Source: Chaetoderma sp. LZ-2023a (taxonomy: Eukaryota > Mollusca > Caudofoveata > Chaetodermatida > Chaetodermatidae). From it: a stretch of DNA of 64,000 bases. The notes under the pieces were generated by a model that saw only the letters and a list, made by a program, of their open reading frames with translations, ran no database searches and was not told the origin of the DNA. Positions 1 to 64,000 of this stretch are shown one piece after another. A program made the translations under genes and the position numbers. Each line of letters begins with the position of its first letter. Within the stretch, counting starts at the first letter, position 1. The stretch lies in NCBI GenBank assembly GCA_034401795.1, contig CM067374.1:135810135-135874134 (forward strand), read 5' to 3'.

Positions 1-1
1 A

Positions 2-881
2 ACTAACGAGGTGAAGGACAGGCCTAGATCTGGAAGACCGAAGAAGACTACTGCCCATGATGATCGAGCCCTAGTACGCCTTGTTAGGAGATCTCCATTC
101 ACCAACAGCGCTCAGCCAGCAATGGGAAACGCGCAATAGAGTGTCAATGTCTACCGTCAAAAGGAGACTGTATGCTGCTGGCATGAAAGCTAGGAGACCT
201 GTTAGACATCCTCTCCTCACTGCACACCACAAAGAGGAGCGTCTGAGGTGGTGCAACGAAAGAAGACACTGGAACATGAGATCCTGGAGACGGGTACACT
301 GGTCCGATGAAAGTCGGTTCCTGCTTCATGCCACAGATGGTCGAACTCGTGTATGAAGGTCCAGACGCACGGCGTACGACCAACGTAACATCATGGAAGA
401 AGTTCCATTTGGTGGAGGTTCCGTTATGATATGGGGGTGCATCTCATTTGATTGTAAGCTGGATCTGTTGACTGTACCTGGAACACTAAATGGACAAAGA
501 TATCAAGATTCCATACTGGATAGAGTTGTGGTCCCTCATTTTGTAAATCATGCACCTGGAACCCACCCTATATTCATGGATGACAACGCCCGACCACATC
601 GTGCTAGAGCTGTGCATGAATACCTCCGCCAGAATGCCATCGAAACCCTACCATGGCCAGCAAGGAGCCCTGACATGAACCCTATTGAGCATATCTGGGA
701 CATTCTGGGAAACATGGTGAGAAGGAGGGATCCTCCTGTGCAGAACCTACAGGAATTAACAGACGCACTCCATCTTGAATGGCAACGAATACCACAATGG
801 TGTATCAGTCGGTTGGTGACCAGCATGAGACGTCGTGTCCAGGCCATCATCCAGGCACAAGGTGGATATACCCGGTATTAA
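2..881 (+). pseudogene. Tc1/mariner transposase remnant (DD34E)
   Basis: Cut-and-paste transposase of the Tc1 group, 5' end outside the window. Three reading segments together give most of the protein: an N-terminal helix-turn-helix part (GRPKKTTAHDDRALVRLVRR, about 35-95), a shift of frame near 110-125, then a frame running from about 120 to 881. Catalytic motifs are HWSDESRF (first Asp), FMDDNARPH (second Asp) and SPDMNPIEHIWD (Glu); 34 residues separate the second Asp from the Glu, the Tc1 spacing. Within the last frame a TGA at 354-356 sits where the family has Trp (TGG), so it looks like a point mutation. Frameshift plus nonsense codon mean it is inactive. The family assignment is firm; the origin of the shift (mutation or assembly) is not. 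Confidence 0.9.
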
Positions 882-1207
882 TAATGACAGTCTCAAACTC
901 GTGCACAGATGTTAAACTTCGTTTTCAGACACCATTAATGACAATCTAGCCACGTGTGTCAACTGTAGGGCAATAGTTGTCAGTTGTGTCAACGTAACCA
1001 TATTCAGGCCTCGTTTTCAAGTTCAAACAAAAACATATAGTGTTTCCCCACCATCATAATCAGCATTCCTCTAGTTGCATTATTACCTCTTGCACTAAGA
1101 TGGATGGGTACATAAATGTTTATGCTATTGCTTTCTTCATAGCACATGAATATACCCTCGCATGTGCGTAAAAATAGGGTGGTGCTTAACTTTTGCACAG
1201 GTGTATA
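882..1207 (+). mobile_element. Probable 3' end of the Tc1 element
   Basis: Non-coding sequence following the transposase stop. At 1181-1206 the sequence GGTGCTTAACTTTTGCACAG followed by GTGTATA reads, in reverse complement, like a Tc1-type terminal repeat beginning CACCTGTGCAAAAGTTAAGC, with TA as the expected target site. The matching left end is outside the window, so the boundary is inferred. Confidence 0.5.
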
Positions 1208-1239
1208 TAATGTGTAATTCTGGCCAACTTTATGGACCA

Positions 1240-1890
1240 AATTGCTTCAAAAGGTTTTCAACGTTTTATGGTAGGGTTAGGTGTACTAAAGAAAATACTA
1301 ATGGTCTACCAAAATCTGATCATCAAAAGGTCATAGTTTTCAAGATGTCGTCCAAGATGGCCGCCAAAGCCACACAATGTCCGTAAGTTGTTAACTATTC
1401 ATACTAGACTGGCGAGTGTGGTGTACCCCTAGGTACATAGCGTCTAGCATCACAGTAAGCCCAGGTAGAATGACATGGGGTTATTAGATATTAGAGAAAT
1501 TCAACATGGTGGCAAAGGTGGCCGCCAAGCCCCTAAAAGGGCCATAAGTAGTTAACCTTTATAACTGCCAGATTACCTGCCAGGGGTAGACACCATAATC
1601 TCCAGTCTAGCATGAATAGCTAACGCCTTATGGTAATCTTTAGGGGTCTTGTGGCCATCATGGACACCATGTTGGATTTTCTCAAATATCTAATAATCCC
1701 ATGGCTTTCTACCCGGCATTAATGTGTTGCCAGGCTCCAATAACTTGGAGTAGACACCAAAATCAGTAAAAATGGTAAGTTTATACTAAAGGTCTACCAA
1801 AATCACATCATCTGAAAGTAATAAATTTCAAGATGGCCTCCAAAGCCATAAAATGACCATAAATTGTTAACTATTCATACACAACTGGTG
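1240..1890. repeat. Inverted-repeat cluster (AAGATGGCCGCC type)
   Basis: Several arms of one repeat. About 1240-1440 carries CAAGATGGCCGCCAAAGCC followed by TTGTTAACTATTCATACTAG. The arms at about 1483-1560 and 1620-1695 are inverted copies of each other (ATTCAACATGGTGGC versus CACCATGTTGGATTT), and 1787-1880 is a further direct copy. An inverted partner lies at 3315-3612. No coding potential is seen. Confidence 0.7.
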
Positions 1891-2701
1891 ATTTTGATCG
1901 GTCCTTCTTTGTTCTGGGAATCATATGGTTTGCCGGACTTGTCCGTTGTCCTGGTATCAATGCCCCTATAATCCAGATCCCAAGAAAGGTCTACCATTTA
2001 TTGTGATAATATTCTGGTCAACATCGTCGCCAGAAAAAACAGCGCCGTGTCCAACAACTCAATGTTTCCACTTAACATATCTGGAGAAACACAATCAGCT
2101 CAAATTGCAGGACTTCCCATATGAGCAACAAAATCCCATTTCATGACGTGTGTCTATGAGATTATGATGAATTGAGAAAGTCCAACTTGTAATGGAGCAA
2201 GGACCGTACTTGGCCAAACTACTTGAATTATAGCATGCCCTCTACCAGCAAACTGCTTGAATTATAGCATGCCCTCTACCCGCAACCATCCCTCTAGTAT
2301 CTGCACACACGAGCATGATATTCAACGACGTGTGCGCAGTATGTTAGGAATGATTGACAAAGCGTAATAAAACCCAAATGTCTGGACATTTATTGGAAGT
2401 AAGATCTCAGTATGTGCGATGCTTTTTCCTTCATTATCACAATATCATCAAGGCCTTCTACAAAATGGATAGAGTTCTCATGCCGTTGTTCCAACTGGCT
2501 CTTGAAATGCTGATTGCTTTCTGGAAGATAATTAACACCAGACAGAAATTCATTTTCTCTCTCAAAACTGAGAGTCGGTTGTTCTTCATGGTGTAGCTCA
2601 AGGAAAGAGCACATTTTTCAGAAATATTTGCTCCTGGTCTTCGTTTTTTGGTAGACCAGACTTTTTGCTCTTAAATACAGGAATGTTCCGAAAATGTATA
2701 T
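1891..2701. other. No gene seen; one 34-bp tandem duplication
   Basis: No supportable coding sequence. At 2217-2284 a 34-bp unit containing CTTGAATTATAGCATGCCCT occurs twice in tandem with two or three differences. Confidence 0.5.
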
Positions 2702-2977
2702 TATGTTATGTTACGCTACGCTACGCTACGTTACGCTACGCTACGCTACGTTACGTTACGTTACGTTACGTTACGTTACGTTACGTTACGTTGCGTTACG
2801 TTGCGTTACGTTGCGTTACGCTACACTACGCTACGTTACGTTACATTACACAACGTTACGTTACGTTACGTTACGTTACGTTACGCTACGCTACGTTACG
2901 TTACGCTACATTACGTTACGCTACGCTACGTTACGTTACGTTACATTACGTTACGCTACGTTACATTACGTTACGTT
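2702..2977 (+). repeat. Pentanucleotide microsatellite (YTRCG)n
   Basis: About 55 consecutive 5-bp units, mostly TTACG and CTACG with some TTGCG and TTACA. All three plus-strand frames stay open and give artificial LRYVT-type repeat proteins, which are not genes. Confidence 0.95.
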
Positions 2978-3314
2978 ATAGGGGGCCTATAAACAATGCC
3001 CGTGGATTTGCCATCGGGTTCCATATTTCTGCGCACTGCATATTTTTTCCTAATAAATTGAACATCCGTAAATAAAGATAACATAAACCTAATTTATGGT
3101 TAAAATGTGTCTAAAAACTAAGGTCCGTACTTGTATGGTTTTCTGGAATGTATGTTTGCATGCCTTCCAGAAACTCGATGAATTTAATTAATTAAATTTA
3201 ACTACGGATTCATTTATGAAAGTGATTGAATGACTGATGAATAAGGAATCAATAGACATATTACTCACTCTGAAAACAACATATCATGTTATAGGCTAAC
3301 AGTTGAGTATGAAC

Positions 3315-3612
3315 AGTTAATAACTTATGGCAATTTTAAGGCTATGACGGCCATCTTGGACGTCATGTTGAATTTCTCAAATATCTTATAACCCCACAAC
3401 GCTTTGTTAGGCACCAATAACTTGGGGGTAGATAGACACTAAAATCCCCAGGCTAGTATGAATAGTTAACGATTTATGGCCATTTTAGGGGTTTGCGGCC
3501 ACCTTGGATGCCATCTTGAAAATGATGACTTTCCGATGGTCCGATTGTGGTAGACTTTTACTATGTTCCTTAGTACAACAACTCCTGCCAGAAAACCTTG
3601 AAACCCCTTTCG
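3315..3612 (-). repeat. Inverted partner of the 1240-1890 repeat
   Basis: Reverse-complement copy of the 1.24-1.7 kb repeat: the region carries GGCCACCTTGGATGCCATCT and ends GCCAGAAAACCTTGAAA, matching GGTTTTCAACG at the other arm. The two arms bracket the (YTRCG)n tract, which suggests a fold-back or nested MITE structure. Confidence 0.65.
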
Positions 3613-3626
3613 AAGCAATTTTTTTT

Positions 3627-3647
3627 GGGGTGGGGTGGGGTGGGGGG
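3627..3647 (+). other. G-quadruplex-type G tract
   Basis: Four runs of at least four G separated by single T (GGGGTGGGGTGGGGTGGGG). This is the textbook form of a very stable G4; no gene is attached. Confidence 0.7.
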
Positions 3648-5290
3648 TTAAAGTGGGTTTTATTATATATTGACCCGATTAACGGGTACCATTTGGCACT
3701 GCTCTACTTTGCTTATCCTTGGCAGAGTCAATATATGTAATATGTGTGCAGGCGTTTTAACACTCTGTAGTTCTGGGTGGCCATAAACTGGACATTCGAC
3801 ACAAAGTCAAACTCCAGACGGGGCAGGAATTCATGTTTGTGACGCCGGTGGGAGAAATAGTTCCATGAGACCAAACGTTTTGGTTCCTTGTCTATTTTGA
3901 AAGTCCATTCAGATATAATGACACTCGTGGAGATAATCTAAGCTAAGTTATAGATGATAATTGACTATTAAATAAGCTTCCCTCAAATTGTCTCCGTGCC
4001 ATATTTCTAGAATCATGCTGTCATATTGTTGAGTATCCAGTACACGCTACCGCTCCACGAGTCAGCGATAAAACATCTACATCAATAAATCACTGGATAA
4101 AAATTGCCTGTCCGAATAGCAGTTCCGTCGATAGTCGATTTGAATTATTAATGGGCGAGCAGCGGGTGAATACTAACCATCGTTTAGGGGCACTGACCTC
4201 ATTGCCTACTGTCCATTCACGTGCGACAATATGACACACATATCTCGCGAGATAGCTCTCGGATACGAAATCGAGAAAAGAATGCGCTTATTCTGAATGT
4301 GAAGCCAAGGCTGTATTTTTAGATTGGCCTAAAAATTGTACATGGCATTTTTAACGTTTTGTTTTGCAATCAAACAAAATTATTCCAGCTTTAATATCAA
4401 AATGTTGATACCTTTCTGATTTCTCCAATCTATTAAGGTGGCCATGATTTGCTTTTCAACCAATCAGCAACACCCTAGACTGCCTACTGCTGTATATCCT
4501 CGCAATCATATAGGTATATAGGTGCAATCTATAGTTTGTAGGGCATGACATAAAAGCAACTGGTTCCAATCAATTACTGGAGGATTTTGCTGCTTTGGGA
4601 AGCAACAGCTTCCAATCAAATTAGTTTCATATCAATAATCGCCATCTTTTACCATTGCATCCGAAATTAGCGCTGCACAATTTCGCCGATGTTTCCAAAT
4701 TTCGAATCGCGATTTTTACGATGTTAAACAAAAAAAGAATATCGTGACGAATTTTTACATTACTTTAACTGGAAGTTGTTGTTACTGTAGAACGCCCGCC
4801 CATGTCTAAGCCGACCTCCGCACTTATTGTACACACATTTTGAATCGATTTACCTCTGAACCCTGAATTCACAGAATGACAATTTCAAGGTAACTATACA
4901 TGTGAGTTTTTTAATATACATGATCAATGTTAAAGCTAACTTGACCGAGAGCTGCTCATATTCAACGGACTGTTTATTAAATTGTAAATTCACCAAAGGC
5001 ATAGGCCTACAATGAACACTGCCTACACGGACCTACGTCATTTGCCAGCAAAAATTGACGTAATTTGATTATGATGTCAGGTACTTGCGTGGTAGATGGG
5101 TTCCCTCTAATACAGTAATGACTTATTTGCGCCTTGACTTCCCAGTGTTGACACGGGAGTTTCGCACGACGTGCGGCTCCTTAGCAGTGAAATGGAAGAT
5201 TCCGACCCGCCACTCTCAAGTATATGATGTCATAATCAATTGGGCTGATAGCTAGAAAAGGATCTCTCAGCATTCAGGGAAGTTGAATTC
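3648..5290. other. No gene seen; repeat fragments
   Basis: No coding sequence is supported. About 4228-4327 is a short copy of repeat family C (TCTCGCGAGA at 4243-4252, then ATTTTTAGATTGG). About 4430-4480 matches the reverse complement of 37250-37290 (GCTTTTCAACCAATCAG). About 4570-4640 is a very diverged hairpin resembling the centre of MITE family A. Confidence 0.5.
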
Positions 5291-5455
5291 GTCCAGTCAA
5301 ATTGTGATCTGACCCAAAACAAATTGCAACAAAATTTCTTTTATGGGTGTGCATTTCGGGAATGTCCCGTGGACAACATACTAAAGGTTACTTAAATAGA
5401 TTTGGTGGATAGTCTTCAAAATGCAAATTATCTACCGCCATTATTGAAAGATCGA
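5291..5455 (+). repeat. Terminal-repeat-like end of PIN/CXC element, copy 1
   Basis: GTCCAGTCAA, then AACAAATTGCAACAAAATTT, then CTACCGCCATTAT near 5440, in the same order and spacing as the terminal inverted repeats at 24941-25097 and 28724-28874. It lies on the 3' side of the gene remnant, as the left end does in the 25-kb copy. No matching right end was found. Confidence 0.6.
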
Positions 5456-5492
5456 TTTTCTGCTATAACGCTGCATCAAACCATCCAAACAT

Positions 5493-5672
5493 GACGAATC
5501 AAGTATCTAGACCATGCATTGAGGGCCGCTGATGATGATTATCACATTCCTGGACAAATCAAGTATCTAGACCATGCATTGAGGGCCGGTGATGATGATT
5601 ATCACATTCCTGGACAAATCAAGTATCTAGACCATGCATTGAGGGTCGGTGATGATGATTATCACATTCCTG
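5493..5672 (+). repeat. 60-bp tandem repeat, three units
   Basis: Three almost identical 60-bp units containing AAGTATCTAGACCATGCATT and GATGATGATTATCACATTCC. The frame across them is open only because 60 is divisible by three. Confidence 0.9.
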
Positions 5673-5859
5673 AATTCACTATCTGCATGGATAGACCTAC
5701 TCGTGAAATATACATATATTAATGTCATCAAGGTTATACTTCTTGCATGTGCATCTAGCCATGTTGCAATCCGTTTTGCAATTGCTTCTGAAGACGCCAG
5801 TGAGTTTCAATGGTGCTAGTGGCAGGTCAGTTTGTAGAGGGACTAACAGGCCAGCACGG

Positions 5860-6994
5860 ACCTGCAACCCTCATTCAGCTGGCATCAAATGACCAGTTTT
5901 CCTGGTTTACACATGGATGTGGAAGTGCACTCTAAGGCTATGACACCGAGTATGATGCCGCAGATGTGGTGGTAAATTATGAGTAATTATTCTGTGCAAC
6001 TTCCCAGAAGGATCCTGAACTCTTCCCTCCAGTCCGTTTATATTGGGATGCGTCGGCAGTGGAAGGATGGATGCATTTACTACCAGCATCTTATTGAGGG
6101 ATGTATCCAGCATGATATACCATCAAATGGCTTTTGGGGTTGCTTTGTCAATAAGCATATGATTTACAATGTCATCAGCATGAACGATTTCAACGACTTC
6201 TTGTAGAACGCTTGCTACCACAGGATGGCCGATTGAGTCTAAAAGGGTAATTTCGATGTGCAGGCCCCCGAGTCGCAACTTCGCAAGATAATATGTTTTA
6301 CGTCACTCCTATTGGGCTCTGATTCGCAGCCTTCCACCATAGTGGCTTGTCACGTGTAATCGCTGGAGTGACGCTTATAGCACATGTTCACATACATAGC
6401 TAAGTGTTGAGAGGATACATGACATTATCTCTAGGATCCATACCAATCATTGGCAAGAAATGAACAGTTGATTTGCCTGAGAAATCTCCACAAAGGATTG
6501 CTTGCATCATTCCAGACCATCCAGGCCTTGTGGAATGAAACATCAGTGGTATTTCCCAGAGAAGAGAAATATGTCGCGTGGGATCAGTTACTTCCATTGC
6601 GATCAGTGTATTATACTTCTAATGGATCTTCCTGTGTGCTGAGATTTAAGTATCGTATATCAATTCTTCCAACCTTGATGACATCCGAAGTCATTGATGT
6701 TTTAGGAACGGCCTTTCTATCGATGATGCATGTCGTAAATGTTAAAGTGATACACATTGCATGAAATGATCCAAAGCCGTCGAGAGTTCTGATATTGTGG
6801 GCAACAGTGTCCCTTATATACTGACTACATTGTCCTGGTCTGGGCGTAGGTAACTCTGTCCATTGTGCAACAGCGGCGTTTCTTTCGAATTTATGGCCCT
6901 CATCATACGAACGAACATCCAACACCATGTTTATGAAGTGTATATACAATAAATCATGAGGCGAGATACTGGAGCATTTCAATCGGGAAGCCAA
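5860..6994 (-). pseudogene. PIN/CXC family gene remnant, copy 1 (middle part)
   Basis: Reads on the minus strand from about 6994 down. The first segment (6994-6611) has KFERNAAV, DTVAHNIRTLDGFGSFHAM and SDVIKVGRIDIRYLN, which match FERSASL, DNVDHNICTIDGHNTFHGM and EDIKQVGKICIRNFE of the 26.7-28.4 kb gene. The next (6597-6400) has GWSGMMQAI, SGKSTVHFLPMIGMDP, matching SRSGMMQTV and GKSSVIFLPMIDLEP. Further on, near 6290-6130, comes LRLGGLHIEITLLDSIG, a middle motif that I remember from full-length relatives in other invertebrates (LRLGGFHTEMSFLG type) and that is absent from the 25-kb copy. The N-terminal third and the PIN domain are missing and the frame breaks several times, so it is dead. 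Confidence 0.75.
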
Positions 6995-7257
6995 ATCGCT
7001 ATGGTGGTAGGAGAACCCTGGACCTGTTTGCTTACATTCTGGCTTGTCCTTTTGAAATCTATCTCATGTTCAACAAATAGAATTTTGAGGAATACAATTA
7101 GTGACTGAGGGATGAACTTAGAGTCCCCTCAGATGATGACAAACTGTCAATAGATGGAGATGTGTCGGTTACCTAGTTGGAGATCTCGAAGATACGTGCG
7201 GATTTATCTTTGCTTACAACGTACCATGGACGGTTCAAGAATATCAATTCCTTGATA

Positions 7258-7589
7258 ATCATAACCTACAGGCACATGCAAGATGCTGAAGATAATTATA
7301 ATTTTCAGGCACATGCAAGATGCTGAAGATAACCATAGCCTACAGGCACATGCAAGATGTTGAAGATAATCATAGCCTACATGCACATGCAATACGCTGA
7401 GGATAATCATAGCCTACAGGCACATGCAAGATGCTGAAGATAATTATAGCCTACAGACACATGCAAGATGCTGAAGATAATCATAGCCTACAGGCACGTG
7501 CAAGATGCTGAAGATAATCATAGCTTACAGGCACCTGCAAGATGCTGAAGATAATTATAGTCTACAGGCACATGCAAGATGCTAAAGCT

Positions 7590-7590
<1 letters not shown>
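7258..7590 (+). repeat. 37-38-bp minisatellite
   Basis: About nine units built around GGCACATGCAAGATGCTGAA followed by GATAATCATAGCCTACA, with small differences. It runs directly into a (CTA)n tract. Confidence 0.9.
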
Positions 7591-7772
<182 letters not shown>

Positions 7773-7780
7773 TCTAAAGC

Positions 7781-7838
7781 AGGACCAACTGCCAGTCAAA
7801 TTGCTTTCAAAATATTCAACAGCTTACGTATATACGTA
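7781..7838 (-). mobile_element. MITE family A fragment
   Basis: CCAGTCAAATTGCTTTCAAA then ATATTCAACAGCTTAC: one arm of the central hairpin of the family described at 48209-48595. It directly abuts the (CTA)n tract. Confidence 0.6.
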
Positions 7839-8013
7839 TATAAATGTGAGATACTATGATTTCAGGTTCAAATGTGTAAATTGCGAAAGAGGTTTTTTAT
7901 TTGTCAGTGCTCCAGGGTTCTAGCGCCGATAGTCCTTGCCTTAATGCGGCTCTGGTCAGGATGTAGATAACACAAAGTGTAGGATATGATCTGCGCCACC
8001 TACTGTCTCTTAC

Positions 8014-8230
8014 CTTAACCGTATTTGCATCACAGAGGACCAGTATATCGTTTAGAGCTGTGTAAACGTGTGCGTGGTTGAGCCATGTGCCACGAATGTC
8101 AAAACATACTGCTGTTGGTCGACGCAAGGCTTGATCCAAGCAACCGTAATCAAGGACCATTTCTGTTCTTAGAATGTCAGGCAGGTAGGTACTCTCTGCA
8201 TTCTCGTTTGTGATTACCTTGACAGCCTTT
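8014..8230 (-). CDS. Internal exon of an unknown spliced gene (72 codons)
   Basis: I do not recognise the gene. The minus-strand reading has TAVCFDIRGTWLNHAHV and LNDILVLCDANTVK. It is preceded by a strong splice acceptor (CTGTCTTTCTCTTTGTAG, exon starting at 8230) and followed by a strong donor (GTTAAG then GTAAGAG, exon ending at 8014). Length is 217 bp, one base plus 72 codons, so it enters at phase 1 and leaves at phase 0. A homologous exon of 214 bp with the same phases and the same AVCFD-RGT core lies at 53608-53821. Conservation of sequence, length, phase and both splice sites is good evidence for a real exon; the partner exons were not found. A gag-like origin from a retroelement is the main alternative. 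Confidence 0.6.
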
Positions 8231-8338
8231 CTACAAAGAGAAAGACAGCTAGTATATATGTAGACAAGCATTATAGCAGTGGATCAAGACGGGTTGCGAC
8301 CCCCACCCATCCTTACCATCCTGGGAGGGGTAACTCCT

Positions 8339-8364
8339 ACACACACACACACACGCACGCGCGC

Positions 8365-8401
<37 letters not shown>

Positions 8402-8460
8402 TGCACACACACACACTACCACCACCACCACCACCACCACCACCACCACCACCACCACTA
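8339..8460 (+). repeat. (CA)n, (CGCA)n and (CAC)n microsatellites
   Basis: Three consecutive simple repeats; the long Val/Cys/His frames across them are artefacts. Confidence 0.95.
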
Positions 8461-8949
8461 CCACCCCATCCCTGACGTGCCTTTTCTCCTCCCAACACAT
8501 TTCAACTGTTGCATTAGTCGTACCAAAGTCACTATGCGTCCTAATAAATCCGTACGTCAAGAAATGCAGGAGCGGCCATCTGAGAGCACCTAGATTTCAA
8601 ATCCACACACACACACACCCCATCCCCAGAGGTTAAGGGGACCCGTAACACCCACCTTTCTTATTTGACTACCGCTGATCCGGGTGTTTGAGAGGTACCT
8701 TTTTCATGCACCCCTGCCCTATAAGATTCCTGAATCCGCTCCCTGATAAGTGTGCTGGTCCTGTTTCTCCCAAAACAGGGTGTTATACATTAGCTATAGG
8801 ATAGGTATACCAGTAGTTCAATACGGGTAGTCTTTTGTAGGTCTGTATTAGAGCAGGGTAGGTTAGACTGTGGTAGGGTGCGTAGGCTAGATTTTGTGTA
8901 GAATTTATGGACAAAGGATCGAGCAGGTAGTAGGGCAGATATGTGAAAA
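8461..8949. other. No gene seen
   Basis: Only a short (CA)n near 8605 and low-complexity sequence. I cannot support any coding or RNA feature. Confidence 0.5.
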
Positions 8950-9203
8950 AGATGTTCCATTCTGGCAGAAAGCATGAAATTTGGCATATAGGTGGTTTAA
9001 GGTATCCTGATCATAATTAGATGCGGTGCCACGTGATACTACCACGGGAACACATTCAAAATGGCGGATTCAAAATGGCCGCCTTCCCAGCGCAAAATTC
9101 GCATTACTCAAGCTATAGACGGAGTAGAGAGATGGGATTAATGTCAAATTAAGGGTTTCATGGGCCCATCGTTATAATTCTACTCACTACAATACTCTAA
9201 ATA
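8950..9203 (+). repeat. Long inverted repeat, left arm
   Basis: Outer end GATGTTCCATTCTGGCAGAA, inner end TACAATACTCTAAATAT. The reverse complement is at 11505-11757. Confidence 0.85.
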
Positions 9204-9443
9204 TGTAAATATCAATCCTTCCATAGCGACCACCTGTGTTTGATGTCAAAAGACGGTGGCTCTTTAAGATGTGTTATCTAAAAGATCCATCTCTTGAGAA
9301 CAAAAGCAATATAGCATCTAGAAATAGTTTTAATTACTTGATTTCTTAATATCGAACCAACTAATGGTCGTTATAGATACGTTCAATTATCCTATTAGAG
9401 TATGCAAGGCTATACATGATGCTGTTGATTGTTGAATCACGAT

Positions 9444-10820
9444 TCACAGATTGCACACGCACTGTGCACCGCATGAGCACAACTGTGTACAAGGTAAGTT
9501 GGATTTATAGCATTTGCATCTGCCAGTGCAATTACTTTTGCAAGCACATTTCACGAGTTCCCGGCATGCCTTAGATGCGTCTGCAAGCAAACTCCATTGC
9601 GGTGACCAAGTGTCTCCATCTCTGACGCGCTCTTTTAATGGCATTAAAGATGAGTAGCTGGGTCAATGACGACACTTCCCCCTTGATAGTTTGGGAATTC
9701 TCATTTTGATTATGAATGTTGGTACCGCCAAGTATCATCTGAACTAAAGTAACAAGTGATTGAGGTAAGTTGTCATACTGGTCAGCATCAAGTGAACCCT
9801 TGCAATCATACTTAATCTGAAAAATCTCTTTGCGGACTATTTGAGCTGCCCTCATCAACGCAATTGCGTCACTATCAGAATCATTTTTGGTGGCTAGTAA
9901 TAGAGCATCGCCTATATCTTTCTTGAATGTGAGAATCACCTCATAGTTACTCTTGTTTGACTCCACATTTGGCATTTTCGACAAGATCTTTTCCTTCAAC
10001 CTGGTATAGTTAATCCTACTTGGCATAGCATCACCAAGTTGTTCAAGACGGCGAGTGTATAATCGTGTTAAATTAGAAAGCTGAACTATTCTGCCAATAG
10101 GATGCTCAGAGGCTTGACGATCTTCCATGTATGGTATTAGCTCTACAAGAGCAACAGAGTCAGGTTTCATATCGTCAGCAATATCAGATTCACTTCTCGA
10201 AAGAGATCTATGTCGTGTGTATAGTTTTGTCAAACAAGTCTTGTGGTAAATAGCATCCAATGCTGTCATGTCTCCAGATGGCATTTTAGCAAGAAGTTTA
10301 GTACCATTTTGCGTATGTTTTGGTCAAATTTTGCTGTTGCGGCTCTATGAATGTCATGCTCTATCGGTTGGTCACAGAAAAAGCACAGTGGTTGAGTGGG
10401 GTCATTTATACTTGGCATAGTGAAATTAGACCTCATTCTAGATTTGACTGGTGACCTGAGATCCTCGCGGGATTCTAATTTCGCATTTCTTTTCACGGCG
10501 CGATCAACCCGAGTCCGGCTACAAAGATGCCAACAAGATTTGTGCCACCTAGCACAGTTTTCTATGAGCCTCTCCACAATTCCAGATCCGTCATTCAACC
10601 TACATAGATCCAGGTATGGTGGAAGGGCATGGAGTTGCTGTAGCCTATCAAGGTTATCAGCTAATGACCTATAACTCGTAATCACATTGTCACGATTTGT
10701 GTTACTACATGGCTCTATGAGATGCTCCGTTGTGGACTGCTGGCAAATAACACACAGGGACCAGTTCGTGTGTGCTAAATCCACTGTGGGATCAGATGTC
10801 AATTTCACTTTCTTTGACAT
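9444..10820 (-). pseudogene. PIN/CXC family gene, copy 2, internally deleted
   Basis: The start at 10820 gives an N-terminal zinc-binding region (CVICQQ, then H and C residues, then CFFCDQPIEHD), the same plan as CVICNQ and CLLCGYPAK of the 28.4-kb copy. Near 10266-10310 the frame shifts; it resumes with KMPSGDMTALDAIYHKTCLTKLYTR, matching the AVYHQSC motif, and continues to SLTQLLIFNAIKRARQR near 9640. A further shift leads straight to the C-terminal segment (WSPQWSLLADASKACRELVK) and a Cys-rich tail of the CXC type (CACKSNCTGRCKCYK, CTQLCSC) ending at 9444. The whole central region, including the PIN-like nuclease expected in a full copy, is missing. At least two frameshifts plus the deletion make it non-functional as it stands. 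Confidence 0.75.
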
Positions 10821-11173
10821 ATTGACTTGAATGCGAGAATATAATAGGCTATTGTCTCTGTCTATAAGCAGAGCACAATACGCGTGTGCGTGATTGCTAT
10901 GCAGCTATGTATTCTCCTGATATATTTAAATAGTCAGTGTAAGTTTAGGAAACTACAATAATTATATGGAAATCCGCAACGAAATAATGCTTGGCGAAGC
11001 GAGGGGCTGGCATACAATTACTTTTACTGGAGAAAATGTGTAGACCAATTGTTTTGAGTAGCGAAAACTTGTTTCTAAAATGTTCCGCCCGGAACATGTG
11101 TGTACAAACGTTTAGCAACAATACTACTAATTTACAAATGTTACAACAATAACAACGACGGCGACAACGACGT

Positions 11174-11175
11174 CC

Positions 11176-11210
<35 letters not shown>

Positions 11211-11235
11211 AATAATAATAATAATAATAATAATA
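11174..11235 (+). repeat. (ACA)n/(ATA)n microsatellite
   Basis: CAACAACAA run passing into AATAATAAT. It is followed to 11504 by non-coding sequence with a motif (GTGTCGTAAGAGGCGACTAA) that I associate with dispersed repeats of invertebrate genomes; that association is from memory only. Confidence 0.85.
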
Positions 11236-11504
11236 TTGCCCTGTAGGTGGGGCTTAGAATACACCTTCCGTATCCTCTGCGTGTCGTAAGAGGCGACTAA
11301 AGGAGGTAAGGGTGAGGTAACCCTGACAGAAACCTCGAGTGCTGAAGACGGAGGCTCCAGGCCGCACGGCGCACTCTAATAAACCATGGATCCACGCACT
11401 TAACGCTTATGATCATGTCGATAGTCACTTACAGGACTGGCGGTATGATCAGCGAACGAAAAGAAGAAGAAAGAATAATAATATATTTTTCAGCATGTTT
11501 ATCT

Positions 11505-11757
11505 ATTTAGAGTATTGTAATGGGTAAAATCATAACCAGTGACCCAAGAAACCCTTAATTTGACATCAATTCCAGCCCTCTACTCCATCTAGAACTTGAG
11601 TAATGCAGATTTTCCGCTGGGAAGGCGGCCATTTTGAATCCGCCATTTTGAATGGGTTCCCTTGGTAGAATCACGTAGCACCGCATCTAATTATGTTCAG
11701 CATACCTTAAACCACCTATATGCCAAATTTCATGCTTTTTGCCAGAATGGAACATCT
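11505..11757 (-). repeat. Long inverted repeat, right arm
   Basis: Reverse complement of 8950-9203: contains AAGGCGGCCATTTTGAATCC and ends ACTGCCAGAATGG-type sequence then AACATCTTA. Confidence 0.85.
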
Positions 11758-12066
11758 TACCTCAAATTTGTTACATATCCGCCCCACTAAGGCTATGGCA
11801 TGGATATTCATGTCGGGTTGTTAGTATGGGTCGAGGTATTAATTAGTGATGGGTTGGTTAGAGTAATGGGATTATGAATAGGGTAGGGATATGAGTATAG
11901 GGGGGGGGGGGGGGGGCGTGACAGTAAATCGTAGTGGTCCAACTGTGGGAAGGCAATAGAAGTTGATTAACCTACAGCAAACCAAGAAATAACTTAACAT
12001 GTTTCTAAACTAAATAAAACGTACTGCTGAATATTTTAAGCATAATTGGACATTGCCTTCCAAACC
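11758..12066. other. No gene seen; poly-G run
   Basis: Contains an uninterrupted run of about 17 G at 11900-11916. Nothing else recognisable. Confidence 0.5.
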
Positions 12067-12445
12067 AATGAACCTTTCCAGTTTTAGCTATGAGCCGCCC
12101 ATCTCTAGCTTAGCTCCACCCACACCCCGCCCGTGTTGGGATCTATCGATCCCTGAACGCCCTTACTATCAATTTCCAGAAAACTATACAGGTAAGCTGA
12201 TAACAATTTTGAAATTGGATTGGGCGCTACTGAAACGTGGCGTCAGCGTCCAGTCAAATTAGTTTCAAAATATTCAACAGAATATTTATTAAATGGTAAA
12301 GACATACAATTCATACAACGTGTCGGACTATTACGCGTTAAAAACGGATTCTATCGAATCATTCATGACGTCATGATTATGACGTCATCCTACACGCCAC
12401 GTAGTTGATTGTGACGTCATATGATGGATGGATAAATTGTAAAGG
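12067..12445 (-). mobile_element. MITE family A, near-complete copy
   Basis: Starts AATGAACCTTTCCAG, has the CTATACAGGTAAGCTGATAA and CCAGTCAAATTAGTTTCAAA hairpin parts, ACAACGTGTCGGACTATTA, and ends ATGATGGATGGATAAATTG. It holds three perfect CRE palindromes TGACGTCA (12366-12373, 12380-12387, 12412-12419). No coding sequence. Confidence 0.85.
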
Positions 12446-13299
<854 letters not shown>

Positions 13300-13305
13300 A
13301 CTTAC

Positions 13306-14306
13306 TTTTTCTTCTCTGTGACACCTGGGCGCTTCAGGAACGCCTTTGATTTGTCAGGCGTATCACCAGGAATCCCACGAAACCCCAAGCTATTTAGCTG
13401 CGTGCGTACGAGCGGAAGTACCTCCTCTGTAAACTCCTTGGGCAACATTTCTGCGCCTGTTACTTCCGGGGTCCCACTAGACATGCCTCTCATAAGCTGT
13501 GCTGCTATTTTGAATACAGAATTAACTTGTTGAGTATCTTTTTCACCGATCACAGACTCGAGTTGTGGTTGCTGAACCTTTCCAGCGCATGACTTCCATA
13601 CCGGTCTAAGTGCGCCATCGTGATCATCCCTCGGGTGAAGAGGTCTTAATTCACTGAGTTTTGGTTCTTCTATTTCCGTGTGTGCTTCTATCTCGTTAAT
13701 TGTGGCAACATATGGTTCTGTATTAATGACTGACCTTGTGTCTCCGTCACCAGTGAGATTGGAACAGTGTTCAGTTAGACAACCACATTGTTGTTGATGT
13801 GGTCGAGTGGTGTGATATATTTCAGATTCATCGATGCGAGGTGAATCGTGGATTGGAAACAGTTGCAAATGCCTTCGAGTAATAATTCTTTGGTCTCTTG
13901 CTGTGGCCGAGTTTGTGTTCCATCCTAACAACACATCTTTTCCATGTACAGTTTTATTGTCCCGCCACTGGCATGACAACAGATCACAGGCTATACTTGA
14001 ATTTGGACTTGTTTTATCATCCAGACTAAGTCTAGAGAATACATGTGGCGTTTGTCTAGAAATCGGTCTCACTGTTCTGTCGGAAACTATAGGTATACCA
14101 GTTCCTATTCCTGTGCATAAACTGAATGTAATACCATTTTCGTCCATATTTTCAGGCGTAGTAATCCCTTCACCTAGCTCGGCGCTCTCATTGACCGATA
14201 TGTCCGTCGACTGTTGCCTGCTACTCGCACCTCGCGCCCTTTCAATAGCGATAATTATTTTAGCTTGGCTTGAGGTAGGCATTTTATGGCGTTGCCTAGC
14301 CTTCAA
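13306..14306 (-). CDS. Unknown long exon, 333 codons, with splice donor
   Basis: Function not recognised. The minus-strand frame opens with MKARQRHKMPTSSQAKIIIA (an inner Met, MPTSSQ, is an alternative start) and stays open for about 1 kb without repeats. It is hydrophilic, with no membrane segment or clear domain; the end (VLPLVRTQLNSLGFRGIP, DKSKAFLKRPGV) looks like an ordered segment. The frame ends EKKK then TAA, but the sequence there is AAAAA followed by GTAAGTCA, a near-perfect splice donor, so the stop is probably intronic and the exon ends near 13306. It could be a first exon of a host gene or of a spliced mobile element. The pogo element lies 400 bp upstream; no link is evident. Confidence 0.45.
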
Positions 14307-14598
14307 CCCGCCTATACCCTAATAATATAATGACTAGTTGCCATACCATTCTCGAATGAGATGTCTAAGAATTGTTTGTCTGTATTTATACAACTCATTC
14401 GCGGTTCCCACGATCTGTTTTATTGTTTCTCTGATTGCATGCTAAATTACAGGCCCCAGTCTATGAATAATATACAATTTAAAGTCCACAGGGAAATCCA
14501 TATTACTGTTGTCCACTTGATGGCGTGTGATTCCCTGATGCCTCTCACGACGACAGCAACTAGCACTAGGCTACGCACGCACGCACGCACGCACACAC

Positions 14599-14686
<88 letters not shown>
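14307..14686. repeat. (ACGC)n and (TA)n tracts, no gene
   Basis: Unassigned sequence to about 14570, then (ACGC)n and (TA)n to 14686. The TA tract resumes at 17848, so the pogo element sits inside it. Confidence 0.8.
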
Positions 14687-14691
<5 letters not shown>

Positions 14692-14700
14692 TATTGGGGG

Positions 14701-14964
14701 AATGTCGGCCAAAATTGAACATTTTCTAGTATTTACCTCATATGTGCATTAATATCTGATGTGCAGTAATGGTGCACACATCGTTGGATTGGTCTGCTTG
14801 TCAGAAATGCGAAACAACGGCTATTGTTGGTCAATTCAGGATAATGTCGGTCAGATAAACTGTTCTGGACGTTGCACCGAAATCAGGGCAATGTCAGTCA
14901 CTTTGGTGTAATGTCGGTCAGCCATTTGGCTAATGTCGGTCACCAATTTGGCTAATGTCGGCCA
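14701..14964 (+). repeat. Subterminal AATGTCGGTCA array, left end
   Basis: Six copies of the 11-mer AATGTCRGYCA at 14701, 14843, 14890, 14910, 14932 and 14954, all in one orientation. The first overlaps the TIR, so they are probably transposase-binding sites. Confidence 0.8.
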
Positions 14965-15189
14965 GGCTCAATGTACTGGAATTTAGCTCCTTTTAAGGAT
15001 TATGAATGTTAATAACAATACAGTACTAAGTATAATGAAGACTATATAATTGAACATCAAAAATAGCAAATCACTCAAAATTCAAACGATATTGGCAGTT
15101 TACCTGAATACAAACAATGTAATTCAAACGATATGAGTATGTTAGTAGACCACTAGGCCCAGGTATTGTCAAACTCAACTTTACTTAGA

Positions 15190-16771
15190 TTATTGACATG
15201 CAGGGCATTTATATCCATTTAAACTGTTACCATCCATATCGGCGCATGTAATATGCTGCCAATAAGAGCATGTGGTACAGCATATCCACTCCTCATCTGT
15301 TATCTGGTCATAATAATATTCTTGGCATATAGAACAATGGTTCTCGTCTGTACCGAACTGCAACACTTTTTTACTTTACGGTCCACATTTGATTTTTTTC
15401 TGATCTTGCTTTTCGTGGTTTTCTTCACAGCCGACTGTTTTGGTGGCTTCTTGTCTGCTATGAATTTCATGTGTGGAGAACTTGTTAGATTTTGTGTCGG
15501 ACTCTTTTTAGTTTTTTTCGCGGATTTTCAGATTGTTTGATGAATTCGGCGAATGTTACAGTTCGAGGATCTGTTGAACATGAAGGGATTGGGAACCACG
15601 TCATCAGTCACATGTTGGCTGATGAGTTCCTCAGGTAACCCGGTGAAGGTTACAGCACGGAAATCAGTTGAGCCTGAAGGGTCGGGAATCATGTCACATG
15701 TCTCATGCTGGTTATTGGGTTCCACTTGCTCAGGTAATTCAGAGAAGGTTACAGCCCGGGATCACTTGAGCCTGAAGGGTCGGGAATCACGTCACGTGTC
15801 TCATGCTGGTTATTGGGTTCCACTTGCTCAGGTCGAGTATGAGCAGTTTCTTTTCAGCTAACGCCGTAAATATCTTACAAAATTACTGGCTCATTCTGTA
15901 ATGAGTGAATCCTTTATCCAGCCAAATTCAGACACACGGATAAGGTCTCCGGGTATAGCTTGTTCTTGCAAATCCTGAGGCTGGCGTTTCCCCTTGAATA
16001 TGGTAAGGTGTGGAGCAGTTTCCCCACCAGCACTGATGGCACTGAGTAGGGTTGTTGTTTCTCCTCTCTCACGTCCGGTCAAGTTGAAGACACGACCCTG
16101 ACTAGATGGGATCACTTCACCAGATTCGAACACATCTTGCAAACCAGTCTCATCTGTATTCCATATACGTTCTGGATGTCCAATTAGGTCGTTGTCGGTC
16201 ATGACTAAATAGGCCATCAAAATGACTTTTCACAACAGTCTCATTCAAATTCATGGCCCGACCAAGAGACAGATTTTCTGGTTTACGTACAGAAAGCTCC
16301 GGATGGCGAGCCATGAAACCCTGCATCCAGTCGTATCCTGCTAGTTCTGTTTTCTCGGAAAACCCGTTTGTCTTTAGCTTTGGCATATTGATATGCTAGT
16401 CGTCTTACGTCTGTTGCTGTTAAACCGAATCCCTGTTTTGATAGGCCAATTATCAGAGACACCAATTCAGTTTCTGTTTCCATAGTAAATATAGTTTTGC
16501 GTCCAATCTTAGGCTTTATGGTCGCGCCAGGTTCACATACTCTATCTCTCAGTGTTGAGCGAGGCAGCTGATACGCTCGTGCCAGCCCTCTAATTGACAA
16601 TTTCCGCTGATTAGGATTGAGGCTATCCTTCTGAGCGAAATATTCCGCTACTGCCACCGCCATCCGTTCTTCCTCCCATCTTTGCAGCGAACCACGCTTA
16701 TTTTTGGATACCTTCTTTAACTTAGCTTGATTTTTCGACTCTAGACGTTTGGATTTAGCTTTGCGACCCAT
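15190..16771 (-). pseudogene. Pogo-type transposase with C-terminal PHD-like finger, broken
   Basis: The start at 16771 (MGRKAKSKRLESKNQ) leads into a psq-type helix-turn-helix (KLSIRGLARAYQLPRSTLRD, residues about 56-76), the DNA-binding domain of pogo/Tigger transposases. A shift near 16370 continues with YDWMQGFMARHPELSVRKPE and another near 16210 gives HPERIWNTDETGLQDV, which carries the first catalytic Asp. Reading stops after GWIKDSLITE at 15891; the segment with the remaining two acidic residues is absent, so the protein cannot be active. Two or three degenerate copies of PEQVEPNNQHET and DPSGS follow (15850-15550). The last frame ends with a zinc finger, HCSICQEYYYDQ, EEWICCTTCSYWQHITC, YKCPACQ, stop at 15190-15192: a C2-C2-H-C-C2 pattern of PHD type. 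Deletion plus frameshifts make this a fossil. Confidence 0.85.
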
Positions 16772-16803
16772 ATTCTGAAAAATGAAAAAGTAGCTTATTT
16801 TTA

Positions 16804-16887
16804 ATGTCTGCTGCTGCCGCTACTGCTGCTGCTTCTGCTGCTAGTCCGCTACGGCTACTACTACTGTCGCTGCTGCTGCCGCTACTG

Positions 16888-16940
<53 letters not shown>

Positions 16941-17128
16941 GCTGCTGCTGCTACGCTACTACTACTGCTGCTACGCTACTACTACTGCTGCTGCTGCTAC
17001 TACTGCTCCTGCTGCTGCTGCCACTGCTGCGGCTGCTGCTGCTGCTACTACTACTACTATTACTACTGCTACTACTACTACTATTACTACTGCTGCTGCT
17101 GTTGCTGCTGCTACTACTACGGCTACTG

Positions 17129-17169
<41 letters not shown>

Positions 17170-17212
17170 ACTACCGCCGCCGCTGCTGCTGCTACTGTTG
17201 CTGTTACTGCTG

Positions 17213-17300
<88 letters not shown>

Positions 17301-17320
17301 GGCTACTGCTGCTACTGCTG

Positions 17321-17370
<50 letters not shown>

Positions 17371-17376
17371 ACTGGT
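16804..17376 (+). repeat. Trinucleotide array (CTG/CTA)n within the pogo element
   Basis: About 190 triplets, mostly CTG, CTA and CTT, with one uninterrupted CTA block (about 17215-17300) and one CTG block (about 17325-17372). Poly-Ala, poly-Leu, poly-Thr and poly-Val frames here are artefacts. Confidence 0.95.
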
Positions 17377-17390
17377 GTGACTACGTTTCG

Positions 17391-17831
17391 GGAAATGTCG
17401 GTCACAAGAAATTGCCTGACCGGCATTACCCGACCCAGTCGGATAATGTCGGTCAGCGCGACAAGACCCCCGTCACGCAGAATTATCAGTCAAAAGTCCT
17501 AGTATTTCTTCATAATATATAGGCATCCACATAAATAATAAACCGAAATAAACTTCAACATCCTAACTCTAAGTAGATTATACGATATACTAGTTAGTAA
17601 TAGAATCGTAAATCGCTAAGCGAATTACGAAATATTAGAGAAATTCAGCTACCTCATTTTCCTCGTCAGCTGTTGATGCACACGATGTTCTTCAACACGC
17701 TGAAATGACACGTAGCCGCACTGGCCTGTCCCCAATAAATGAGAACAGGACGCGATCAATAACCTCGCTTGATCACGTGATTTATTTTACGTCATAAGTA
17801 GTGACTGACCGACATTACCAAATGACCGAGA
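17391..17831. repeat. Subterminal AATGTCGGTCA copies, right end
   Basis: AATGTCGGTCA at about 17392 and 17445, and inverted copies (TGACCGGCATT about 17414, TGACCGACATT about 17807, TGACCGAGATT at 17823). The last overlaps the right TIR. Confidence 0.75.
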
Positions 17832-17847
17832 TTCCACCACTATACCC

Positions 17848-18875
17848 TATATATATATATAATTATTCCACAAGCAATCACGTATTCGATTGCATAACAT
17901 TCATTAAGCAATTACATATCATTTTCTATCTTACTCGTGTAATGAACTCGCACGCTAGTGGCGCACGTCACGAGTAACTTATCCCGGTGGACCTGGTATC
18001 TAAATTAAAGAACACCTGGCACATCGTGCTATTTCTTGCATGGCCATGCAGGTACCTTCTATAAGACCATCATAACTAATTAGACAGGTACAACCATGTC
18101 AATTTTTGGCTCAATGTCCAGAAATGAAAATCCAAGATGGTCGCCATTCAATTTATCCGAAAAGCATAATTTCAGTCAGAGCAGCATACAAGACTGATCG
18201 AGCCACTAGGTAATTTTCAACACATTGTTCTAGTTATCACAAGCTGGTTGTGACAACGAAAACATATTAATCCAAGATGACCGCCATGCAATTTGTAAAA
18301 AAAATCCCTATCCTGAAACCTATAACAGTAGACTATAACACAGGCCTGGTAGTCATGAAGATTTCCCCCATTCGATTTACAGAAAGTCAACAATTTCGGT
18401 TATATTTCGTAATCCAGTCTGATGATATACTAAAATACATGTATCTATATATTTAAAACTGAACTGTAATGCTGGATATATACACCGCCCAATTCTAGTC
18501 ATTAGCCAATCAATGTTAGTCTGGTGGTTTATGGCCTTACACCGACTGAAAATTCGCGTTAGTCGGCCGATGAGCGCCGATTAAAAAAATGAATCGGGAG
18601 TCGACAAGGTCAGAGATGATCTGGTGGGTTATGGCCTACCCGATCTAACTCAAGTGTCCTGTCTTGATATATATCGTGGCCTAGACTAGAGTCTGGCCAA
18701 TTAAATCATCGACGTCCATGCAGATAATTAAGGATTTACAGGTTCTCTCACATGACAACAATCAGTATTTCAAAATGGCGCACATATCTGAATTACACCT
18801 ACTTTATTTGACTACCTTGACTATTTTGCATGACGCAGACATGTTTTCGCTCGCGTCAAGTAGCTTTCGTGTACA
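17848..18875. other. No gene seen between pogo and the RNase H/PHD element
   Basis: The remainder of the TA tract, then unassigned sequence. AATCCAAGATGGTCGCCATT (about 18130) and ATCCAAGATGACCGCCATG (about 18271) are two copies of a short repeat. Confidence 0.5.
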
Positions 18876-18896
18876 GTGAAAATCTGAGAACGGTCA
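18876..18896 (+). repeat. Left terminal inverted repeat
   Basis: GTGAAAATCTGAGAAC then GGTCA. It pairs with 24193-24213. Confidence 0.8.
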
Positions 18897-19053
18897 GTTT
18901 CATGTCAATTGTCAAAGTATGCTTATTTCTTCAGTTAAAATATAGTATTAACACCTAAATTGTTGAAATACATCTATTTAATCATAGGAAACCAATTTTA
19001 AAATAAATATAATTAACTTATCAGTTTTAAATAAGTGTTCATTTAAGCAAAAT

Positions 19054-19685
19054 GTCACTTAAGTTACTGTCCCTAAAGAACTGCTACAAGGTTAGGTCCA
19101 ATATTTCAGAGTTTGGTCAAATTTATACATAGCAGCCTGTTAGTATTTTAATATGACATGTTTCTTTAGTATGTACACATGTGTTTTTTGCTAATAAATT
19201 AATAAGTGATATTAGTTCGACCATCACTTTGTCGTGTCCCGAGGTTTGGAGTCACTTAAGTTACCGCTGAGTTGTCTGCCCCATAGCGTGAGGGTATGAG
19301 TGACTTCCCTTTACCACGTGACTGGCGTAACCTTCAATGCCTTACTAATTGAGAAAGAACAGCATTAGTTTTGAAGAAGCATATATCCACATCTTTTTGT
19401 GGAGCGTTTGTAGACATCAGGCAACGTATCTTTAATACAACTCACTTAAGTTACTAATCCTTTTCGTGGCGTTTTTATTTTTTGCGATTGAATTGCATTG
19501 CTTTTTAAATAGCTCATATATTACTTTATATCACACACGGAATTTGTTGGATCTCGTCTATAGTTTGTTTCAGAATATGCAATGTATTACATTTTGTCAC
19601 ATATGTTACGGTCACCTATGTTACTATTTTGTCACATAAGTTACCGTCACCTATGTTACTATGAGTAAATGGTAACGTAAGTGAC
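19054..19685. repeat. Subterminal 14-bp palindromes, left array
   Basis: GTCACTTAAGTTAC at 19054 and 19251; CTCACTTAAGTTAC at 19441; then a tight cluster at 19596, 19611, 19631 and 19646 (GTCACMTAWGTTAC) and an inverted copy GTAACGTAAGTGAC at 19672. In the cluster, spacing is 15, 20 and 15 bp. The remaining sequence from 18897 to 20257 shows no gene. Confidence 0.85.
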
Positions 19686-20257
19686 ACAACGCCTCTGTTT
19701 CACGCGCAAATTTAGTACTGACCAATCACACTCGAACAGGAACGAGCAACCAAATAAAGAGGTCGCCTGGTTAAAGGTCAACGGTCAATGTCAAAGCTGT
19801 CGTAGTCGTGACAAAGGCTTTCTGTATGTACCGGTTTAATGGATGTCATGCATCATAAGTAATTAGTAATACTTGCATTCTTGCAACCCAATATATGCAC
19901 TAATACGACTGGTATACTCAAAGGTACACCATTATGCATATACCAATTTATATAGTTTCCTATTCATAAAATAGATTAGTAAAGGCTATTTGACCCACGA
20001 CACAAAATCTACCCGTCTATAAATACAGCGTTTCACTGGTCCTGATGGCAGTTTATCCTAAATATATTTTATTTGATATTTTGGAATTAATATTAATTCC
20101 AAGTTAGTTGCAAAATATCCAATAAATGTATTTAGTACAATAAATAGTATCTTTCATGTACCAAAAGATTAAAGATAGACAAGTATTCTCTAATGCTGTA
20201 AAGCAGGTGCCCTCTGATTCTAAAATATCGCATGTCATTCCTGTTACAGGATTCGTG

Positions 20258-22816
20258 ATGCCCCTAACGGCAGCTGAGAAGCAGAGGAGATATCGCGAAA
20301 AGTTAAATACTGATCCAAAAAGGAGGGAGAAATATCTTAGAAAGATGCGCATGCGGTATGAAGAGCGAAAGCAATGTGGTAAAGAACGCTTAGTTAGTAG
20401 TCTATCAGACAGAGATAAGAGAAATCAAAGGAAGGAATGGCAACGTTTTCGCAAAGCCAAAAAAGACATGTCTATGTCATCATATCAAAGTCCGCCAGAA
20501 ACACCAGATAATGGAAGCATATCTCGTGATCCCGAGCAAAGTGCGTCTGGACTTTCAAATGCACGTGCTTCCTCTTCAGCAAAGGCAAAAGGACAACAGA
20601 AAAGTAGGCGAAAGCATAGTAAAGTATATCGGCAACTCAAAAGTGTAGAACAGAGGTTGAGAAATACTCAGAAAGAATGTGACCGCTATAAGAAACGCTT
20701 TTATAGACTCATAATAAAACTTAATGGGGACACGCCTCTGACACCGAAATCTAAAACAAAACAACAACTTAAGGGTTGCAAGGTCAACCCACACGTTAAA
20801 AAATCACTATTGTTTGGTCATGTATTAGCCACAGAACTGCGAAACAGATATAAAAACAACTCAAACATTAAGCAAAAATGTGCTCTTTCGTGTTTGATTT
20901 CAGGCAAAGTACTAAAGAAGTACAAACTACTAAAACATGCCACGAAGACATTCGGGTTTTCTCAGAGACTATGCAGAGCAAATTTATTACGTCTTAATAA
21001 TATCACAGATGTTCCAGTAACTCAGAGACTAGGCTTCACGGCGAAACCATAAACCTAATCAAACACTTTTTCACTAGAGATGATATCAGCAGACAGACCA
21101 CTGGAAAACGTGATACAATAACGCGGTGTAAAGTAAAAAAACAAAAACGCTTTTTGTGTGGCGATATAAAACACATTCATCAACAGTACAATCGTGACTT
21201 TCCTGAAAATAGTGTGAGTTACCCAACATTTCTGCGATTGCGGCCTTTCTGGGTAGTTTCACCTACTCTGAAGGATCGTGACACGTGTATGTGTAAGCTG
21301 CATGAAAATATTAGTCTGAAGATAATGAAGCTCAAACAGCTAAACATTCTTCCCAGGGGAACTCACATAGATAGCCTACTCAGCAGTTATTGCTGTGATT
21401 TTAGCAGTGATAAGTGCATGTTAGGCGATTGGGACCAATGCAGAAATATGTGCATAGCCAGTCAGGAATTCAATCCCACTACGAAAATCGAATGGCTAGA
21501 ATGGCAGACTCAAACTAACACAGTAGATAAGGAGTCAGAAACTATTCAATTTAGAAAAACTGTGAAATGCAAACGAGCTGGAACAATTAAAGAACTTTTC
21601 GATTTGTTCAACAGTGACATGAAAGCAAAGATATGTCCCCATATCTACAGAATGCGTCATCAATATCAACAAAGTCGCCAGTGTAAAGCAGAATTGACAA
21701 ATCGAGATGCAATTATTCACATAGACTTTGCAGAAAACTATGTATGCAGGTATGCAACGGAAATTCAATCTGTTCACTTCGGTGCTAGTCATAGACAGGC
21801 AACATTGCATACAGGCATGCTTTATACAAAAGATGCTTCACTTCCCTTTTGTACCATATCTGACTCCATGCTACACAACGCTTCCGCTGTTTGGTCCTAC
21901 ATTTCACCCGTTCTAATGATGATAAGGAATGACTTTCCAGATGTAGACACACTGCACATATCCAGCGACGGCCCAACGACACAGTATAAGAATAAGGACA
22001 ATCTGTATTTACTATCAACTGAGCCACAAGATCGGTTTCAGGCAAGCAACATGGAACTTCTCAGAAGCATCGCATGGCAAGGGCGCGCCCGATGGTGTTG
22101 GGGCAGTATTAAAGCGAACTGCAGACAACGCGGTTGCACAGGGCAAGGATATTCCTGATGCGACAACCATGTATAATGAACTTTCAAATATTACATCTGT
22201 TAAACTTTTCTTCATCGCAGAGAGTGAAATTAATACTAAGTGTATTCCTGCAAAACTTGCACCAATCCGTGGAACAATGAAAATGCATCAAGTTATAACA
22301 AAAGAAGAACGTGTAATTTGCTATAGAGGTTTATCTTGTTTTTGTTCCAGAAATGGCTGTTCATGTTTCAACGCTAAGCATTACACATTTCCTTCTGAGC
22401 AACTTTCTGCTGTAATACCAACAGTAGACAATTCTTCGGGCAGTGCAGAAAGCACAGTTGGAGCTGAAGCACTCATCGCAGATCCACCCAACCTTCCCGA
22501 TAACTTAACTGTAACATCCTCAGCATCATGTAGTAACCAGCCAAAAATGTCAACTTTGTTGAAGAAACGAATTACAATTAAAAAGGCTATAATCCGCAAA
22601 CCACGTGCTAAGCAAACCATTTGTAATCCTATTAATAAGAAGAAGGTATCAAAACTCTTAAAAGATCAACTGTATAACTGTTTAGTTTGTAACGAGCCTT
22701 ACAATGACCCACCTACAGGGGATTGGATCGAGTGCCATAGCTGTAATTTATGGGCACATGAGCTGTGCACGTCGTATGGTGGAGTTAATCTATACACATG
22801 TGACAAATGCAGTTAA
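20258..22816 (+). pseudogene. RNase H-like putative transposase with PHD finger, two frameshifts
   Basis: The start chosen is MPLTAAEKQRRYREKLNTD at 20258; a longer frame from 20156 exists, but TTACAG just before 20251 may be a splice acceptor. Segment 1 (to 21052) is Lys/Arg-rich with a coiled-coil-like stretch (VYRQLKSVEQRLRNTQKE). The frame moves between 20998 and 21049; segment 2 begins HFFTRDDISRQTTGKRDTIT and carries RLRPFWVVSPTLKDRDTCMC, a Cys cluster (YCCDF, DKCMLGDWDQC), IHIDFAENY (first candidate Asp) and HISSDGPTTQYKNK (second, 81 residues on). A second shift near 22030-22050 leads to WNFSEASHGKGAPDGVGAVL, which offers the third acidic residue, and on to a C4HC3 PHD finger (CLVCNEPYNDPP, DWIECHSCNLWAHELC, YTCDKCS). 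I know relatives in many invertebrates only as uncharacterised proteins. Everything downstream of both shifts is conserved, so inactivation is recent, or the shifts are sequencing errors. Confidence 0.8.
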
Positions 22817-22971
22817 GCAATTAAGCGATGTATTCACAATTGTTAGTTTTCTGGTGAGACAAATTTGCCTTTTGCAATTTACATTTTGACCTGGTACAAT
22901 TTGATTCTTATGCAACTTGTTAATTTTTTACCCACGTGGCTAGACGAAAGGCTAAAGGCGAGCACGCCATT

Positions 22972-23110
22972 GTTGTTGTTGTTGTTCTTCTTCTTCTTCT
23001 TCTTCATTCTTCTTCTTCTTCTTGTTCTTCTTCTCCTCCTCCTCCTCCTCCTCCTCCTCCTCCTCCTCCTCCTTCTTCTTCTTCTTCTTCTACTTCTTCA
23101 TAATCTTCTT
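22972..23110 (+). repeat. (GTT)n(TTC)n(TCC)n microsatellite
   Basis: Consecutive pyrimidine-rich triplet runs just after the PHD gene. Confidence 0.9.
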
Positions 23111-23246
23111 CTTGGAAGTTAAGGTATGTGGTCAGAAATAAGTATGCCGAGTTGGGGTTAAAAGATCAAAGTTCAAGGTAACAACGACTTTATAAAAATA
23201 TACAAACTATGCGGATCTTTGTGCAAATTACATGTACACTATACGG

Positions 23247-23347
23247 GTGATGTGTTGGATATTTTGAAAATAGTTTGACTTGAAGCTGTTGCTGACTAAG
23301 GCAGCAACAATGTCCAGTCAAATTAATTTCAAAATGTTCAACAGAAT
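23247..23347. mobile_element. MITE family A hairpin nested in the RNase H/PHD element
   Basis: GTTGGATATTTTGAAAATAG with TTTGACT, then AGGCAGCAAC, then CCAGTCAAATTAATTTCAAA and ATGTTCAACAG: both arms of the family A hairpin without the outer parts. Being inside the transposon, it inserted later. Confidence 0.75.
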
Positions 23348-23638
23348 GTGGGGACACAGCAACAGTTTTCAGCAACATTGTTTTCAAAATGGACACTTTT
23401 AATGATCTAGTTCTACTGTATTGATCTTGACACAACTTGGGTGGATGCTTACCACTGGAGTTCCAGATATGTGGGGCAATTCCGGGGTCAAACGGGCAAA
23501 GGTCGAGGTCACATGCCTGATATTGCAGGGTGGTGAATCTGATTGTGATTTATATGCATAGTTAACCATCTGTGTTTGATGCTTAGTTGACCATTGGCAT
23601 CGAGAGAAGGCGTGAAATACCGTAGTATTAAAATAAAT

Positions 23639-24027
23639 GTCACTTATGTTACCACCTGTCACTTATGTTACCAATTGTCACTTACGTTACTGAAAATATT
23701 TTTTCAATATTTGTCATTTTTCTAAAAATCGAATATCTGTCACTTTTGGGATATTAAATGTTTAACTTTTCTCATTACTATAAGAGGGTGACATCTTGCC
23801 ATTTATGTCTGTATAGGAAGAAACGCAGCATAGTAACATTAGGAATATTCACTTCTTTATTTCATTTAACTAAAATCTTTTTTAATTACACATATGACTG
23901 TTTTATGAAATGTTTTACATTGTTATTTTTGGAGAATCTGTCATTCTGTGAAATAGCCATAACCATAGTTGTGTAGGCAATATGATGTATACATTGTAAT
24001 GTTGACCATGCCGGTAACTTAGGTGAC
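23639..24027. repeat. Subterminal 14-bp palindromes, right array
   Basis: GTCACTTATGTTAC at 23639 and 23658 and GTCACTTACGTTAC at 23677, at exact 19-bp spacing, plus an inverted copy GTAACTTAGGTGAC at 24014. Confidence 0.85.
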
Positions 24028-24192
24028 AACTTTAGAGCGTTATTGACAATGGAAGCTCCATAAATCATTTACAAAATAGTTGTGCTTGTGGCATTTATTA
24101 TAAATTAGTAACCAAGTATTTAATACATGTAAAAATAACAGAAATTATGCGCATGTAGATATAATATATTTTGATTTTTACTTGCTCAAAAT

Positions 24193-24213
24193 TGACTGTT
24201 CTCAGATTTTCAC
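24193..24213 (-). repeat. Right terminal inverted repeat
   Basis: TGACTGTTCTCAGATTTTCAC reads in reverse as the left TIR with one mismatch; here only the first 16 bases of the shared repeat are fully identical. Confidence 0.8.
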
Positions 24214-24293
24214 CCGTGTGCTGTCATACAACTGTGGATGCTGACGCCACGTTTCAACAAATTCCATTTCAATTTCTCTATTGTTCCAGTCTA

Positions 24294-24505
24294 ACATAAT
24301 CTGGTCGCTAGGTGCAGATCTTACTGCTAACGACATGGTCGTTTGGTGTATGACCTTCAGTTGGTAGAACAGCCTACTGAGTGCGTGTCTGTCCGACTAC
24401 TGCAGACAGCGGGCAGTTGGGTCTGGTCGAGGACAACCAGTTGATGTATACCCAGCATTACACCAACATGCAATTACAGTTATCACCAGATGCTCGTAAC
24501 AAGCT
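24294..24505 (+). repeat. Dispersed repeat, inverted copy at 44322-44534
   Basis: CGACATGGTCGTTTGGTGTA, TGTCCGACTACTGCAGACAG and GTTGGGTCTGGTCGAGGA all recur in reverse complement at 44.3-44.5 kb, close to 90 percent identical by eye. No coding sequence. Confidence 0.85.
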
Positions 24506-24560
24506 AACAGTACACGCTCAAAATGGTTGTCATCCAATTTTAGGGAAGCTAGTGGCAGCG

Positions 24561-24600
<40 letters not shown>

Positions 24601-24940
24601 TTACGAGGCATAAGCCATAGGCTTGTTATTGCCTCAGTGTCTTTTCAACAAGTTGAAATAGTATGACTTGCTCAGTCAATTTCAAATGTATTTCCTTTGA
24701 AGTAGATGTCTAGTTTGGTCTTCAATATTTCGAACGTTTGTCGCTTAATTACTTCCCGTCTATATTTCAGCGGTATTAAGTTTAAGACGTTAAGTTTAGT
24801 TGGGGAGGTGTTGTGGTGCAGATGCGTGTTTCTCGCATCAGCTGCGGTGCGCCACCTACACTCATGGTTAAACCATGCTGCGCCTAGCATTTGGTTATAT
24901 TGTTGACTTGTGTAGACCGTACTTGGTCTCGTCGCTGTTT
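24506..24940. other. No gene seen; (TCA)n tract
   Basis: (TCA)n at about 24560-24600, otherwise unassigned. Confidence 0.5.
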
Positions 24941-25097
24941 TAGTCCAGTCAATCTAGGCCAAAAATATTTTAACCCGGAACAAATTGCAACATAATTTTT
25001 TTACCTCGCCCAGTGTATAGGGGGCCATAATGTGCAATATATCAAAAGTCCTCCAAAATTCCAATAGGGGAAAGGGTAAAATTTGCATAATTATTAC
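24941..25097 (+). repeat. Terminal inverted repeat, left
   Basis: TAGTCCAGTCAATC, then CCCGGAACAAATTGCAACAT, then ATATCAAAAGTCCTCCAAAA. The right partner is 28724-28874. The 25098-25397 stretch after it is 3' untranslated. Confidence 0.8.
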
Positions 25098-25397
25098 CAG
25101 ATTTGGGCCATTTCACCTGAAAAATCCATTTTTCTTTATTTCTTTAAAACCGGTATGTAATATATGTGTGACTGGGTATTTTTGAACTTTTTTAGTAATA
25201 AATGAATACGATTGACATATTCTCCACAAATTAAATGTATTGTGTTATGCCACTTGCATGAATTTACCTAATACCATCATTGATATTGATACAATACATA
25301 TTATATTTTATTATGTCACGGTATTGTGTGTTTCTAAGCTAAGCTAAGATGAAATAGTATGGCATAGGTACCTGGTTTCTACTAATTTCATCTTGCA

Positions 25398-26703
25398 TCA
25401 ATTATCCAAGTCATCTTCCTCAATGAGCGTTATTGAATTCGAGCAACTGAGACCCTTACAGTCTTCGCAGGCAGATGTGCAGCTGAGCCCATGTTTTCTA
25501 CAGGTGCATCTCTTTGATTCACAGCCAGTTTTGCAGCTGCATCTAAATGAATACAGTAAATCGTCAGGTGCTGCCAGCATGTCAGTCTTAACAGGCAGCA
25601 TTTGGTGGTTGAGAACTTTTCAGCCCCATTCTGTTGGATCCATATCTCCAGCATCTCCTCTCCAAACTTGAATTTGGTAGTACACGCGAAGACTGTGAAA
25701 CTTTGCGGATGCGGGTGTTGGTGGTAAATCTCGTGCTTCAACATACTTGGAACTTTTTGCAACCTTCTCCCTGAATCGCTTGTACCGCAAAGCAACTAGA
25801 CTATCCATTGAAGTGCCATTGTATAGAATAAGCATTGCCTTCTCACCTGCTTTTATCACGTCATCTTTATTCGCATTACTCATTGTAAACACTTCAGCAA
25901 TTTGAGAGAGTTCTTTGCAGCACTGGATTTTGCTAAGGGATGCAGATTTTCCAATTCCATAAAGCCTAGATGTTGAGTCACAGCCAAGGATAGCATGGAT
26001 AAATAACAGCTGTGAGCACAAACAGAACCCGAGTTTTTCCTTTGCCATTTTGATATTCCACAGTCGGGGTTTCTTTGCATTTTGCTTTGGCTCTGGTCTG
26101 AAAAGTAGCTGACAGCCATTCATATCAGTATGGTATAGAAGCAAAACCAGTAGGTCGGTATCGTCTCCAACAAGAGCAGTATTTGTTGACTTTGAAGCCA
26201 AGATAGCCGTGTGCGTAATTAAGACATCAGCATCACCGCTTGCCTTTATCGTTAAGCATCCAGCCTGTTCGAGAGATGAACTTAAGATTGATATGAACCG
26301 ATGTTTGTTCTGCTTGTTACTAAGAAAATCAGGCTTACTCAGAGTTACAACTGTTTGCGGAGTCAGTACAACAGTTGCGCCTGATCCACGAGTTCGCCTC
26401 TTATGTGTTACATCTTTTATCTCTGGGCCTTGGTCATAACCATCAAAAACTACTGTAGCCTTTCGATATTTGCTTATGCAATATTTTACATATCTTTGAC
26501 AAACATTTGCAAATGTCTCTCCACGCTGCCATGGAACACGGTGTAATAGAGCTCCTCCATCAAGCACATAGTGGACAGAATCTGGAAGGACTGCATCTTC
26601 ATTTTGAATTAATTTCCACAATGCATCAGCAAGTGCCGGCTTATTTGCTTCCCATGGAAGAGATGAATTATCAAAGAGTGCGGGCGGATGAGTGCACAAC
26701 TCA
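25398..26703 (-). pseudogene. PIN-like nuclease with CXC tail (3' half of PIN/CXC gene, copy 3)
   Basis: The frame is open from about 26703 (YELCTHPPALFDN) to 25398 except for one TGA at 25620-25622, where Trp is expected (TEWG-W). Numbering from the Met at 26699, acidic motifs of a FEN/PIN-type metal-dependent nuclease appear in order: VLDGGALLHR (about 45-54), VVFDGY (83-88), SGDADVLI (154-161), VGDDTDLLVLL (177-187) and ILGCDSTS (237-244). The tail (25601 to 25398) is Cys-rich: FRCSCKTGCESKRCTCRKHG, CTSACEDC, SCSNS, a CXC/tesmin-like zinc-binding pattern often used for DNA binding. I recall full-length relatives in molluscs and cnidarians as uncharacterised proteins in which this half follows the N-terminal half found at 26707-28401. 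Nuclease activity is inferred from motifs only. All listed Asp residues are intact, so decay is recent. Confidence 0.8.
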
Positions 26704-26706
26704 TAC

Positions 26707-28401
26707 TCAAAATAAGATGTTATTTGGCTCTAGATCTATCATCGGAAGGAAAATAACAGACGATTTACCTGGATAAACTCCTTGGTGAACAGTTTGCATC
26801 ATGCCAGACCGTGACTGTCTCCTTGAACGCAGAAACAAAGAGAAATCCGAGAGGATGTCAATGTCAGCTGTTGGGTCTGTTTGTTCCATTGCAGTTAACT
26901 CCTTAAAGGTCAATGGGAAGTTCCTGGTATGCTGAGACTCAAAGTTCCTGATACAGATCTTGCCAACTTGCTTGATATCTTCAGATGTTACATTTATCCT
27001 TGGAATAAGTTTGCACGAAAGGTTTCCTGGTGTAACAGATGCAATGATTCCCATTCCATGAAATGTATTATGCCCATCTATTGTGCAAATATTGTGATCC
27101 ACATTGTCGGCAACAAACTGAATGAACTCGCCTGATAATGGCTGTGGTAGATCTCCACCATGAAGTGATGCACTGCGCTCAAACCTCTGTATCTCCGCGT
27201 ATGAACATCCAAATCCGTGCTTGTACAAGGTGTCAACAATAAATCTAGATCCAAATTTATGGTGCATCTCACATGACAGCCCGAACTGCAAAGGTGCCAA
27301 AATAACTCTAGGACTAGTTCCTTGCATAATAGCCTGTCCAACTGATGCCTGTTTCATTTCTGTGTCTTTTCTAGTAAACAAAATCCGCAATAATTCCCGC
27401 AGTGTCTCTGGTAAATAATTCAATGCCTTTACTGGGTCGCTCATTTGCTCCCTTGATGGATAGCTTTCAGATGATGTGCATGAATCAATTAACTTAATAT
27501 CGTGTCTAAGCAGTTTGGCAGCTGTCTGGATGATTAGCATGCTCTCTGATTTGGAATCCTTTCTCTTCTGTTCCTTAGAGAAGTCAGTCAAAATAGTAGA
27601 TGCTTTAGAACGAAAGGTAACAACGTTTGGCTTACCATTCACAGTGCTAATAAATATTTCATCGCCATAATTATCTTTTATTTTATCCTGCATGTATTTT
27701 GTACTGTATGCTTTATTCTCTTTATCATCGAGATACTCTTGCATTTTATTAACGAGGTCGTGCAGGGTCAGCTGCTCATCATCATTATTTTCAAGAAATG
27801 CCATTGTCGCACTAAATGCTCTTACTCTGTCCAAGTCTTCTGGCCTTCCATGTTTTTGGGATGAGCAAGATGAGTGCAGCTGAGGGATATTTTTCATGGT
27901 TCGAAAATTTACGCTGCAGCTTTGATGGTATACTGCATTGACAACGCATAAATCCGGCGTGAAGGCAAGCCGCCCAGCTACACGTTTGCCCCATTCGTCT
28001 TTTCTCTGCTCACAGGCCTCGGCGATACTACATTGAAAGTCATGAGTACTTACTGGATAAATATCATAGCCACGTTTCTTTCCATCTTGAATTTTTGCAG
28101 GGTATCCGCATAGCAAACAATGTTCACTAAAATTGAATGTTGGACTTTCTGAACGGAGTGTTCGCATGGATGGCGGAGATTGTTCAATTTTCTCTGCGTC
28201 ACGGGCAATCCGCTTGGGATCAATGAACTCCCGTCGACATTTTACATGAACCCTCTGTCCTACTTCAGCTATGACATCGCTTTCACGGGCTCTGCTAGCA
28301 TTGTTAATACCGTCACAGCCTTTAACTCGAAGCTTAACAGTTTGTGAGCCATTTTCTAGGCTCTGGTTACAAATAACGCATGTATCTAAATCCATGTCCA
28401 T
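26707..28401 (-). CDS. N-terminal half of PIN/CXC gene, copy 3 (564 codons)
   Basis: Long intact frame from the Met at 28401. The N-terminus has paired zinc-binding motifs (CVICNQSLENG, HVKCRREF, then CLLCGYPAK, C and AVYHQSC further on), followed by a helical region and a segment shared with copy 1 (RFERSASLHGG, DNVDHNICTIDGHNTFHGMG, SGMMQTV, GKSSVIFLPMIDLEP). The frame ends immediately after MIDLEPNNILF, 8 bp before the start of the PIN half. In relatives I remember, and in copy 1, a middle region (LGGLHIEI type) follows this point, so the junction near 26700 is an internal deletion that also shifted frame by one base. The zinc motifs suggest nucleic-acid or protein binding; no catalytic role can be assigned. 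Confidence 0.75.
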   Translation of the reverse strand: MDMDLDTCVICNQSLENGSQTVKLRVKGCDGINNASRARESDVIAEVGQRVHVKCRREFIDPKRIARDAEKIEQSPPSMRTLRSESPTFNFSEHCLLCGYPAKIQDGKKRGYDIYPVSTHDFQCSIAEACEQRKDEWGKRVAGRLAFTPDLCVVNAVYHQSCSVNFRTMKNIPQLHSSCSSQKHGRPEDLDRVRAFSATMAFLENNDDEQLTLHDLVNKMQEYLDDKENKAYSTKYMQDKIKDNYGDEIFISTVNGKPNVVTFRSKASTILTDFSKEQKRKDSKSESMLIIQTAAKLLRHDIKLIDSCTSSESYPSREQMSDPVKALNYLPETLRELLRILFTRKDTEMKQASVGQAIMQGTSPRVILAPLQFGLSCEMHHKFGSRFIVDTLYKHGFGCSYAEIQRFERSASLHGGDLPQPLSGEFIQFVADNVDHNICTIDGHNTFHGMGIIASVTPGNLSCKLIPRINVTSEDIKQVGKICIRNFESQHTRNFPLTFKELTAMEQTDPTADIDILSDFSLFLRSRRQSRSGMMQTVHQGVYPGKSSVIFLPMIDLEPNNILF

Positions 28402-28723
28402 ATTCTGATTGAATTGTATAGAAATTTATTCAAATTGTGAGATAAAAGTGAAAATTAAAATGCAATTTATTTTAGATAAAATTTTAAAAGCGAAAAACAA
28501 AATTAAACTTACTTTAAATATAATTTTTTTAAATTACCGCGGCCCTGTGCATACAACCATATTTAATCTGTGGTTTGGAGAATTTGTACAAGTGGTTCAA
28601 GGCAATATTGCCAATTGCTTACTGTCTTCCGTGACCATGAAATTCAGAGCTTAGACAACATTTCTACTTCGTTTATTTGCGGAATGAAGCAGGTAAGGGA
28701 AGTTTCATTATTCGGATAATGGC

Positions 28724-28874
28724 GGTAGCTAAATATGCGAATTTACCCACTTTCCCATCGAGGGATTTTGGAGCACTTTTGATATGTGACACCTGGCAGT
28801 CCCATGAATGCCGCAGAAAAGAAATAAATTCTGTTGCAATTTGTTCTAGGTTAATTTGTAGTTTTACTGGACTA
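28724..28874 (-). repeat. Terminal inverted repeat, right
   Basis: Contains AATTCTGTTGCAATTTGTTC and ends TTTTACTGGACTA at 28874; it also has GGTAGCTAAATATGCGAATT. The 5' untranslated region 28402-28723 separates it from the start codon. Confidence 0.8.
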
Positions 28875-29666
28875 TTTTCATTTTCTGTGTTTATCGCTAC
28901 TCGAGTCTCCTCTATGCCAGTGTCACTTCATGCAATCCCAAAAATGCGGTCCACTACTCTCTCTCTCTCTCTCTAGCAGACTTGATGGATCATCGTGTTG
29001 GATTGCGAATGTTACAAATTATCCAACACTCCTGCGTTTCCATTCTCAGGAGTTTAGCTAGGCACACAGTCATACTACACATTGCAGCAGAGCTGTGTAG
29101 CTGTTGTATATATATGCATGATAGCCTGCCCCGAGAATGTTGTGATACCGTATTTGAATGGCTTGAAATGTTTCTCTTGCCGTTAAAACATTCAAGAATA
29201 TACTATGGAACTACAACCACAGTAGCATTTGCAATCTATGATACGAATGTTGACGTCAAAGAGTACCGTTGCAAACTGTACCCGGTTGCCTTGTCTGCGT
29301 CAAATCCATTTTAGATTCAGCAGTTGTTACTTGTAATATTCTGGAAAATAAACTTGCTCATTTGGCCTAATGGAATACTGATATGTTTTTGTGTTTACGG
29401 GGTTGTCCTTTGGGATTGATGCGGAGGAATGTATACGGTTGCACTACATGTGATTTCCGCCAACCCTGAGAGATGTATTTCCCGTTTGTTTCACATTTGC
29501 GACGTCGTGTCTTTTATGGTTACGTCATGCTCCTGTCGAGAGAGATATCAATACATTGGATATGTTTGCGAGGATTCGTCACCTTTCTTTAAGCCACCTC
29601 CATGCCACATATGCACTGTATCTGCAACCTGGTTGATATGAGGCATGCCACCATTATGCTAAACTC
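28875..29666. other. No gene seen
   Basis: A short (CT)n at 28961-28974. Open frames here show no recognisable motif. Confidence 0.45.
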
Positions 29667-29876
29667 AGGACGGTATCGTAAACAAAGTTGCATATTCAGT
29701 TTAGCATTTTAGCAATTATGGCGCTCATTTGCTTTGTGGGTAGCCACGAGGCTTATGCTATTTGACTCATGGTAATTCCACACAATCCCTGTTTAAGAGT
29801 AACATCTGAATTAAAGGTGTGTTCCATGCCATGTCGGGAGAGGTACTATAACATCTTAAATTAATTACTCCCATCT
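29667..29876 (+). repeat. Dispersed repeat, direct copy at 43562-43752
   Basis: CGTAAACAAA, TTAGCAATTATGGC, GGTAATTCCAC and GAGAGGTACTATAACATCT are shared in the same order with 43.56-43.75 kb. Confidence 0.8.
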
Positions 29877-29890
29877 GATAGTGCAATCAT

Positions 29891-30180
29891 AATGGACCTT
29901 TCCAATTTATCCATCCATCATCTGACGTCATATGACGTCACAATCGAGTAAGTGACGTGTAGGATGACGTCATAATCATTACGTCATGAATGACTCGATT
30001 TAGTCCGTCTTAAAAGCTTAATATTCCGACACGTTGTACGAATTATATGTGTTTACTATTTAATAAGCATTCTGTCGAATATTTTGAAACTAATTTGACT
30101 GGGCGCCATCACCCAGTCAAATTAGTTTCAAAATATTCGATAAAATCTACCTGTATGGTTTTCTGGAAAACTACAGATGG
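29891..30180 (+). mobile_element. MITE family A, copy truncated at the 3' side
   Basis: Starts AATGGACCTTTCCAATTTAT, has three perfect TGACGTCA sites (29923, 29933, 29965) plus TTACGTCA, then CGACACGTTGTACGAATT, and a near-perfect hairpin (GAATATTTTGAAACTAATTT, GACTGGGCGC, loop, then its complement). It ends after CTGTATGGTTTTCTGGAAAA. Confidence 0.85.
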
Positions 30181-30338
30181 CAAGGAATAATATAATATTC
30201 TTTTACAAAATAAACATTTTTAAAACAATAATAACAACATCACCTATCGCTATCAAAAATAAATTGAAAGCGCTCAACCTGGATAAATGCAATGGCCCGG
30301 ATGAGAACAAGTGGACATAATAAATGAAGCTGTTGAGG

Positions 30339-30790
30339 CCTCTTGTGTCAACTTAAACCCTTAATGGTCAAGTTGGTAAAAAAATCGACCTCTGAAGTTA
30401 TCTTGAGAAATATCCATTTGCAGGCTAAAAGAATATTTTTTTTAATTTTACTACCGCAATGACTGGCTCGGTACCCGTGGTAAATTGTCAAAAATACTCT
30501 TCTACTACCGCAATGACTGGCTCGGTACCCGTGGTAAATTGTCAAAAATACTCTTCTTGGTCTGCACTGGCTAATCAGAAGTTTGAATTTTCTTGACCAA
30601 TTACACTTTTTATGAATGTCCACATGAAGGATAACAGAAATGTATTTTTGTAAATATTCGTTATAAATTTACAAAAAAAATACTTTTTTGGCTGCAAAAA
30701 TCAAAATTTTCTTGGAAAGTATTGGCAATGAAATGGTTAATTGAAATAAATAGTATTTTGAGCAGTTTAATGCGCTGTTGACACAAGAGG
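30339..30790 (+). mobile_element. MITE family B, full-length copy
   Basis: Ends are inverted repeats CCTCTTGTGTCAAC (30339-30352 and, inverted, 30777-30790). The centre carries TGACTGGCTCGGTACC, and a 53-bp central block containing it is duplicated in tandem (30452-30557). Confidence 0.75.
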
Positions 30791-31135
30791 GGTTAAAGAA
30801 ATCAATGCGGCATTGTTTTACAATTCTCTAGACGAAAGCGTTATTATCTGACATCTGGAAATTGACAAATGCATGCTCTATACAAAAAAGCTCTAAACTA
30901 GTCCAAGCGACTATAATCCAATCAGTCTTACATGTACCTTGTGCAACGTTATAGAGTAATTTATAATGAACGGCAACGAAAATATATGGAAACTGGTCTT
31001 CGGAATTCGCATAAAAATGTGTATTCGAATATTCACGAACGAATCACCGAACTATTCAAATGTTTCCGACTAACATAGCCATGAATAACCATAAGAAGTT
31101 TCTGGGCGAAAGGTAATGCCTATGATTCCAGATCT
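30791..31135. other. No gene seen
   Basis: Unassigned AT-rich sequence downstream of the LINE stop codon on the minus strand. Confidence 0.45.
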
Positions 31136-34100
31136 TCATCCTCTACATGTGTATTTACAGCTATTGTCATGGTATGCCTGGAAGTATCTGATCGGGGCGT
31201 CATATTTATAGACAATTTCTTGATATTTCCACTGTCTGTCTGGACGCTTTTCAACGGTCTTCAAAGTAGATGCATTCACATCCTCTGGCTGGCAGACTAT
31301 TTCAGGGCTCAGTTGCTCGAATGGTGAAGCTGTTCTGTCGCAATCTAGTCTTCGCTCTCCTCTTGAATACCTTCAAGCTATGGCTTTGTGTGACAGACTC
31401 CGTAAGTGGTATCTCTAGGCTGGTTTCTATGTTGAGTATTTTTAGTATTTCCACCATTCCTCTCCGCAATCTTCGCTAGGCTAATGTAGGGAGCGTCAGT
31501 ATTTCAACCTCTCCGCAATCTTCGCTAGGCTAATGTAGGGAGCGTCAGTATTTCCACCTCTCCGCAATCTTCGCTAGGCTAATGTAGGGAGCGTCAGTAT
31601 TTCCACCTCTCCGCAATCTTCGCTATGCTAATGTAGGGAGCGTCAGTATTTCCACCTCTCCGCAATCTTCGCTAGGCTAATGTAGGGAGCGTCAGTATTT
31701 CCACCTCTCCGCAATCTTCGCTAGGCTAATGTAGGGAGCGTCAGTATTTCCACCATTCCTCTCCGCAATCTTCGCTAGGCTAATGTAGGGAGCGTCAGTA
31801 TTTCCACCATTCCTCTCCGCAATCTTCGCTAGGCTAATGTAGGGAGCGTCAGTATTTCCACCATTCCTCTCCGCAATCTTCGCTAGGCTAATGTAGGGAG
31901 CGTCAGTATTTCCACCATTCCTCTCCGCAATCTTCGCTAGGCTAATGTAGGGAGCGTCAGTATTTCCACCATTCCTCTCCGCAATCTTCGCTAGGCTAAT
32001 GTAGGGAGCGTCAGTATTTCCACCATTCCTCTCCGCAATCTTCGCTAGGCTAATGTAGGGAGCGTCAGTATTTCCACCATTCCTCTCCGCAATCTTCGCT
32101 AGGCTAATGTAGGGAGCGTCAGTATTTCCACCATTCCTCTCCGCAATCTTCGCTAGGCTAATGTAGGGAGCGTCAGTATTTCCACCATTCCTCTCCGCAA
32201 TCTTCGCTAAGCTAATGTAGGGAGCGTCAGTATTTCCACCATTCCTCTCCGCAATCTTCGCTAGGCTAATGTAGGGAGCGTCAGTATTTCCACCATTCCT
32301 CTCCGCAATCTTCGCTAGGCTAATGTAGGGAGCGTCAGTATTTCCACCATTCGTCTCCGCAATCTTCGCTAGGCTAATGTAGGGAGCGTCAGTATTTCCA
32401 CCATTCCTCTCCGCAATCTTCGCTAGGCTAATGTAGGGAGCGTCAGTATTTCCACCATTCCTCTCCGCAATCTTCGCTAGGCTAATGTAGGGAGCGTCAG
32501 TATTTCCACCATTCGTCTCCGCAATCTTCGCTAGGCTAATGTAGGGAGCGTCAGTATTTCCACCATTCCTCTCCGCAATCTTCGCTAGGCTAATGTAGGG
32601 AGCGTCAGTATTTCCACCATTCCTCTCCACAATCTTCGCTAGGCTAATGTAGGGAGCGTCAGTATTTCCACCATTCCTCTCCGCAATCTTCGCTAGGCTA
32701 ATGTAGGGAGCGTCAGTATTTCCACCATTCCTCTCCGCAATCTTCGCTAGGCTAATGTAGGGAGCGTCAGTATTTCCACCATTCGTCCCCGCAATCTTCG
32801 CTAGGCTAATGTAGGGAGCGTCAGTATTTCCACCATTCCTCTCCGCAATCTTCGCTAGGCTAATGTAGGGAGCGTCAGTATTTCCACCATTCGTCTCCGC
32901 AATCTTCGCTAGGCTAATGTAGGGAGCGTCAGTATTTCCACCATTCCTCTCCGCAATCTTCGCTAGGCTAATGTAGGGAGCGTCAGTATTTCCACCATTC
33001 CTCTCCGCAATCTTCGCTAGGCTAATGTAGGGAGCGTCAGTATTTCCACCATTCGTCTCCGCAATCTTCGCTAGGCTAATGTAGGGAGCGTCAGTATTTC
33101 CACCATTCCTCTCCGCAATCTTCGCTAGGCTAATGTAGGGAGCGTCAGTATTTCCACCATTCCTCTCCGCAATGTTCGCTAGGCTAATGTAGAGAGCGTC
33201 AGTATTTCCACCATTCGTCTCCGCAATCTTCGCTAGGCTAATGTAGGGAGCGTCAGTATTTCCACCATTCGTCTCCGCAATCCTCGCTAGGCTAATGTAG
33301 GGAGCGTCAGTATTTCCACCATTCCTCTCCGCAATCTTCGCTAGGCTAATGTAGGGAGCGTCAGTATTTCCACCTCTCCGCAATCTTCGCTAGGCTAATG
33401 TAGGGAGCATCAGTATTTGCACCATTCCTCTCCGCAATCTTCGCTAGGCTAATGTAGGGAGCGTCAGTATTTCCACCATTCCTCTCCGCAATCTTCGCTA
33501 GGCTAATGTAGGGAGCGTCAGTATTTCCACCATTCCTCTCCGCAATCTTCGCTAGGCTAATGTAGGGAGCGTCAGTATTTCCACCATTCCTCTCCGCAAT
33601 CTTCGCTAGGCTAATGTAGGGAGCGTCAGTATTTCCACCATTCCTCTCCGCAATCTTCGCTAGGCTAATGTAGGGAGCGTCAGTATTTCCACCATTCCTC
33701 TCCGCAATCTTCGCTAGGCTAATGTAGGGAGCGTCAGTATTTCCACCATTCGTCTCCGCAATCTTCGCTAGGCTAATGTAGGGAGCGTCAGTATTTCCAC
33801 CATTCCTCTCCGCAATCTTCGCTAGGCTAATGTAGGGAGCGTCAGTATTTCCACCATTCCTCTCCGCAATCTTCGCTAGGCTAATGTAGGGAGCGTCAGT
33901 ATTTCCACCATTCCTCTCCGCAATCTTCGCTAGGCTAATGTAGGGAGCGTCAGTATTTCCACCTCTCCGCAATCTTCGCTAGGCTAATGTAGGGAGCGTC
34001 AGTATTTCCACCATTCGTCTCCGCAATCTTCGCTAGGCTAATGTAGGGAGCGTCAGTATTTCCACCATTCGTCTCCGCAATCTTCGCTAGGCTAATGTAG

Positions 34101-35270
34101 GGAGCGTCAATATTTCCACCATTCCTCTCCGCAATCTTCGCTAGGCTAATGTAGGGAGCGTCAGTATTTCCACCATTCCTCTCCGCAATCTTCGCTAGGC
34201 TAATGTAGGGAGCGTCAGTATTTCCACCATTCCTCTCCGCAATCTTCGCTAGGCTAATGTAGGGAGCGTCAGTATTTCCACCTCTCCGCAATCTTCGCTA
34301 GGCTAATGTAGGGAGCGTCAGTATTTGCAGTCGCTCTTCTTATCATAGGTCTTTAACGCCTGGAACCAGTTTTTTTGCTCTTCTCTAAAGTAGTTACATC
34401 GTTTTTGCGGAGCGGATTCCAGACAGAATTTACATACTCTAAATGAGGTCTAACATGTACCTTGTACAGCCATCTGAATGTGTCTTCGTTAATAAATGTG
34501 AATGGCATTTGGACATCCCCATTTAATTATGTTTCTTTATTCTCCCTTTCGTTTAAATGGTCTTCAAATGAGAATTTGCTGTCAATGTTGACTCCGAAGT
34601 CTTTGAGTTGTTCGCTATTACTCTCTGTCTCCGCCTGAGCAGGAATGCCTTTGTCCACTTGTGTACTCTCTCAGTTATGCCGAATCCGCTAAGCTTTTTC
34701 AGGCGCCTTGTGTGCGGTACTCTAAATAGATCACATGAATATTATCTCCGTCATCAAGGTTATCAGTCCATTTCTTCGTCCTGAGGTTTTAGTAGCTGCA
34801 GTGTCGTCGATCTCCGTGCAATGAACTCACACTGTATGTCGCTAAATAAGTGGTTTCTCTTCATGTGGTCTCTGACCATTGTTTCTAGCTGCTTATATAA
34901 GACGCATTTTAGGTTTACTGTTCTGTAGTTGCTTGCCAATTTTCTGGACCCCTTCCTGAAAATTGCTGTTATTTTAGCTGTTTTCCATTCTTCTGGAATC
35001 TTTCCGCAGTCCAATGATGTATTAAAGATTTTCCAGTGATTTGCTCAAGACGTCTGTCATCTCTTTCAGCACTCTAGGATGGACTTCGTCTGGCCTCGGT
35101 GACGTGTCTATTTTCAGCTTCTTGAATTTCTTAGCCACCACGTCCATGGTTACATGGATACTCTCGAGCGGTTGATCATAGTCCTGTGTTGATACTTCAG
35201 GGCCTCTGCTTAATACTGCTTGATAGAAATTAAATCTCGGCGGTGAATGTGTAAAACTGGGAATGTTTTG
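31136..35270 (-). pseudogene. CR1/L2-like LINE reverse transcriptase, split by a minisatellite
   Basis: Minus-strand remnants of one LINE ORF2 in correct order. About 35110-35020: RPDEVHPRVLKEMTDVL. 35014-34763: IPEEWKTAKITAIFRKGSRK, SNYRTVNLKCVLYKQLE, RSTTLQLL (finger and palm of the RT). About 34740-34340: a LGVNVDSKFSFEDHLNE type segment and VRPHLEYVNSVWNPL, typical of the thumb. After the tandem array, 31443-31136: HSLKVFKRRAKTRLRQNSF, RATEP-NSLPA (TGA in place of Trp) and RQWKYQEIVYKY before the stop. Frameshifts and stops throughout, and no endonuclease. The array at 31444-34327 has been expanded from the LINE's own LTLPTLAYRRLR segment. Clade assignment is approximate. Confidence 0.75.
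31444..34327 (-). repeat. 54-bp minisatellite, about 54 copies, derived from LINE coding sequence
   Basis: Unit core CGCAATCTTCGCTAGGCTAA then TGTAGGGAGCGTCAGTATTT. Coordinate arithmetic gives 45 spacings of 54 bp and 8 of 49 bp (lacking ATTCC): five short ones at the left end and three scattered (near 33372, 33961, 34281). Homogeneity is very high. One minus-strand frame is open (GGNTDAPYISLAKIAER) and would give repeat proteins of up to 563 residues; it breaks at each 49-bp unit. In the frame of the surrounding LINE the unit reads LTLPTLA-stop-RRLRRGMVEI, the recognisable end of an RT domain, so the unit came from the LINE. Confidence 0.9.
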
Positions 35271-36214
35271 TTGGGAACACTACGATTGACACATTGACAC
35301 CATAGGGTCGGATGAGTGTTAGACACTTACCAAGTTTTTAGTGATTCAATTAAAAGCTGTACGAAAACACACAGTTTAAATATTGCTATCATATATTTCC
35401 TATGGAAAACACCTTGGGTAAAGAAAAAGAGATTTCTCGGAAACCATTGGAAGATCCATTATAAAATTGATACCTAATCAAGTAAATATAGCACCTAGAA
35501 GTTGTTCAAGTTTCCAGGCGATCTGAGGAAGAAAAGATCGATTCCAACACAGGCAAATTGTGTGTGGAGCTTATCTAGAGATGGGCGTGGCATAAAGCTG
35601 GATTCATCCATTAGTGGATTTCTGTTTGGGCACTAACATGTGCCATACAGTATGTTCTAATATTACCAGTGCTGATAAAGGGGAATTCATTTCTGCTAAA
35701 ATTGAAACCTTGTAACCCTGCTTACTGGGCTGATGCTGGCCCGATATCGGGCCAATACTGAACGTATCGGCCTGGTATCGGCCCAGTAAGCTGCGTTATC
35801 TGGGACGCTTGATATCATACAGGGTGGCCTTGACACTAAGAGATGACCTTTACCATTTAAACCGAAAGTCAACCTTCTTCATTGGGATACAAAAAAATCT
35901 ATGGTCGTCCTCAAAGGAATAACATTGACCCTACAGGGGTGACCTTGGTGTTAACGGGTGCTATCGGATCACTTCTAATATATCCAATGAACCTTTCAGG
36001 TCAATGAGAGCTTGTTACTGGCAAAAACTTTGACCCTAAAGGGTAACCTTGACCTTTTGTTCCAAAATCAACAGACATCTTCTGGAGCCAAGGGAACCAC
36101 CCATCAAACGCATAGTGGTGATCGCATAACGACTTGTAGGTATAGCATCTATACAGCAGATTCCCATACATTCCCTGGATATCGAGAAAAACATTGGATG
36201 GATCCAACTCATGA
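35271..36214. other. No gene seen; MITE fragment and palindromic repeat
   Basis: 35505-35614 is a 3' fragment of MITE family A (AAAAGATCGATTCCAACACA, GGAGCTTATCTAGAGATGG). 35720-35791 is an imperfect palindrome (GCTTACTGGGCTGATG with TATCGGCCCAGTAAGC) around CCCGATATCGGG, related to 12868-12915. Confidence 0.55.
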
Positions 36215-36587
36215 ATCCATTTCCTCAGTCACTCATAAGACGTCATAATCAACTACGTGACGTGTAGGCCGACGTCATAATCATTACGTCATGAATGACT
36301 CGATTTGGGCCGTCTTAAACGCTTAATAGTCCGTCAGGTTGTATGTTGCATGTCTTTACTATTTAATAAATATACTGTTGAATATTTTGAAACTAATTCT
36401 ACTAGGCGCTGTTGCTGCAACAGCACCCAGTTAAATTAGTTTCAAAATATTCCACAGCTTACATGTACGGTTCTCTGGAAATTGATAGTCAGGGAGTTCA
36501 GGGGGTGGATCGATGCCAACACGAGCGAACGTGGGTGGAGCTTAACTAGGGATGGACGTGGCATAGCTAAAACTGCAACCATCCATT
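36215..36587 (+). mobile_element. MITE family A copy
   Basis: AAGACGTCATAATCAACTAC, GACGTCATAATCATTACGTC, the hairpin (CTGTTGAATATTTTGAAACT; GCTGTTGCTGCAACAGCAC; TTAGTTTCAAAATATTCC) and the conserved 3' part GATAGTCAGGGAGTTCAGG and GGTGGAGCTTAACTAGGGAT, ending CCATCCATT. Confidence 0.85.
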
Positions 36588-37792
36588 GCACCAGAAAGCC
36601 TAACTGATTGACCGTAACAAACAGTACAATGACGTCTGACCCAACACAGATCACCGATAGGCAAATGGTCCAGAAATAACCAAAGTTCAAAGCTTGAAAA
36701 TGTAGATAATTTTTACCAAATCACCAGCACTATGTTGTATAGTAGATTTAAGCACCATATAAAAATCAACTCTGTACAAGTTTTATTTAAAGTGAATGCG
36801 TCTTTATTGAGTAACTAGGTGGGGTTTTTTTAAACCGTAAAGTGATGCTAATCTCATCTCGAATGTTGTATTGTAACGATAAATTATGGTTTATAGATTC
36901 CATATCATTCACATCCTGTCACATTCCCTGATCTGTATCACAATTATCTGCTTTGTAATATCGCGTAAATGTTGAACAGTGATCGCCACCATTGTGTCTC
37001 CTCAAGCGATAGTGTGTGACGTCATGCAAGTGCCAATGCATTACATTCTTTATTATATAATACTTATCCCGTTGACTATTTTGAAACTAATTTGACCTAT
37101 GGCAGGAACAACTTCCAGTCATATTAGTTTAAAATATTCAACAGCTTACCTGTATGATTGCTTTTATACGAAATTGTCAAACTATGTCTGGCACCTCTAT
37201 GACCAAGCGTATAGGCCTACCAAGGCGGATAAGCTAGGGTTTTTTTCTGATTGGTTGAAAAGTAAATCATGACAGCCATGATAGGGTGTAGAGATGTACC
37301 AACATTTAGATACTAAATCCTGAATATTCTTTACAGGCAGGATAAAATGCTTAAAACTACCTGCATAGTTTATGAGTGGCATGTTAGATCACCTGAATAT
37401 CAATCGAGAGCTGATGTTAGTTGTCCTTTAACGGCAGAATAAACTTGACCCGGATGCAAATAAACACTAGAATAACCAACGTCCTGTCCTAATAAAAATA
37501 TGGGGAAAAATATGTACTGTTTTTGTTTTGGACACGTGTAAACTTATTTATTAGCTGTACTGTAGTAGTATATTTACGATTAACGATATTCTAAATAAAT
37601 ATGCACAAGTAGCTGAAAGGCAAGATTGTCCTACCCTCAAACAATTTATCCCACACACCCATAGGAGAGGTTCCCTGCCATCTCTGCCTGTCGAAACCGA
37701 ACCCCCAATGCTACAATATTGTGAGACCACGCCGTGTTCCCACTAGAGAGCTAAGCCGAAGTAAGTCCATTCGATCACAAAGTTTCGGTTTA

Positions 37793-37796
<4 letters not shown>
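36588..37796. other. No gene seen; MITE hairpin fragment
   Basis: 37068-37157 is a family A hairpin (CTATTTTGAAACTAATTTGA; CCAGTCATATTAG; TTCAACAGCTTACCTGTATG). 37250-37290 matches 4430-4480 in reverse. Confidence 0.5.
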
Positions 37797-37887
<91 letters not shown>

Positions 37888-37897
37888 TATATATAAG
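37797..37897 (+). repeat. (TA)n microsatellite
   Basis: About 50 TA units. Confidence 0.95.
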
Positions 37898-39349
37898 CGT
37901 TCACACGTACACACGTTATAACAAGTAATCGAATATTTGCGTACGACCGGACTTAACCGCAGACCTACTTCGAAATACTCCTCTAGTTTGAACACAACTT
38001 AAAGTTCCACTGGGGGATTTTATGCATCTGACGTAAAGTACTAATTTTCCGCATTAATTTGAGACCAAGAGCACAATTTTATGCCAATAAATAAAAAAGA
38101 TATCCTCAATTTAAATTGCTAAAGTAACCAGTAGATAGAGGCGCCATTTTGGACAAGCAGCTGACGTCACCGACACACCTACTCTGCCTGCCCTATCAAG
38201 GATAGCCGTAACCAGGGGAGGTAAATCTTGCATTTCGTGCATAATTAGCGTACTGGCTAAACAACTGACCCTTTGCCAGTGTTTGGAGGAAATTAAAGTG
38301 CAATTAGTGTCCCGATGATCGCGCCAGTCATTGTAGTGCTAAATTGTCAAAAATTGTTTTCCTATGGGCAATGTCTATTTTTTTAAAACATTGAAGGGTT
38401 ATGCCAGGAACGTGTTTGCGATCAACCAGCTACAACAAATTCTAAAATATGTTAGTTGAATAAATGTTGAATGTAATTTCTCTGAAAGCTGTTGCTATTG
38501 CAACTTCTGCTTCCAGTCAAATTCCAGTTTCAAAATATTCAACAGGCAGTAATTATGGGTCAACATTAAAAAATTTGGGATCAATTAGTTAACCCTTTCA
38601 AGGACAGAAAAGCAGAAAGCTTAAAATTTACCCTGCATAGGCCTATTGTGTGAAACTAATTAGTTTGGAAGCTACTGCAACATAATTCCAGGAAAATTTA
38701 ATTCAGAATATTCAACACTGCATAGTTATTTTAAAATTGGGAGTAAACGTTGTAAATGATTAATAACGGTGGATTTCAATAGTGTGAAAGCACTAAACTA
38801 CTAATTATGTCTAGCGTACAGTTGTCATTATTTACTAGCTGTCACCTACTATCGTCTACGAAGTAAGCCGCTAAGCGGTTGCCTATAATTGACCGACCGG
38901 GCAATCAGCGACATCGTTTCATTTTGGTTGCAAATCCCGTTTTACAATTGATGCAAGCAAATTCGACGTTAATTGTCGAGTTTGATTCTGTTATATTAAA
39001 ATTAAGTACCGCGCCTTTTGTTTTGAAATGCATGACACATTATTTTAAAATTATACAAACTATATGCTCTAAACTTGTGTCTTCCAAATTTAAATGTGGA
39101 AGATATCCATCCAGTGCCGATGTTATGAAGCCATCTTTCAGTTAGCCCCTTTTCATACGGATGCTTCTGTGGATCGGTATCTGAAAATGTGAATTTCCGT
39201 ACCCTTTCCATGATCGTTTCTATTACTGCAAGCCCATGCTTGACATGCGGACATGATGCGATTTAACCATTTCACGCCAGCAATGGCCTCTGCAATCGTC
39301 AAGTTGATGACGCAGGTCAAAAGAAGGCTATTTTGAGAATTTACAACTA
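37898..39349. other. No gene seen; MITE hairpin fragments
   Basis: 38466-38546 has GTTGAATGTAATTTC, GCTGTTGCTATTGCAAC, CCAGTTTCAAAATATTCAAC; 38651-38715 is a more diverged relative. A stretch at 38870-38940 with a weak box-B-like GGTTGCAAATCCCG could be a decayed SINE, but I cannot support it. Confidence 0.45.
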
Positions 39350-39435
39350 AAACGACTGTCTCAGTAACCGAACCAGCCATTCCAGTGGTCAATTTTCTAA
39401 AATAGTCTTCGCTTGGCCTGCAAATGGCCATTCAA
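39350..39435 (+). mobile_element. MITE family B fragment
   Basis: CAGTAACCGAACCAGCCATT, GTGGTCAATTTTCTAAAATA, GTCTTCGCTTGGCCTGCAAA: one arm of the family B palindrome. Confidence 0.65.
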
Positions 39436-39774
39436 TAAGGAAATATTATGATTTTCCTGACATAATTTGGTCATTAAAGGGTTAATTAATATTCGGCCGT
39501 CATAACGCGAAGTAAACAGGTAAATCTAAAAGCGCTGGCGATATTTTGCTAGTGTGTCGTTGAAGTCATAATCTCGCGGTTTCTCGCTCTCGTTGCGAGA
39601 AAATGGATGCGCCCAGGAGTCACGTTTTCGAGCGTTTTGGGCATATTCATTTTATTATTTCTCGGCAATGGAACAGTGTATTTTATATTTTTTTGCGGCA
39701 ACTATTTCGGATTATAGTATATTTTTAGTTGACTTATTCCCGATTTTCACTGGAATTTCCCTTTAAGCAGGCAT

Positions 39775-40345
39775 TCGTATCTCGCGAGATCTCCTTCGAT
39801 TCGAGATCGAGAAAAGTATCGATTTCGTAGCGTAGCGATTTCCACCAGAATATGGTGGTAGAGAGAATTGAAACTTAAAAGGACAAGAGCGCCACTCGCC
39901 TCATACCAGACAATATTAATTCACGTAAAATGAGATGGTATAAGGCCTATAGTAGTCTGTATGACAAGTAGGTAACAGAAAAATAGTCCCTCTGAATTCG
40001 TCGTAAAATTCAAATCTGTCGCAGGTCTGTCGCACACAAAATGAGGTCAAGAATTTGCTGACGTTGCGTGGATACTGATATCACACGAACCACTGGGTGG
40101 ATCAAGTCAATTTTAAGGCCTGTATTAAGCTAGTGATACAGAGGTTAAGATGATACAGAAATCAACACGATCCATAGTGTTCCTTTTACAGTCCGCTACG
40201 GAGATGGGCTGGGTCCCGATGTCTGGTCGCCGAAGTGGAGTCTGTGTAACAGTCTAGTCATTGTGATGACGTAATAAGATGGCCGGTCAATACATTAGAG
40301 GTGTATTCGCGTAGAAGCCACGCCTCTATTTTTAGATTGCCTAAG
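39775..40345 (+). repeat. Repeat family C copy
   Basis: TCTCGCGAGA at 39780-39789, GATTCGAGATCGAGAAAAGT, CGTAGCGATTTC, and after an insertion CAGTCCGCTACGGAGATGGG, GAAGTGGAGTCTGTGTAACA, CATTAGAGGTGTATTCGCG, CTATTTTTAGATTGCCTAAG. The same order appears at 50195-50460. Confidence 0.7.
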
Positions 40346-41243
40346 CAGTGCCGGCTTAAGGCAGTGAGAGGACCGAGGCTGGAGTCCCTAAGGGGAGGAG
40401 CCCGAGAGGGGTGGCCTTCCCTGGAAGAATGTTAAATCTAGGCGCTCTGAGATGCATTCGGAGGCCTAATTTTATTAATCATTAATTGGTCAAGATTTTT
40501 CAAGAGAATTTCAATTTTTTGAAGGTCAAGAGAAGACAAGTATTTGCTCAGCCAATGTCCATCTGCAGGCCAAGAGATAATATTTTCCAAAATTTACGAC
40601 TGGAATGGCTGGCTCGATAATCGAGCCAGTCATTTCAGTAGTAAATTTTCAAAAAATAGTCTTCTGCAAATTAACATTAATCAAGACGACTGCATTACTA
40701 TAGTAGTACCGAGTTTGTCTCTTCGTCGCGTTACGTAGCCTATAGAAAAAACCTTTAAAAATGTATGTTTAAAGTGCGAGACCACCCCCCCCCCCCCTCC
40801 CCCCCCCCCACCCCTCGGGTCCGCAGTGAGGATATACTTGAGTGAGAGGCACTATCATATCAAGCGATATGGGAATGGAGTAGGGAATATCTTACCTAGG
40901 CACATGCTCAATGGAAAGTCGCCTTATTCACAGGCTAATTGCGATTCTGGGTTGTTTTTCGCAACAGATATGTTTATGAGTGGCAACGTCAAAATGAAAC
41001 ACTTGCTGATACCAACGTGATAGAACATGGCTGTTGTTGTGGAAACTCAGTCATCGTGCGGGTGGCATTAGCGCCTATAGCCATACCGGCCTCTACCGCA
41101 TCCAGAATGGGTGTCAGTCGACGTGACGAAGTTCTCCGTCAATTCGCCCGGCCCATAGTTCAATAGGGCCCAACTCAGCGCCAATATGATTGTATGTGCC
41201 AAATTTGGTAATTATATCTTCTTGCGTACAGGAAATATGTTGC
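40346..41243. other. No gene seen; MITE B copy and poly-C
   Basis: 40555-40680 is a family B palindrome (GACTGGAATGGCTGGCTCGA, then TCGAGCCAGTCATTTCAGTA). Poly-C at 40786-40812. No coding sequence supported. Confidence 0.55.
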
Positions 41244-41513
<270 letters not shown>

Positions 41514-41600
41514 TGACAGCCATGATAGGGTGGCTGGGAATATTCTAACTGGGAATATATAATTATATTATGATAAGTTTGACTGTTAAAGATGTACTTT

Positions 41601-41978
41601 TCAGTGTTTGTATTTTCTGGGTGTACTCCGGCTTTTATGGGGACTTTTACCCCGGTTCCCATCACGTGTTGCTGGTCTGCTACCTCTGCTCTTGCTAACT
41701 TTAGGTGCTTCAGTATTTTTCAGCACGTTTCGCCAGGCCTCGGATCGTTTGGTTTTCCGGTATTCCCATAGCAACATGTCATCATGACGACGAAGTAAGA
41801 ACGTGGTTTTGCCGGCAACTCGTTCCAGCTCTCTCCCAGTGTCCGTATCTTCGCCAATCACAAGCTGCCGACCAGCCAGAAGATTCCGGGACGCCTCCGA
41901 GTCTGTCGTTATTATCCATCTGTTCTCGGCCAGGCCATGTGATGATAAATGTCGCCACACAAACTGAATGGACGTTAT
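41601..41978 (-). CDS. Probable last exon of an unknown gene (125 codons plus stop)
   Basis: Function not recognised. The minus-strand sequence GTTTTCGTTTTTTACAG is a strong splice acceptor; the exon starts at 41978 (ATAACGTCC) and is exactly 126 codons to the TGA at 41601. The protein reads [20 protein letters not shown], then [36 protein letters not shown] and a basic tail ([20 protein letters not shown]). Upstream exons were not found; the frame lies next to a (TA)n tract. It could also be a piece of a spliced mobile element. A second frame through the same sequence is also partly open, which lowers certainty. Confidence 0.45.
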
Positions 41979-42210
41979 CTGTAAAAAACGAAAACCAACA
42001 ATATGCTATTTGTGAGGTTTCATGAATATATACTATCATAGAACTTAAGTTATCGAAGAAAAACTTGAAGTTTTATGGTGTTTCACCAGCAGAATGAACG
42101 GATGTATCAACTATGAACAAATGGACGGACTGGCCCAAAAATATGTTGCTTCTTTAACACCACATAATCAATATGGATGCTTTTTAAAGACAACCATTTT
42201 ATTACAATTC

Positions 42211-42436
42211 ACCTTTCCAGAGTATCCATCTATCTATCATCTGGTGGCATATGACGTCATAAGCACCTAAGCGGAGTGTCGGATGACGTCATAATTATTA
42301 CGTCATAAATGGGTCTATTTGGCACGTCTTTAACTCTTAATAGTCCGACACGTTGTACGAATTGTCTGTCTCTACTATTTAATAAACATGCTGTTGAATA
42401 TTTTGAAACTAATTTAACTGGACCAGTCAAATTAGG
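42211..42436 (+). mobile_element. MITE family A, 5' half
   Basis: CCTTTCCAGAGTATCCATC, ATATGACGTCATAAG, GATGACGTCATAATTATTAC, CCGACACGTTGTACGAATTG, CTGTTGAATATTTTGAAACT, ending at a minimal hairpin turn (AACTGGACCAGTCAAATTAG). A LINE fragment follows directly. Confidence 0.8.
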
Positions 42437-43560
42437 TATACTGACGACCCTCTCGTAGTAAAACTGTCAGCAGAACAGAAAGCGTTACGTCTGCGCATCT
42501 ATCAAAGTGGCCAAAGTGAAGATCGCACCAAACTACGCCAGGAACGCAATAACATTCTGCACAAAAATTAGCGAACGCTTAAAAGATCTTGCTATCCAAC
42601 AAGCAGATGCCCTAGCAGATGAAATCACTGCCACGGATGACTGCCACAACATGTTTCGGACAGCCCGAGCCCTGAGAGTTGCTGACTACACACCACCACT
42701 AACTGTACACAACTCTGAAGGACACTATCGGGACTGACCATGGCAAAGATGAGGCAATTCGAGAATGGTTCAAGGAACAGTTCACTGACCACGATGATGA
42801 GCCCTTGCACCCATTCTCAGGAGACCACAGGTCATTACTAACACCAATTAACACAGCAGAGGTTGAGAAGGCACTTAAACCCCGGAAAAATGGACGTGCA
42901 TCTGGACCTGATGGCATAAGCAATGAACTATTCAAATATGCAAGTGACATTCTGTGCCGCATCTGAGACACGATCAATGACTTCACCGGATCATGTCAAA
43001 GTGGCTTCAAACGTAGACGCAGCTGCGCAGACAGTGTATGGGCTCAACGCATGCTTGTGTCAGTAGCCATGTCCAAACACTGGGATTTCTACAAAATGGG
43101 CATTGACATGTCACGAGCCTTCGACACAATTAAATGCTCAAAGATCCTAGACGTACTACGCCAGGCCAGTTGCAATGAAGATGAGCTACGACTAGTGAGA
43201 CTACTGCTTGCAGACACCAATCTGAGAGTACGAGTCAAGTCATTGAAGTCTGTAGAGTTTGAGACATCAATCGGCTCCCCACAGGTTGATGGTCTATCCC
43301 CTGTGCTCTTCACCTGTTACCTGGCTGCTGCATTGAAATCCGTGCGGGGGAACTCCACAAGACCAAACCCCGCCCCCACCCCACCCCCAACCCCGTTGTC
43401 AATACTGGGCATGCCGCTAGAGATGGAATATGTCGACGATGTGGACTTTATAGACCAGGAAAAGAAACCTCTTGACGAACTTATCCCAATAGCTGCATGC
43501 AAACTAAAAATTGAGAATCTCTTTATGAATGAACCCAAAACAGAGTTCACCCACACATGG
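42437..43560 (+). pseudogene. LINE reverse transcriptase fragment
   Basis: Reads LTDDPLVVKLSAEQKALRLR, a region with QERNNILHKISERLKDLA, then KNGRASGPDGISNELFKYAS (RT finger), a deletion near 42980, then SGFKRRRSCADSVWAQRML, YKMGIDMSRAFDTIKCSKIL (first catalytic Asp), IGSPQVDGLSPVLFTCYLAA (family GSPQGDSLSP) and MEYVDDVDFI (YVDD box). Frameshifts near 42540 and 42730 and a stop at 42964. Non-LTR type; the clade is uncertain. It ends abruptly at the dispersed repeat starting at 43562. Confidence 0.8.
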
Positions 43561-43561
43561 T

Positions 43562-43752
43562 GTCGTAAACAAAAGTGTATATTGCGTTTAGTTTTTCAGC
43601 AATTATGGCACATGCTATTGGCTTATGCTACTGGACTCGTGGTAATTCCACCCAATTCCTGTTTTTGCTTAACATCTTTACATCATTTGCTTAAAGGTGT
43701 GTCCTATGTTATGTCGCGAGAGGTACTATAACATCTCTGAAGAATTAGCCCT
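43562..43752 (+). repeat. Dispersed repeat, copy of 29667-29876
   Basis: CGTAAACAAAAGTGTATATT, CAGCAATTATGGCACATGC, GGTAATTCCACCCAATTCC, GAGAGGTACTATAACATCTC. Confidence 0.8.
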
Positions 43753-44042
43753 TCTGACAGTACAATCACCTTTGAGAAATTGGAAGCACAACTGCTGCAT
43801 CATTTGCTTATGTGCGTGTGTCTTTCAAATAGTGATAAACCCTGTGCTTTTGTTGTCCTACTTCTGGCACTAGAAATGGCAACATCTTGATGCCTTCCTT
43901 TTTATATAACACTGGTACAATGTCTATTAGGTACTCAATGCAGGATGTACACTTGTTTTGTTTAACACACTAATCCTCAAATGATTTCCACTACAGTCGC
44001 CACATTATTTCAAACACCGTCACAAAGACATTGACATTGACG

Positions 44043-44080
<38 letters not shown>

Positions 44081-44159
44081 GAGCTTAGATCTTACACTGG
44101 CAATCAATGGAAAATTAATTTGAGGTATACCCTGTTCAAATGACTCAAAGTGATTCACA
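43753..44159. other. No gene seen; (GTT)n tract
   Basis: (GTT)n at about 44042-44081; no other feature. Confidence 0.5.
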
Positions 44160-44176
44160 CACGCCTCCTAGCGAGA

Positions 44177-44224
44177 ACATTCCGGTTGACTCAGAGACAT
44201 ATGTCTCTGAGTCAACCGGAATGT
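44177..44224. repeat. 48-bp perfect palindrome with AP-1 sites
   Basis: Left half ACATTCCGGTTGACTCAG then AGACAT, right half its exact reverse complement. It contains TGACTCA and TGAGTCA, the AP-1 consensus in both orientations. A sister copy is at 44548-44605. Confidence 0.95.
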
Positions 44225-44321
44225 CGTCGGCATTACCTCTCATTATTGACGTAATGGGTTCATATAATAGATAGACCTTTACAGTTTATCCATCCATCAT
44301 TTTGACCTTGTAGTGTGTGCT

Positions 44322-44534
44322 TGTTGCGAGCATCTGGTGGTAACTATAATGGCAGGTTGATGTAATGCTGCGTATACATCAACTGATTATCCTCGACCAG
44401 ACCCAACTGTCCGCTGTCTGCAGTAGTCGGACAGACGTGCACTCAGCAGGGTGATCTGCCAACTGAAGGTCATACACCAAACGACCATGTCGTTGGCAGT
44501 AAGATTTGCACCTAGCGACCAAATTATGAACCAC
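44322..44534 (-). repeat. Inverted copy of the 24294-24505 repeat
   Basis: TCCTCGACCAGACCCAACTG, CTGTCTGCAGTAGTCGGACA, TACACCAAACGACCATGTCG: the reverse complement of the 24-kb copy. It lies between the two AP-1 palindromes. Confidence 0.85.
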
Positions 44535-44547
44535 ATGCGCCACCTAG

Positions 44548-44605
44548 CGAGGACATTCCGGTTGACTCAGAGACATGTGCCTCTGAGTCAACCGGAATGT
44601 CCTCG
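44548..44605. repeat. 58-bp near-perfect palindrome with AP-1 sites
   Basis: CGAGGACATTCCGGTTGACT and its complement AGTCAACCGGAATGTCCTCG, with two mismatches near the centre. Flanks (CACCTAGCGA before; CATTATTGACGTAATGGGTT after) match those of the 44.18-kb copy, so about 150 bp was duplicated. Confidence 0.95.
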
Positions 44606-44648
44606 GCATCGTTACCTATCATTATTGACGTAATGGGTTCATTTAACA

Positions 44649-45037
44649 GACTTTTCCAGTTTATCCATCCATCACATGACGTCATAATCAACTACGTGAC
44701 GTGTATGACTATGACATAATCATTACGTCATGAATGACTCGATCTAGTCCGTTTTAAACGCTTAATAGTCCAACACGTTGTACGAATTGTATGTCTACTA
44801 TTTAATAAGCATTCAGTTGAATATTTTGAAAATAATTTAACTGGTGATGTTGCTGCCTATGCCCATAGGCAGCAACAGCGCCCAGTCAAATTACTTCCAA
44901 AATATTCAATAGCTAACCTGTATAGTTTTCTGGAAAGTGATAGGTTCCGAGATCGATCGATCCCAATACGAGCGATGTGTGGGTGAAGCTTAGCTAGAGA
45001 TGGACGGGGCATAGATAAAACTGGAACGGTCCATTAT
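44649..45037 (+). mobile_element. MITE family A, near full-length
   Basis: Starts ACTTTTCCAGTTTATCCATC, has ATGACGTCATAATCAACTAC, TCATTACGTCATGAATGACT, CCAACACGTTGTACGAATTG, the hairpin with stem TTGCTGCCTATG/CATAGGCAGCAA, and ends AAAACTGGAACGGTCCATTA. The family termini AATGGACC-TTCCAG are inverted repeats. Confidence 0.85.
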
Positions 45038-45477
45038 AAGAACAACCGGATTGGTAACAAGTTATTCTTTCAACTTATAACAACCCTCTCCTAAAATATG
45101 CGTGTGAAGTAGACATATGATTTAAATATTTGCAGTAGAGCTTCAGTTATGGAAAGCTAAATGAAACATTCATTGATTTCCATAGGGCTGGCATGATGAC
45201 ATCTACTAAACTTCCCTATAATGTATAACTTCTACAATAATATTGTCATGTTAGTTGATAATAGAGAAACCGCTTAAAGTGTACTGTATCTGAGTCTAAT
45301 CTTAAGGCACTGTGGTTCGCTTGGTGTGCTTGTCAGCCAGTAAGTATGTGCGAAGTGTTGCCTTGAGGGAGAAATCCCCCTCCCCTACCCCCAACCCCAA
45401 ATGACGCCATTGACATAACAGACTAACAATTTGAAATATATCTAATAGCATTACCAGTTAGGGACATCATTGTACTA
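45038..45477. other. No gene seen
   Basis: AT-rich, nothing recognised. Confidence 0.5.
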
Positions 45478-45790
45478 TTTCACTTTAGGACGTTAAAACA
45501 CAAATTGACAATTGAGAATGCACGATGGATAAAAACCGACCGAAAGGACAGACTATGTACAGTTTGTAATAAACTGGAAGACGAACAACACCTTTACTAT
45601 GACCCCAGCAAATACAATGGCGTAAAAACTAAATATATGCCACAATACTATATCACGAGAACAATTGCAGAAAAAAACAAAGGAGCTTCTAAGAATAGTC
45701 AATGGACCTATCCTTAGAAATTTATGTGAATTGCTTATATCTGCTAAGAGAGTAAGGGCCTATAAAATATACATACGGACTAATATGGTA
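45478..45790 (+). pseudogene. C-terminal tail fragment of a LINE-type polyprotein
   Basis: FHFRTLKHKLTIENARWIKT, DRLCTVCNKLEDEQHLYYDP and, after a frame break, SAKRVRAYKIYIRT-type sequence. The CxxCxxxxDExHL pattern is the zinc-binding tail that follows the RT in several retroelement families. Only the tail remains. Confidence 0.55.
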
Positions 45791-45827
45791 GATAATCATA
45801 AAATAGAAATCCAATAAGTTAATGTAG

Positions 45828-46012
45828 TATTCCTGTTTATCAGTCAATCATATGACGTTATAACCAACTACGTGACGTGTAGGATGATGTCATAATCAAT
45901 CACATCATGAATGACGGAGCTAAGTTCTTCACGAACGCTTAATTGATGGCGGGCTAAACGCTGTTGTGCGAATTGTATGCAGTTACTGGTACTATATAAT
46001 AACAAGTACACA
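45828..46012 (+). mobile_element. MITE family A, diverged 5' half
   Basis: AATCATATGACGTTATAACC, AACTACGTGACGTGTAGGAT, ATGTCATAATCAATCACATC, then a diverged equivalent of the CGTTGTACGAATTGTATG block. Confidence 0.7.
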
Positions 46013-46541
46013 TATTGATGCAAGGCATCAATGGTAAATAGCGTGCCCGGAGGTTATTATAATTCTGAGAATAAACTCAACTGTTTCATGAAAAAATGAA
46101 GTTATATAAAGGCATACAATAAACACAAAAGAAGGAATATTTCTTGCAAAAAGATATGGGCAGTATTAGCTATGGGCTAGGAAAAGCAGCTTATACTTTT
46201 GGTCAGTCCAACAATTTTTCCATCCATCCTTTTTCTCCAGGCCAAACTCCTTAACAGAGAGGGGAACAGACAAAATTAAGAGCGGCCAGTATCAACAACT
46301 TGTAAAGATAAAGAAATCAACAGAGCTGGCAACCCAGTCAGTAGAAAATCAGCGCAAGACGCAGTACAGACCCTGACACCCATTCAAACATATTAAAGAA
46401 AAACTGTAAAGAATATTTTAAACCTAAATCCTGATACCTTCTTAAACAGACGTGAAGAGCTTATTACCCGAAAATATATTGGTGAAATATACACTGCAAT
46501 GCTAGTGAAATGCACAAAGCAAGTATAATTTTTATGCAATA
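46013..46541. other. No clear gene; possible upstream LINE debris
   Basis: No motif seen, though 46240-46440 could be eroded sequence of the same LINE as the fragment that follows. Confidence 0.4.
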
Positions 46542-46700
46542 CAGGACCCTGATCTGTACCGACAGATAACCTTTTCAACAAAGTTAAGTGGCCAGGATAG
46601 AACCAATACCCTCAACCTAGTTTTCTCCAACGAAAATGATATAGCAGAAAACATTCTGACTGAAGACCCAGTGGGAAACATCGTGATCTGTTTCATTTAG
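46542..46700 (+). pseudogene. LINE endonuclease fragment (C-terminal part)
   Basis: One open stretch: QDPDLYRQITFSTKLSGQD, RTNTLNLVFSNENDIAENIL, PVGNIVICF, stop. It fits the TLDLVLTNEE...PLGKSDH segment of CR1/L2-type apurinic endonucleases, with the SDH catalytic step lost. Confidence 0.6.
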
Positions 46701-47149
46701 CTATCATATCTATGTCACCTATTAATCGATATCTTTACTGGAAACAGTGACAAACTATTAAATCAAATATTTTTGCTAGACAAAAATGGCAAAATTGGCC
46801 TCAACCGTTGCAATGATGACGATCTTGTTGACCATATGTGCAAATGCTAGGGTATTAGCCTGATAAGTCAGGTTCTACCAGTACACGTGGCTAATAATAT
46901 GGGATATATAGAAATATTTTCACATTACTATAATAAATATTTGGTGGTAGAATTATTACAATATTTTGCACATCAAGAGAACATAGTGAGTTCTACATGG
47001 CCTTATGTTAAACAACCCCGGCTACAAGGCATGTAGAGATATTCTGGTACCGAATATAATACATTATTGGAATTTGACAATGGTGTGCCACTACTAAATT
47101 GCATATGACGAAATTACTGTATAGGAAACATTTTTTTAAACCTTTGATA
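46701..47149. other. No gene seen
   Basis: AT-rich unassigned sequence leading into the satellite-like block. Confidence 0.45.
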
Positions 47150-48205
47150 CTTTATTAGCGTATTCATATACGTATTTAACCATATGGTTGAACTTCTGTG
47201 GTCGAACCTATTGCAAACAGTGTGGTACAGAAAATCGTTGATCAGACAGAATTTGCGCCAATTTTCGGTATTGAATTGTGTACTATGAAATTACGTTCCT
47301 GTAGAATTTTTTTTAAATTCGGAATACAACTAGCATATTTCCTATAAGTATTTGTGGGTGAAATTCTGGGGTGAACGTATTGCAGTGAAAACCATGAATT
47401 ATCCTAAGTTTGAGCTTATTTACGTTACAAAATTTGTAAATCTCACTACGTCGTAAGCTTATGCCTATGCCTATCTAAACATATGGGTGATATTCTGGGC
47501 CGAACCCATTATGAGCGATATGTCAGGACATATCGACACCTACTGAATGTGGTGAATGTGAACTAACCATATTACAATGGGGCCATATGGCGAATATGTA
47601 ACAACATATTACCAAATTACTTGATGATAGGATCGTGCAAAAGCACAGCTATATGTAAAAAAATTGATTACAAACTGAGATTCTAATACTGAATATAGTA
47701 AATTGTTGGCATTTGACAACTGTCCGTGACTACTAAATTGAATATTACGAAATTACTACGTGGTTAGAAATCTCAAGATTCATTAGCGTATTCATATCCC
47801 TATCTAACCATATGGGTGAAATTATGTAGCCACACATATTGCAGACGGTAGGGTATTGAAAACCACAGATCTGCCAACATTGGAACAAATGTATGCGATG
47901 AAATTGCATACTACGAAAATACTTCACGTTCGAATTCTTTTAAATTCCCAATGTAACTAGCATATTCAAACTCCTATACGTCTATGTGAGCGAAGTTCTG
48001 GAATCGACCATATTACGGAAAGTAGGGCACCGAAAACCACGAATACACCATCACCTAAGCTAAATTTTGCTATTAAAATTACTTCATCTAGAATTTGTTA
48101 GATTCGGAATATAACTAGCTTATTAAAGCTCAAGTCTATGTGGGGTAAATTATGGGGCTGAACATACTACAGACAATAGGGCACTGAAAACTGTGGTGGT
48201 TTATT
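47150..48205. repeat. Degenerate satellite-like tandem repeat, block 1
   Basis: Recurring TATCTAACCATATGGGTGAA-type segments at about 47167, 47345, 47470, 47800, 47973 and 48128, each followed by variants of GGCCGAACCTATTGCAGAC, GGGCATTGAAAACCA and GAAATTACTTCACGG. The implied monomer is roughly 155-180 bp, heavily diverged. The block from about 47390 recurs at 48955. Confidence 0.7.
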
Positions 48206-48208
48206 AAT

Positions 48209-48595
48209 ACAATGAACCTTTCCAGTTTAGCCCATCTCTAGCTAAACTCCACCCATACCACTCTCGAGTTGGGATCGATGGATTTCTGAACTACTAGACG
48301 ATAAATTTCAAGAAAACTATACAGGTAAGCCGTGGAATATTATGACACTAAATTGACTGGGTCCTGTTGCTGCCTATCAAATTATTTTCAAAATATTCAA
48401 CAGCATTTTTATTAAATAACAAAACCATACAATTCGTACAACGTGTCAGATTATTAAACATTTAAGATGAACTAAATCGAGTCAGTCATGACGTCATTAT
48501 TATGACGTTATCCTATGCGTCACTTAATTAATTACGATGTCATATGACGTAATATGATGGATAGATAACCTGAAAAGGCCCATTAGCAAGCGGTA
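48209..48595 (-). mobile_element. MITE family A, full-length reference copy
   Basis: ACAATGAACCTTTCCAGTTT, CTAGCTAAACTCCACCCATA, TTGGGATCGATGGATTTCTG, CAAGAAAACTATACAGGTAA, a partly decayed hairpin with TTTTCAAAATATTCAACAGC, TACAACGTGTCAGATTATTA, CATGACGTCATTATTATGAC, ATGTCATATGACGTAATATG, ending ACCTGAAAAGGCCCATTAGC. About 390 bp, no coding potential, with short inverted termini. Confidence 0.85.
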
Positions 48596-48780
48596 GTAAT
48601 TACCCTCGCTCCGTCAGAGGATGAGTGTATTGTATTCGGGTCTATGTGCGTTCGGGATGGCAAGGTTCTACAATCTATGACTGGCCTTGTTAAAATATGT
48701 GACCTATAAATATAACGCATTACCAAGTGGTATTAGCCATGTAATGTTCAATTTGCTCATGACAATTTCAATAGAGAGAT

Positions 48781-48950
48781 CCATTTCTAGGTATGCCACG
48801 CCTATTTCTAGCTAAGCTCCACCACTTTTTGCGTGTTGGAATCGATGTATATATATATATACGCTGAATAATGAATTCCCAGACTTCCAATTTCAAGGTA
48901 ACTATACAGGTAAGATGATGACTATTTAGAAACTAATTTGACTGGGTGCA
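48781..48950 (-). mobile_element. MITE family A, 5'-truncated copy
   Basis: ATTTCTAGCTAAGCTCCACC, GTTGGAATCGATG, (TA)n, AACTATACAGGTAAGATGAT, AACTAATTTGACTGGGTG, ending at the hairpin turn where satellite block 2 begins. Confidence 0.8.
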
Positions 48951-48954
48951 ACGA

Positions 48955-49975
48955 AAACCATGAATCGGCCTAAATTTGAGCCGAAATTATTTCATGGTAG
49001 ATAGTTTTAAATCTCACTACTCCGTAAGCGTATGCTTATACCTATCTAAACATATGGGTGACGTTCTGGGGCCGAACACATTATGAGCGATATGCCAGGA
49101 CATACCGACACCTATCTGAATGTGGTGAATGTGAACCAACCATATTATAATGGGGCCATACGGCGAATATGTAACTACCCACGATGAGATTACTTGATGG
49201 TAGAATTGTGCAAAAGCACTAGCTCATATTGAGTTATATACATCCATATATCAAAAAAATTATTACAAATCGAGAACAGACATTCTGATACCGAATATAG
49301 TAAATTGTTGGCATTTGACAACTGTCCGTGGCTACTAAATTGAATATTCCGAAATTACTACGTGGTAGAAAACTCAAGATTCATTAGCGTGTTCATATCG
49401 CTATCTAACCATATCGGTGAAATTATTTGGCCAAACCTATTGCAGACAGGTAATAGTAGGGCATTGAAAACCTACAGATCTGCCAAAATTGAAACAAATT
49501 TACGCGATGAAATCGTATACTACGATATTACTTCACGGTCAAATATTTTTTAATTCCCAATATAACTATCGTATTCAAATCCCTCTACGTCTATGTGAGC
49601 GAAGTTCTGGAGCTGCCCATATTACATACAGACAGTAGGGCGCCGAAAAGCACGAAACCCCCAACATTTAAGCCAATTTTTGCCTAATAAAATTTTTTCA
49701 TCTAGAATTTGTTAGATTCGGAATATACCCAGTATATTAAGGCTCAAGTCTATGTAGGTGAAATTATGGGGCTAAACATACCACAGACAATAGGCACTGA
49801 AAACTGTGAATCACCGGAGATTTAGCAAATTTTCGGTATGAAATTGTGCACTACGAAATTACTTAATGGTAACATTTTTTTTAACCTCAATCCATTAATT
49901 CACTAGCGTATTCATATACTTATCTAACTATATGGTTGAAATTCTGTGGCCGAATTTCCTGTAGACCTTCTTAAC
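48955..49975. repeat. Degenerate satellite-like tandem repeat, block 2
   Basis: Same order of segments as 47390-48200: AACCATGAATC, CTATCTAAACATATGGGTGA, ACATTATGAGCGATATGCCA, AATGGGGCCATACGGCGAAT, TCAAGATTCATTAGCGTGTT, CTCAAGTCTATGTAGGTGAA. It extends further, to another unit at 49918. The pair is a duplication of about 800 bp. Confidence 0.75.
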
Positions 49976-50194
49976 TTAGCACATGCATAGGCCTACACTT
50001 TCGGTTGATTTCTGTATTCAACAATCTGCTACAATATTATTGACAGTAGTTTTGACTGGAAATTTGGAACATTGGTAGTCTATCAATACTGCTACATAAT
50101 TGCATTGGCCCTACATGGATTTATTCCCACGGATGGATTAAAGACAAAAGGATACTACTGATAATCACACATCCATTATTCATTCCTATCCCGC

Positions 50195-50460
50195 GAGTTC
50201 TCTTTCGATACGAAATCGAGAAATGTATCTCGTATGTAGGGGCCTATTGAGTAGCCATTGACGTAGCGATTTCACGATCCAGTATTGCTTTTACAGTCTG
50301 CGACGGAGATAGACTGGGTCCCGGTTTGTCTGGTATCCGAAGTTGAGTCTGTCTAACAGTCTAGTCGTTGTGATAACGTAAGAAGATGACCGGTCATTAC
50401 ATTAGAGGTGTAGTTTCGAAGAAACCAAGGCTTTATTTTTAGATGGATCCATTATTGTTA
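50195..50460 (+). repeat. Repeat family C, most complete copy
   Basis: ATCCCGCGAGTTCTCTTTCG, ATACGAAATCGAGAAATGTA, GACGTAGCGATTTCACGATC, AGTCTGCGACGGAGATAGAC, GTGATAACGTAAGAAGATGA, ATTAGAGGTGTAGTTTCGAA, CTTTATTTTTAGATGGATC. Confidence 0.75.
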
Positions 50461-50734
50461 GCGAACTCTGTCTACTTTTTCGCCCTCTACAATATTATTA
50501 TGCATGTTTTTCTTTTGAGATTTACCACACACATAGTACGCCTCAAGTCTGTCCGTAACAAGTCTGTAATTTTTACCCTATCTCGAATGCAAGTAATGTG
50601 AATCATACTATGATACAATACGGGAAAGGTTAAACAGACATTGTACATCATCGTCGTCCTCATAATTTATTAACCCTGTATTACCTAAATTGAGTTAAGA
50701 ATATGAAAAAAAATATTTGGTTATTGAGTGCCTA

Positions 50735-50865
50735 TCTGCAGGCCAATAGACGACTGTTTTGAAGAGTTACTATTGGAATGACTGGCTCAATCATCGAGCC
50801 AGTCATTTTAGTGGTGAATTTTTAAAAACGATATCTTGACCTGCAAATTAACATCCTCAAGATCA
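50735..50865 (+). mobile_element. MITE family B palindrome
   Basis: GAATGACTGGCTCAATCATC and GAGCCAGTCATTTTAGTGGT form the central inverted repeat; GGCCAATAGACGACTGTTTT lies outside it. Confidence 0.8.
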
Positions 50866-51224
50866 CTGTAGAGGCCGGTTTTGGTGGCCTCCTCATGGAA
50901 GGGGTAAAATACATTAAGAGAAGATGACAGGCTTACATGGGCAGTCGTTGTCGTTGCAATACTTAATACAGGTCTATGATAGCAACAAGTAGGTGGGTAG
51001 GGTGGGTGGGCTACCATTCAAGGTATTAAAAAGATATTCGTATAGTTGTCTTTATCTGAGATATTGAAATTTCGGTGTTAAGCATTCTAAAGGATTTTGT
51101 TAGAAAAACACACAATTCTGCCCAAGTGAAGTAAGTCACATCTTGGTGGCGGTTGCTTGAAATGACTTCCATAGGCCTAACGTTAGTCAATCGGTCACTG
51201 AATCCGGACGGTATATTAACACAT
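50866..51224. other. No gene seen
   Basis: Unassigned; GGTGGGTAGGGTGGGTGGG at 50992-51010 is a short G-rich run. Confidence 0.45.
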
Positions 51225-51572
51225 TAATACCGCGCTCGTGTTGATATCGATGGATCTCTGAGCTTCTTGACTATCAATTTCCAGAAAACTTTACAGGTAA
51301 GGTGTTGACTATTTTGAAACCAATTTGACTGGGTGCTGTTGCTGCTTGTGGCAGTAACATCGCCCAGTCAAATTAGTTTCAAAATATTCACCAGCATGTT
51401 TTGTAAATAGCAAAGACATACAATTCGTACAACGTGTCGGACTATTAAGCATTTAAGACGGACTAAATTGAGTCAGTCATGACGTCATGATTATGACGTC
51501 ATCCTATACGTCACGTCGTTGATTATGACATCATATGACTTAATATGATCGATAGACTAATGTCCATTAGCA
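51225..51572 (-). mobile_element. MITE family A copy
   Basis: GCTCGTGTTGATATCGATGG, CCAGAAAACTTTACAGGTAA, GCTGTTGCTGCTTGTGGCAG hairpin, CATACAATTCGTACAACGTG, CATGACGTCATGATTATGAC, ATACGTCACGTCGTTGATTA. Together with flanking sequence to 51950 it duplicates 48.2-48.95 kb. Confidence 0.85.
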
Positions 51573-51770
51573 AGTGGTATTAATTATCCTCCCTCCGTCA
51601 GAGGACGAGTACATTGTATTCAGGGCAACAATCTATGTTTGGCCTTGTTAAAATGTGACCTATAGATATGGGTGGTCTCTTAATACAAGTGGTCCATATT
51701 GTGTGGGCCACGCATTACCAAGTGGTTTTAGCCATGTAATGCTCAATTTGCTCATGACAATTTCAATAGA

Positions 51771-52152
51771 GAGATCCATTTCTAGGTATGCCATGCCTAT
51801 TTCTAGCTAAGCTCCACCCCTTTTTGCGTGTTGGAATCGATGTATATATATACGCTGAATAATGAACTCCCAGACTTCCAATTTCAAGGTAACTATACAG
51901 GTAAGCTGATGACTATTTTGAAACTAATTTGACTGGGTGATTTTAAAGGTTTGATGCCTCTGGCCGCAACAACGCCAGGTCAAATTAGTTTCAAAATATT
52001 CAACACGATGTTGATTAAACAGTAGACATACAATTCGTACACTTGCCGGACTATTCAATGTTCATGACTGAGCTCGATACGCCATTCATTTACATATTTT
52101 GGATTGTGACGCCAGCCTGTATATGAAGTAATTGATTATGACATCATCTCCT
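51771..52152 (-). mobile_element. MITE family A copy, diverged 3' part
   Basis: ATTTCTAGCTAAGCTCCACC, CTATACAGGTAAGCTGATGA, AACTAATTTGACTGGGTG, then GGTCAAATTAGTTTCAAAAT, ACAATTCGTACACTTGCC and TTGTGACGCCAGCCTGTAT. Confidence 0.8.
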
Positions 52153-52221
52153 TCAGTTATAGATCAAACCCAGTCATTATCATAGAAAATGACTGTTGAA
52201 TAAATAGCAGACATACAATTC

Positions 52222-52405
52222 GAACAGCGTCTAGTTAAATTAGTTTCAAAATATTCAACAGCATGTTGATTAAATAGTAAAGACGTGCAATTCGCATACT
52301 TGACTGGCTATTCAATGTTCCTTGGGGAGCTAGATACGTCATTCATTACACATTTTGATTGTGACGTCCAGCTACATCTGACCTAAATAATTATGACGTC
52401 ATATA
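52222..52405 (-). mobile_element. MITE family A, half copy
   Basis: AGTTAAATTAGTTTCAAAAT, ATTCAACAGCATGTTGATTA, TTGTGACGTCCAGCTACATC, TTATGACGTCATATACAG. Confidence 0.75.
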
Positions 52406-52469
52406 CAGAAAAATCCATTATCATATATAATGTCCTATGTCTAATTGTCGTCCAAGAGACCATTGTGGT

Positions 52470-52600
52470 TTTTCTTTTGCAATTTACTACTGGAATTATA
52501 GGATCGATTATCCAACCAGTCATTCCAGTGGTACACTTTCAAAACAAGTTCTCCGGTGAGTAGCTAATGCAAATGGACATTTCTCACGATCACCGCAAGA
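52470..52600 (+). mobile_element. MITE family B fragment
   Basis: CTGGAATTATAGGATCGATT and ATCCAACCAGTCATTCCAGT, an eroded central palindrome of family B. Confidence 0.6.
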
Positions 52601-52779
52601 AGCCACTTGTGGTCAGTTTGATAGAGTGCTAAAGTGGACATATAAGTTCCGTTGGCTGTTTATTAAAATAATTAAGCGGTCATCGCCGCGCAAACTCTAT
52701 TACAGTCGGACCAGAACAAATAAGAGAACTCGCCATGAATCACTTGCATGAAGATAATAATTACGAGATATCCAGCAAT

Positions 52780-52860
52780 CTAAAAATAGAGCCGTGTCTT
52801 CGCGCCGAGAACTATTAGATCTCGTATCGATGGAGATCTCGCGAGACACAGCCCCACAAT
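52780..52860 (-). repeat. Repeat family C fragment
   Basis: ATCTAAAAATAGAGCCGTGT and TCTCGCGAGA (52837-52846) in reverse orientation relative to 50.2 kb. Confidence 0.65.
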
Positions 52861-52926
52861 CCCCTGCGCCAAATGTCCGCGCCTATAGGCAATTCTAGCC
52901 AGCAAAAAAATAGAAGCGAATAGAAA

Positions 52927-53100
52927 AATGTTGCTGAATATTTTGATACTATTTGACTGGGTGCTGTTGCTGCCATAGTTTCAAAATATTCAACAGCTTA
53001 AGCCGAGTTAGACGTACACTTTTCCGGAAATTTATACGCAGGGAGTTCAGGGATCGAACGCAAAGTGTGGGTGTGGAATAAAGATAGACGGCGTGTGATT
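52927..53100 (+). mobile_element. MITE family A, 3' half
   Basis: GTTGCTGAATATTTTGATAC, GGGTGCTGTTGCTGCCATAG, TTTCAAAATATTCAACAGCT, then TACGCAGGGAGTTCAGGGAT. Confidence 0.75.
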
Positions 53101-53170
53101 CCTTCATTAATGCAACTAATGATTTAATTGCAAAATAACAGCATTCTTCATACGTGGCTATTTGAAAGGC

Positions 53171-53476
53171 CTAGAGAATAGTGTTTTTGAATATTTACCA
53201 CTAGAATGACTGGCTCGGTAACCGAGCCAGTCATTCTAGTGGTAAATTTTCAAAAATACTTCTCTCGGCCTGCAGATAGACACTGGCTATGTAAAAACTT
53301 TAATTTTCTTTACCATAACCCCTTTAATTGTCAAGCCGGTGAACAGAATTCAGTGGTAAATTTACAAAAAACCAGTCTTCTAAAATTCAAATATCTTGAA
53401 AAAATATTGACCATCAAAATGTTTAATTTAATCAAGTAGTATTTTGAGCGCTTTGAGACTCTGTTGACACAAGAGG
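53171..53476 (+). mobile_element. MITE family B with perfect central palindrome
   Basis: TACCACTAGAATGACTGGCT followed by CGGT, one base, and the exact complement ACCGAGCCAGTC and on (about 53197-53245). The right end GTTGACACAAGAGG (53463-53476) matches the family terminus at 30777; the left terminus is missing. Confidence 0.8.
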
Positions 53477-53607
53477 AGCTACACTTATTGTATTCACAGC
53501 ACACTACAGCCACAATTATTCTGGAAAAGTCTAGTCTCATATGCCCTTGAAAGACCTGGGCGTAATAAAGTAAACGGAAACGAACTATAACTTTAAAATG
53601 TACGTAC

Positions 53608-53821
53608 TTTGACTTCCGGGCAGAATACAAGAACGCTGGCCAGTGCTCTTTCGACATCAGCATGAGATAACACGGTCCCCCGAAGATCGAAGCACACAGC
53701 TCTTGGTTTAAGCGTCGCTGGATCTAGAAATGTGAAGTCAATGAGGATATCTGTGGCGAGAGAGTCTGGCAGTAGAAGACTCTCATCCAAATAATCGGCA
53801 AGGTCCAAAGCGTCATAGACA
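53608..53821 (-). CDS. Internal exon homologous to the 8-kb exon (71 codons)
   Basis: The minus-strand reading from 53821 is VYDALDLADYLDESLLLPDS, then PRAVCFDLRGTVLSHADVER, ALASVLVFCPEVK. The acceptor is TTATTCTCAG next to a (TTA)n tract; the donor is GTCAAA followed by GTACGTAC. The length of 214 bp gives phase 1 in and phase 0 out, identical to the 217-bp exon at 8014-8230, and the core AVCFD-RGT-L-HA-V-AL is shared. The long Ile run on the far side of the acceptor is just the (TTA)n tract and is not coding. The gene is unknown. Confidence 0.6.
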
Positions 53822-53824
53822 CTG

Positions 53825-53825
53825 A

Positions 53826-53870
<45 letters not shown>
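53825..53870 (+). repeat. (AAT)n microsatellite
   Basis: About 15 units directly outside the exon's splice acceptor. Confidence 0.95.
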
Positions 53871-53871
<1 letters not shown>

Positions 53872-54529
53872 TAGAGAACATTTACTGAAGTAACTGTAAA
53901 TCTGCGATGACTGGGCATTAAGGAGTATTATAAGCCCTCTTCTCATATGATCATTAAACATGGCTGATGCTGAGCTGATAAAAAGTCTAAGCGTTGCCGC
54001 AGTTCAAAGAGCCATAGTTTAAATTACCATAGTTTTACACAGGGTATGGAAAAGCTGATTTCTTGAAAACCGATAGCCTTGACCATAAAGTATAAAATAA
54101 TGTGTCCTGATTTGCTGTAGTGGAATTTTTACCAAAATCAAGGAAAATGCCATTAAAATGTCAAATAAAGGAAAAATTATTGAATTAAAAGTAAAGGGAG
54201 GCAATTCATGCAAAAAAACTGACCAACTTTTATTTTTGGCATGCATTACCTCCCTTGACCTGTTCAAGTTGATTGTGTCAGTTCAATATGATGAATTTCG
54301 ATTCTCATGATGGTTTGAAAGTGACCCGTCCAAGGTCAAGGTCAATCAGTGGTAAAAGTGACCATTTTTAGGCATTGGCATGAATTACCTCCCTTTACCT
54401 GTTGGAGTTGATTGAGGCAATTAAATCTGGTGAATTTTGATTGTTTCTGACTACCTGGGCCAAACAGAATTCATTAATTTCTCCTTTATTTAACATTTGA
54501 TGGCATTTTCCTTGATTTTGGGTCGGACT
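53871..54529. other. No gene seen
   Basis: GGCATGAATTACCTCCCTTT at about 54378 resembles the reverse of 54230-54255 (ATGCATTACCTCCCTTGACC is direct), hinting at a local duplication of about 140 bp. No coding sequence. Confidence 0.45.
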
Positions 54530-56260
54530 ACAGATTCCGGAAGGATGTTAAGTTTCAACATGATCTGCAGAAACCTTAAGGGGAGTCGCTATCAGAATAT
54601 TACTCTCATACATTTGCTTTGGGGAATTTTGGGCACGGATAAGCGTATTCCTCGCAAATTATTCACTGGATCCAAAAGAAAGATAAAAACATCCCAGGCC
54701 CTAAGGTGTACTGAAATTGTCTCAAGTTTGGAGGCTTGAAATCGCAAATAATACTCAATGGACCAGGAAGATGTGTGGGTGTCAGATGCGGGTTAACATA
54801 TGCTAGAGGTCTGTTAAGTTTCCCCATGATCTACAAGAAACTATAGGACGAGTTGCTGTCCGAATAGCACTCCCTTACATTTCCAATTGGGCTTTTTGGA
54901 CAAGAAAACGTGGAATTGTCTGGAACCATACGCCAGATCCTATTTCTGTAGATGATCTATACACGCCTGGTACGTACTAGAAATGTACCAAGTTTAGATA
55001 TGATATTTTCAAAACTGGATTAGTTATCATCAAATGAATTTCCAATACATTCCATATTGACATATTTGTCTACGATACAAAAATTTCAATATCTCATGAA
55101 CCGTTCAGGATATCGGAGTTCGGTAAATGGTTTCTGAGAGGCAATTCTGCCCCGGATCAGGTGATCTAAATGCTGAAACAATCGGACCCTAATCCCGTCA
55201 TCTATCAGCAAATCATGGAAATATTGTTTAGTGTGCAGATTTGCAATAATAGAAATGTTAATATGTCCACTAACACAACACCCTAACAGGGGCAGAAGTA
55301 AGAATTCTCATGATGCCAAATAATTGTTTTATTCAGCATTTTCTCAAAAACTGGACACTGAACCGAAAAGATTTTTTTGGCTTAGGTTTCAAGATGATCC
55401 GGAAAAAATCCTAGGCGCAGTCGCTGACCGAATATTGCTCCCATACATTCCCTATGGGACATGTTGGGAACGGAAATGCAGTGTTCTGAAAGGTTAACAT
55501 GTTCACTATCAGTTTTATTTTATTAATCCATAGTAGTATAATGTATCTACGTATATGCCAAATATCAAGCATCTGACCAACCTAGAAATATTAATAATCT
55601 TGATTCAAAAAAATTGGGCTTATGCCAGATTTTCTCAAAAACTTGTCACCGTACCCAAAAAATATTTTGGGTCATCATGTGGGTCAAGACATGCTAGACG
55701 TTTTTCCAGTTTCAAGATGATAGAGGGAAAACTCTGGGAGCAGTTAGTATCCGAATATTGCTCTCATGCATTTCCTATGAGGACATGGGAACACGGAAAT
55801 GTAGAGTTCTAAATGGGTAACATGTTCGCTAACGATTTTATTTCAGTAATCAAGAGTAGTATAATATATCCACGTATATGCCAAATTTCAACCATCTGAC
55901 TGCCCTAGAAATATGAAGTATCTTGATTCCAAAAACTTGGGCTTATGCCAGATTTTCCCCAAATCTGGTCAGCGCACCCAAAAAGATTTTTCGGTGGAGA
56001 TGCAGGGAAACACATGCTAGAAGTCTGTGAAGAGTCAAGATTATTGAGCAAAAACTCTAGGAGTAGTCGATGTCAGAATAATGCTTCCATACCTTTCCCT
56101 TTTGGACTTTTTTCCCACGGAAATGCGGATATCTCTGAAACCATACACCCGATCGAGAAGAAAAGTAATAGCAAACTATATCTCAATGGGTACTACAAGT
56201 TGACCAAGTTTGAAGTTGATAAGACCAAAACTGTAGGAGGAGATAGTTTGCGAAAATCCT
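54530..56260 (+). repeat. Diverged tandem repeat, roughly 310-bp units
   Basis: At about 54545, 54815, 55385, 55705 and 56025 the same series recurs: AAGTTTCAAGATGATC-type, then GTCGCTGTCCGAATATTGCT, CCCATACATTTCC, GGGACATTTTGGGCACGGAA. Spacing is about 305-320 bp in the last three. The block ends at a microsatellite. Confidence 0.65.
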
Positions 56261-56262
56261 TG

Positions 56263-56264
56263 AG

Positions 56265-56296
<32 letters not shown>

Positions 56297-56299
56297 TAA

Positions 56300-56330
<31 letters not shown>

Positions 56331-56406
56331 AAGAAGAAGAAGAAGAAGAAGAAGGATCCTGAGCAAAAACAATAATCTGCGATAGATCGCAGATTAATAA
56401 TAATAA

Positions 56407-56437
<31 letters not shown>

Positions 56438-56466
56438 AAGAAGAAGAAGAAGAAGAAGAAGAAGAA
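56263..56466 (+). repeat. (AAT)n and (AAG)n microsatellites with a hairpin
   Basis: AATAATAAT, then (AAG)n to 56352, then GGATCCTGAGC and the hairpin AATCTGCGAT-AG-ATCGCAGATT (about 56371-56392), then a second (AAG)n to 56466 where the LINE 3' end begins. Confidence 0.9.
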
Positions 56467-56779
56467 GACTTTTCATGTACTTTATTTTGGATTCGTAAAA
56501 AACGCTTTAATTTAATACATCACTCATGAATTATTTTTCAAAACACGTCATAGACAATATAAATATATTCCTGAATCAGTCTGAGTATCATTTAACTAAA
56601 CATTGTATTTATGAAGAATAACAAATATGTCAATACATCACAGATCTACGTCAATTTAAAAAAAAAAACCAATCCAATCCGTATAAAAAATCAATGGGAA
56701 TCAGTCATCAAAATCACCAGTCATCAGTCATTAAAATGTAAAATGATGAAAGTGGACAAAATAATACTGAAAGGTATAA

Positions 56780-59700
56780 CTAAATACCATTAAATGTTAA
56801 AATACCGTCTTCAGTACTACAGACGAAGTTGTCAATTGCCCAAAATTTTTTACAGTTTTCTAGTGACCCATTTTGCTGGTGGTATTTAAATTCAATAGTC
56901 ACACGAGCTCGCATTCGAGAAATACATTCTCGAAGGGCGTCCGTCTGACCATTGCCATCCATTAGACGCTGCCGCGTTACATAGGTAGCCATTTTAGCGT
57001 TTGCCATGATCCAATTGCATATACGATGTTTAATTTTACGTGCAGATTTAGACGAGCAATGGGGGCATGTAAAGCCTTTGACATAATTCTCAGGCTTAAA
57101 TTCATCAGCCAGTGTTAAAAATAGAACTGCTCGTCTAACAGCACACAAAAGTGGTTGGAGACGTGAACATGTTATAAAAAGATGTGATAAATCTTCACGA
57201 TCGCCACAGTAAACACATTTATCATTAATACAATATCCGGCCTTATATAGAAAAACACCAGTGTTGAGTGCCCCATGGAAAACCTTCCATGACAAATCTC
57301 CTTCGTATTATGTAAACGGATATTCATAAAAACAATTATCTGTAAAATCAATATTTAGAGAAAGTAGATCTCTCCATATGTTACTTTTGGTATTATGTGA
57401 AATCATTGAGTAACATTTTAATAAAGACATCGTGTACAGTTCCTTCTTGCAAAGAGATGGTATCAATACAGTAAAAACCGAGTCATCATTAATATTGCAT
57501 GATAATTCATAATTGTATACTGACCTGGGAATGTCAATAGGTCGATCTAATAGTTCAAACCATGCATTGGGTATGCTATCCCATAGAGTGTTCAAGTTTG
57601 TTTGAAGCAATCGTCGAGACCTGTTTCCAATTTTAAGGAGTAAGACTTCAAGTGCAATTTGTTTATCATTTACCAAAATATCAGCTAGAATGGTAGCATT
57701 CGCACTTATAAAATCTTCGTAGCAAAAAGTAAATCCAGTGGAGATATTCTTGATCAAAGGATTCAGAAACACTCTTATAAAAGATAGGTATATTACGAAT
57801 CATCTGTACATCCAATTGAATAGAGAAAATCTGATAATCGTAATTTAGTTTTTGCATCTGTTTGAGAAAGTAGCTGCTAAAGCTGAAACACGGATGAAAT
57901 GCGAAATAGTTCATAAATGATTGTGCATACTGAATACGGAATGTTCATATCCGAGATTCTAAATGCACGAGTCCTTGCCCACCTTTGTCTAAAGGCAGAA
58001 ACAGTAACTCTTTGGGAAGCCAGTGCTTTCCAGACCAGATGAAGTTAATTAACAGTTGTTGAATAGCATTTAAAATATTACCAGGGACATCGATAACAGC
58101 TAACCTATGCCAAAGCTTAGAAGCAGCAAGCAGATTAGTAATAGTGATCCTACCTCTAAACGATAGAGCTTTTGATAACGGGAGCCAGTTAAGAAGTTGT
58201 GTGCTAATTTCATTTTCAAGATTTTCCCAATTTTGTTTGCAAAAATCCAAAGAATTGCCAATATAAATACCGAGAATCTTTAATCCATTGCTATTCCATT
58301 TTTACCCCCAAAGGCTCGTCAATACGCCCTTTCCAGGAACCAACCCAAAAGCCTTCTGACTTCGAGTGGTTAATTTTCGCGTTGAAAGTAGACTCATATA
58401 CATGTATCAAATCTCGCAATTTAATAAAATCATCATTACATGTACACAAGGCAGTTATGTCATCAACATAAGCTGAGCAAGAAACCCTTTCACCCGAGAT
58501 ATCAGGCAGGGCCACCTCCCCCCCACCCCCTCAGTCCGTTATTTGAGCGCATCTTAACTAACAATGGTTCGATACAGATACTGTACAAAGCGCCTGATAG
58601 GGAGCAACCCTGTCTGATACCACGGCTAAAAGAAACAGGCATAGATAACAAATTATTTATTTTCAGTAAACACGAAGTGTCATTGTAAAGAAGCTGAATG
58701 CATTTAACAAAAAAAATCACCAAAGCCAAATGCGCGCAAGGTATTCAATAAATACTGGTGACTTACCCTATCAAACGCCTTCTCCTGATCTAGGGATACA
58801 ACGCCAAGAGGTAACGACATGAAATTTGAATACTCGACGATGTCTGTTATCAACCTAATGTTATTGGAGATCTTACGTCCTGGTACACAATAGCTTTGGT
58901 CTATGTGAATAATTTCTGCGAGTACTGTACGTATATGATTATACAAGGCCTTGGAAAGTATTTTCAAATCTACACATAAAAGTGATACAGGTCTCCAGTT
59001 CTTTAAATTGGTTAAATCACCTTTCTTAGGTAATAATGTCACAACCGCTCGCCTGCATGAAGTAGGTAATAACATGTCTTCAATTGATTCATTAAAAACA
59101 TCAAGAAGATCAGAACCGATAGTTTCCCAAAAGGTTTTGCAAAGTTCCGATGGTAGTCCATCAATTCCAGGAGCTGTGTTGTTATTGAGATGGTTAACAG
59201 CGTCAGTAAGCTCTGGTAAACTCAGGGCCCGATCTAACTCAATTCTGGAAAGCTCACTTAGATTAGGAAGACCTGATAAAAGCAGGTTTTCAGACAATTT
59301 GCATGAGCTTGACTTCGCATATAATTCACCATAGAAATCAGAGGCGTGGATCAGAATATCCGTATCAGAATTAACCATTTCACCGGTTGGGATCTTCAAC
59401 TGTGAAATAGTTTTATTCATCACACGTTTATTCTCAAGATTAAAAAAATATGTAGTAGGTCTATCTGATTCATTTATATGCTGGAATCGCGATCGAATCC
59501 AAGCACCCCTATTTTGCTCTTTGAGGAGAGTTGTTAATTCAGATTGCTTTTGGTTAATTACCTCTAATAATTCATTTGTTTTTGGAATTTTGACCGATAA
59601 CTGATCAATTTCAGCTTGTAAGTCTGATCGTCGCTCACGGAAAAGGACAGCTCGTTCTCGGGAATAACGCTGTGATAAAATACATATATGCTTTTAGGCC

Positions 59701-60559
59701 AAATCCCACCAATCCTGTAGACAATCAAAATCACATTTTTTTCCTTGCCAACCATGCCAGAAATCATTAATTAAAAGCACATAGTTTCTTTCACTCAACA
59801 CAGCGGTATTCATGCACCAATATGCGCTTTTCCGTTTTACACTTTTAAGCTGAAATATTGCTTTGACATAATCATGGTCAGAATTGGTGCAAGGAATTAT
59901 GGAACAACTGCTTAAAAACTGTCTAAAATTACTATGAATGTAAAAACGATCAAATCTGGATGCAGTCCCATCGGACCTGTGCCAGGTGAAAATTTCAGAT
60001 TGTGGATAGAGGCAGCGATATGCATCAGTAAAACTATTGCTTGTAATTAAAGATTTAAGCGAATCCGCAGCTGTCCGAGGGTGTGGTTCTGTTGCTGATG
60101 TTCTATCTAACTCACAATCAAGTGTAGAGTTAAAATCACCACCTAATATTATATGACATGGTTCGGACAATGTGGAAACATGAGTATCTATATCTATATC
60201 TATGCATTTCAATTTGTCATGAGACTCTGTGGGATTGTAAACATTAATCAAATAAAAATAGGTGCCATGTGACATGTAAGATTCTTCCCTGAGCAACTGT
60301 GATCGTTTCAAAGATATTTACATTTAACTTGGGTTTAAATATTATAGCAACACCAGCTGTATTTGTATTAAAATGTGAAGACAGCTTGACCCCTCCATAT
60401 AAGTCGCCATAGCGAGTCATCCGGCTGAATTGTGCGAGTATCCTGGAGAAACACAATATCGGCAAATAAATCTTTGCGAAGTTCATGAAAAATACGAAAT
60501 CTTTTAAAAGAGTCACGACAACCCCTCGTATTTAGTGTAACAATTGAGAGGGAAGTCAT
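56780..60559 (-). pseudogene. LINE ORF2: endonuclease, reverse transcriptase, Cys-rich tail
   Basis: The start taken is MTSLSIVTLNTRGCRDSF at 60559. The endonuclease follows in three frames: DIVFLQDTRTI, GGVKLSSHFNTNTAGVAI, YLINVYNPTE, CHIILGGDFN, RFDRFYIH and NSDHDYVKAIF (catalytic SDH). RT from 59423: LPKKGDLTNLKNWRPVSL, SYCVPGRKISNN, VSLDQEKAFDRV (first Asp), GIRQGCSLSGALYSICIEPL, and SCSAYVDDITAL (YVDD, about 58490). The C-terminal region includes LLNWLPLSKALSFRGRITI and WKVFHGALNTGVF, CVYCGDREDLSHLFITC (zinc motif), stop at 56780. At least eight frame changes between about 60420 and 57300, so no enzyme is made. The polypeptide order and length are those of a complete ORF2. Confidence 0.85.
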
Positions 60560-60667
60560 AATTAAAAATAATTGAATAAATCTTAGAAGAAAGATACCCA
60601 TAATTGTTTGGTGTAGAAAAGAAACTGTATTCAAGTTCGTTATTAGATTGACCATAGGCGGAAACAA

Positions 60668-62268
60668 TTAATTCCGTACGCTACGGTGTAGCTTAGTGAC
60701 TATTTTGGTGACACGAGACTTGAACGCAGATTCTAAGCCAGATTGTTTCTTCAATCGTATCAGCTGATGTATCAATAATTTTAAGTTGGGTTGAAAGGCT
60801 TTGCATTTATCTATTACCTTTTTACTATATTTTACACTTTCTATAAATAGTTTCACATCTTCAAGAGAGGGCATTACCTCCCTTGAATCAATAAAATCTG
60901 TCATGTCAGAAAGTTCTGAACCAATAGTTCATCAGCGTCGCTGCTGTCCTCGTCCATCAGTTCACCCTGCGATAAAGGCGGCATACCACCTGCTTCTATT
61001 CCAAACCTGTCCGAATCACAAGGGTCATGTCCAGGTTTGAAAACTATAGATGCATTATTAACACTGGTTGCTTTCGCCAATGAGATATTTACATCGAGTT
61101 TACTTAGGATTTCTTGTGTCGACATAACAGTTTTTCAGCTACACAACCCTCGTCAGATAATAGAACAGGGTCGTGTAATTCCGACTCACGGTGAATTTGA
61201 ATGACAGTGACAGCAGAGTCCCCATTGGCCGCCGTGTTGGAATTACCAGGCTCATCTGTGAACAGAGCTGAGTTTTGCTGAGTAGCCTGGCCCATTGAAG
61301 TAGCATCATCTACAACAGTGGAATTATCCGACGGTGCACTGGTAATGTCCGCCTCATTATCGGTTTCAGGATCAGTGACAATTACATCATCGCTCAAGAC
61401 GCCATAACGATTGGAAAACTGAGTCTTACGACGTTTATTCTGAGGTGATTTCTTAGGTGACGATTTACTGGCTTTATCAACTGGTTTATCGTTTCTTTGT
61501 GACAGTGTTTGTGGAGAATTGTTATCATTTAGCACAAGATCGGAAATCGGTATGACGTCACGATTTTCACTGTTGACCGGCTCGTCCGCAACATTGTTGT
61601 TAAAGTTATCATGACCCACCGAATTGTCGTGAATGTCATTCAATGGGCAAAAGCGTTGAAAATGTCCTTTCTGAGCACATTTAAAACAGACAATCTCGTC
61701 CGTACTTATAAATAGTCTATGGGACCTTTCTATGTAAGGGATGTCCACAAACTCGGGTAATGGGGACTTTTCCATTACAATCTGGATCTGCCGTCTAAAA
61801 CTTTTCACATGTCTTAACTCTGGTGACTTGCAGCCTAAAGGTATTGGCCGGCAATTTCCGAGCACCTTTCCTTGGCTTTCCAACGCTTGTTTAATAACAA
61901 AGTTCTGGATGTAGGGTGGGACATTAGACATAATTAATCTCGTCGGCTCATTCTCCAAGGAATACACATATTGGTAGCAGCCACCTACGTTTATACCGTC
62001 AAGACACAGTCTATTGACTTGTTGCTCCGCTTTGACATAAACCGCGATTCCTCCTTTAATTCGTGAAGCAGCTACAATATTCTCCGGCTTTACCACGGCG
62101 GCGGCGCCTTTCACGTAGGCCTCCTACCGCCACACCAGCTAGACTAACAACGCGTACACCGTGTTTCCTATCAATACCCGCGAATGGTTCGTAATCTAAA
62201 GCAGGGGTGGTGACGGGGTCACTTCGAGTCTCTCTCAGGCGCTCCGCATAACTAACCTGTCTGGCCAT
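60668..62268 (-). pseudogene. LINE ORF1 with CCHC zinc knuckle
   Basis: The start at 62268 (MARQVSYAERLRETRSDPVT) shifts frame near 62110 and continues KGAAAVVKPENIVAASRIKG, an RRM-like stretch (LIMSNVPPYIQNFVIKQALE), then the knuckle CFKCAQKGHFQRFC (about 61690-61650) and an acidic, Ser/Asn-rich part. Another shift near 61120 leads to MSTQEILSKLDVNIS and, after 60904, a helical segment TDFIDSREVMPSLEDVKLFI ending at 60668, about 110 bp before ORF2. ORF1 proteins of this kind bind the element's RNA. Inactive as it stands. Confidence 0.8.
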
Positions 62269-62548
62269 TGTCCAAACACAATAGCCTAATCAAGCGTCCA
62301 CGTCGGCCAACAGGCCAACTACCCTATGCTAATGGCGCTATAAGTGTTACAAGTATATATAGAGTTACGAAAACCAGAGAAAAACCAAATTATGTATGAA
62401 CACATTAATAAAACACAAAGTTATTAACACAAACATAAGCACGTACGCGTTAGCGCATACAAAAGACAAAAAGTAAACACAACTGACAATTATAAACAGT
62501 CAACAAACGGACTAAACTAAGAGCTCTTCTAAAACACATCTTTTCTCA

Positions 62549-62622
62549 AAGAAGAAGAAGAAGAAGAAGAAGAAGAAGAAGAAGAAGAAGAAGAAGAAGA
62601 AGAAGAAGAAGAAGAAGAAGAA
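62549..62622 (+). repeat. (AAG)n microsatellite at the LINE 5' end
   Basis: About 24 units, followed by AATAAAGATCCTGATAATAG; the same GATCCTGA is found at the other flank (56354). Confidence 0.95.
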
Positions 62623-63462
62623 TAAAGATCCTGATAATAGTAATAATAATCCATTCATCTGCCTAGACATAAGCAGCATCGTTATTATCATTATAGTCTG
62701 GCAGCCATGGGGCTGAACCCAAAATTCCCGGATAAAGGGTTTTCTTTGCTGATTATTTGTTTGGTATGTATATAATGATATCCAGGTGGGTGTAGGACTA
62801 TAATGCTTGAGCAATTGGAGAAATCCAAATTGGCCGCAGTGACATTAGAAAATCAGTGAAAATTGAGAAATTATCATATAAAAAACCCCAGAGAATTTAG
62901 AAACATGAGTTAAATGTCTTTTCTGATATTTTAAGACATGCAGAATTGATTGAAACCACTATTTTATTGCTAAGATGTGCAGGAATTAAGACGAGGCCGT
63001 GTTTATAGCACAAATGGATGTGTTAGGCACCCATTCAGCGTATAAACATTGCTGCCATCTTCATTTCATTACCATTTGGCTCTTATCTCTGAAACTGCAT
63101 ATTATATCTGTTAAACATAAGCACTTATGCTTTGAATGATGCACTTTTATTAATTAACCAACCTATTGTTGTATTCCCAGTGTGCATCATTCTAGAGCTA
63201 CTTAGTCCTATTCCTCAATTTCATAATCTGCCTGGTGATTAGTCTGATCGTTAAAGCTTTCTTGCCATCCGAAACTAACTGTACATGCAGGCTTGGAACG
63301 ACAGTAACCACCCCTTTGTGTATCACAGGAGCATTGATCAATTTAAGCAAATCCAATGGAATGATATATAGGGGTATTTTCTGGAATTGTAGTTGGATTA
63401 AGTGATATAGACCGTTCTTGTTGTGACCAGCCATGTGCAGTTCGGTTCAGTTCCTATGGGTG
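62623..63462. other. No clear gene
   Basis: A minus-strand frame at 63434-63198 (VVTVVPSLHVQLVSDGKKAL) may be further debris of the PIN-like gene next to it, but I see no diagnostic motif. Confidence 0.4.
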
Positions 63463-63970
63463 TTATTGCATTGTAGGCTGGCTTACTGAAACCTGAAAGT
63501 CAGCACGGGCCATAGTTTGATCTACGTTCGACCACCACATTTTCTGACGTGCTTCTGTCAGGGAATGACACAGAGGACGCCCATGGCATGCTAATATAGA
63601 TGGTGTGGCTTGAGTATGCTGCTGATTACCTTTCAGCACTTTAAGTGCTACACATTCGCCAATTCCAAAGTATGATGCTGCAGTATAGGCTCCGGCGAGG
63701 CCATGAGTAGCTAATAAGTCTGGAATAAGAGCATTGTGTTTTTCAACAGATAAATTAATATGAATACGTGTACGACCCTGAGCTAAAGAAACTATCATGA
63801 CACGTCAAGAAGTACCACGTCTGTCCCATCTGCCACTACAAGCGAAGAGCGAGCTCCTACACTTGCAACTTGCTGCACAGTAAGAGTATCTCCTTCCTCG
63901 TGAGTTGATGCTATATCCTGTCGACTGATAAGTACACTACAGTTAGTCGCGACTAACATGGGATCCTATC
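63463..63970 (-). pseudogene. PIN-like domain fragment, copy 4 (diverged subfamily)
   Basis: The minus-strand reading begins near 63960 (CSVLISRQDIASTHEEGDTL), then QQVASVGARSSLVVADGTDV, a stop with frame change near 63798, then SLAQGRTRIHINLSVEKHNA, IPDLLATHGLAGAYTAASYF, GIGECVALKVLKGNQQ and ARQKMWWSNV. The motif order (HEE-DT, VVADDTDV, LLA-HALSGCDT, YFGIGKG) is that of the PIN-like half at 25.4-26.7 kb and of longer relatives I remember. Here two catalytic-type positions are changed (DD to DG, GCD to GAY), so nuclease function is lost even apart from the frame break. The rest runs out of the window. Confidence 0.65.
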
Positions 63971-64000
63971 TTGTGGCAATAATCTAATGATTCTAGAATT

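Follow-up and report, generated by a model that had tools for sequence, protein, structure and literature searches.

What kind of mobile element lies in the 64-kb window of Chaetoderma sp. LZ-2023a analyzed here (GCA_034401795.1, contig CM067374.1, positions 135,810,135 to 135,874,134 of the forward strand), and does it belong to a described superfamily? A sequence-only reading of this stretch had reported a transposon-like structure of around 5.3 kb, spanning positions 18876-24213 of the window. We confirmed that this structure is real. It is almost certainly a broken copy of an autonomous DNA transposon of the cut-and-paste type that has been mobile recently.

Dispersed copies define the ends and the target site of the element

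We searched the 2.44-Gb genome with the left 425 bp of the element and obtained 40 matches, 14 of which, including the window's own copy, share 94-100% identity. Ten of the 13 other young copies reach the same right end. Young copies differ from each other by 1.0-1.8%, which points to a recent burst. The terminal 20-mer returned 48 genome matches, compared to none for the reversed control, and was used to pick a second subfamily (L029 and L030). Palindromes are also present in this subfamily, and its protein is 47-74% identical to that of the element, as measured in aligned pieces. Terminal inverted repeats (TIRs), palindromes and protein are common to other copies, all of which were located through the element ends and not through the gene.

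The inverted termini of the window copy (18876-18900 and 24189-24213) measure 25 bp and are 92% complementary. By comparison with the other copies, the true termini correspond to GGGTGAAAATCTGAGAAC: each end of these copies extends 2 bp further (GG...CC), and the left GG is replaced by ACA in the window copy. We accordingly placed the left TIR at 18873-18900 on the forward strand (ACA followed by GTGAAAATCTGAGAACGGTCAGTTT) and the right TIR at 24189-24215 on the reverse strand, ending in GATTTTCACCC. The TIRs originally described as 21 bp long are indeed shared with dispersed copies, but their length has to be corrected to 25 bp, plus 2 bp at each end.

The target-site duplication (TSD), which the sequence-only reading had left to be determined, exists and is 4 bp long. 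It is exact in 11 of the 13 other copies having both ends and in all 10 young copies that share the right end, and the TSDs of other copies reveal an insertion preference for T^ANNT^A. For two out of ten copies, the flanks, once joined, match related element-free sites over the junction. Reading the TSD from the window copy alone was rejected, as it offers only imperfect candidates due to its altered left end. Since the ends are 2 bp longer and the left GG is replaced by ACA, we infer that the TSD of the window copy is most likely GTGT, with no strand assigned. Its left copy lies at 18869-18872 (from the 4-bp rule of 11 other copies and a CGTGT match) and its right copy at 24216-24219 (from the flank match and the other copies).

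Subterminal palindromes are conserved among copies

The 14-bp palindrome GTNACNTANGTNAC occurs 11 times in the 64 kb, where 0.02 occurrences are expected, and a twelfth site, at 19441, carries one mismatch. All 11 occurrences fall inside the element, which bears out the subterminal arrays of a specific palindrome noticed earlier. On the forward strand, the left array is composed of palindromes 1 (GTCACTTAAGTTAC, 19054-19067), 2 (19251-19264), 3 (19441-19454, the site with one mismatch, CTCACTTAAGTTAC), 4 (19596-19609), 5 (19611-19624), 6 (19631-19644), 7 (19646-19659) and 8 (19672-19685). Palindromes 1, 2, 4, 5 and 8 are exact sites and, together with palindrome 3, were compared with other copies. 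Palindromes 6 and 7, likewise exact, lie inside the same 35-bp duplication, which none of the six aligned old copies has. The 13 other young copies all bear an extra site, GTAACTTAAGTGAC, immediately ahead of palindrome 8, and this site is missing from the window copy. The right array consists of four exact sites on the same strand (23639-23652, 23658-23671, 23677-23690 and 24014-24027).

Seven sites of the left array are conserved to the level of the TIRs in six diverged copies. The core columns of these sites are 90% identical in the six old copies, compared to a background of 65%, and none of 160 shifted site sets reaches this conservation. The arrays are probably bound by the transposase.

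The element carries a broken transposase gene

The gene occupies positions 20258-22816 and does lie between the TIRs and the palindrome arrays, as first described. In the window copy, two frameshifts, one near 21045 and one near 22046, disrupt it; an intact ORF of 857 aa is found in another copy, L012. On the forward strand, the first segment (20258-21048) encodes the basic N-terminus MPLTAAEKQRRYRE and a long helical stretch up to the first frameshift, and its start agrees with that of homologues such as P0026 and P0101. The second segment (21049-22045) holds a Cys-rich region and the RNase H core up to the second frameshift, and the third (22046-22816) the end of this core, a Cys motif and a PHD-like finger, down to the stop codon. 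When all six frames of L012 are considered, the only ORFs of at least 100 aa are the transposase ORF, without any Pfam match at 0.01, and one antisense ORF of 106 aa inside it.

Structure prediction of two homologues returned an RNase H fold, with retroviral-integrase cores ranked at the top; none of the fold match lists places the family in a single superfamily. In the predicted cores of both homologues, the counterparts of D191 and D272, the acids singled out from the sequence, occur where expected. The codon of the putative first catalytic Asp (HIDFAENY; D191 of the ORF, D473 of P0101) lies at 21724-21726 of the forward strand, and the residue is D in 203 of 204 aligned homologues. That of the second (SSDGPTTQYKN; D272, D556 of P0101) lies at 21967-21969, also forward, with conservation in 192 out of 194. 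Copy L014 keeps this second Asp, and the Ser before it is changed. Two further forward-strand codons are candidates for the third acid: the conserved Glu of WNFSE (E589 of P0101; 22064-22066; 166 out of 178) and the conserved Asp of HGKGAPD (D598 of P0101; 22091-22093; 170 out of 175), which we prefer. These counts are drawn from all 211 homologues. Motifs containing the third acid served to select most rows of alignments A1 and A3, whose lists of invariant residues are therefore circular at that position. Among the 172 rows having all three positions, eight have T, A or K in place of E589, and D598 is retained in every one of them. As far as the alignment indicates, the D of HGKGxxD is a likelier third acid than the E ahead of it.

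The PHD-like finger (22679-22810, forward strand) shows the Cys4-His-Cys3 spacing of the finger reported initially, but its score against Pfam PF00628 (E 1.6e-4, 22.1 bits) is below the cut-off of 24, and it is not a general trait of the family. The whole intact protein of L012 gave no reported PHD match at E 0.01. Of 291 homologues, 3 show the pattern and 129 lack the core motif or the 80-aa tail needed to judge it; the finger was rejected as a family hallmark. In the sequences compared, it is a variable add-on and no general family feature. The relative P0248 bears both OTU and PHD add-ons at its C-terminus.

Homologues are widespread in animals

We found homologues in molluscs, fish, insects, a spider and a sea star, and nearly all named family members in the lists are called uncharacterised or hypothetical. 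No Pfam family was found to cover the transposase core. Two homologues carry the labels Sedimenticola and Wolbachia MAG; a tree of 39 sequences led us to reject a prokaryotic origin for them, since it places them within the bivalves and within the beetles and moths, and they are thus most likely host DNA. No integrase match was found in the three ORFs of the window or in nine homologues. Residues 1-80 of P0087 match rva_4, an integrase core (E 1.1e-25), and the family's own motif lies near residue 187. We rejected the integrase-core label for the family, because this match precedes the family motif and represents a fused foreign piece. Searches of viral contigs, GTDB genome contigs and solved structures (by sequence) gave no useful result, Foldseek returned no match at E ≤ 0.001 against viral models, a search for Vertnin was unproductive, and none of five peptide motifs turned up in papers.

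A possible mechanism of transposition

The DDE-type DNA transposon architecture proposed at the outset is supported by dispersed TIR-sharing copies, a fixed 4-bp TSD, the predicted RNase H fold and conserved acids. The ends, the related empty sites, the conserved palindromes and the ORF intact elsewhere also support the transposon class. The single gene would produce a transposase of approximately 857 aa, with an N-terminus that is basic and helical, a region rich in Cys, a DDE/D core of RNase H type and, at the C-terminus, an add-on, which is here a PHD-like finger. Transposase dimers may bind the 14-bp palindrome arrays near both ends, and the bound transposase would pair the element ends. 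Cleavage would occur just outside the terminal GGGTGAAAA, and insertion through 4-bp staggered cuts, favouring T^ANNT^A, would generate the 4-bp target duplication. The PHD-like finger may steer insertion via chromatin marks. In this scheme, we infer the binding, the catalysis, the position of cleavage and the role of the finger.

Relation to described superfamilies

The transposase family was matched to no named transposon family, with Sola and Academ compared by description only. We tentatively suggest that the element is the type of a superfamily of animal cut-and-paste transposons of the DDE/D kind that has not been described so far. The proposed core is HIDFAENY / SDGPTTQYKN / WNFxEASHGKGAPD, with spacing D-82-D-42-D or D-82-D-33-E, and the other hallmarks are GGGTG termini, a 4-bp TSD in T^ANNT^A and conserved subterminal arrays of the 14-bp palindrome. 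The palindrome would be read by a transposase dimer, and C-terminal chromatin-reader or OTU modules would be exchangeable.

The element may instead be a divergent member of a Repbase superfamily, above all a Sola2-like Sola, and we regard this as a possible assignment, though less likely than not. Sola2 is described with AT-rich 4-bp TSDs (AWWT; ATAT, AAAT, ATTT) and an 888-aa transposase, and Sola as DDD with 4-bp TSDs and TIRs of 11-1124 bp, in the excerpted accounts of PMC3627910 and PMC10741241, respectively; some Sola2 elements have a Fanzor partner. As far as these descriptions go, the ANNT-leaning 4-bp duplications, the single transposase of similar size and the short TIRs resemble Sola, and D598, the better candidate for the third acid, would fit a DDD triad. 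No evidence counts directly against it, and the Pfam search gave no family match. We know of no Sola model in Pfam.

An Academ element, AcademX-like, is unlikely. AcademX has TSDs of 3 or 4 bp and a nuclease, and AcademH a helicase, in the excerpted description (PMC10045372). Bivalves are reported to be rich in Academ elements, and their curated ones average 5,565 bp (PMC10294476, in excerpt). TSD length and element length are alike by description. However, each of the 11 exact TSDs measures 4 bp, the ORFs of at least 100 aa in L012 are the large one and the 106-aa antisense ORF within it, and the Pfam search, which covered the large ORF, found no AcademX-type nuclease at 0.01. That a host gene was trapped inside an unrelated non-autonomous element is highly improbable: in its favour, the window gene is disrupted and host chromatin proteins also contain PHD and Tudor-like modules, but gene, TIR and palindromes are found together also in the end-selected L029 and L030, fold and acids are of transposase type, and homologues are many and scattered over animals.

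A large and mostly uncharacterised animal protein family can thus be assigned a probable transposase function, together with defined ends. With recent copies and at least one intact gene in one genome, activity is directly testable, as are the palindrome arrays, a clear candidate DNA-binding site. Should Sola and Academ be excluded by profile comparison, the catalogue would gain one superfamily.

Among other known systems, Kolobok shares a 4-bp TSD and an animal distribution. It differs in its TTAA TSD and in a C/DxxH motif between D2 and E (PMC9587614, in excerpt): TTAA is absent from the 11 exact TSDs, and C/DxxH (Kolobok / hAT / P / MuDR / Dada) lies between D556 and E589 in 1 of 166 homologues with D, D and D-or-E. 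Ginger1, whose transposase resembles the Gypsy integrase, has CCGG or CCGT as TSD in the excerpted text of PMC2836005; neither occurs among the 11 exact TSDs, and the family's own region has no integrase-core match. The likeness to Ginger1 lies in the integrase-like fold and in the OTU and PHD add-ons, also seen in P0248. The catalytic cores of retroviral integrase, IstA and Mos1 are listed among the closest known systems.

Copies, boundaries and empty sites of the element

The element between positions 18876 and 24213, taken for a DNA transposon in the sequence-only reading, holds up as one: it is well delimited and was recently mobile, with the same ends and exact 4-bp target-site duplications (TSDs) recurring in other copies. 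The window has the look of animal DNA and belongs to a genome of 2.44 Gb, in which the left 425 bp of the element match at least 40 places, a lower bound as 40 of 58 candidates were scored. Among these matches, 14 (including the window) are 94-100% identical and 26 are 68-75% identical, hereafter young and old copies. We retrieved 20 of the other 39 loci, namely all 13 young and 7 of the 26 old copies; all copies examined, including those of a second subfamily, were selected by their ends. Ten of the 13 other young copies span from the identical left to the identical right end, while L017, L019 and L021 end earlier and returned no right end at up to three mismatches.

The inverted ends of the window copy measure 25 bp (92% complementary), and comparison of the junctions extends the element by 2 bp on either side (GG left, CC right; in the young copy L011, one of the two added bases is changed at each end). 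The proposed terminal inverted repeats are present, but they are longer than the 21 bp originally assigned. An exact 4-bp TSD lies directly outside the ends in all 10 full-length young copies (AATA, ACTT, ATTT, ACCT, AGTT, TTGA, AACT, ACCT, ATAT and ATCA). Three more copies have both ends: L029 is flanked by ATAC, and no exact duplication borders L030 or the old copy L025, which brings the exact 4-bp TSDs to 11 of the 13 other copies with both ends. At the 11 exact sites, the preceding base is T and the first TSD base is A in 10 cases each, and the last TSD base is T and the following base is A in 7 each, which indicates a palindromic T|ANNT|A preference. The TSD of the window copy would be GTGT, provided that the left GG became ACA. 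The 10 young copies and the window differ pairwise by 1.0-1.8% (mean 1.26%, gaps excluded), and this points to a recent spread.

Insertion is demonstrated by related sites without the element for two young copies, L012 and L016, whose flanks were joined. For L012, with the element removed and one TSD copy kept, the junction is spanned by an alignment to window 51291-51463 (82%, 173 columns, one gap), and further members of the repeat found there match as well; the joined flanks of L016 align to window 45987-45821 (77%) and to positions 6760-6954 of the old copy L024 (74.5%). No empty-site partner of the remaining 8 of the 10 copies was found in the window and the retrieved loci. The element itself contains, at 23238-23349, a repeat with 45-bp imperfect inverted arms separated by 1 nt, with many relatives elsewhere in the window (for example, 51288-51399 and 44810-44926), and L012 and L016 sit in members of apparently that same family.

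Coding capacity and a second subfamily

The element gene in the window consists of three open pieces of one frame-broken protein, which spans 20258-22816 and begins with MPLTAAEKQRRYRE. The young copy L012 retains an intact ORF of 891 aa (857 aa counted from MPLT); it encodes both Asp motifs, WNFSEASHGKGAPD and the pattern of the C-terminal PHD-like finger. Among the 20 copies compared, L016 and L014 have ORFs of 828 and 783 aa, both starting at an internal Met, and the ORF pieces of the other young copies are shorter than in these three. No ORF of 150 aa with a core motif was detected in the seven old copies, and tblastn of the L012 protein against them returned weak C-terminal matches, in L025 only.

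In L029 and L030, selected by the terminal 20-mer alone, the second end matches, the palindrome occurs seven and eight times, respectively, and a relative of the gene is present in broken form (47-74% identity over the aligned pieces, C-terminal finger region included). Ends, palindromes and gene relative thus travel together in the copies examined. Terminal repeats and protein are shared by other copies, both young ones and these two loci.

Conservation of the palindromes

The palindrome GTNACNTANGTNAC occurs 11 times in the window, always within the element (0.02 copies expected in the whole window), confirming the arrays noticed earlier. All 13 other young copies carry palindromes at matching positions, a few being lost to deletion, truncation or base change, and all 13 have an extra one near 790 that the window copy lacks. 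For the old copies we compared L022 and L024-L028, which are 66-69% identical to the young copy L014 across the left 840 bp; L023 was excluded because it and L022 apparently stem from a single locus. In these six copies, seven of the nine left sites are alignable, with 90.2% identity over their ten specified columns (420 cells); the first 27 bp reach 88.3%, and the other columns 64.7% (3963 cells). Among 160 shifted site sets the highest value is 78.7%. The two remaining sites lie in a 35-bp duplication that the six old copies lack. A first count with all nine sites and gaps as mismatches gave 71.3% versus 63.2%, with 72.0% in the best of 136 shifted sets, and strong conservation is therefore limited to the seven shared sites. 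Conservation on a par with the termini would be expected of a putative transposase-binding site. In L031, chosen by one terminal 20-mer, neither a palindrome nor a second end was seen within 5.9 kb.

Other features of the window

A TTC/TCC microsatellite lies inside the element (22973-23111). Outside it, two pairs of adjacent ORFs on the minus strand (25620-28401 and 9571-10820), each with one ORF that starts Cys-rich (CVIC.Q), have no Pfam match at 0.001 and appear to be copies of a further, uncharacterised mobile element. The window also contains a long minus-strand tandem minisatellite that reads NGGNTDAPYISLAKIAER in one frame (31692-33972), a Tc1/mariner-type DDE_3 fragment (393-881) and LINE-like reverse transcriptase, endonuclease and zinc-knuckle pieces (58704-62114; the last two below the Pfam cut-off).

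The probable transposase family

Three homologue searches (E <= 0.001) returned 97, 127 and at least 718 matches, the third scoring only the 7983 candidates with most shared words; 97, 120 and 120 of these, respectively, were listed, and the set compared comprised 291 distinct sequences. Among the named hosts are molluscs, ray-finned fishes, beetles, moths and butterflies, a wasp, a spider and a sea star. No relative was found in the viral and GTDB contigs scanned. Two homologues whose database entries assign them to Sedimenticola and Wolbachia MAGs (P0179, P0227) nest among animal transposases in the tree and are thus probably host contamination of the MAGs. No Pfam family matched the core ORF of the window, nor did any match exceed the curated cut-off over the core of nine homologues. 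Across 45 homologues we found 43 Pfam families, each of the 25 listed matching a single member; an integrase core match in fragment P0087 lies at residues 1-80, outside the family's own region.

When the full set of 211 homologues from searches one and two is aligned without selection (P0101 numbering, remaining rows being gaps), D473 and D556, the counterparts of D191 and D272 in the window, are D in 203 of 204 and 192 of 194 rows. The candidate third acids are E589 (WNFSE), with E in 166 of 178 rows, and D598 (HGKGAPD), with D in 170 of 175. Of the 172 rows that cover all three positions, E589 is replaced by T, A or K in 8, all keeping D598, and D598 is not D in 3 (two E, one Y), all retaining E589. 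Over the 166 rows with D, D and D or E, the spacings have medians of 82, 33 and 42.

The C-terminal modules are variable across the family. By simple patterns, which left 129 of the 291 homologues not classifiable, 79 have YPG only, 3 PHD, 3 an OTU-like GNC (two also with YPG) and 77 neither. P0248 matches Pfam OTU (E 8.6e-8), with PHD below the cut-off. OTU or Ulp1 has been reported in Ginger1 transposases and PHD in one of them (PMC2836005), so such add-ons are recurrent in other transposases. Three homologues (P0145, P0163 and P0258) have a long C-terminal insert with the OTU-like GNC motif; P0145 is labelled Vertnin in UniRef, and a link between the family and Vertnin-like modules is possible.

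Placement among known superfamilies

Repbase is described as recognising 23 superfamilies, DDD/E being present in 21 (PMC10045372). The literature searched, with few subscription journals covered, yielded no description of this transposase family in the portions seen. A new superfamily seems a little less likely than not; Sola and AcademX, the two serious candidates among known ones, were judged by their published descriptions. A relationship to Sola appears somewhat more doubtful than a new superfamily. Sola is described with a 4-bp TSD and DDD (PMC10741241), and Sola2 with a TSD of AWWT or similar and an 888-aa transposase (PMC3627910), compared with 4 bp and 857 aa here. AcademX is described with a TSD of 3-4 bp and a nuclease (PMC10045372). 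The superfamily question is narrowed to one comparison, that with the Sola and AcademX transposases.
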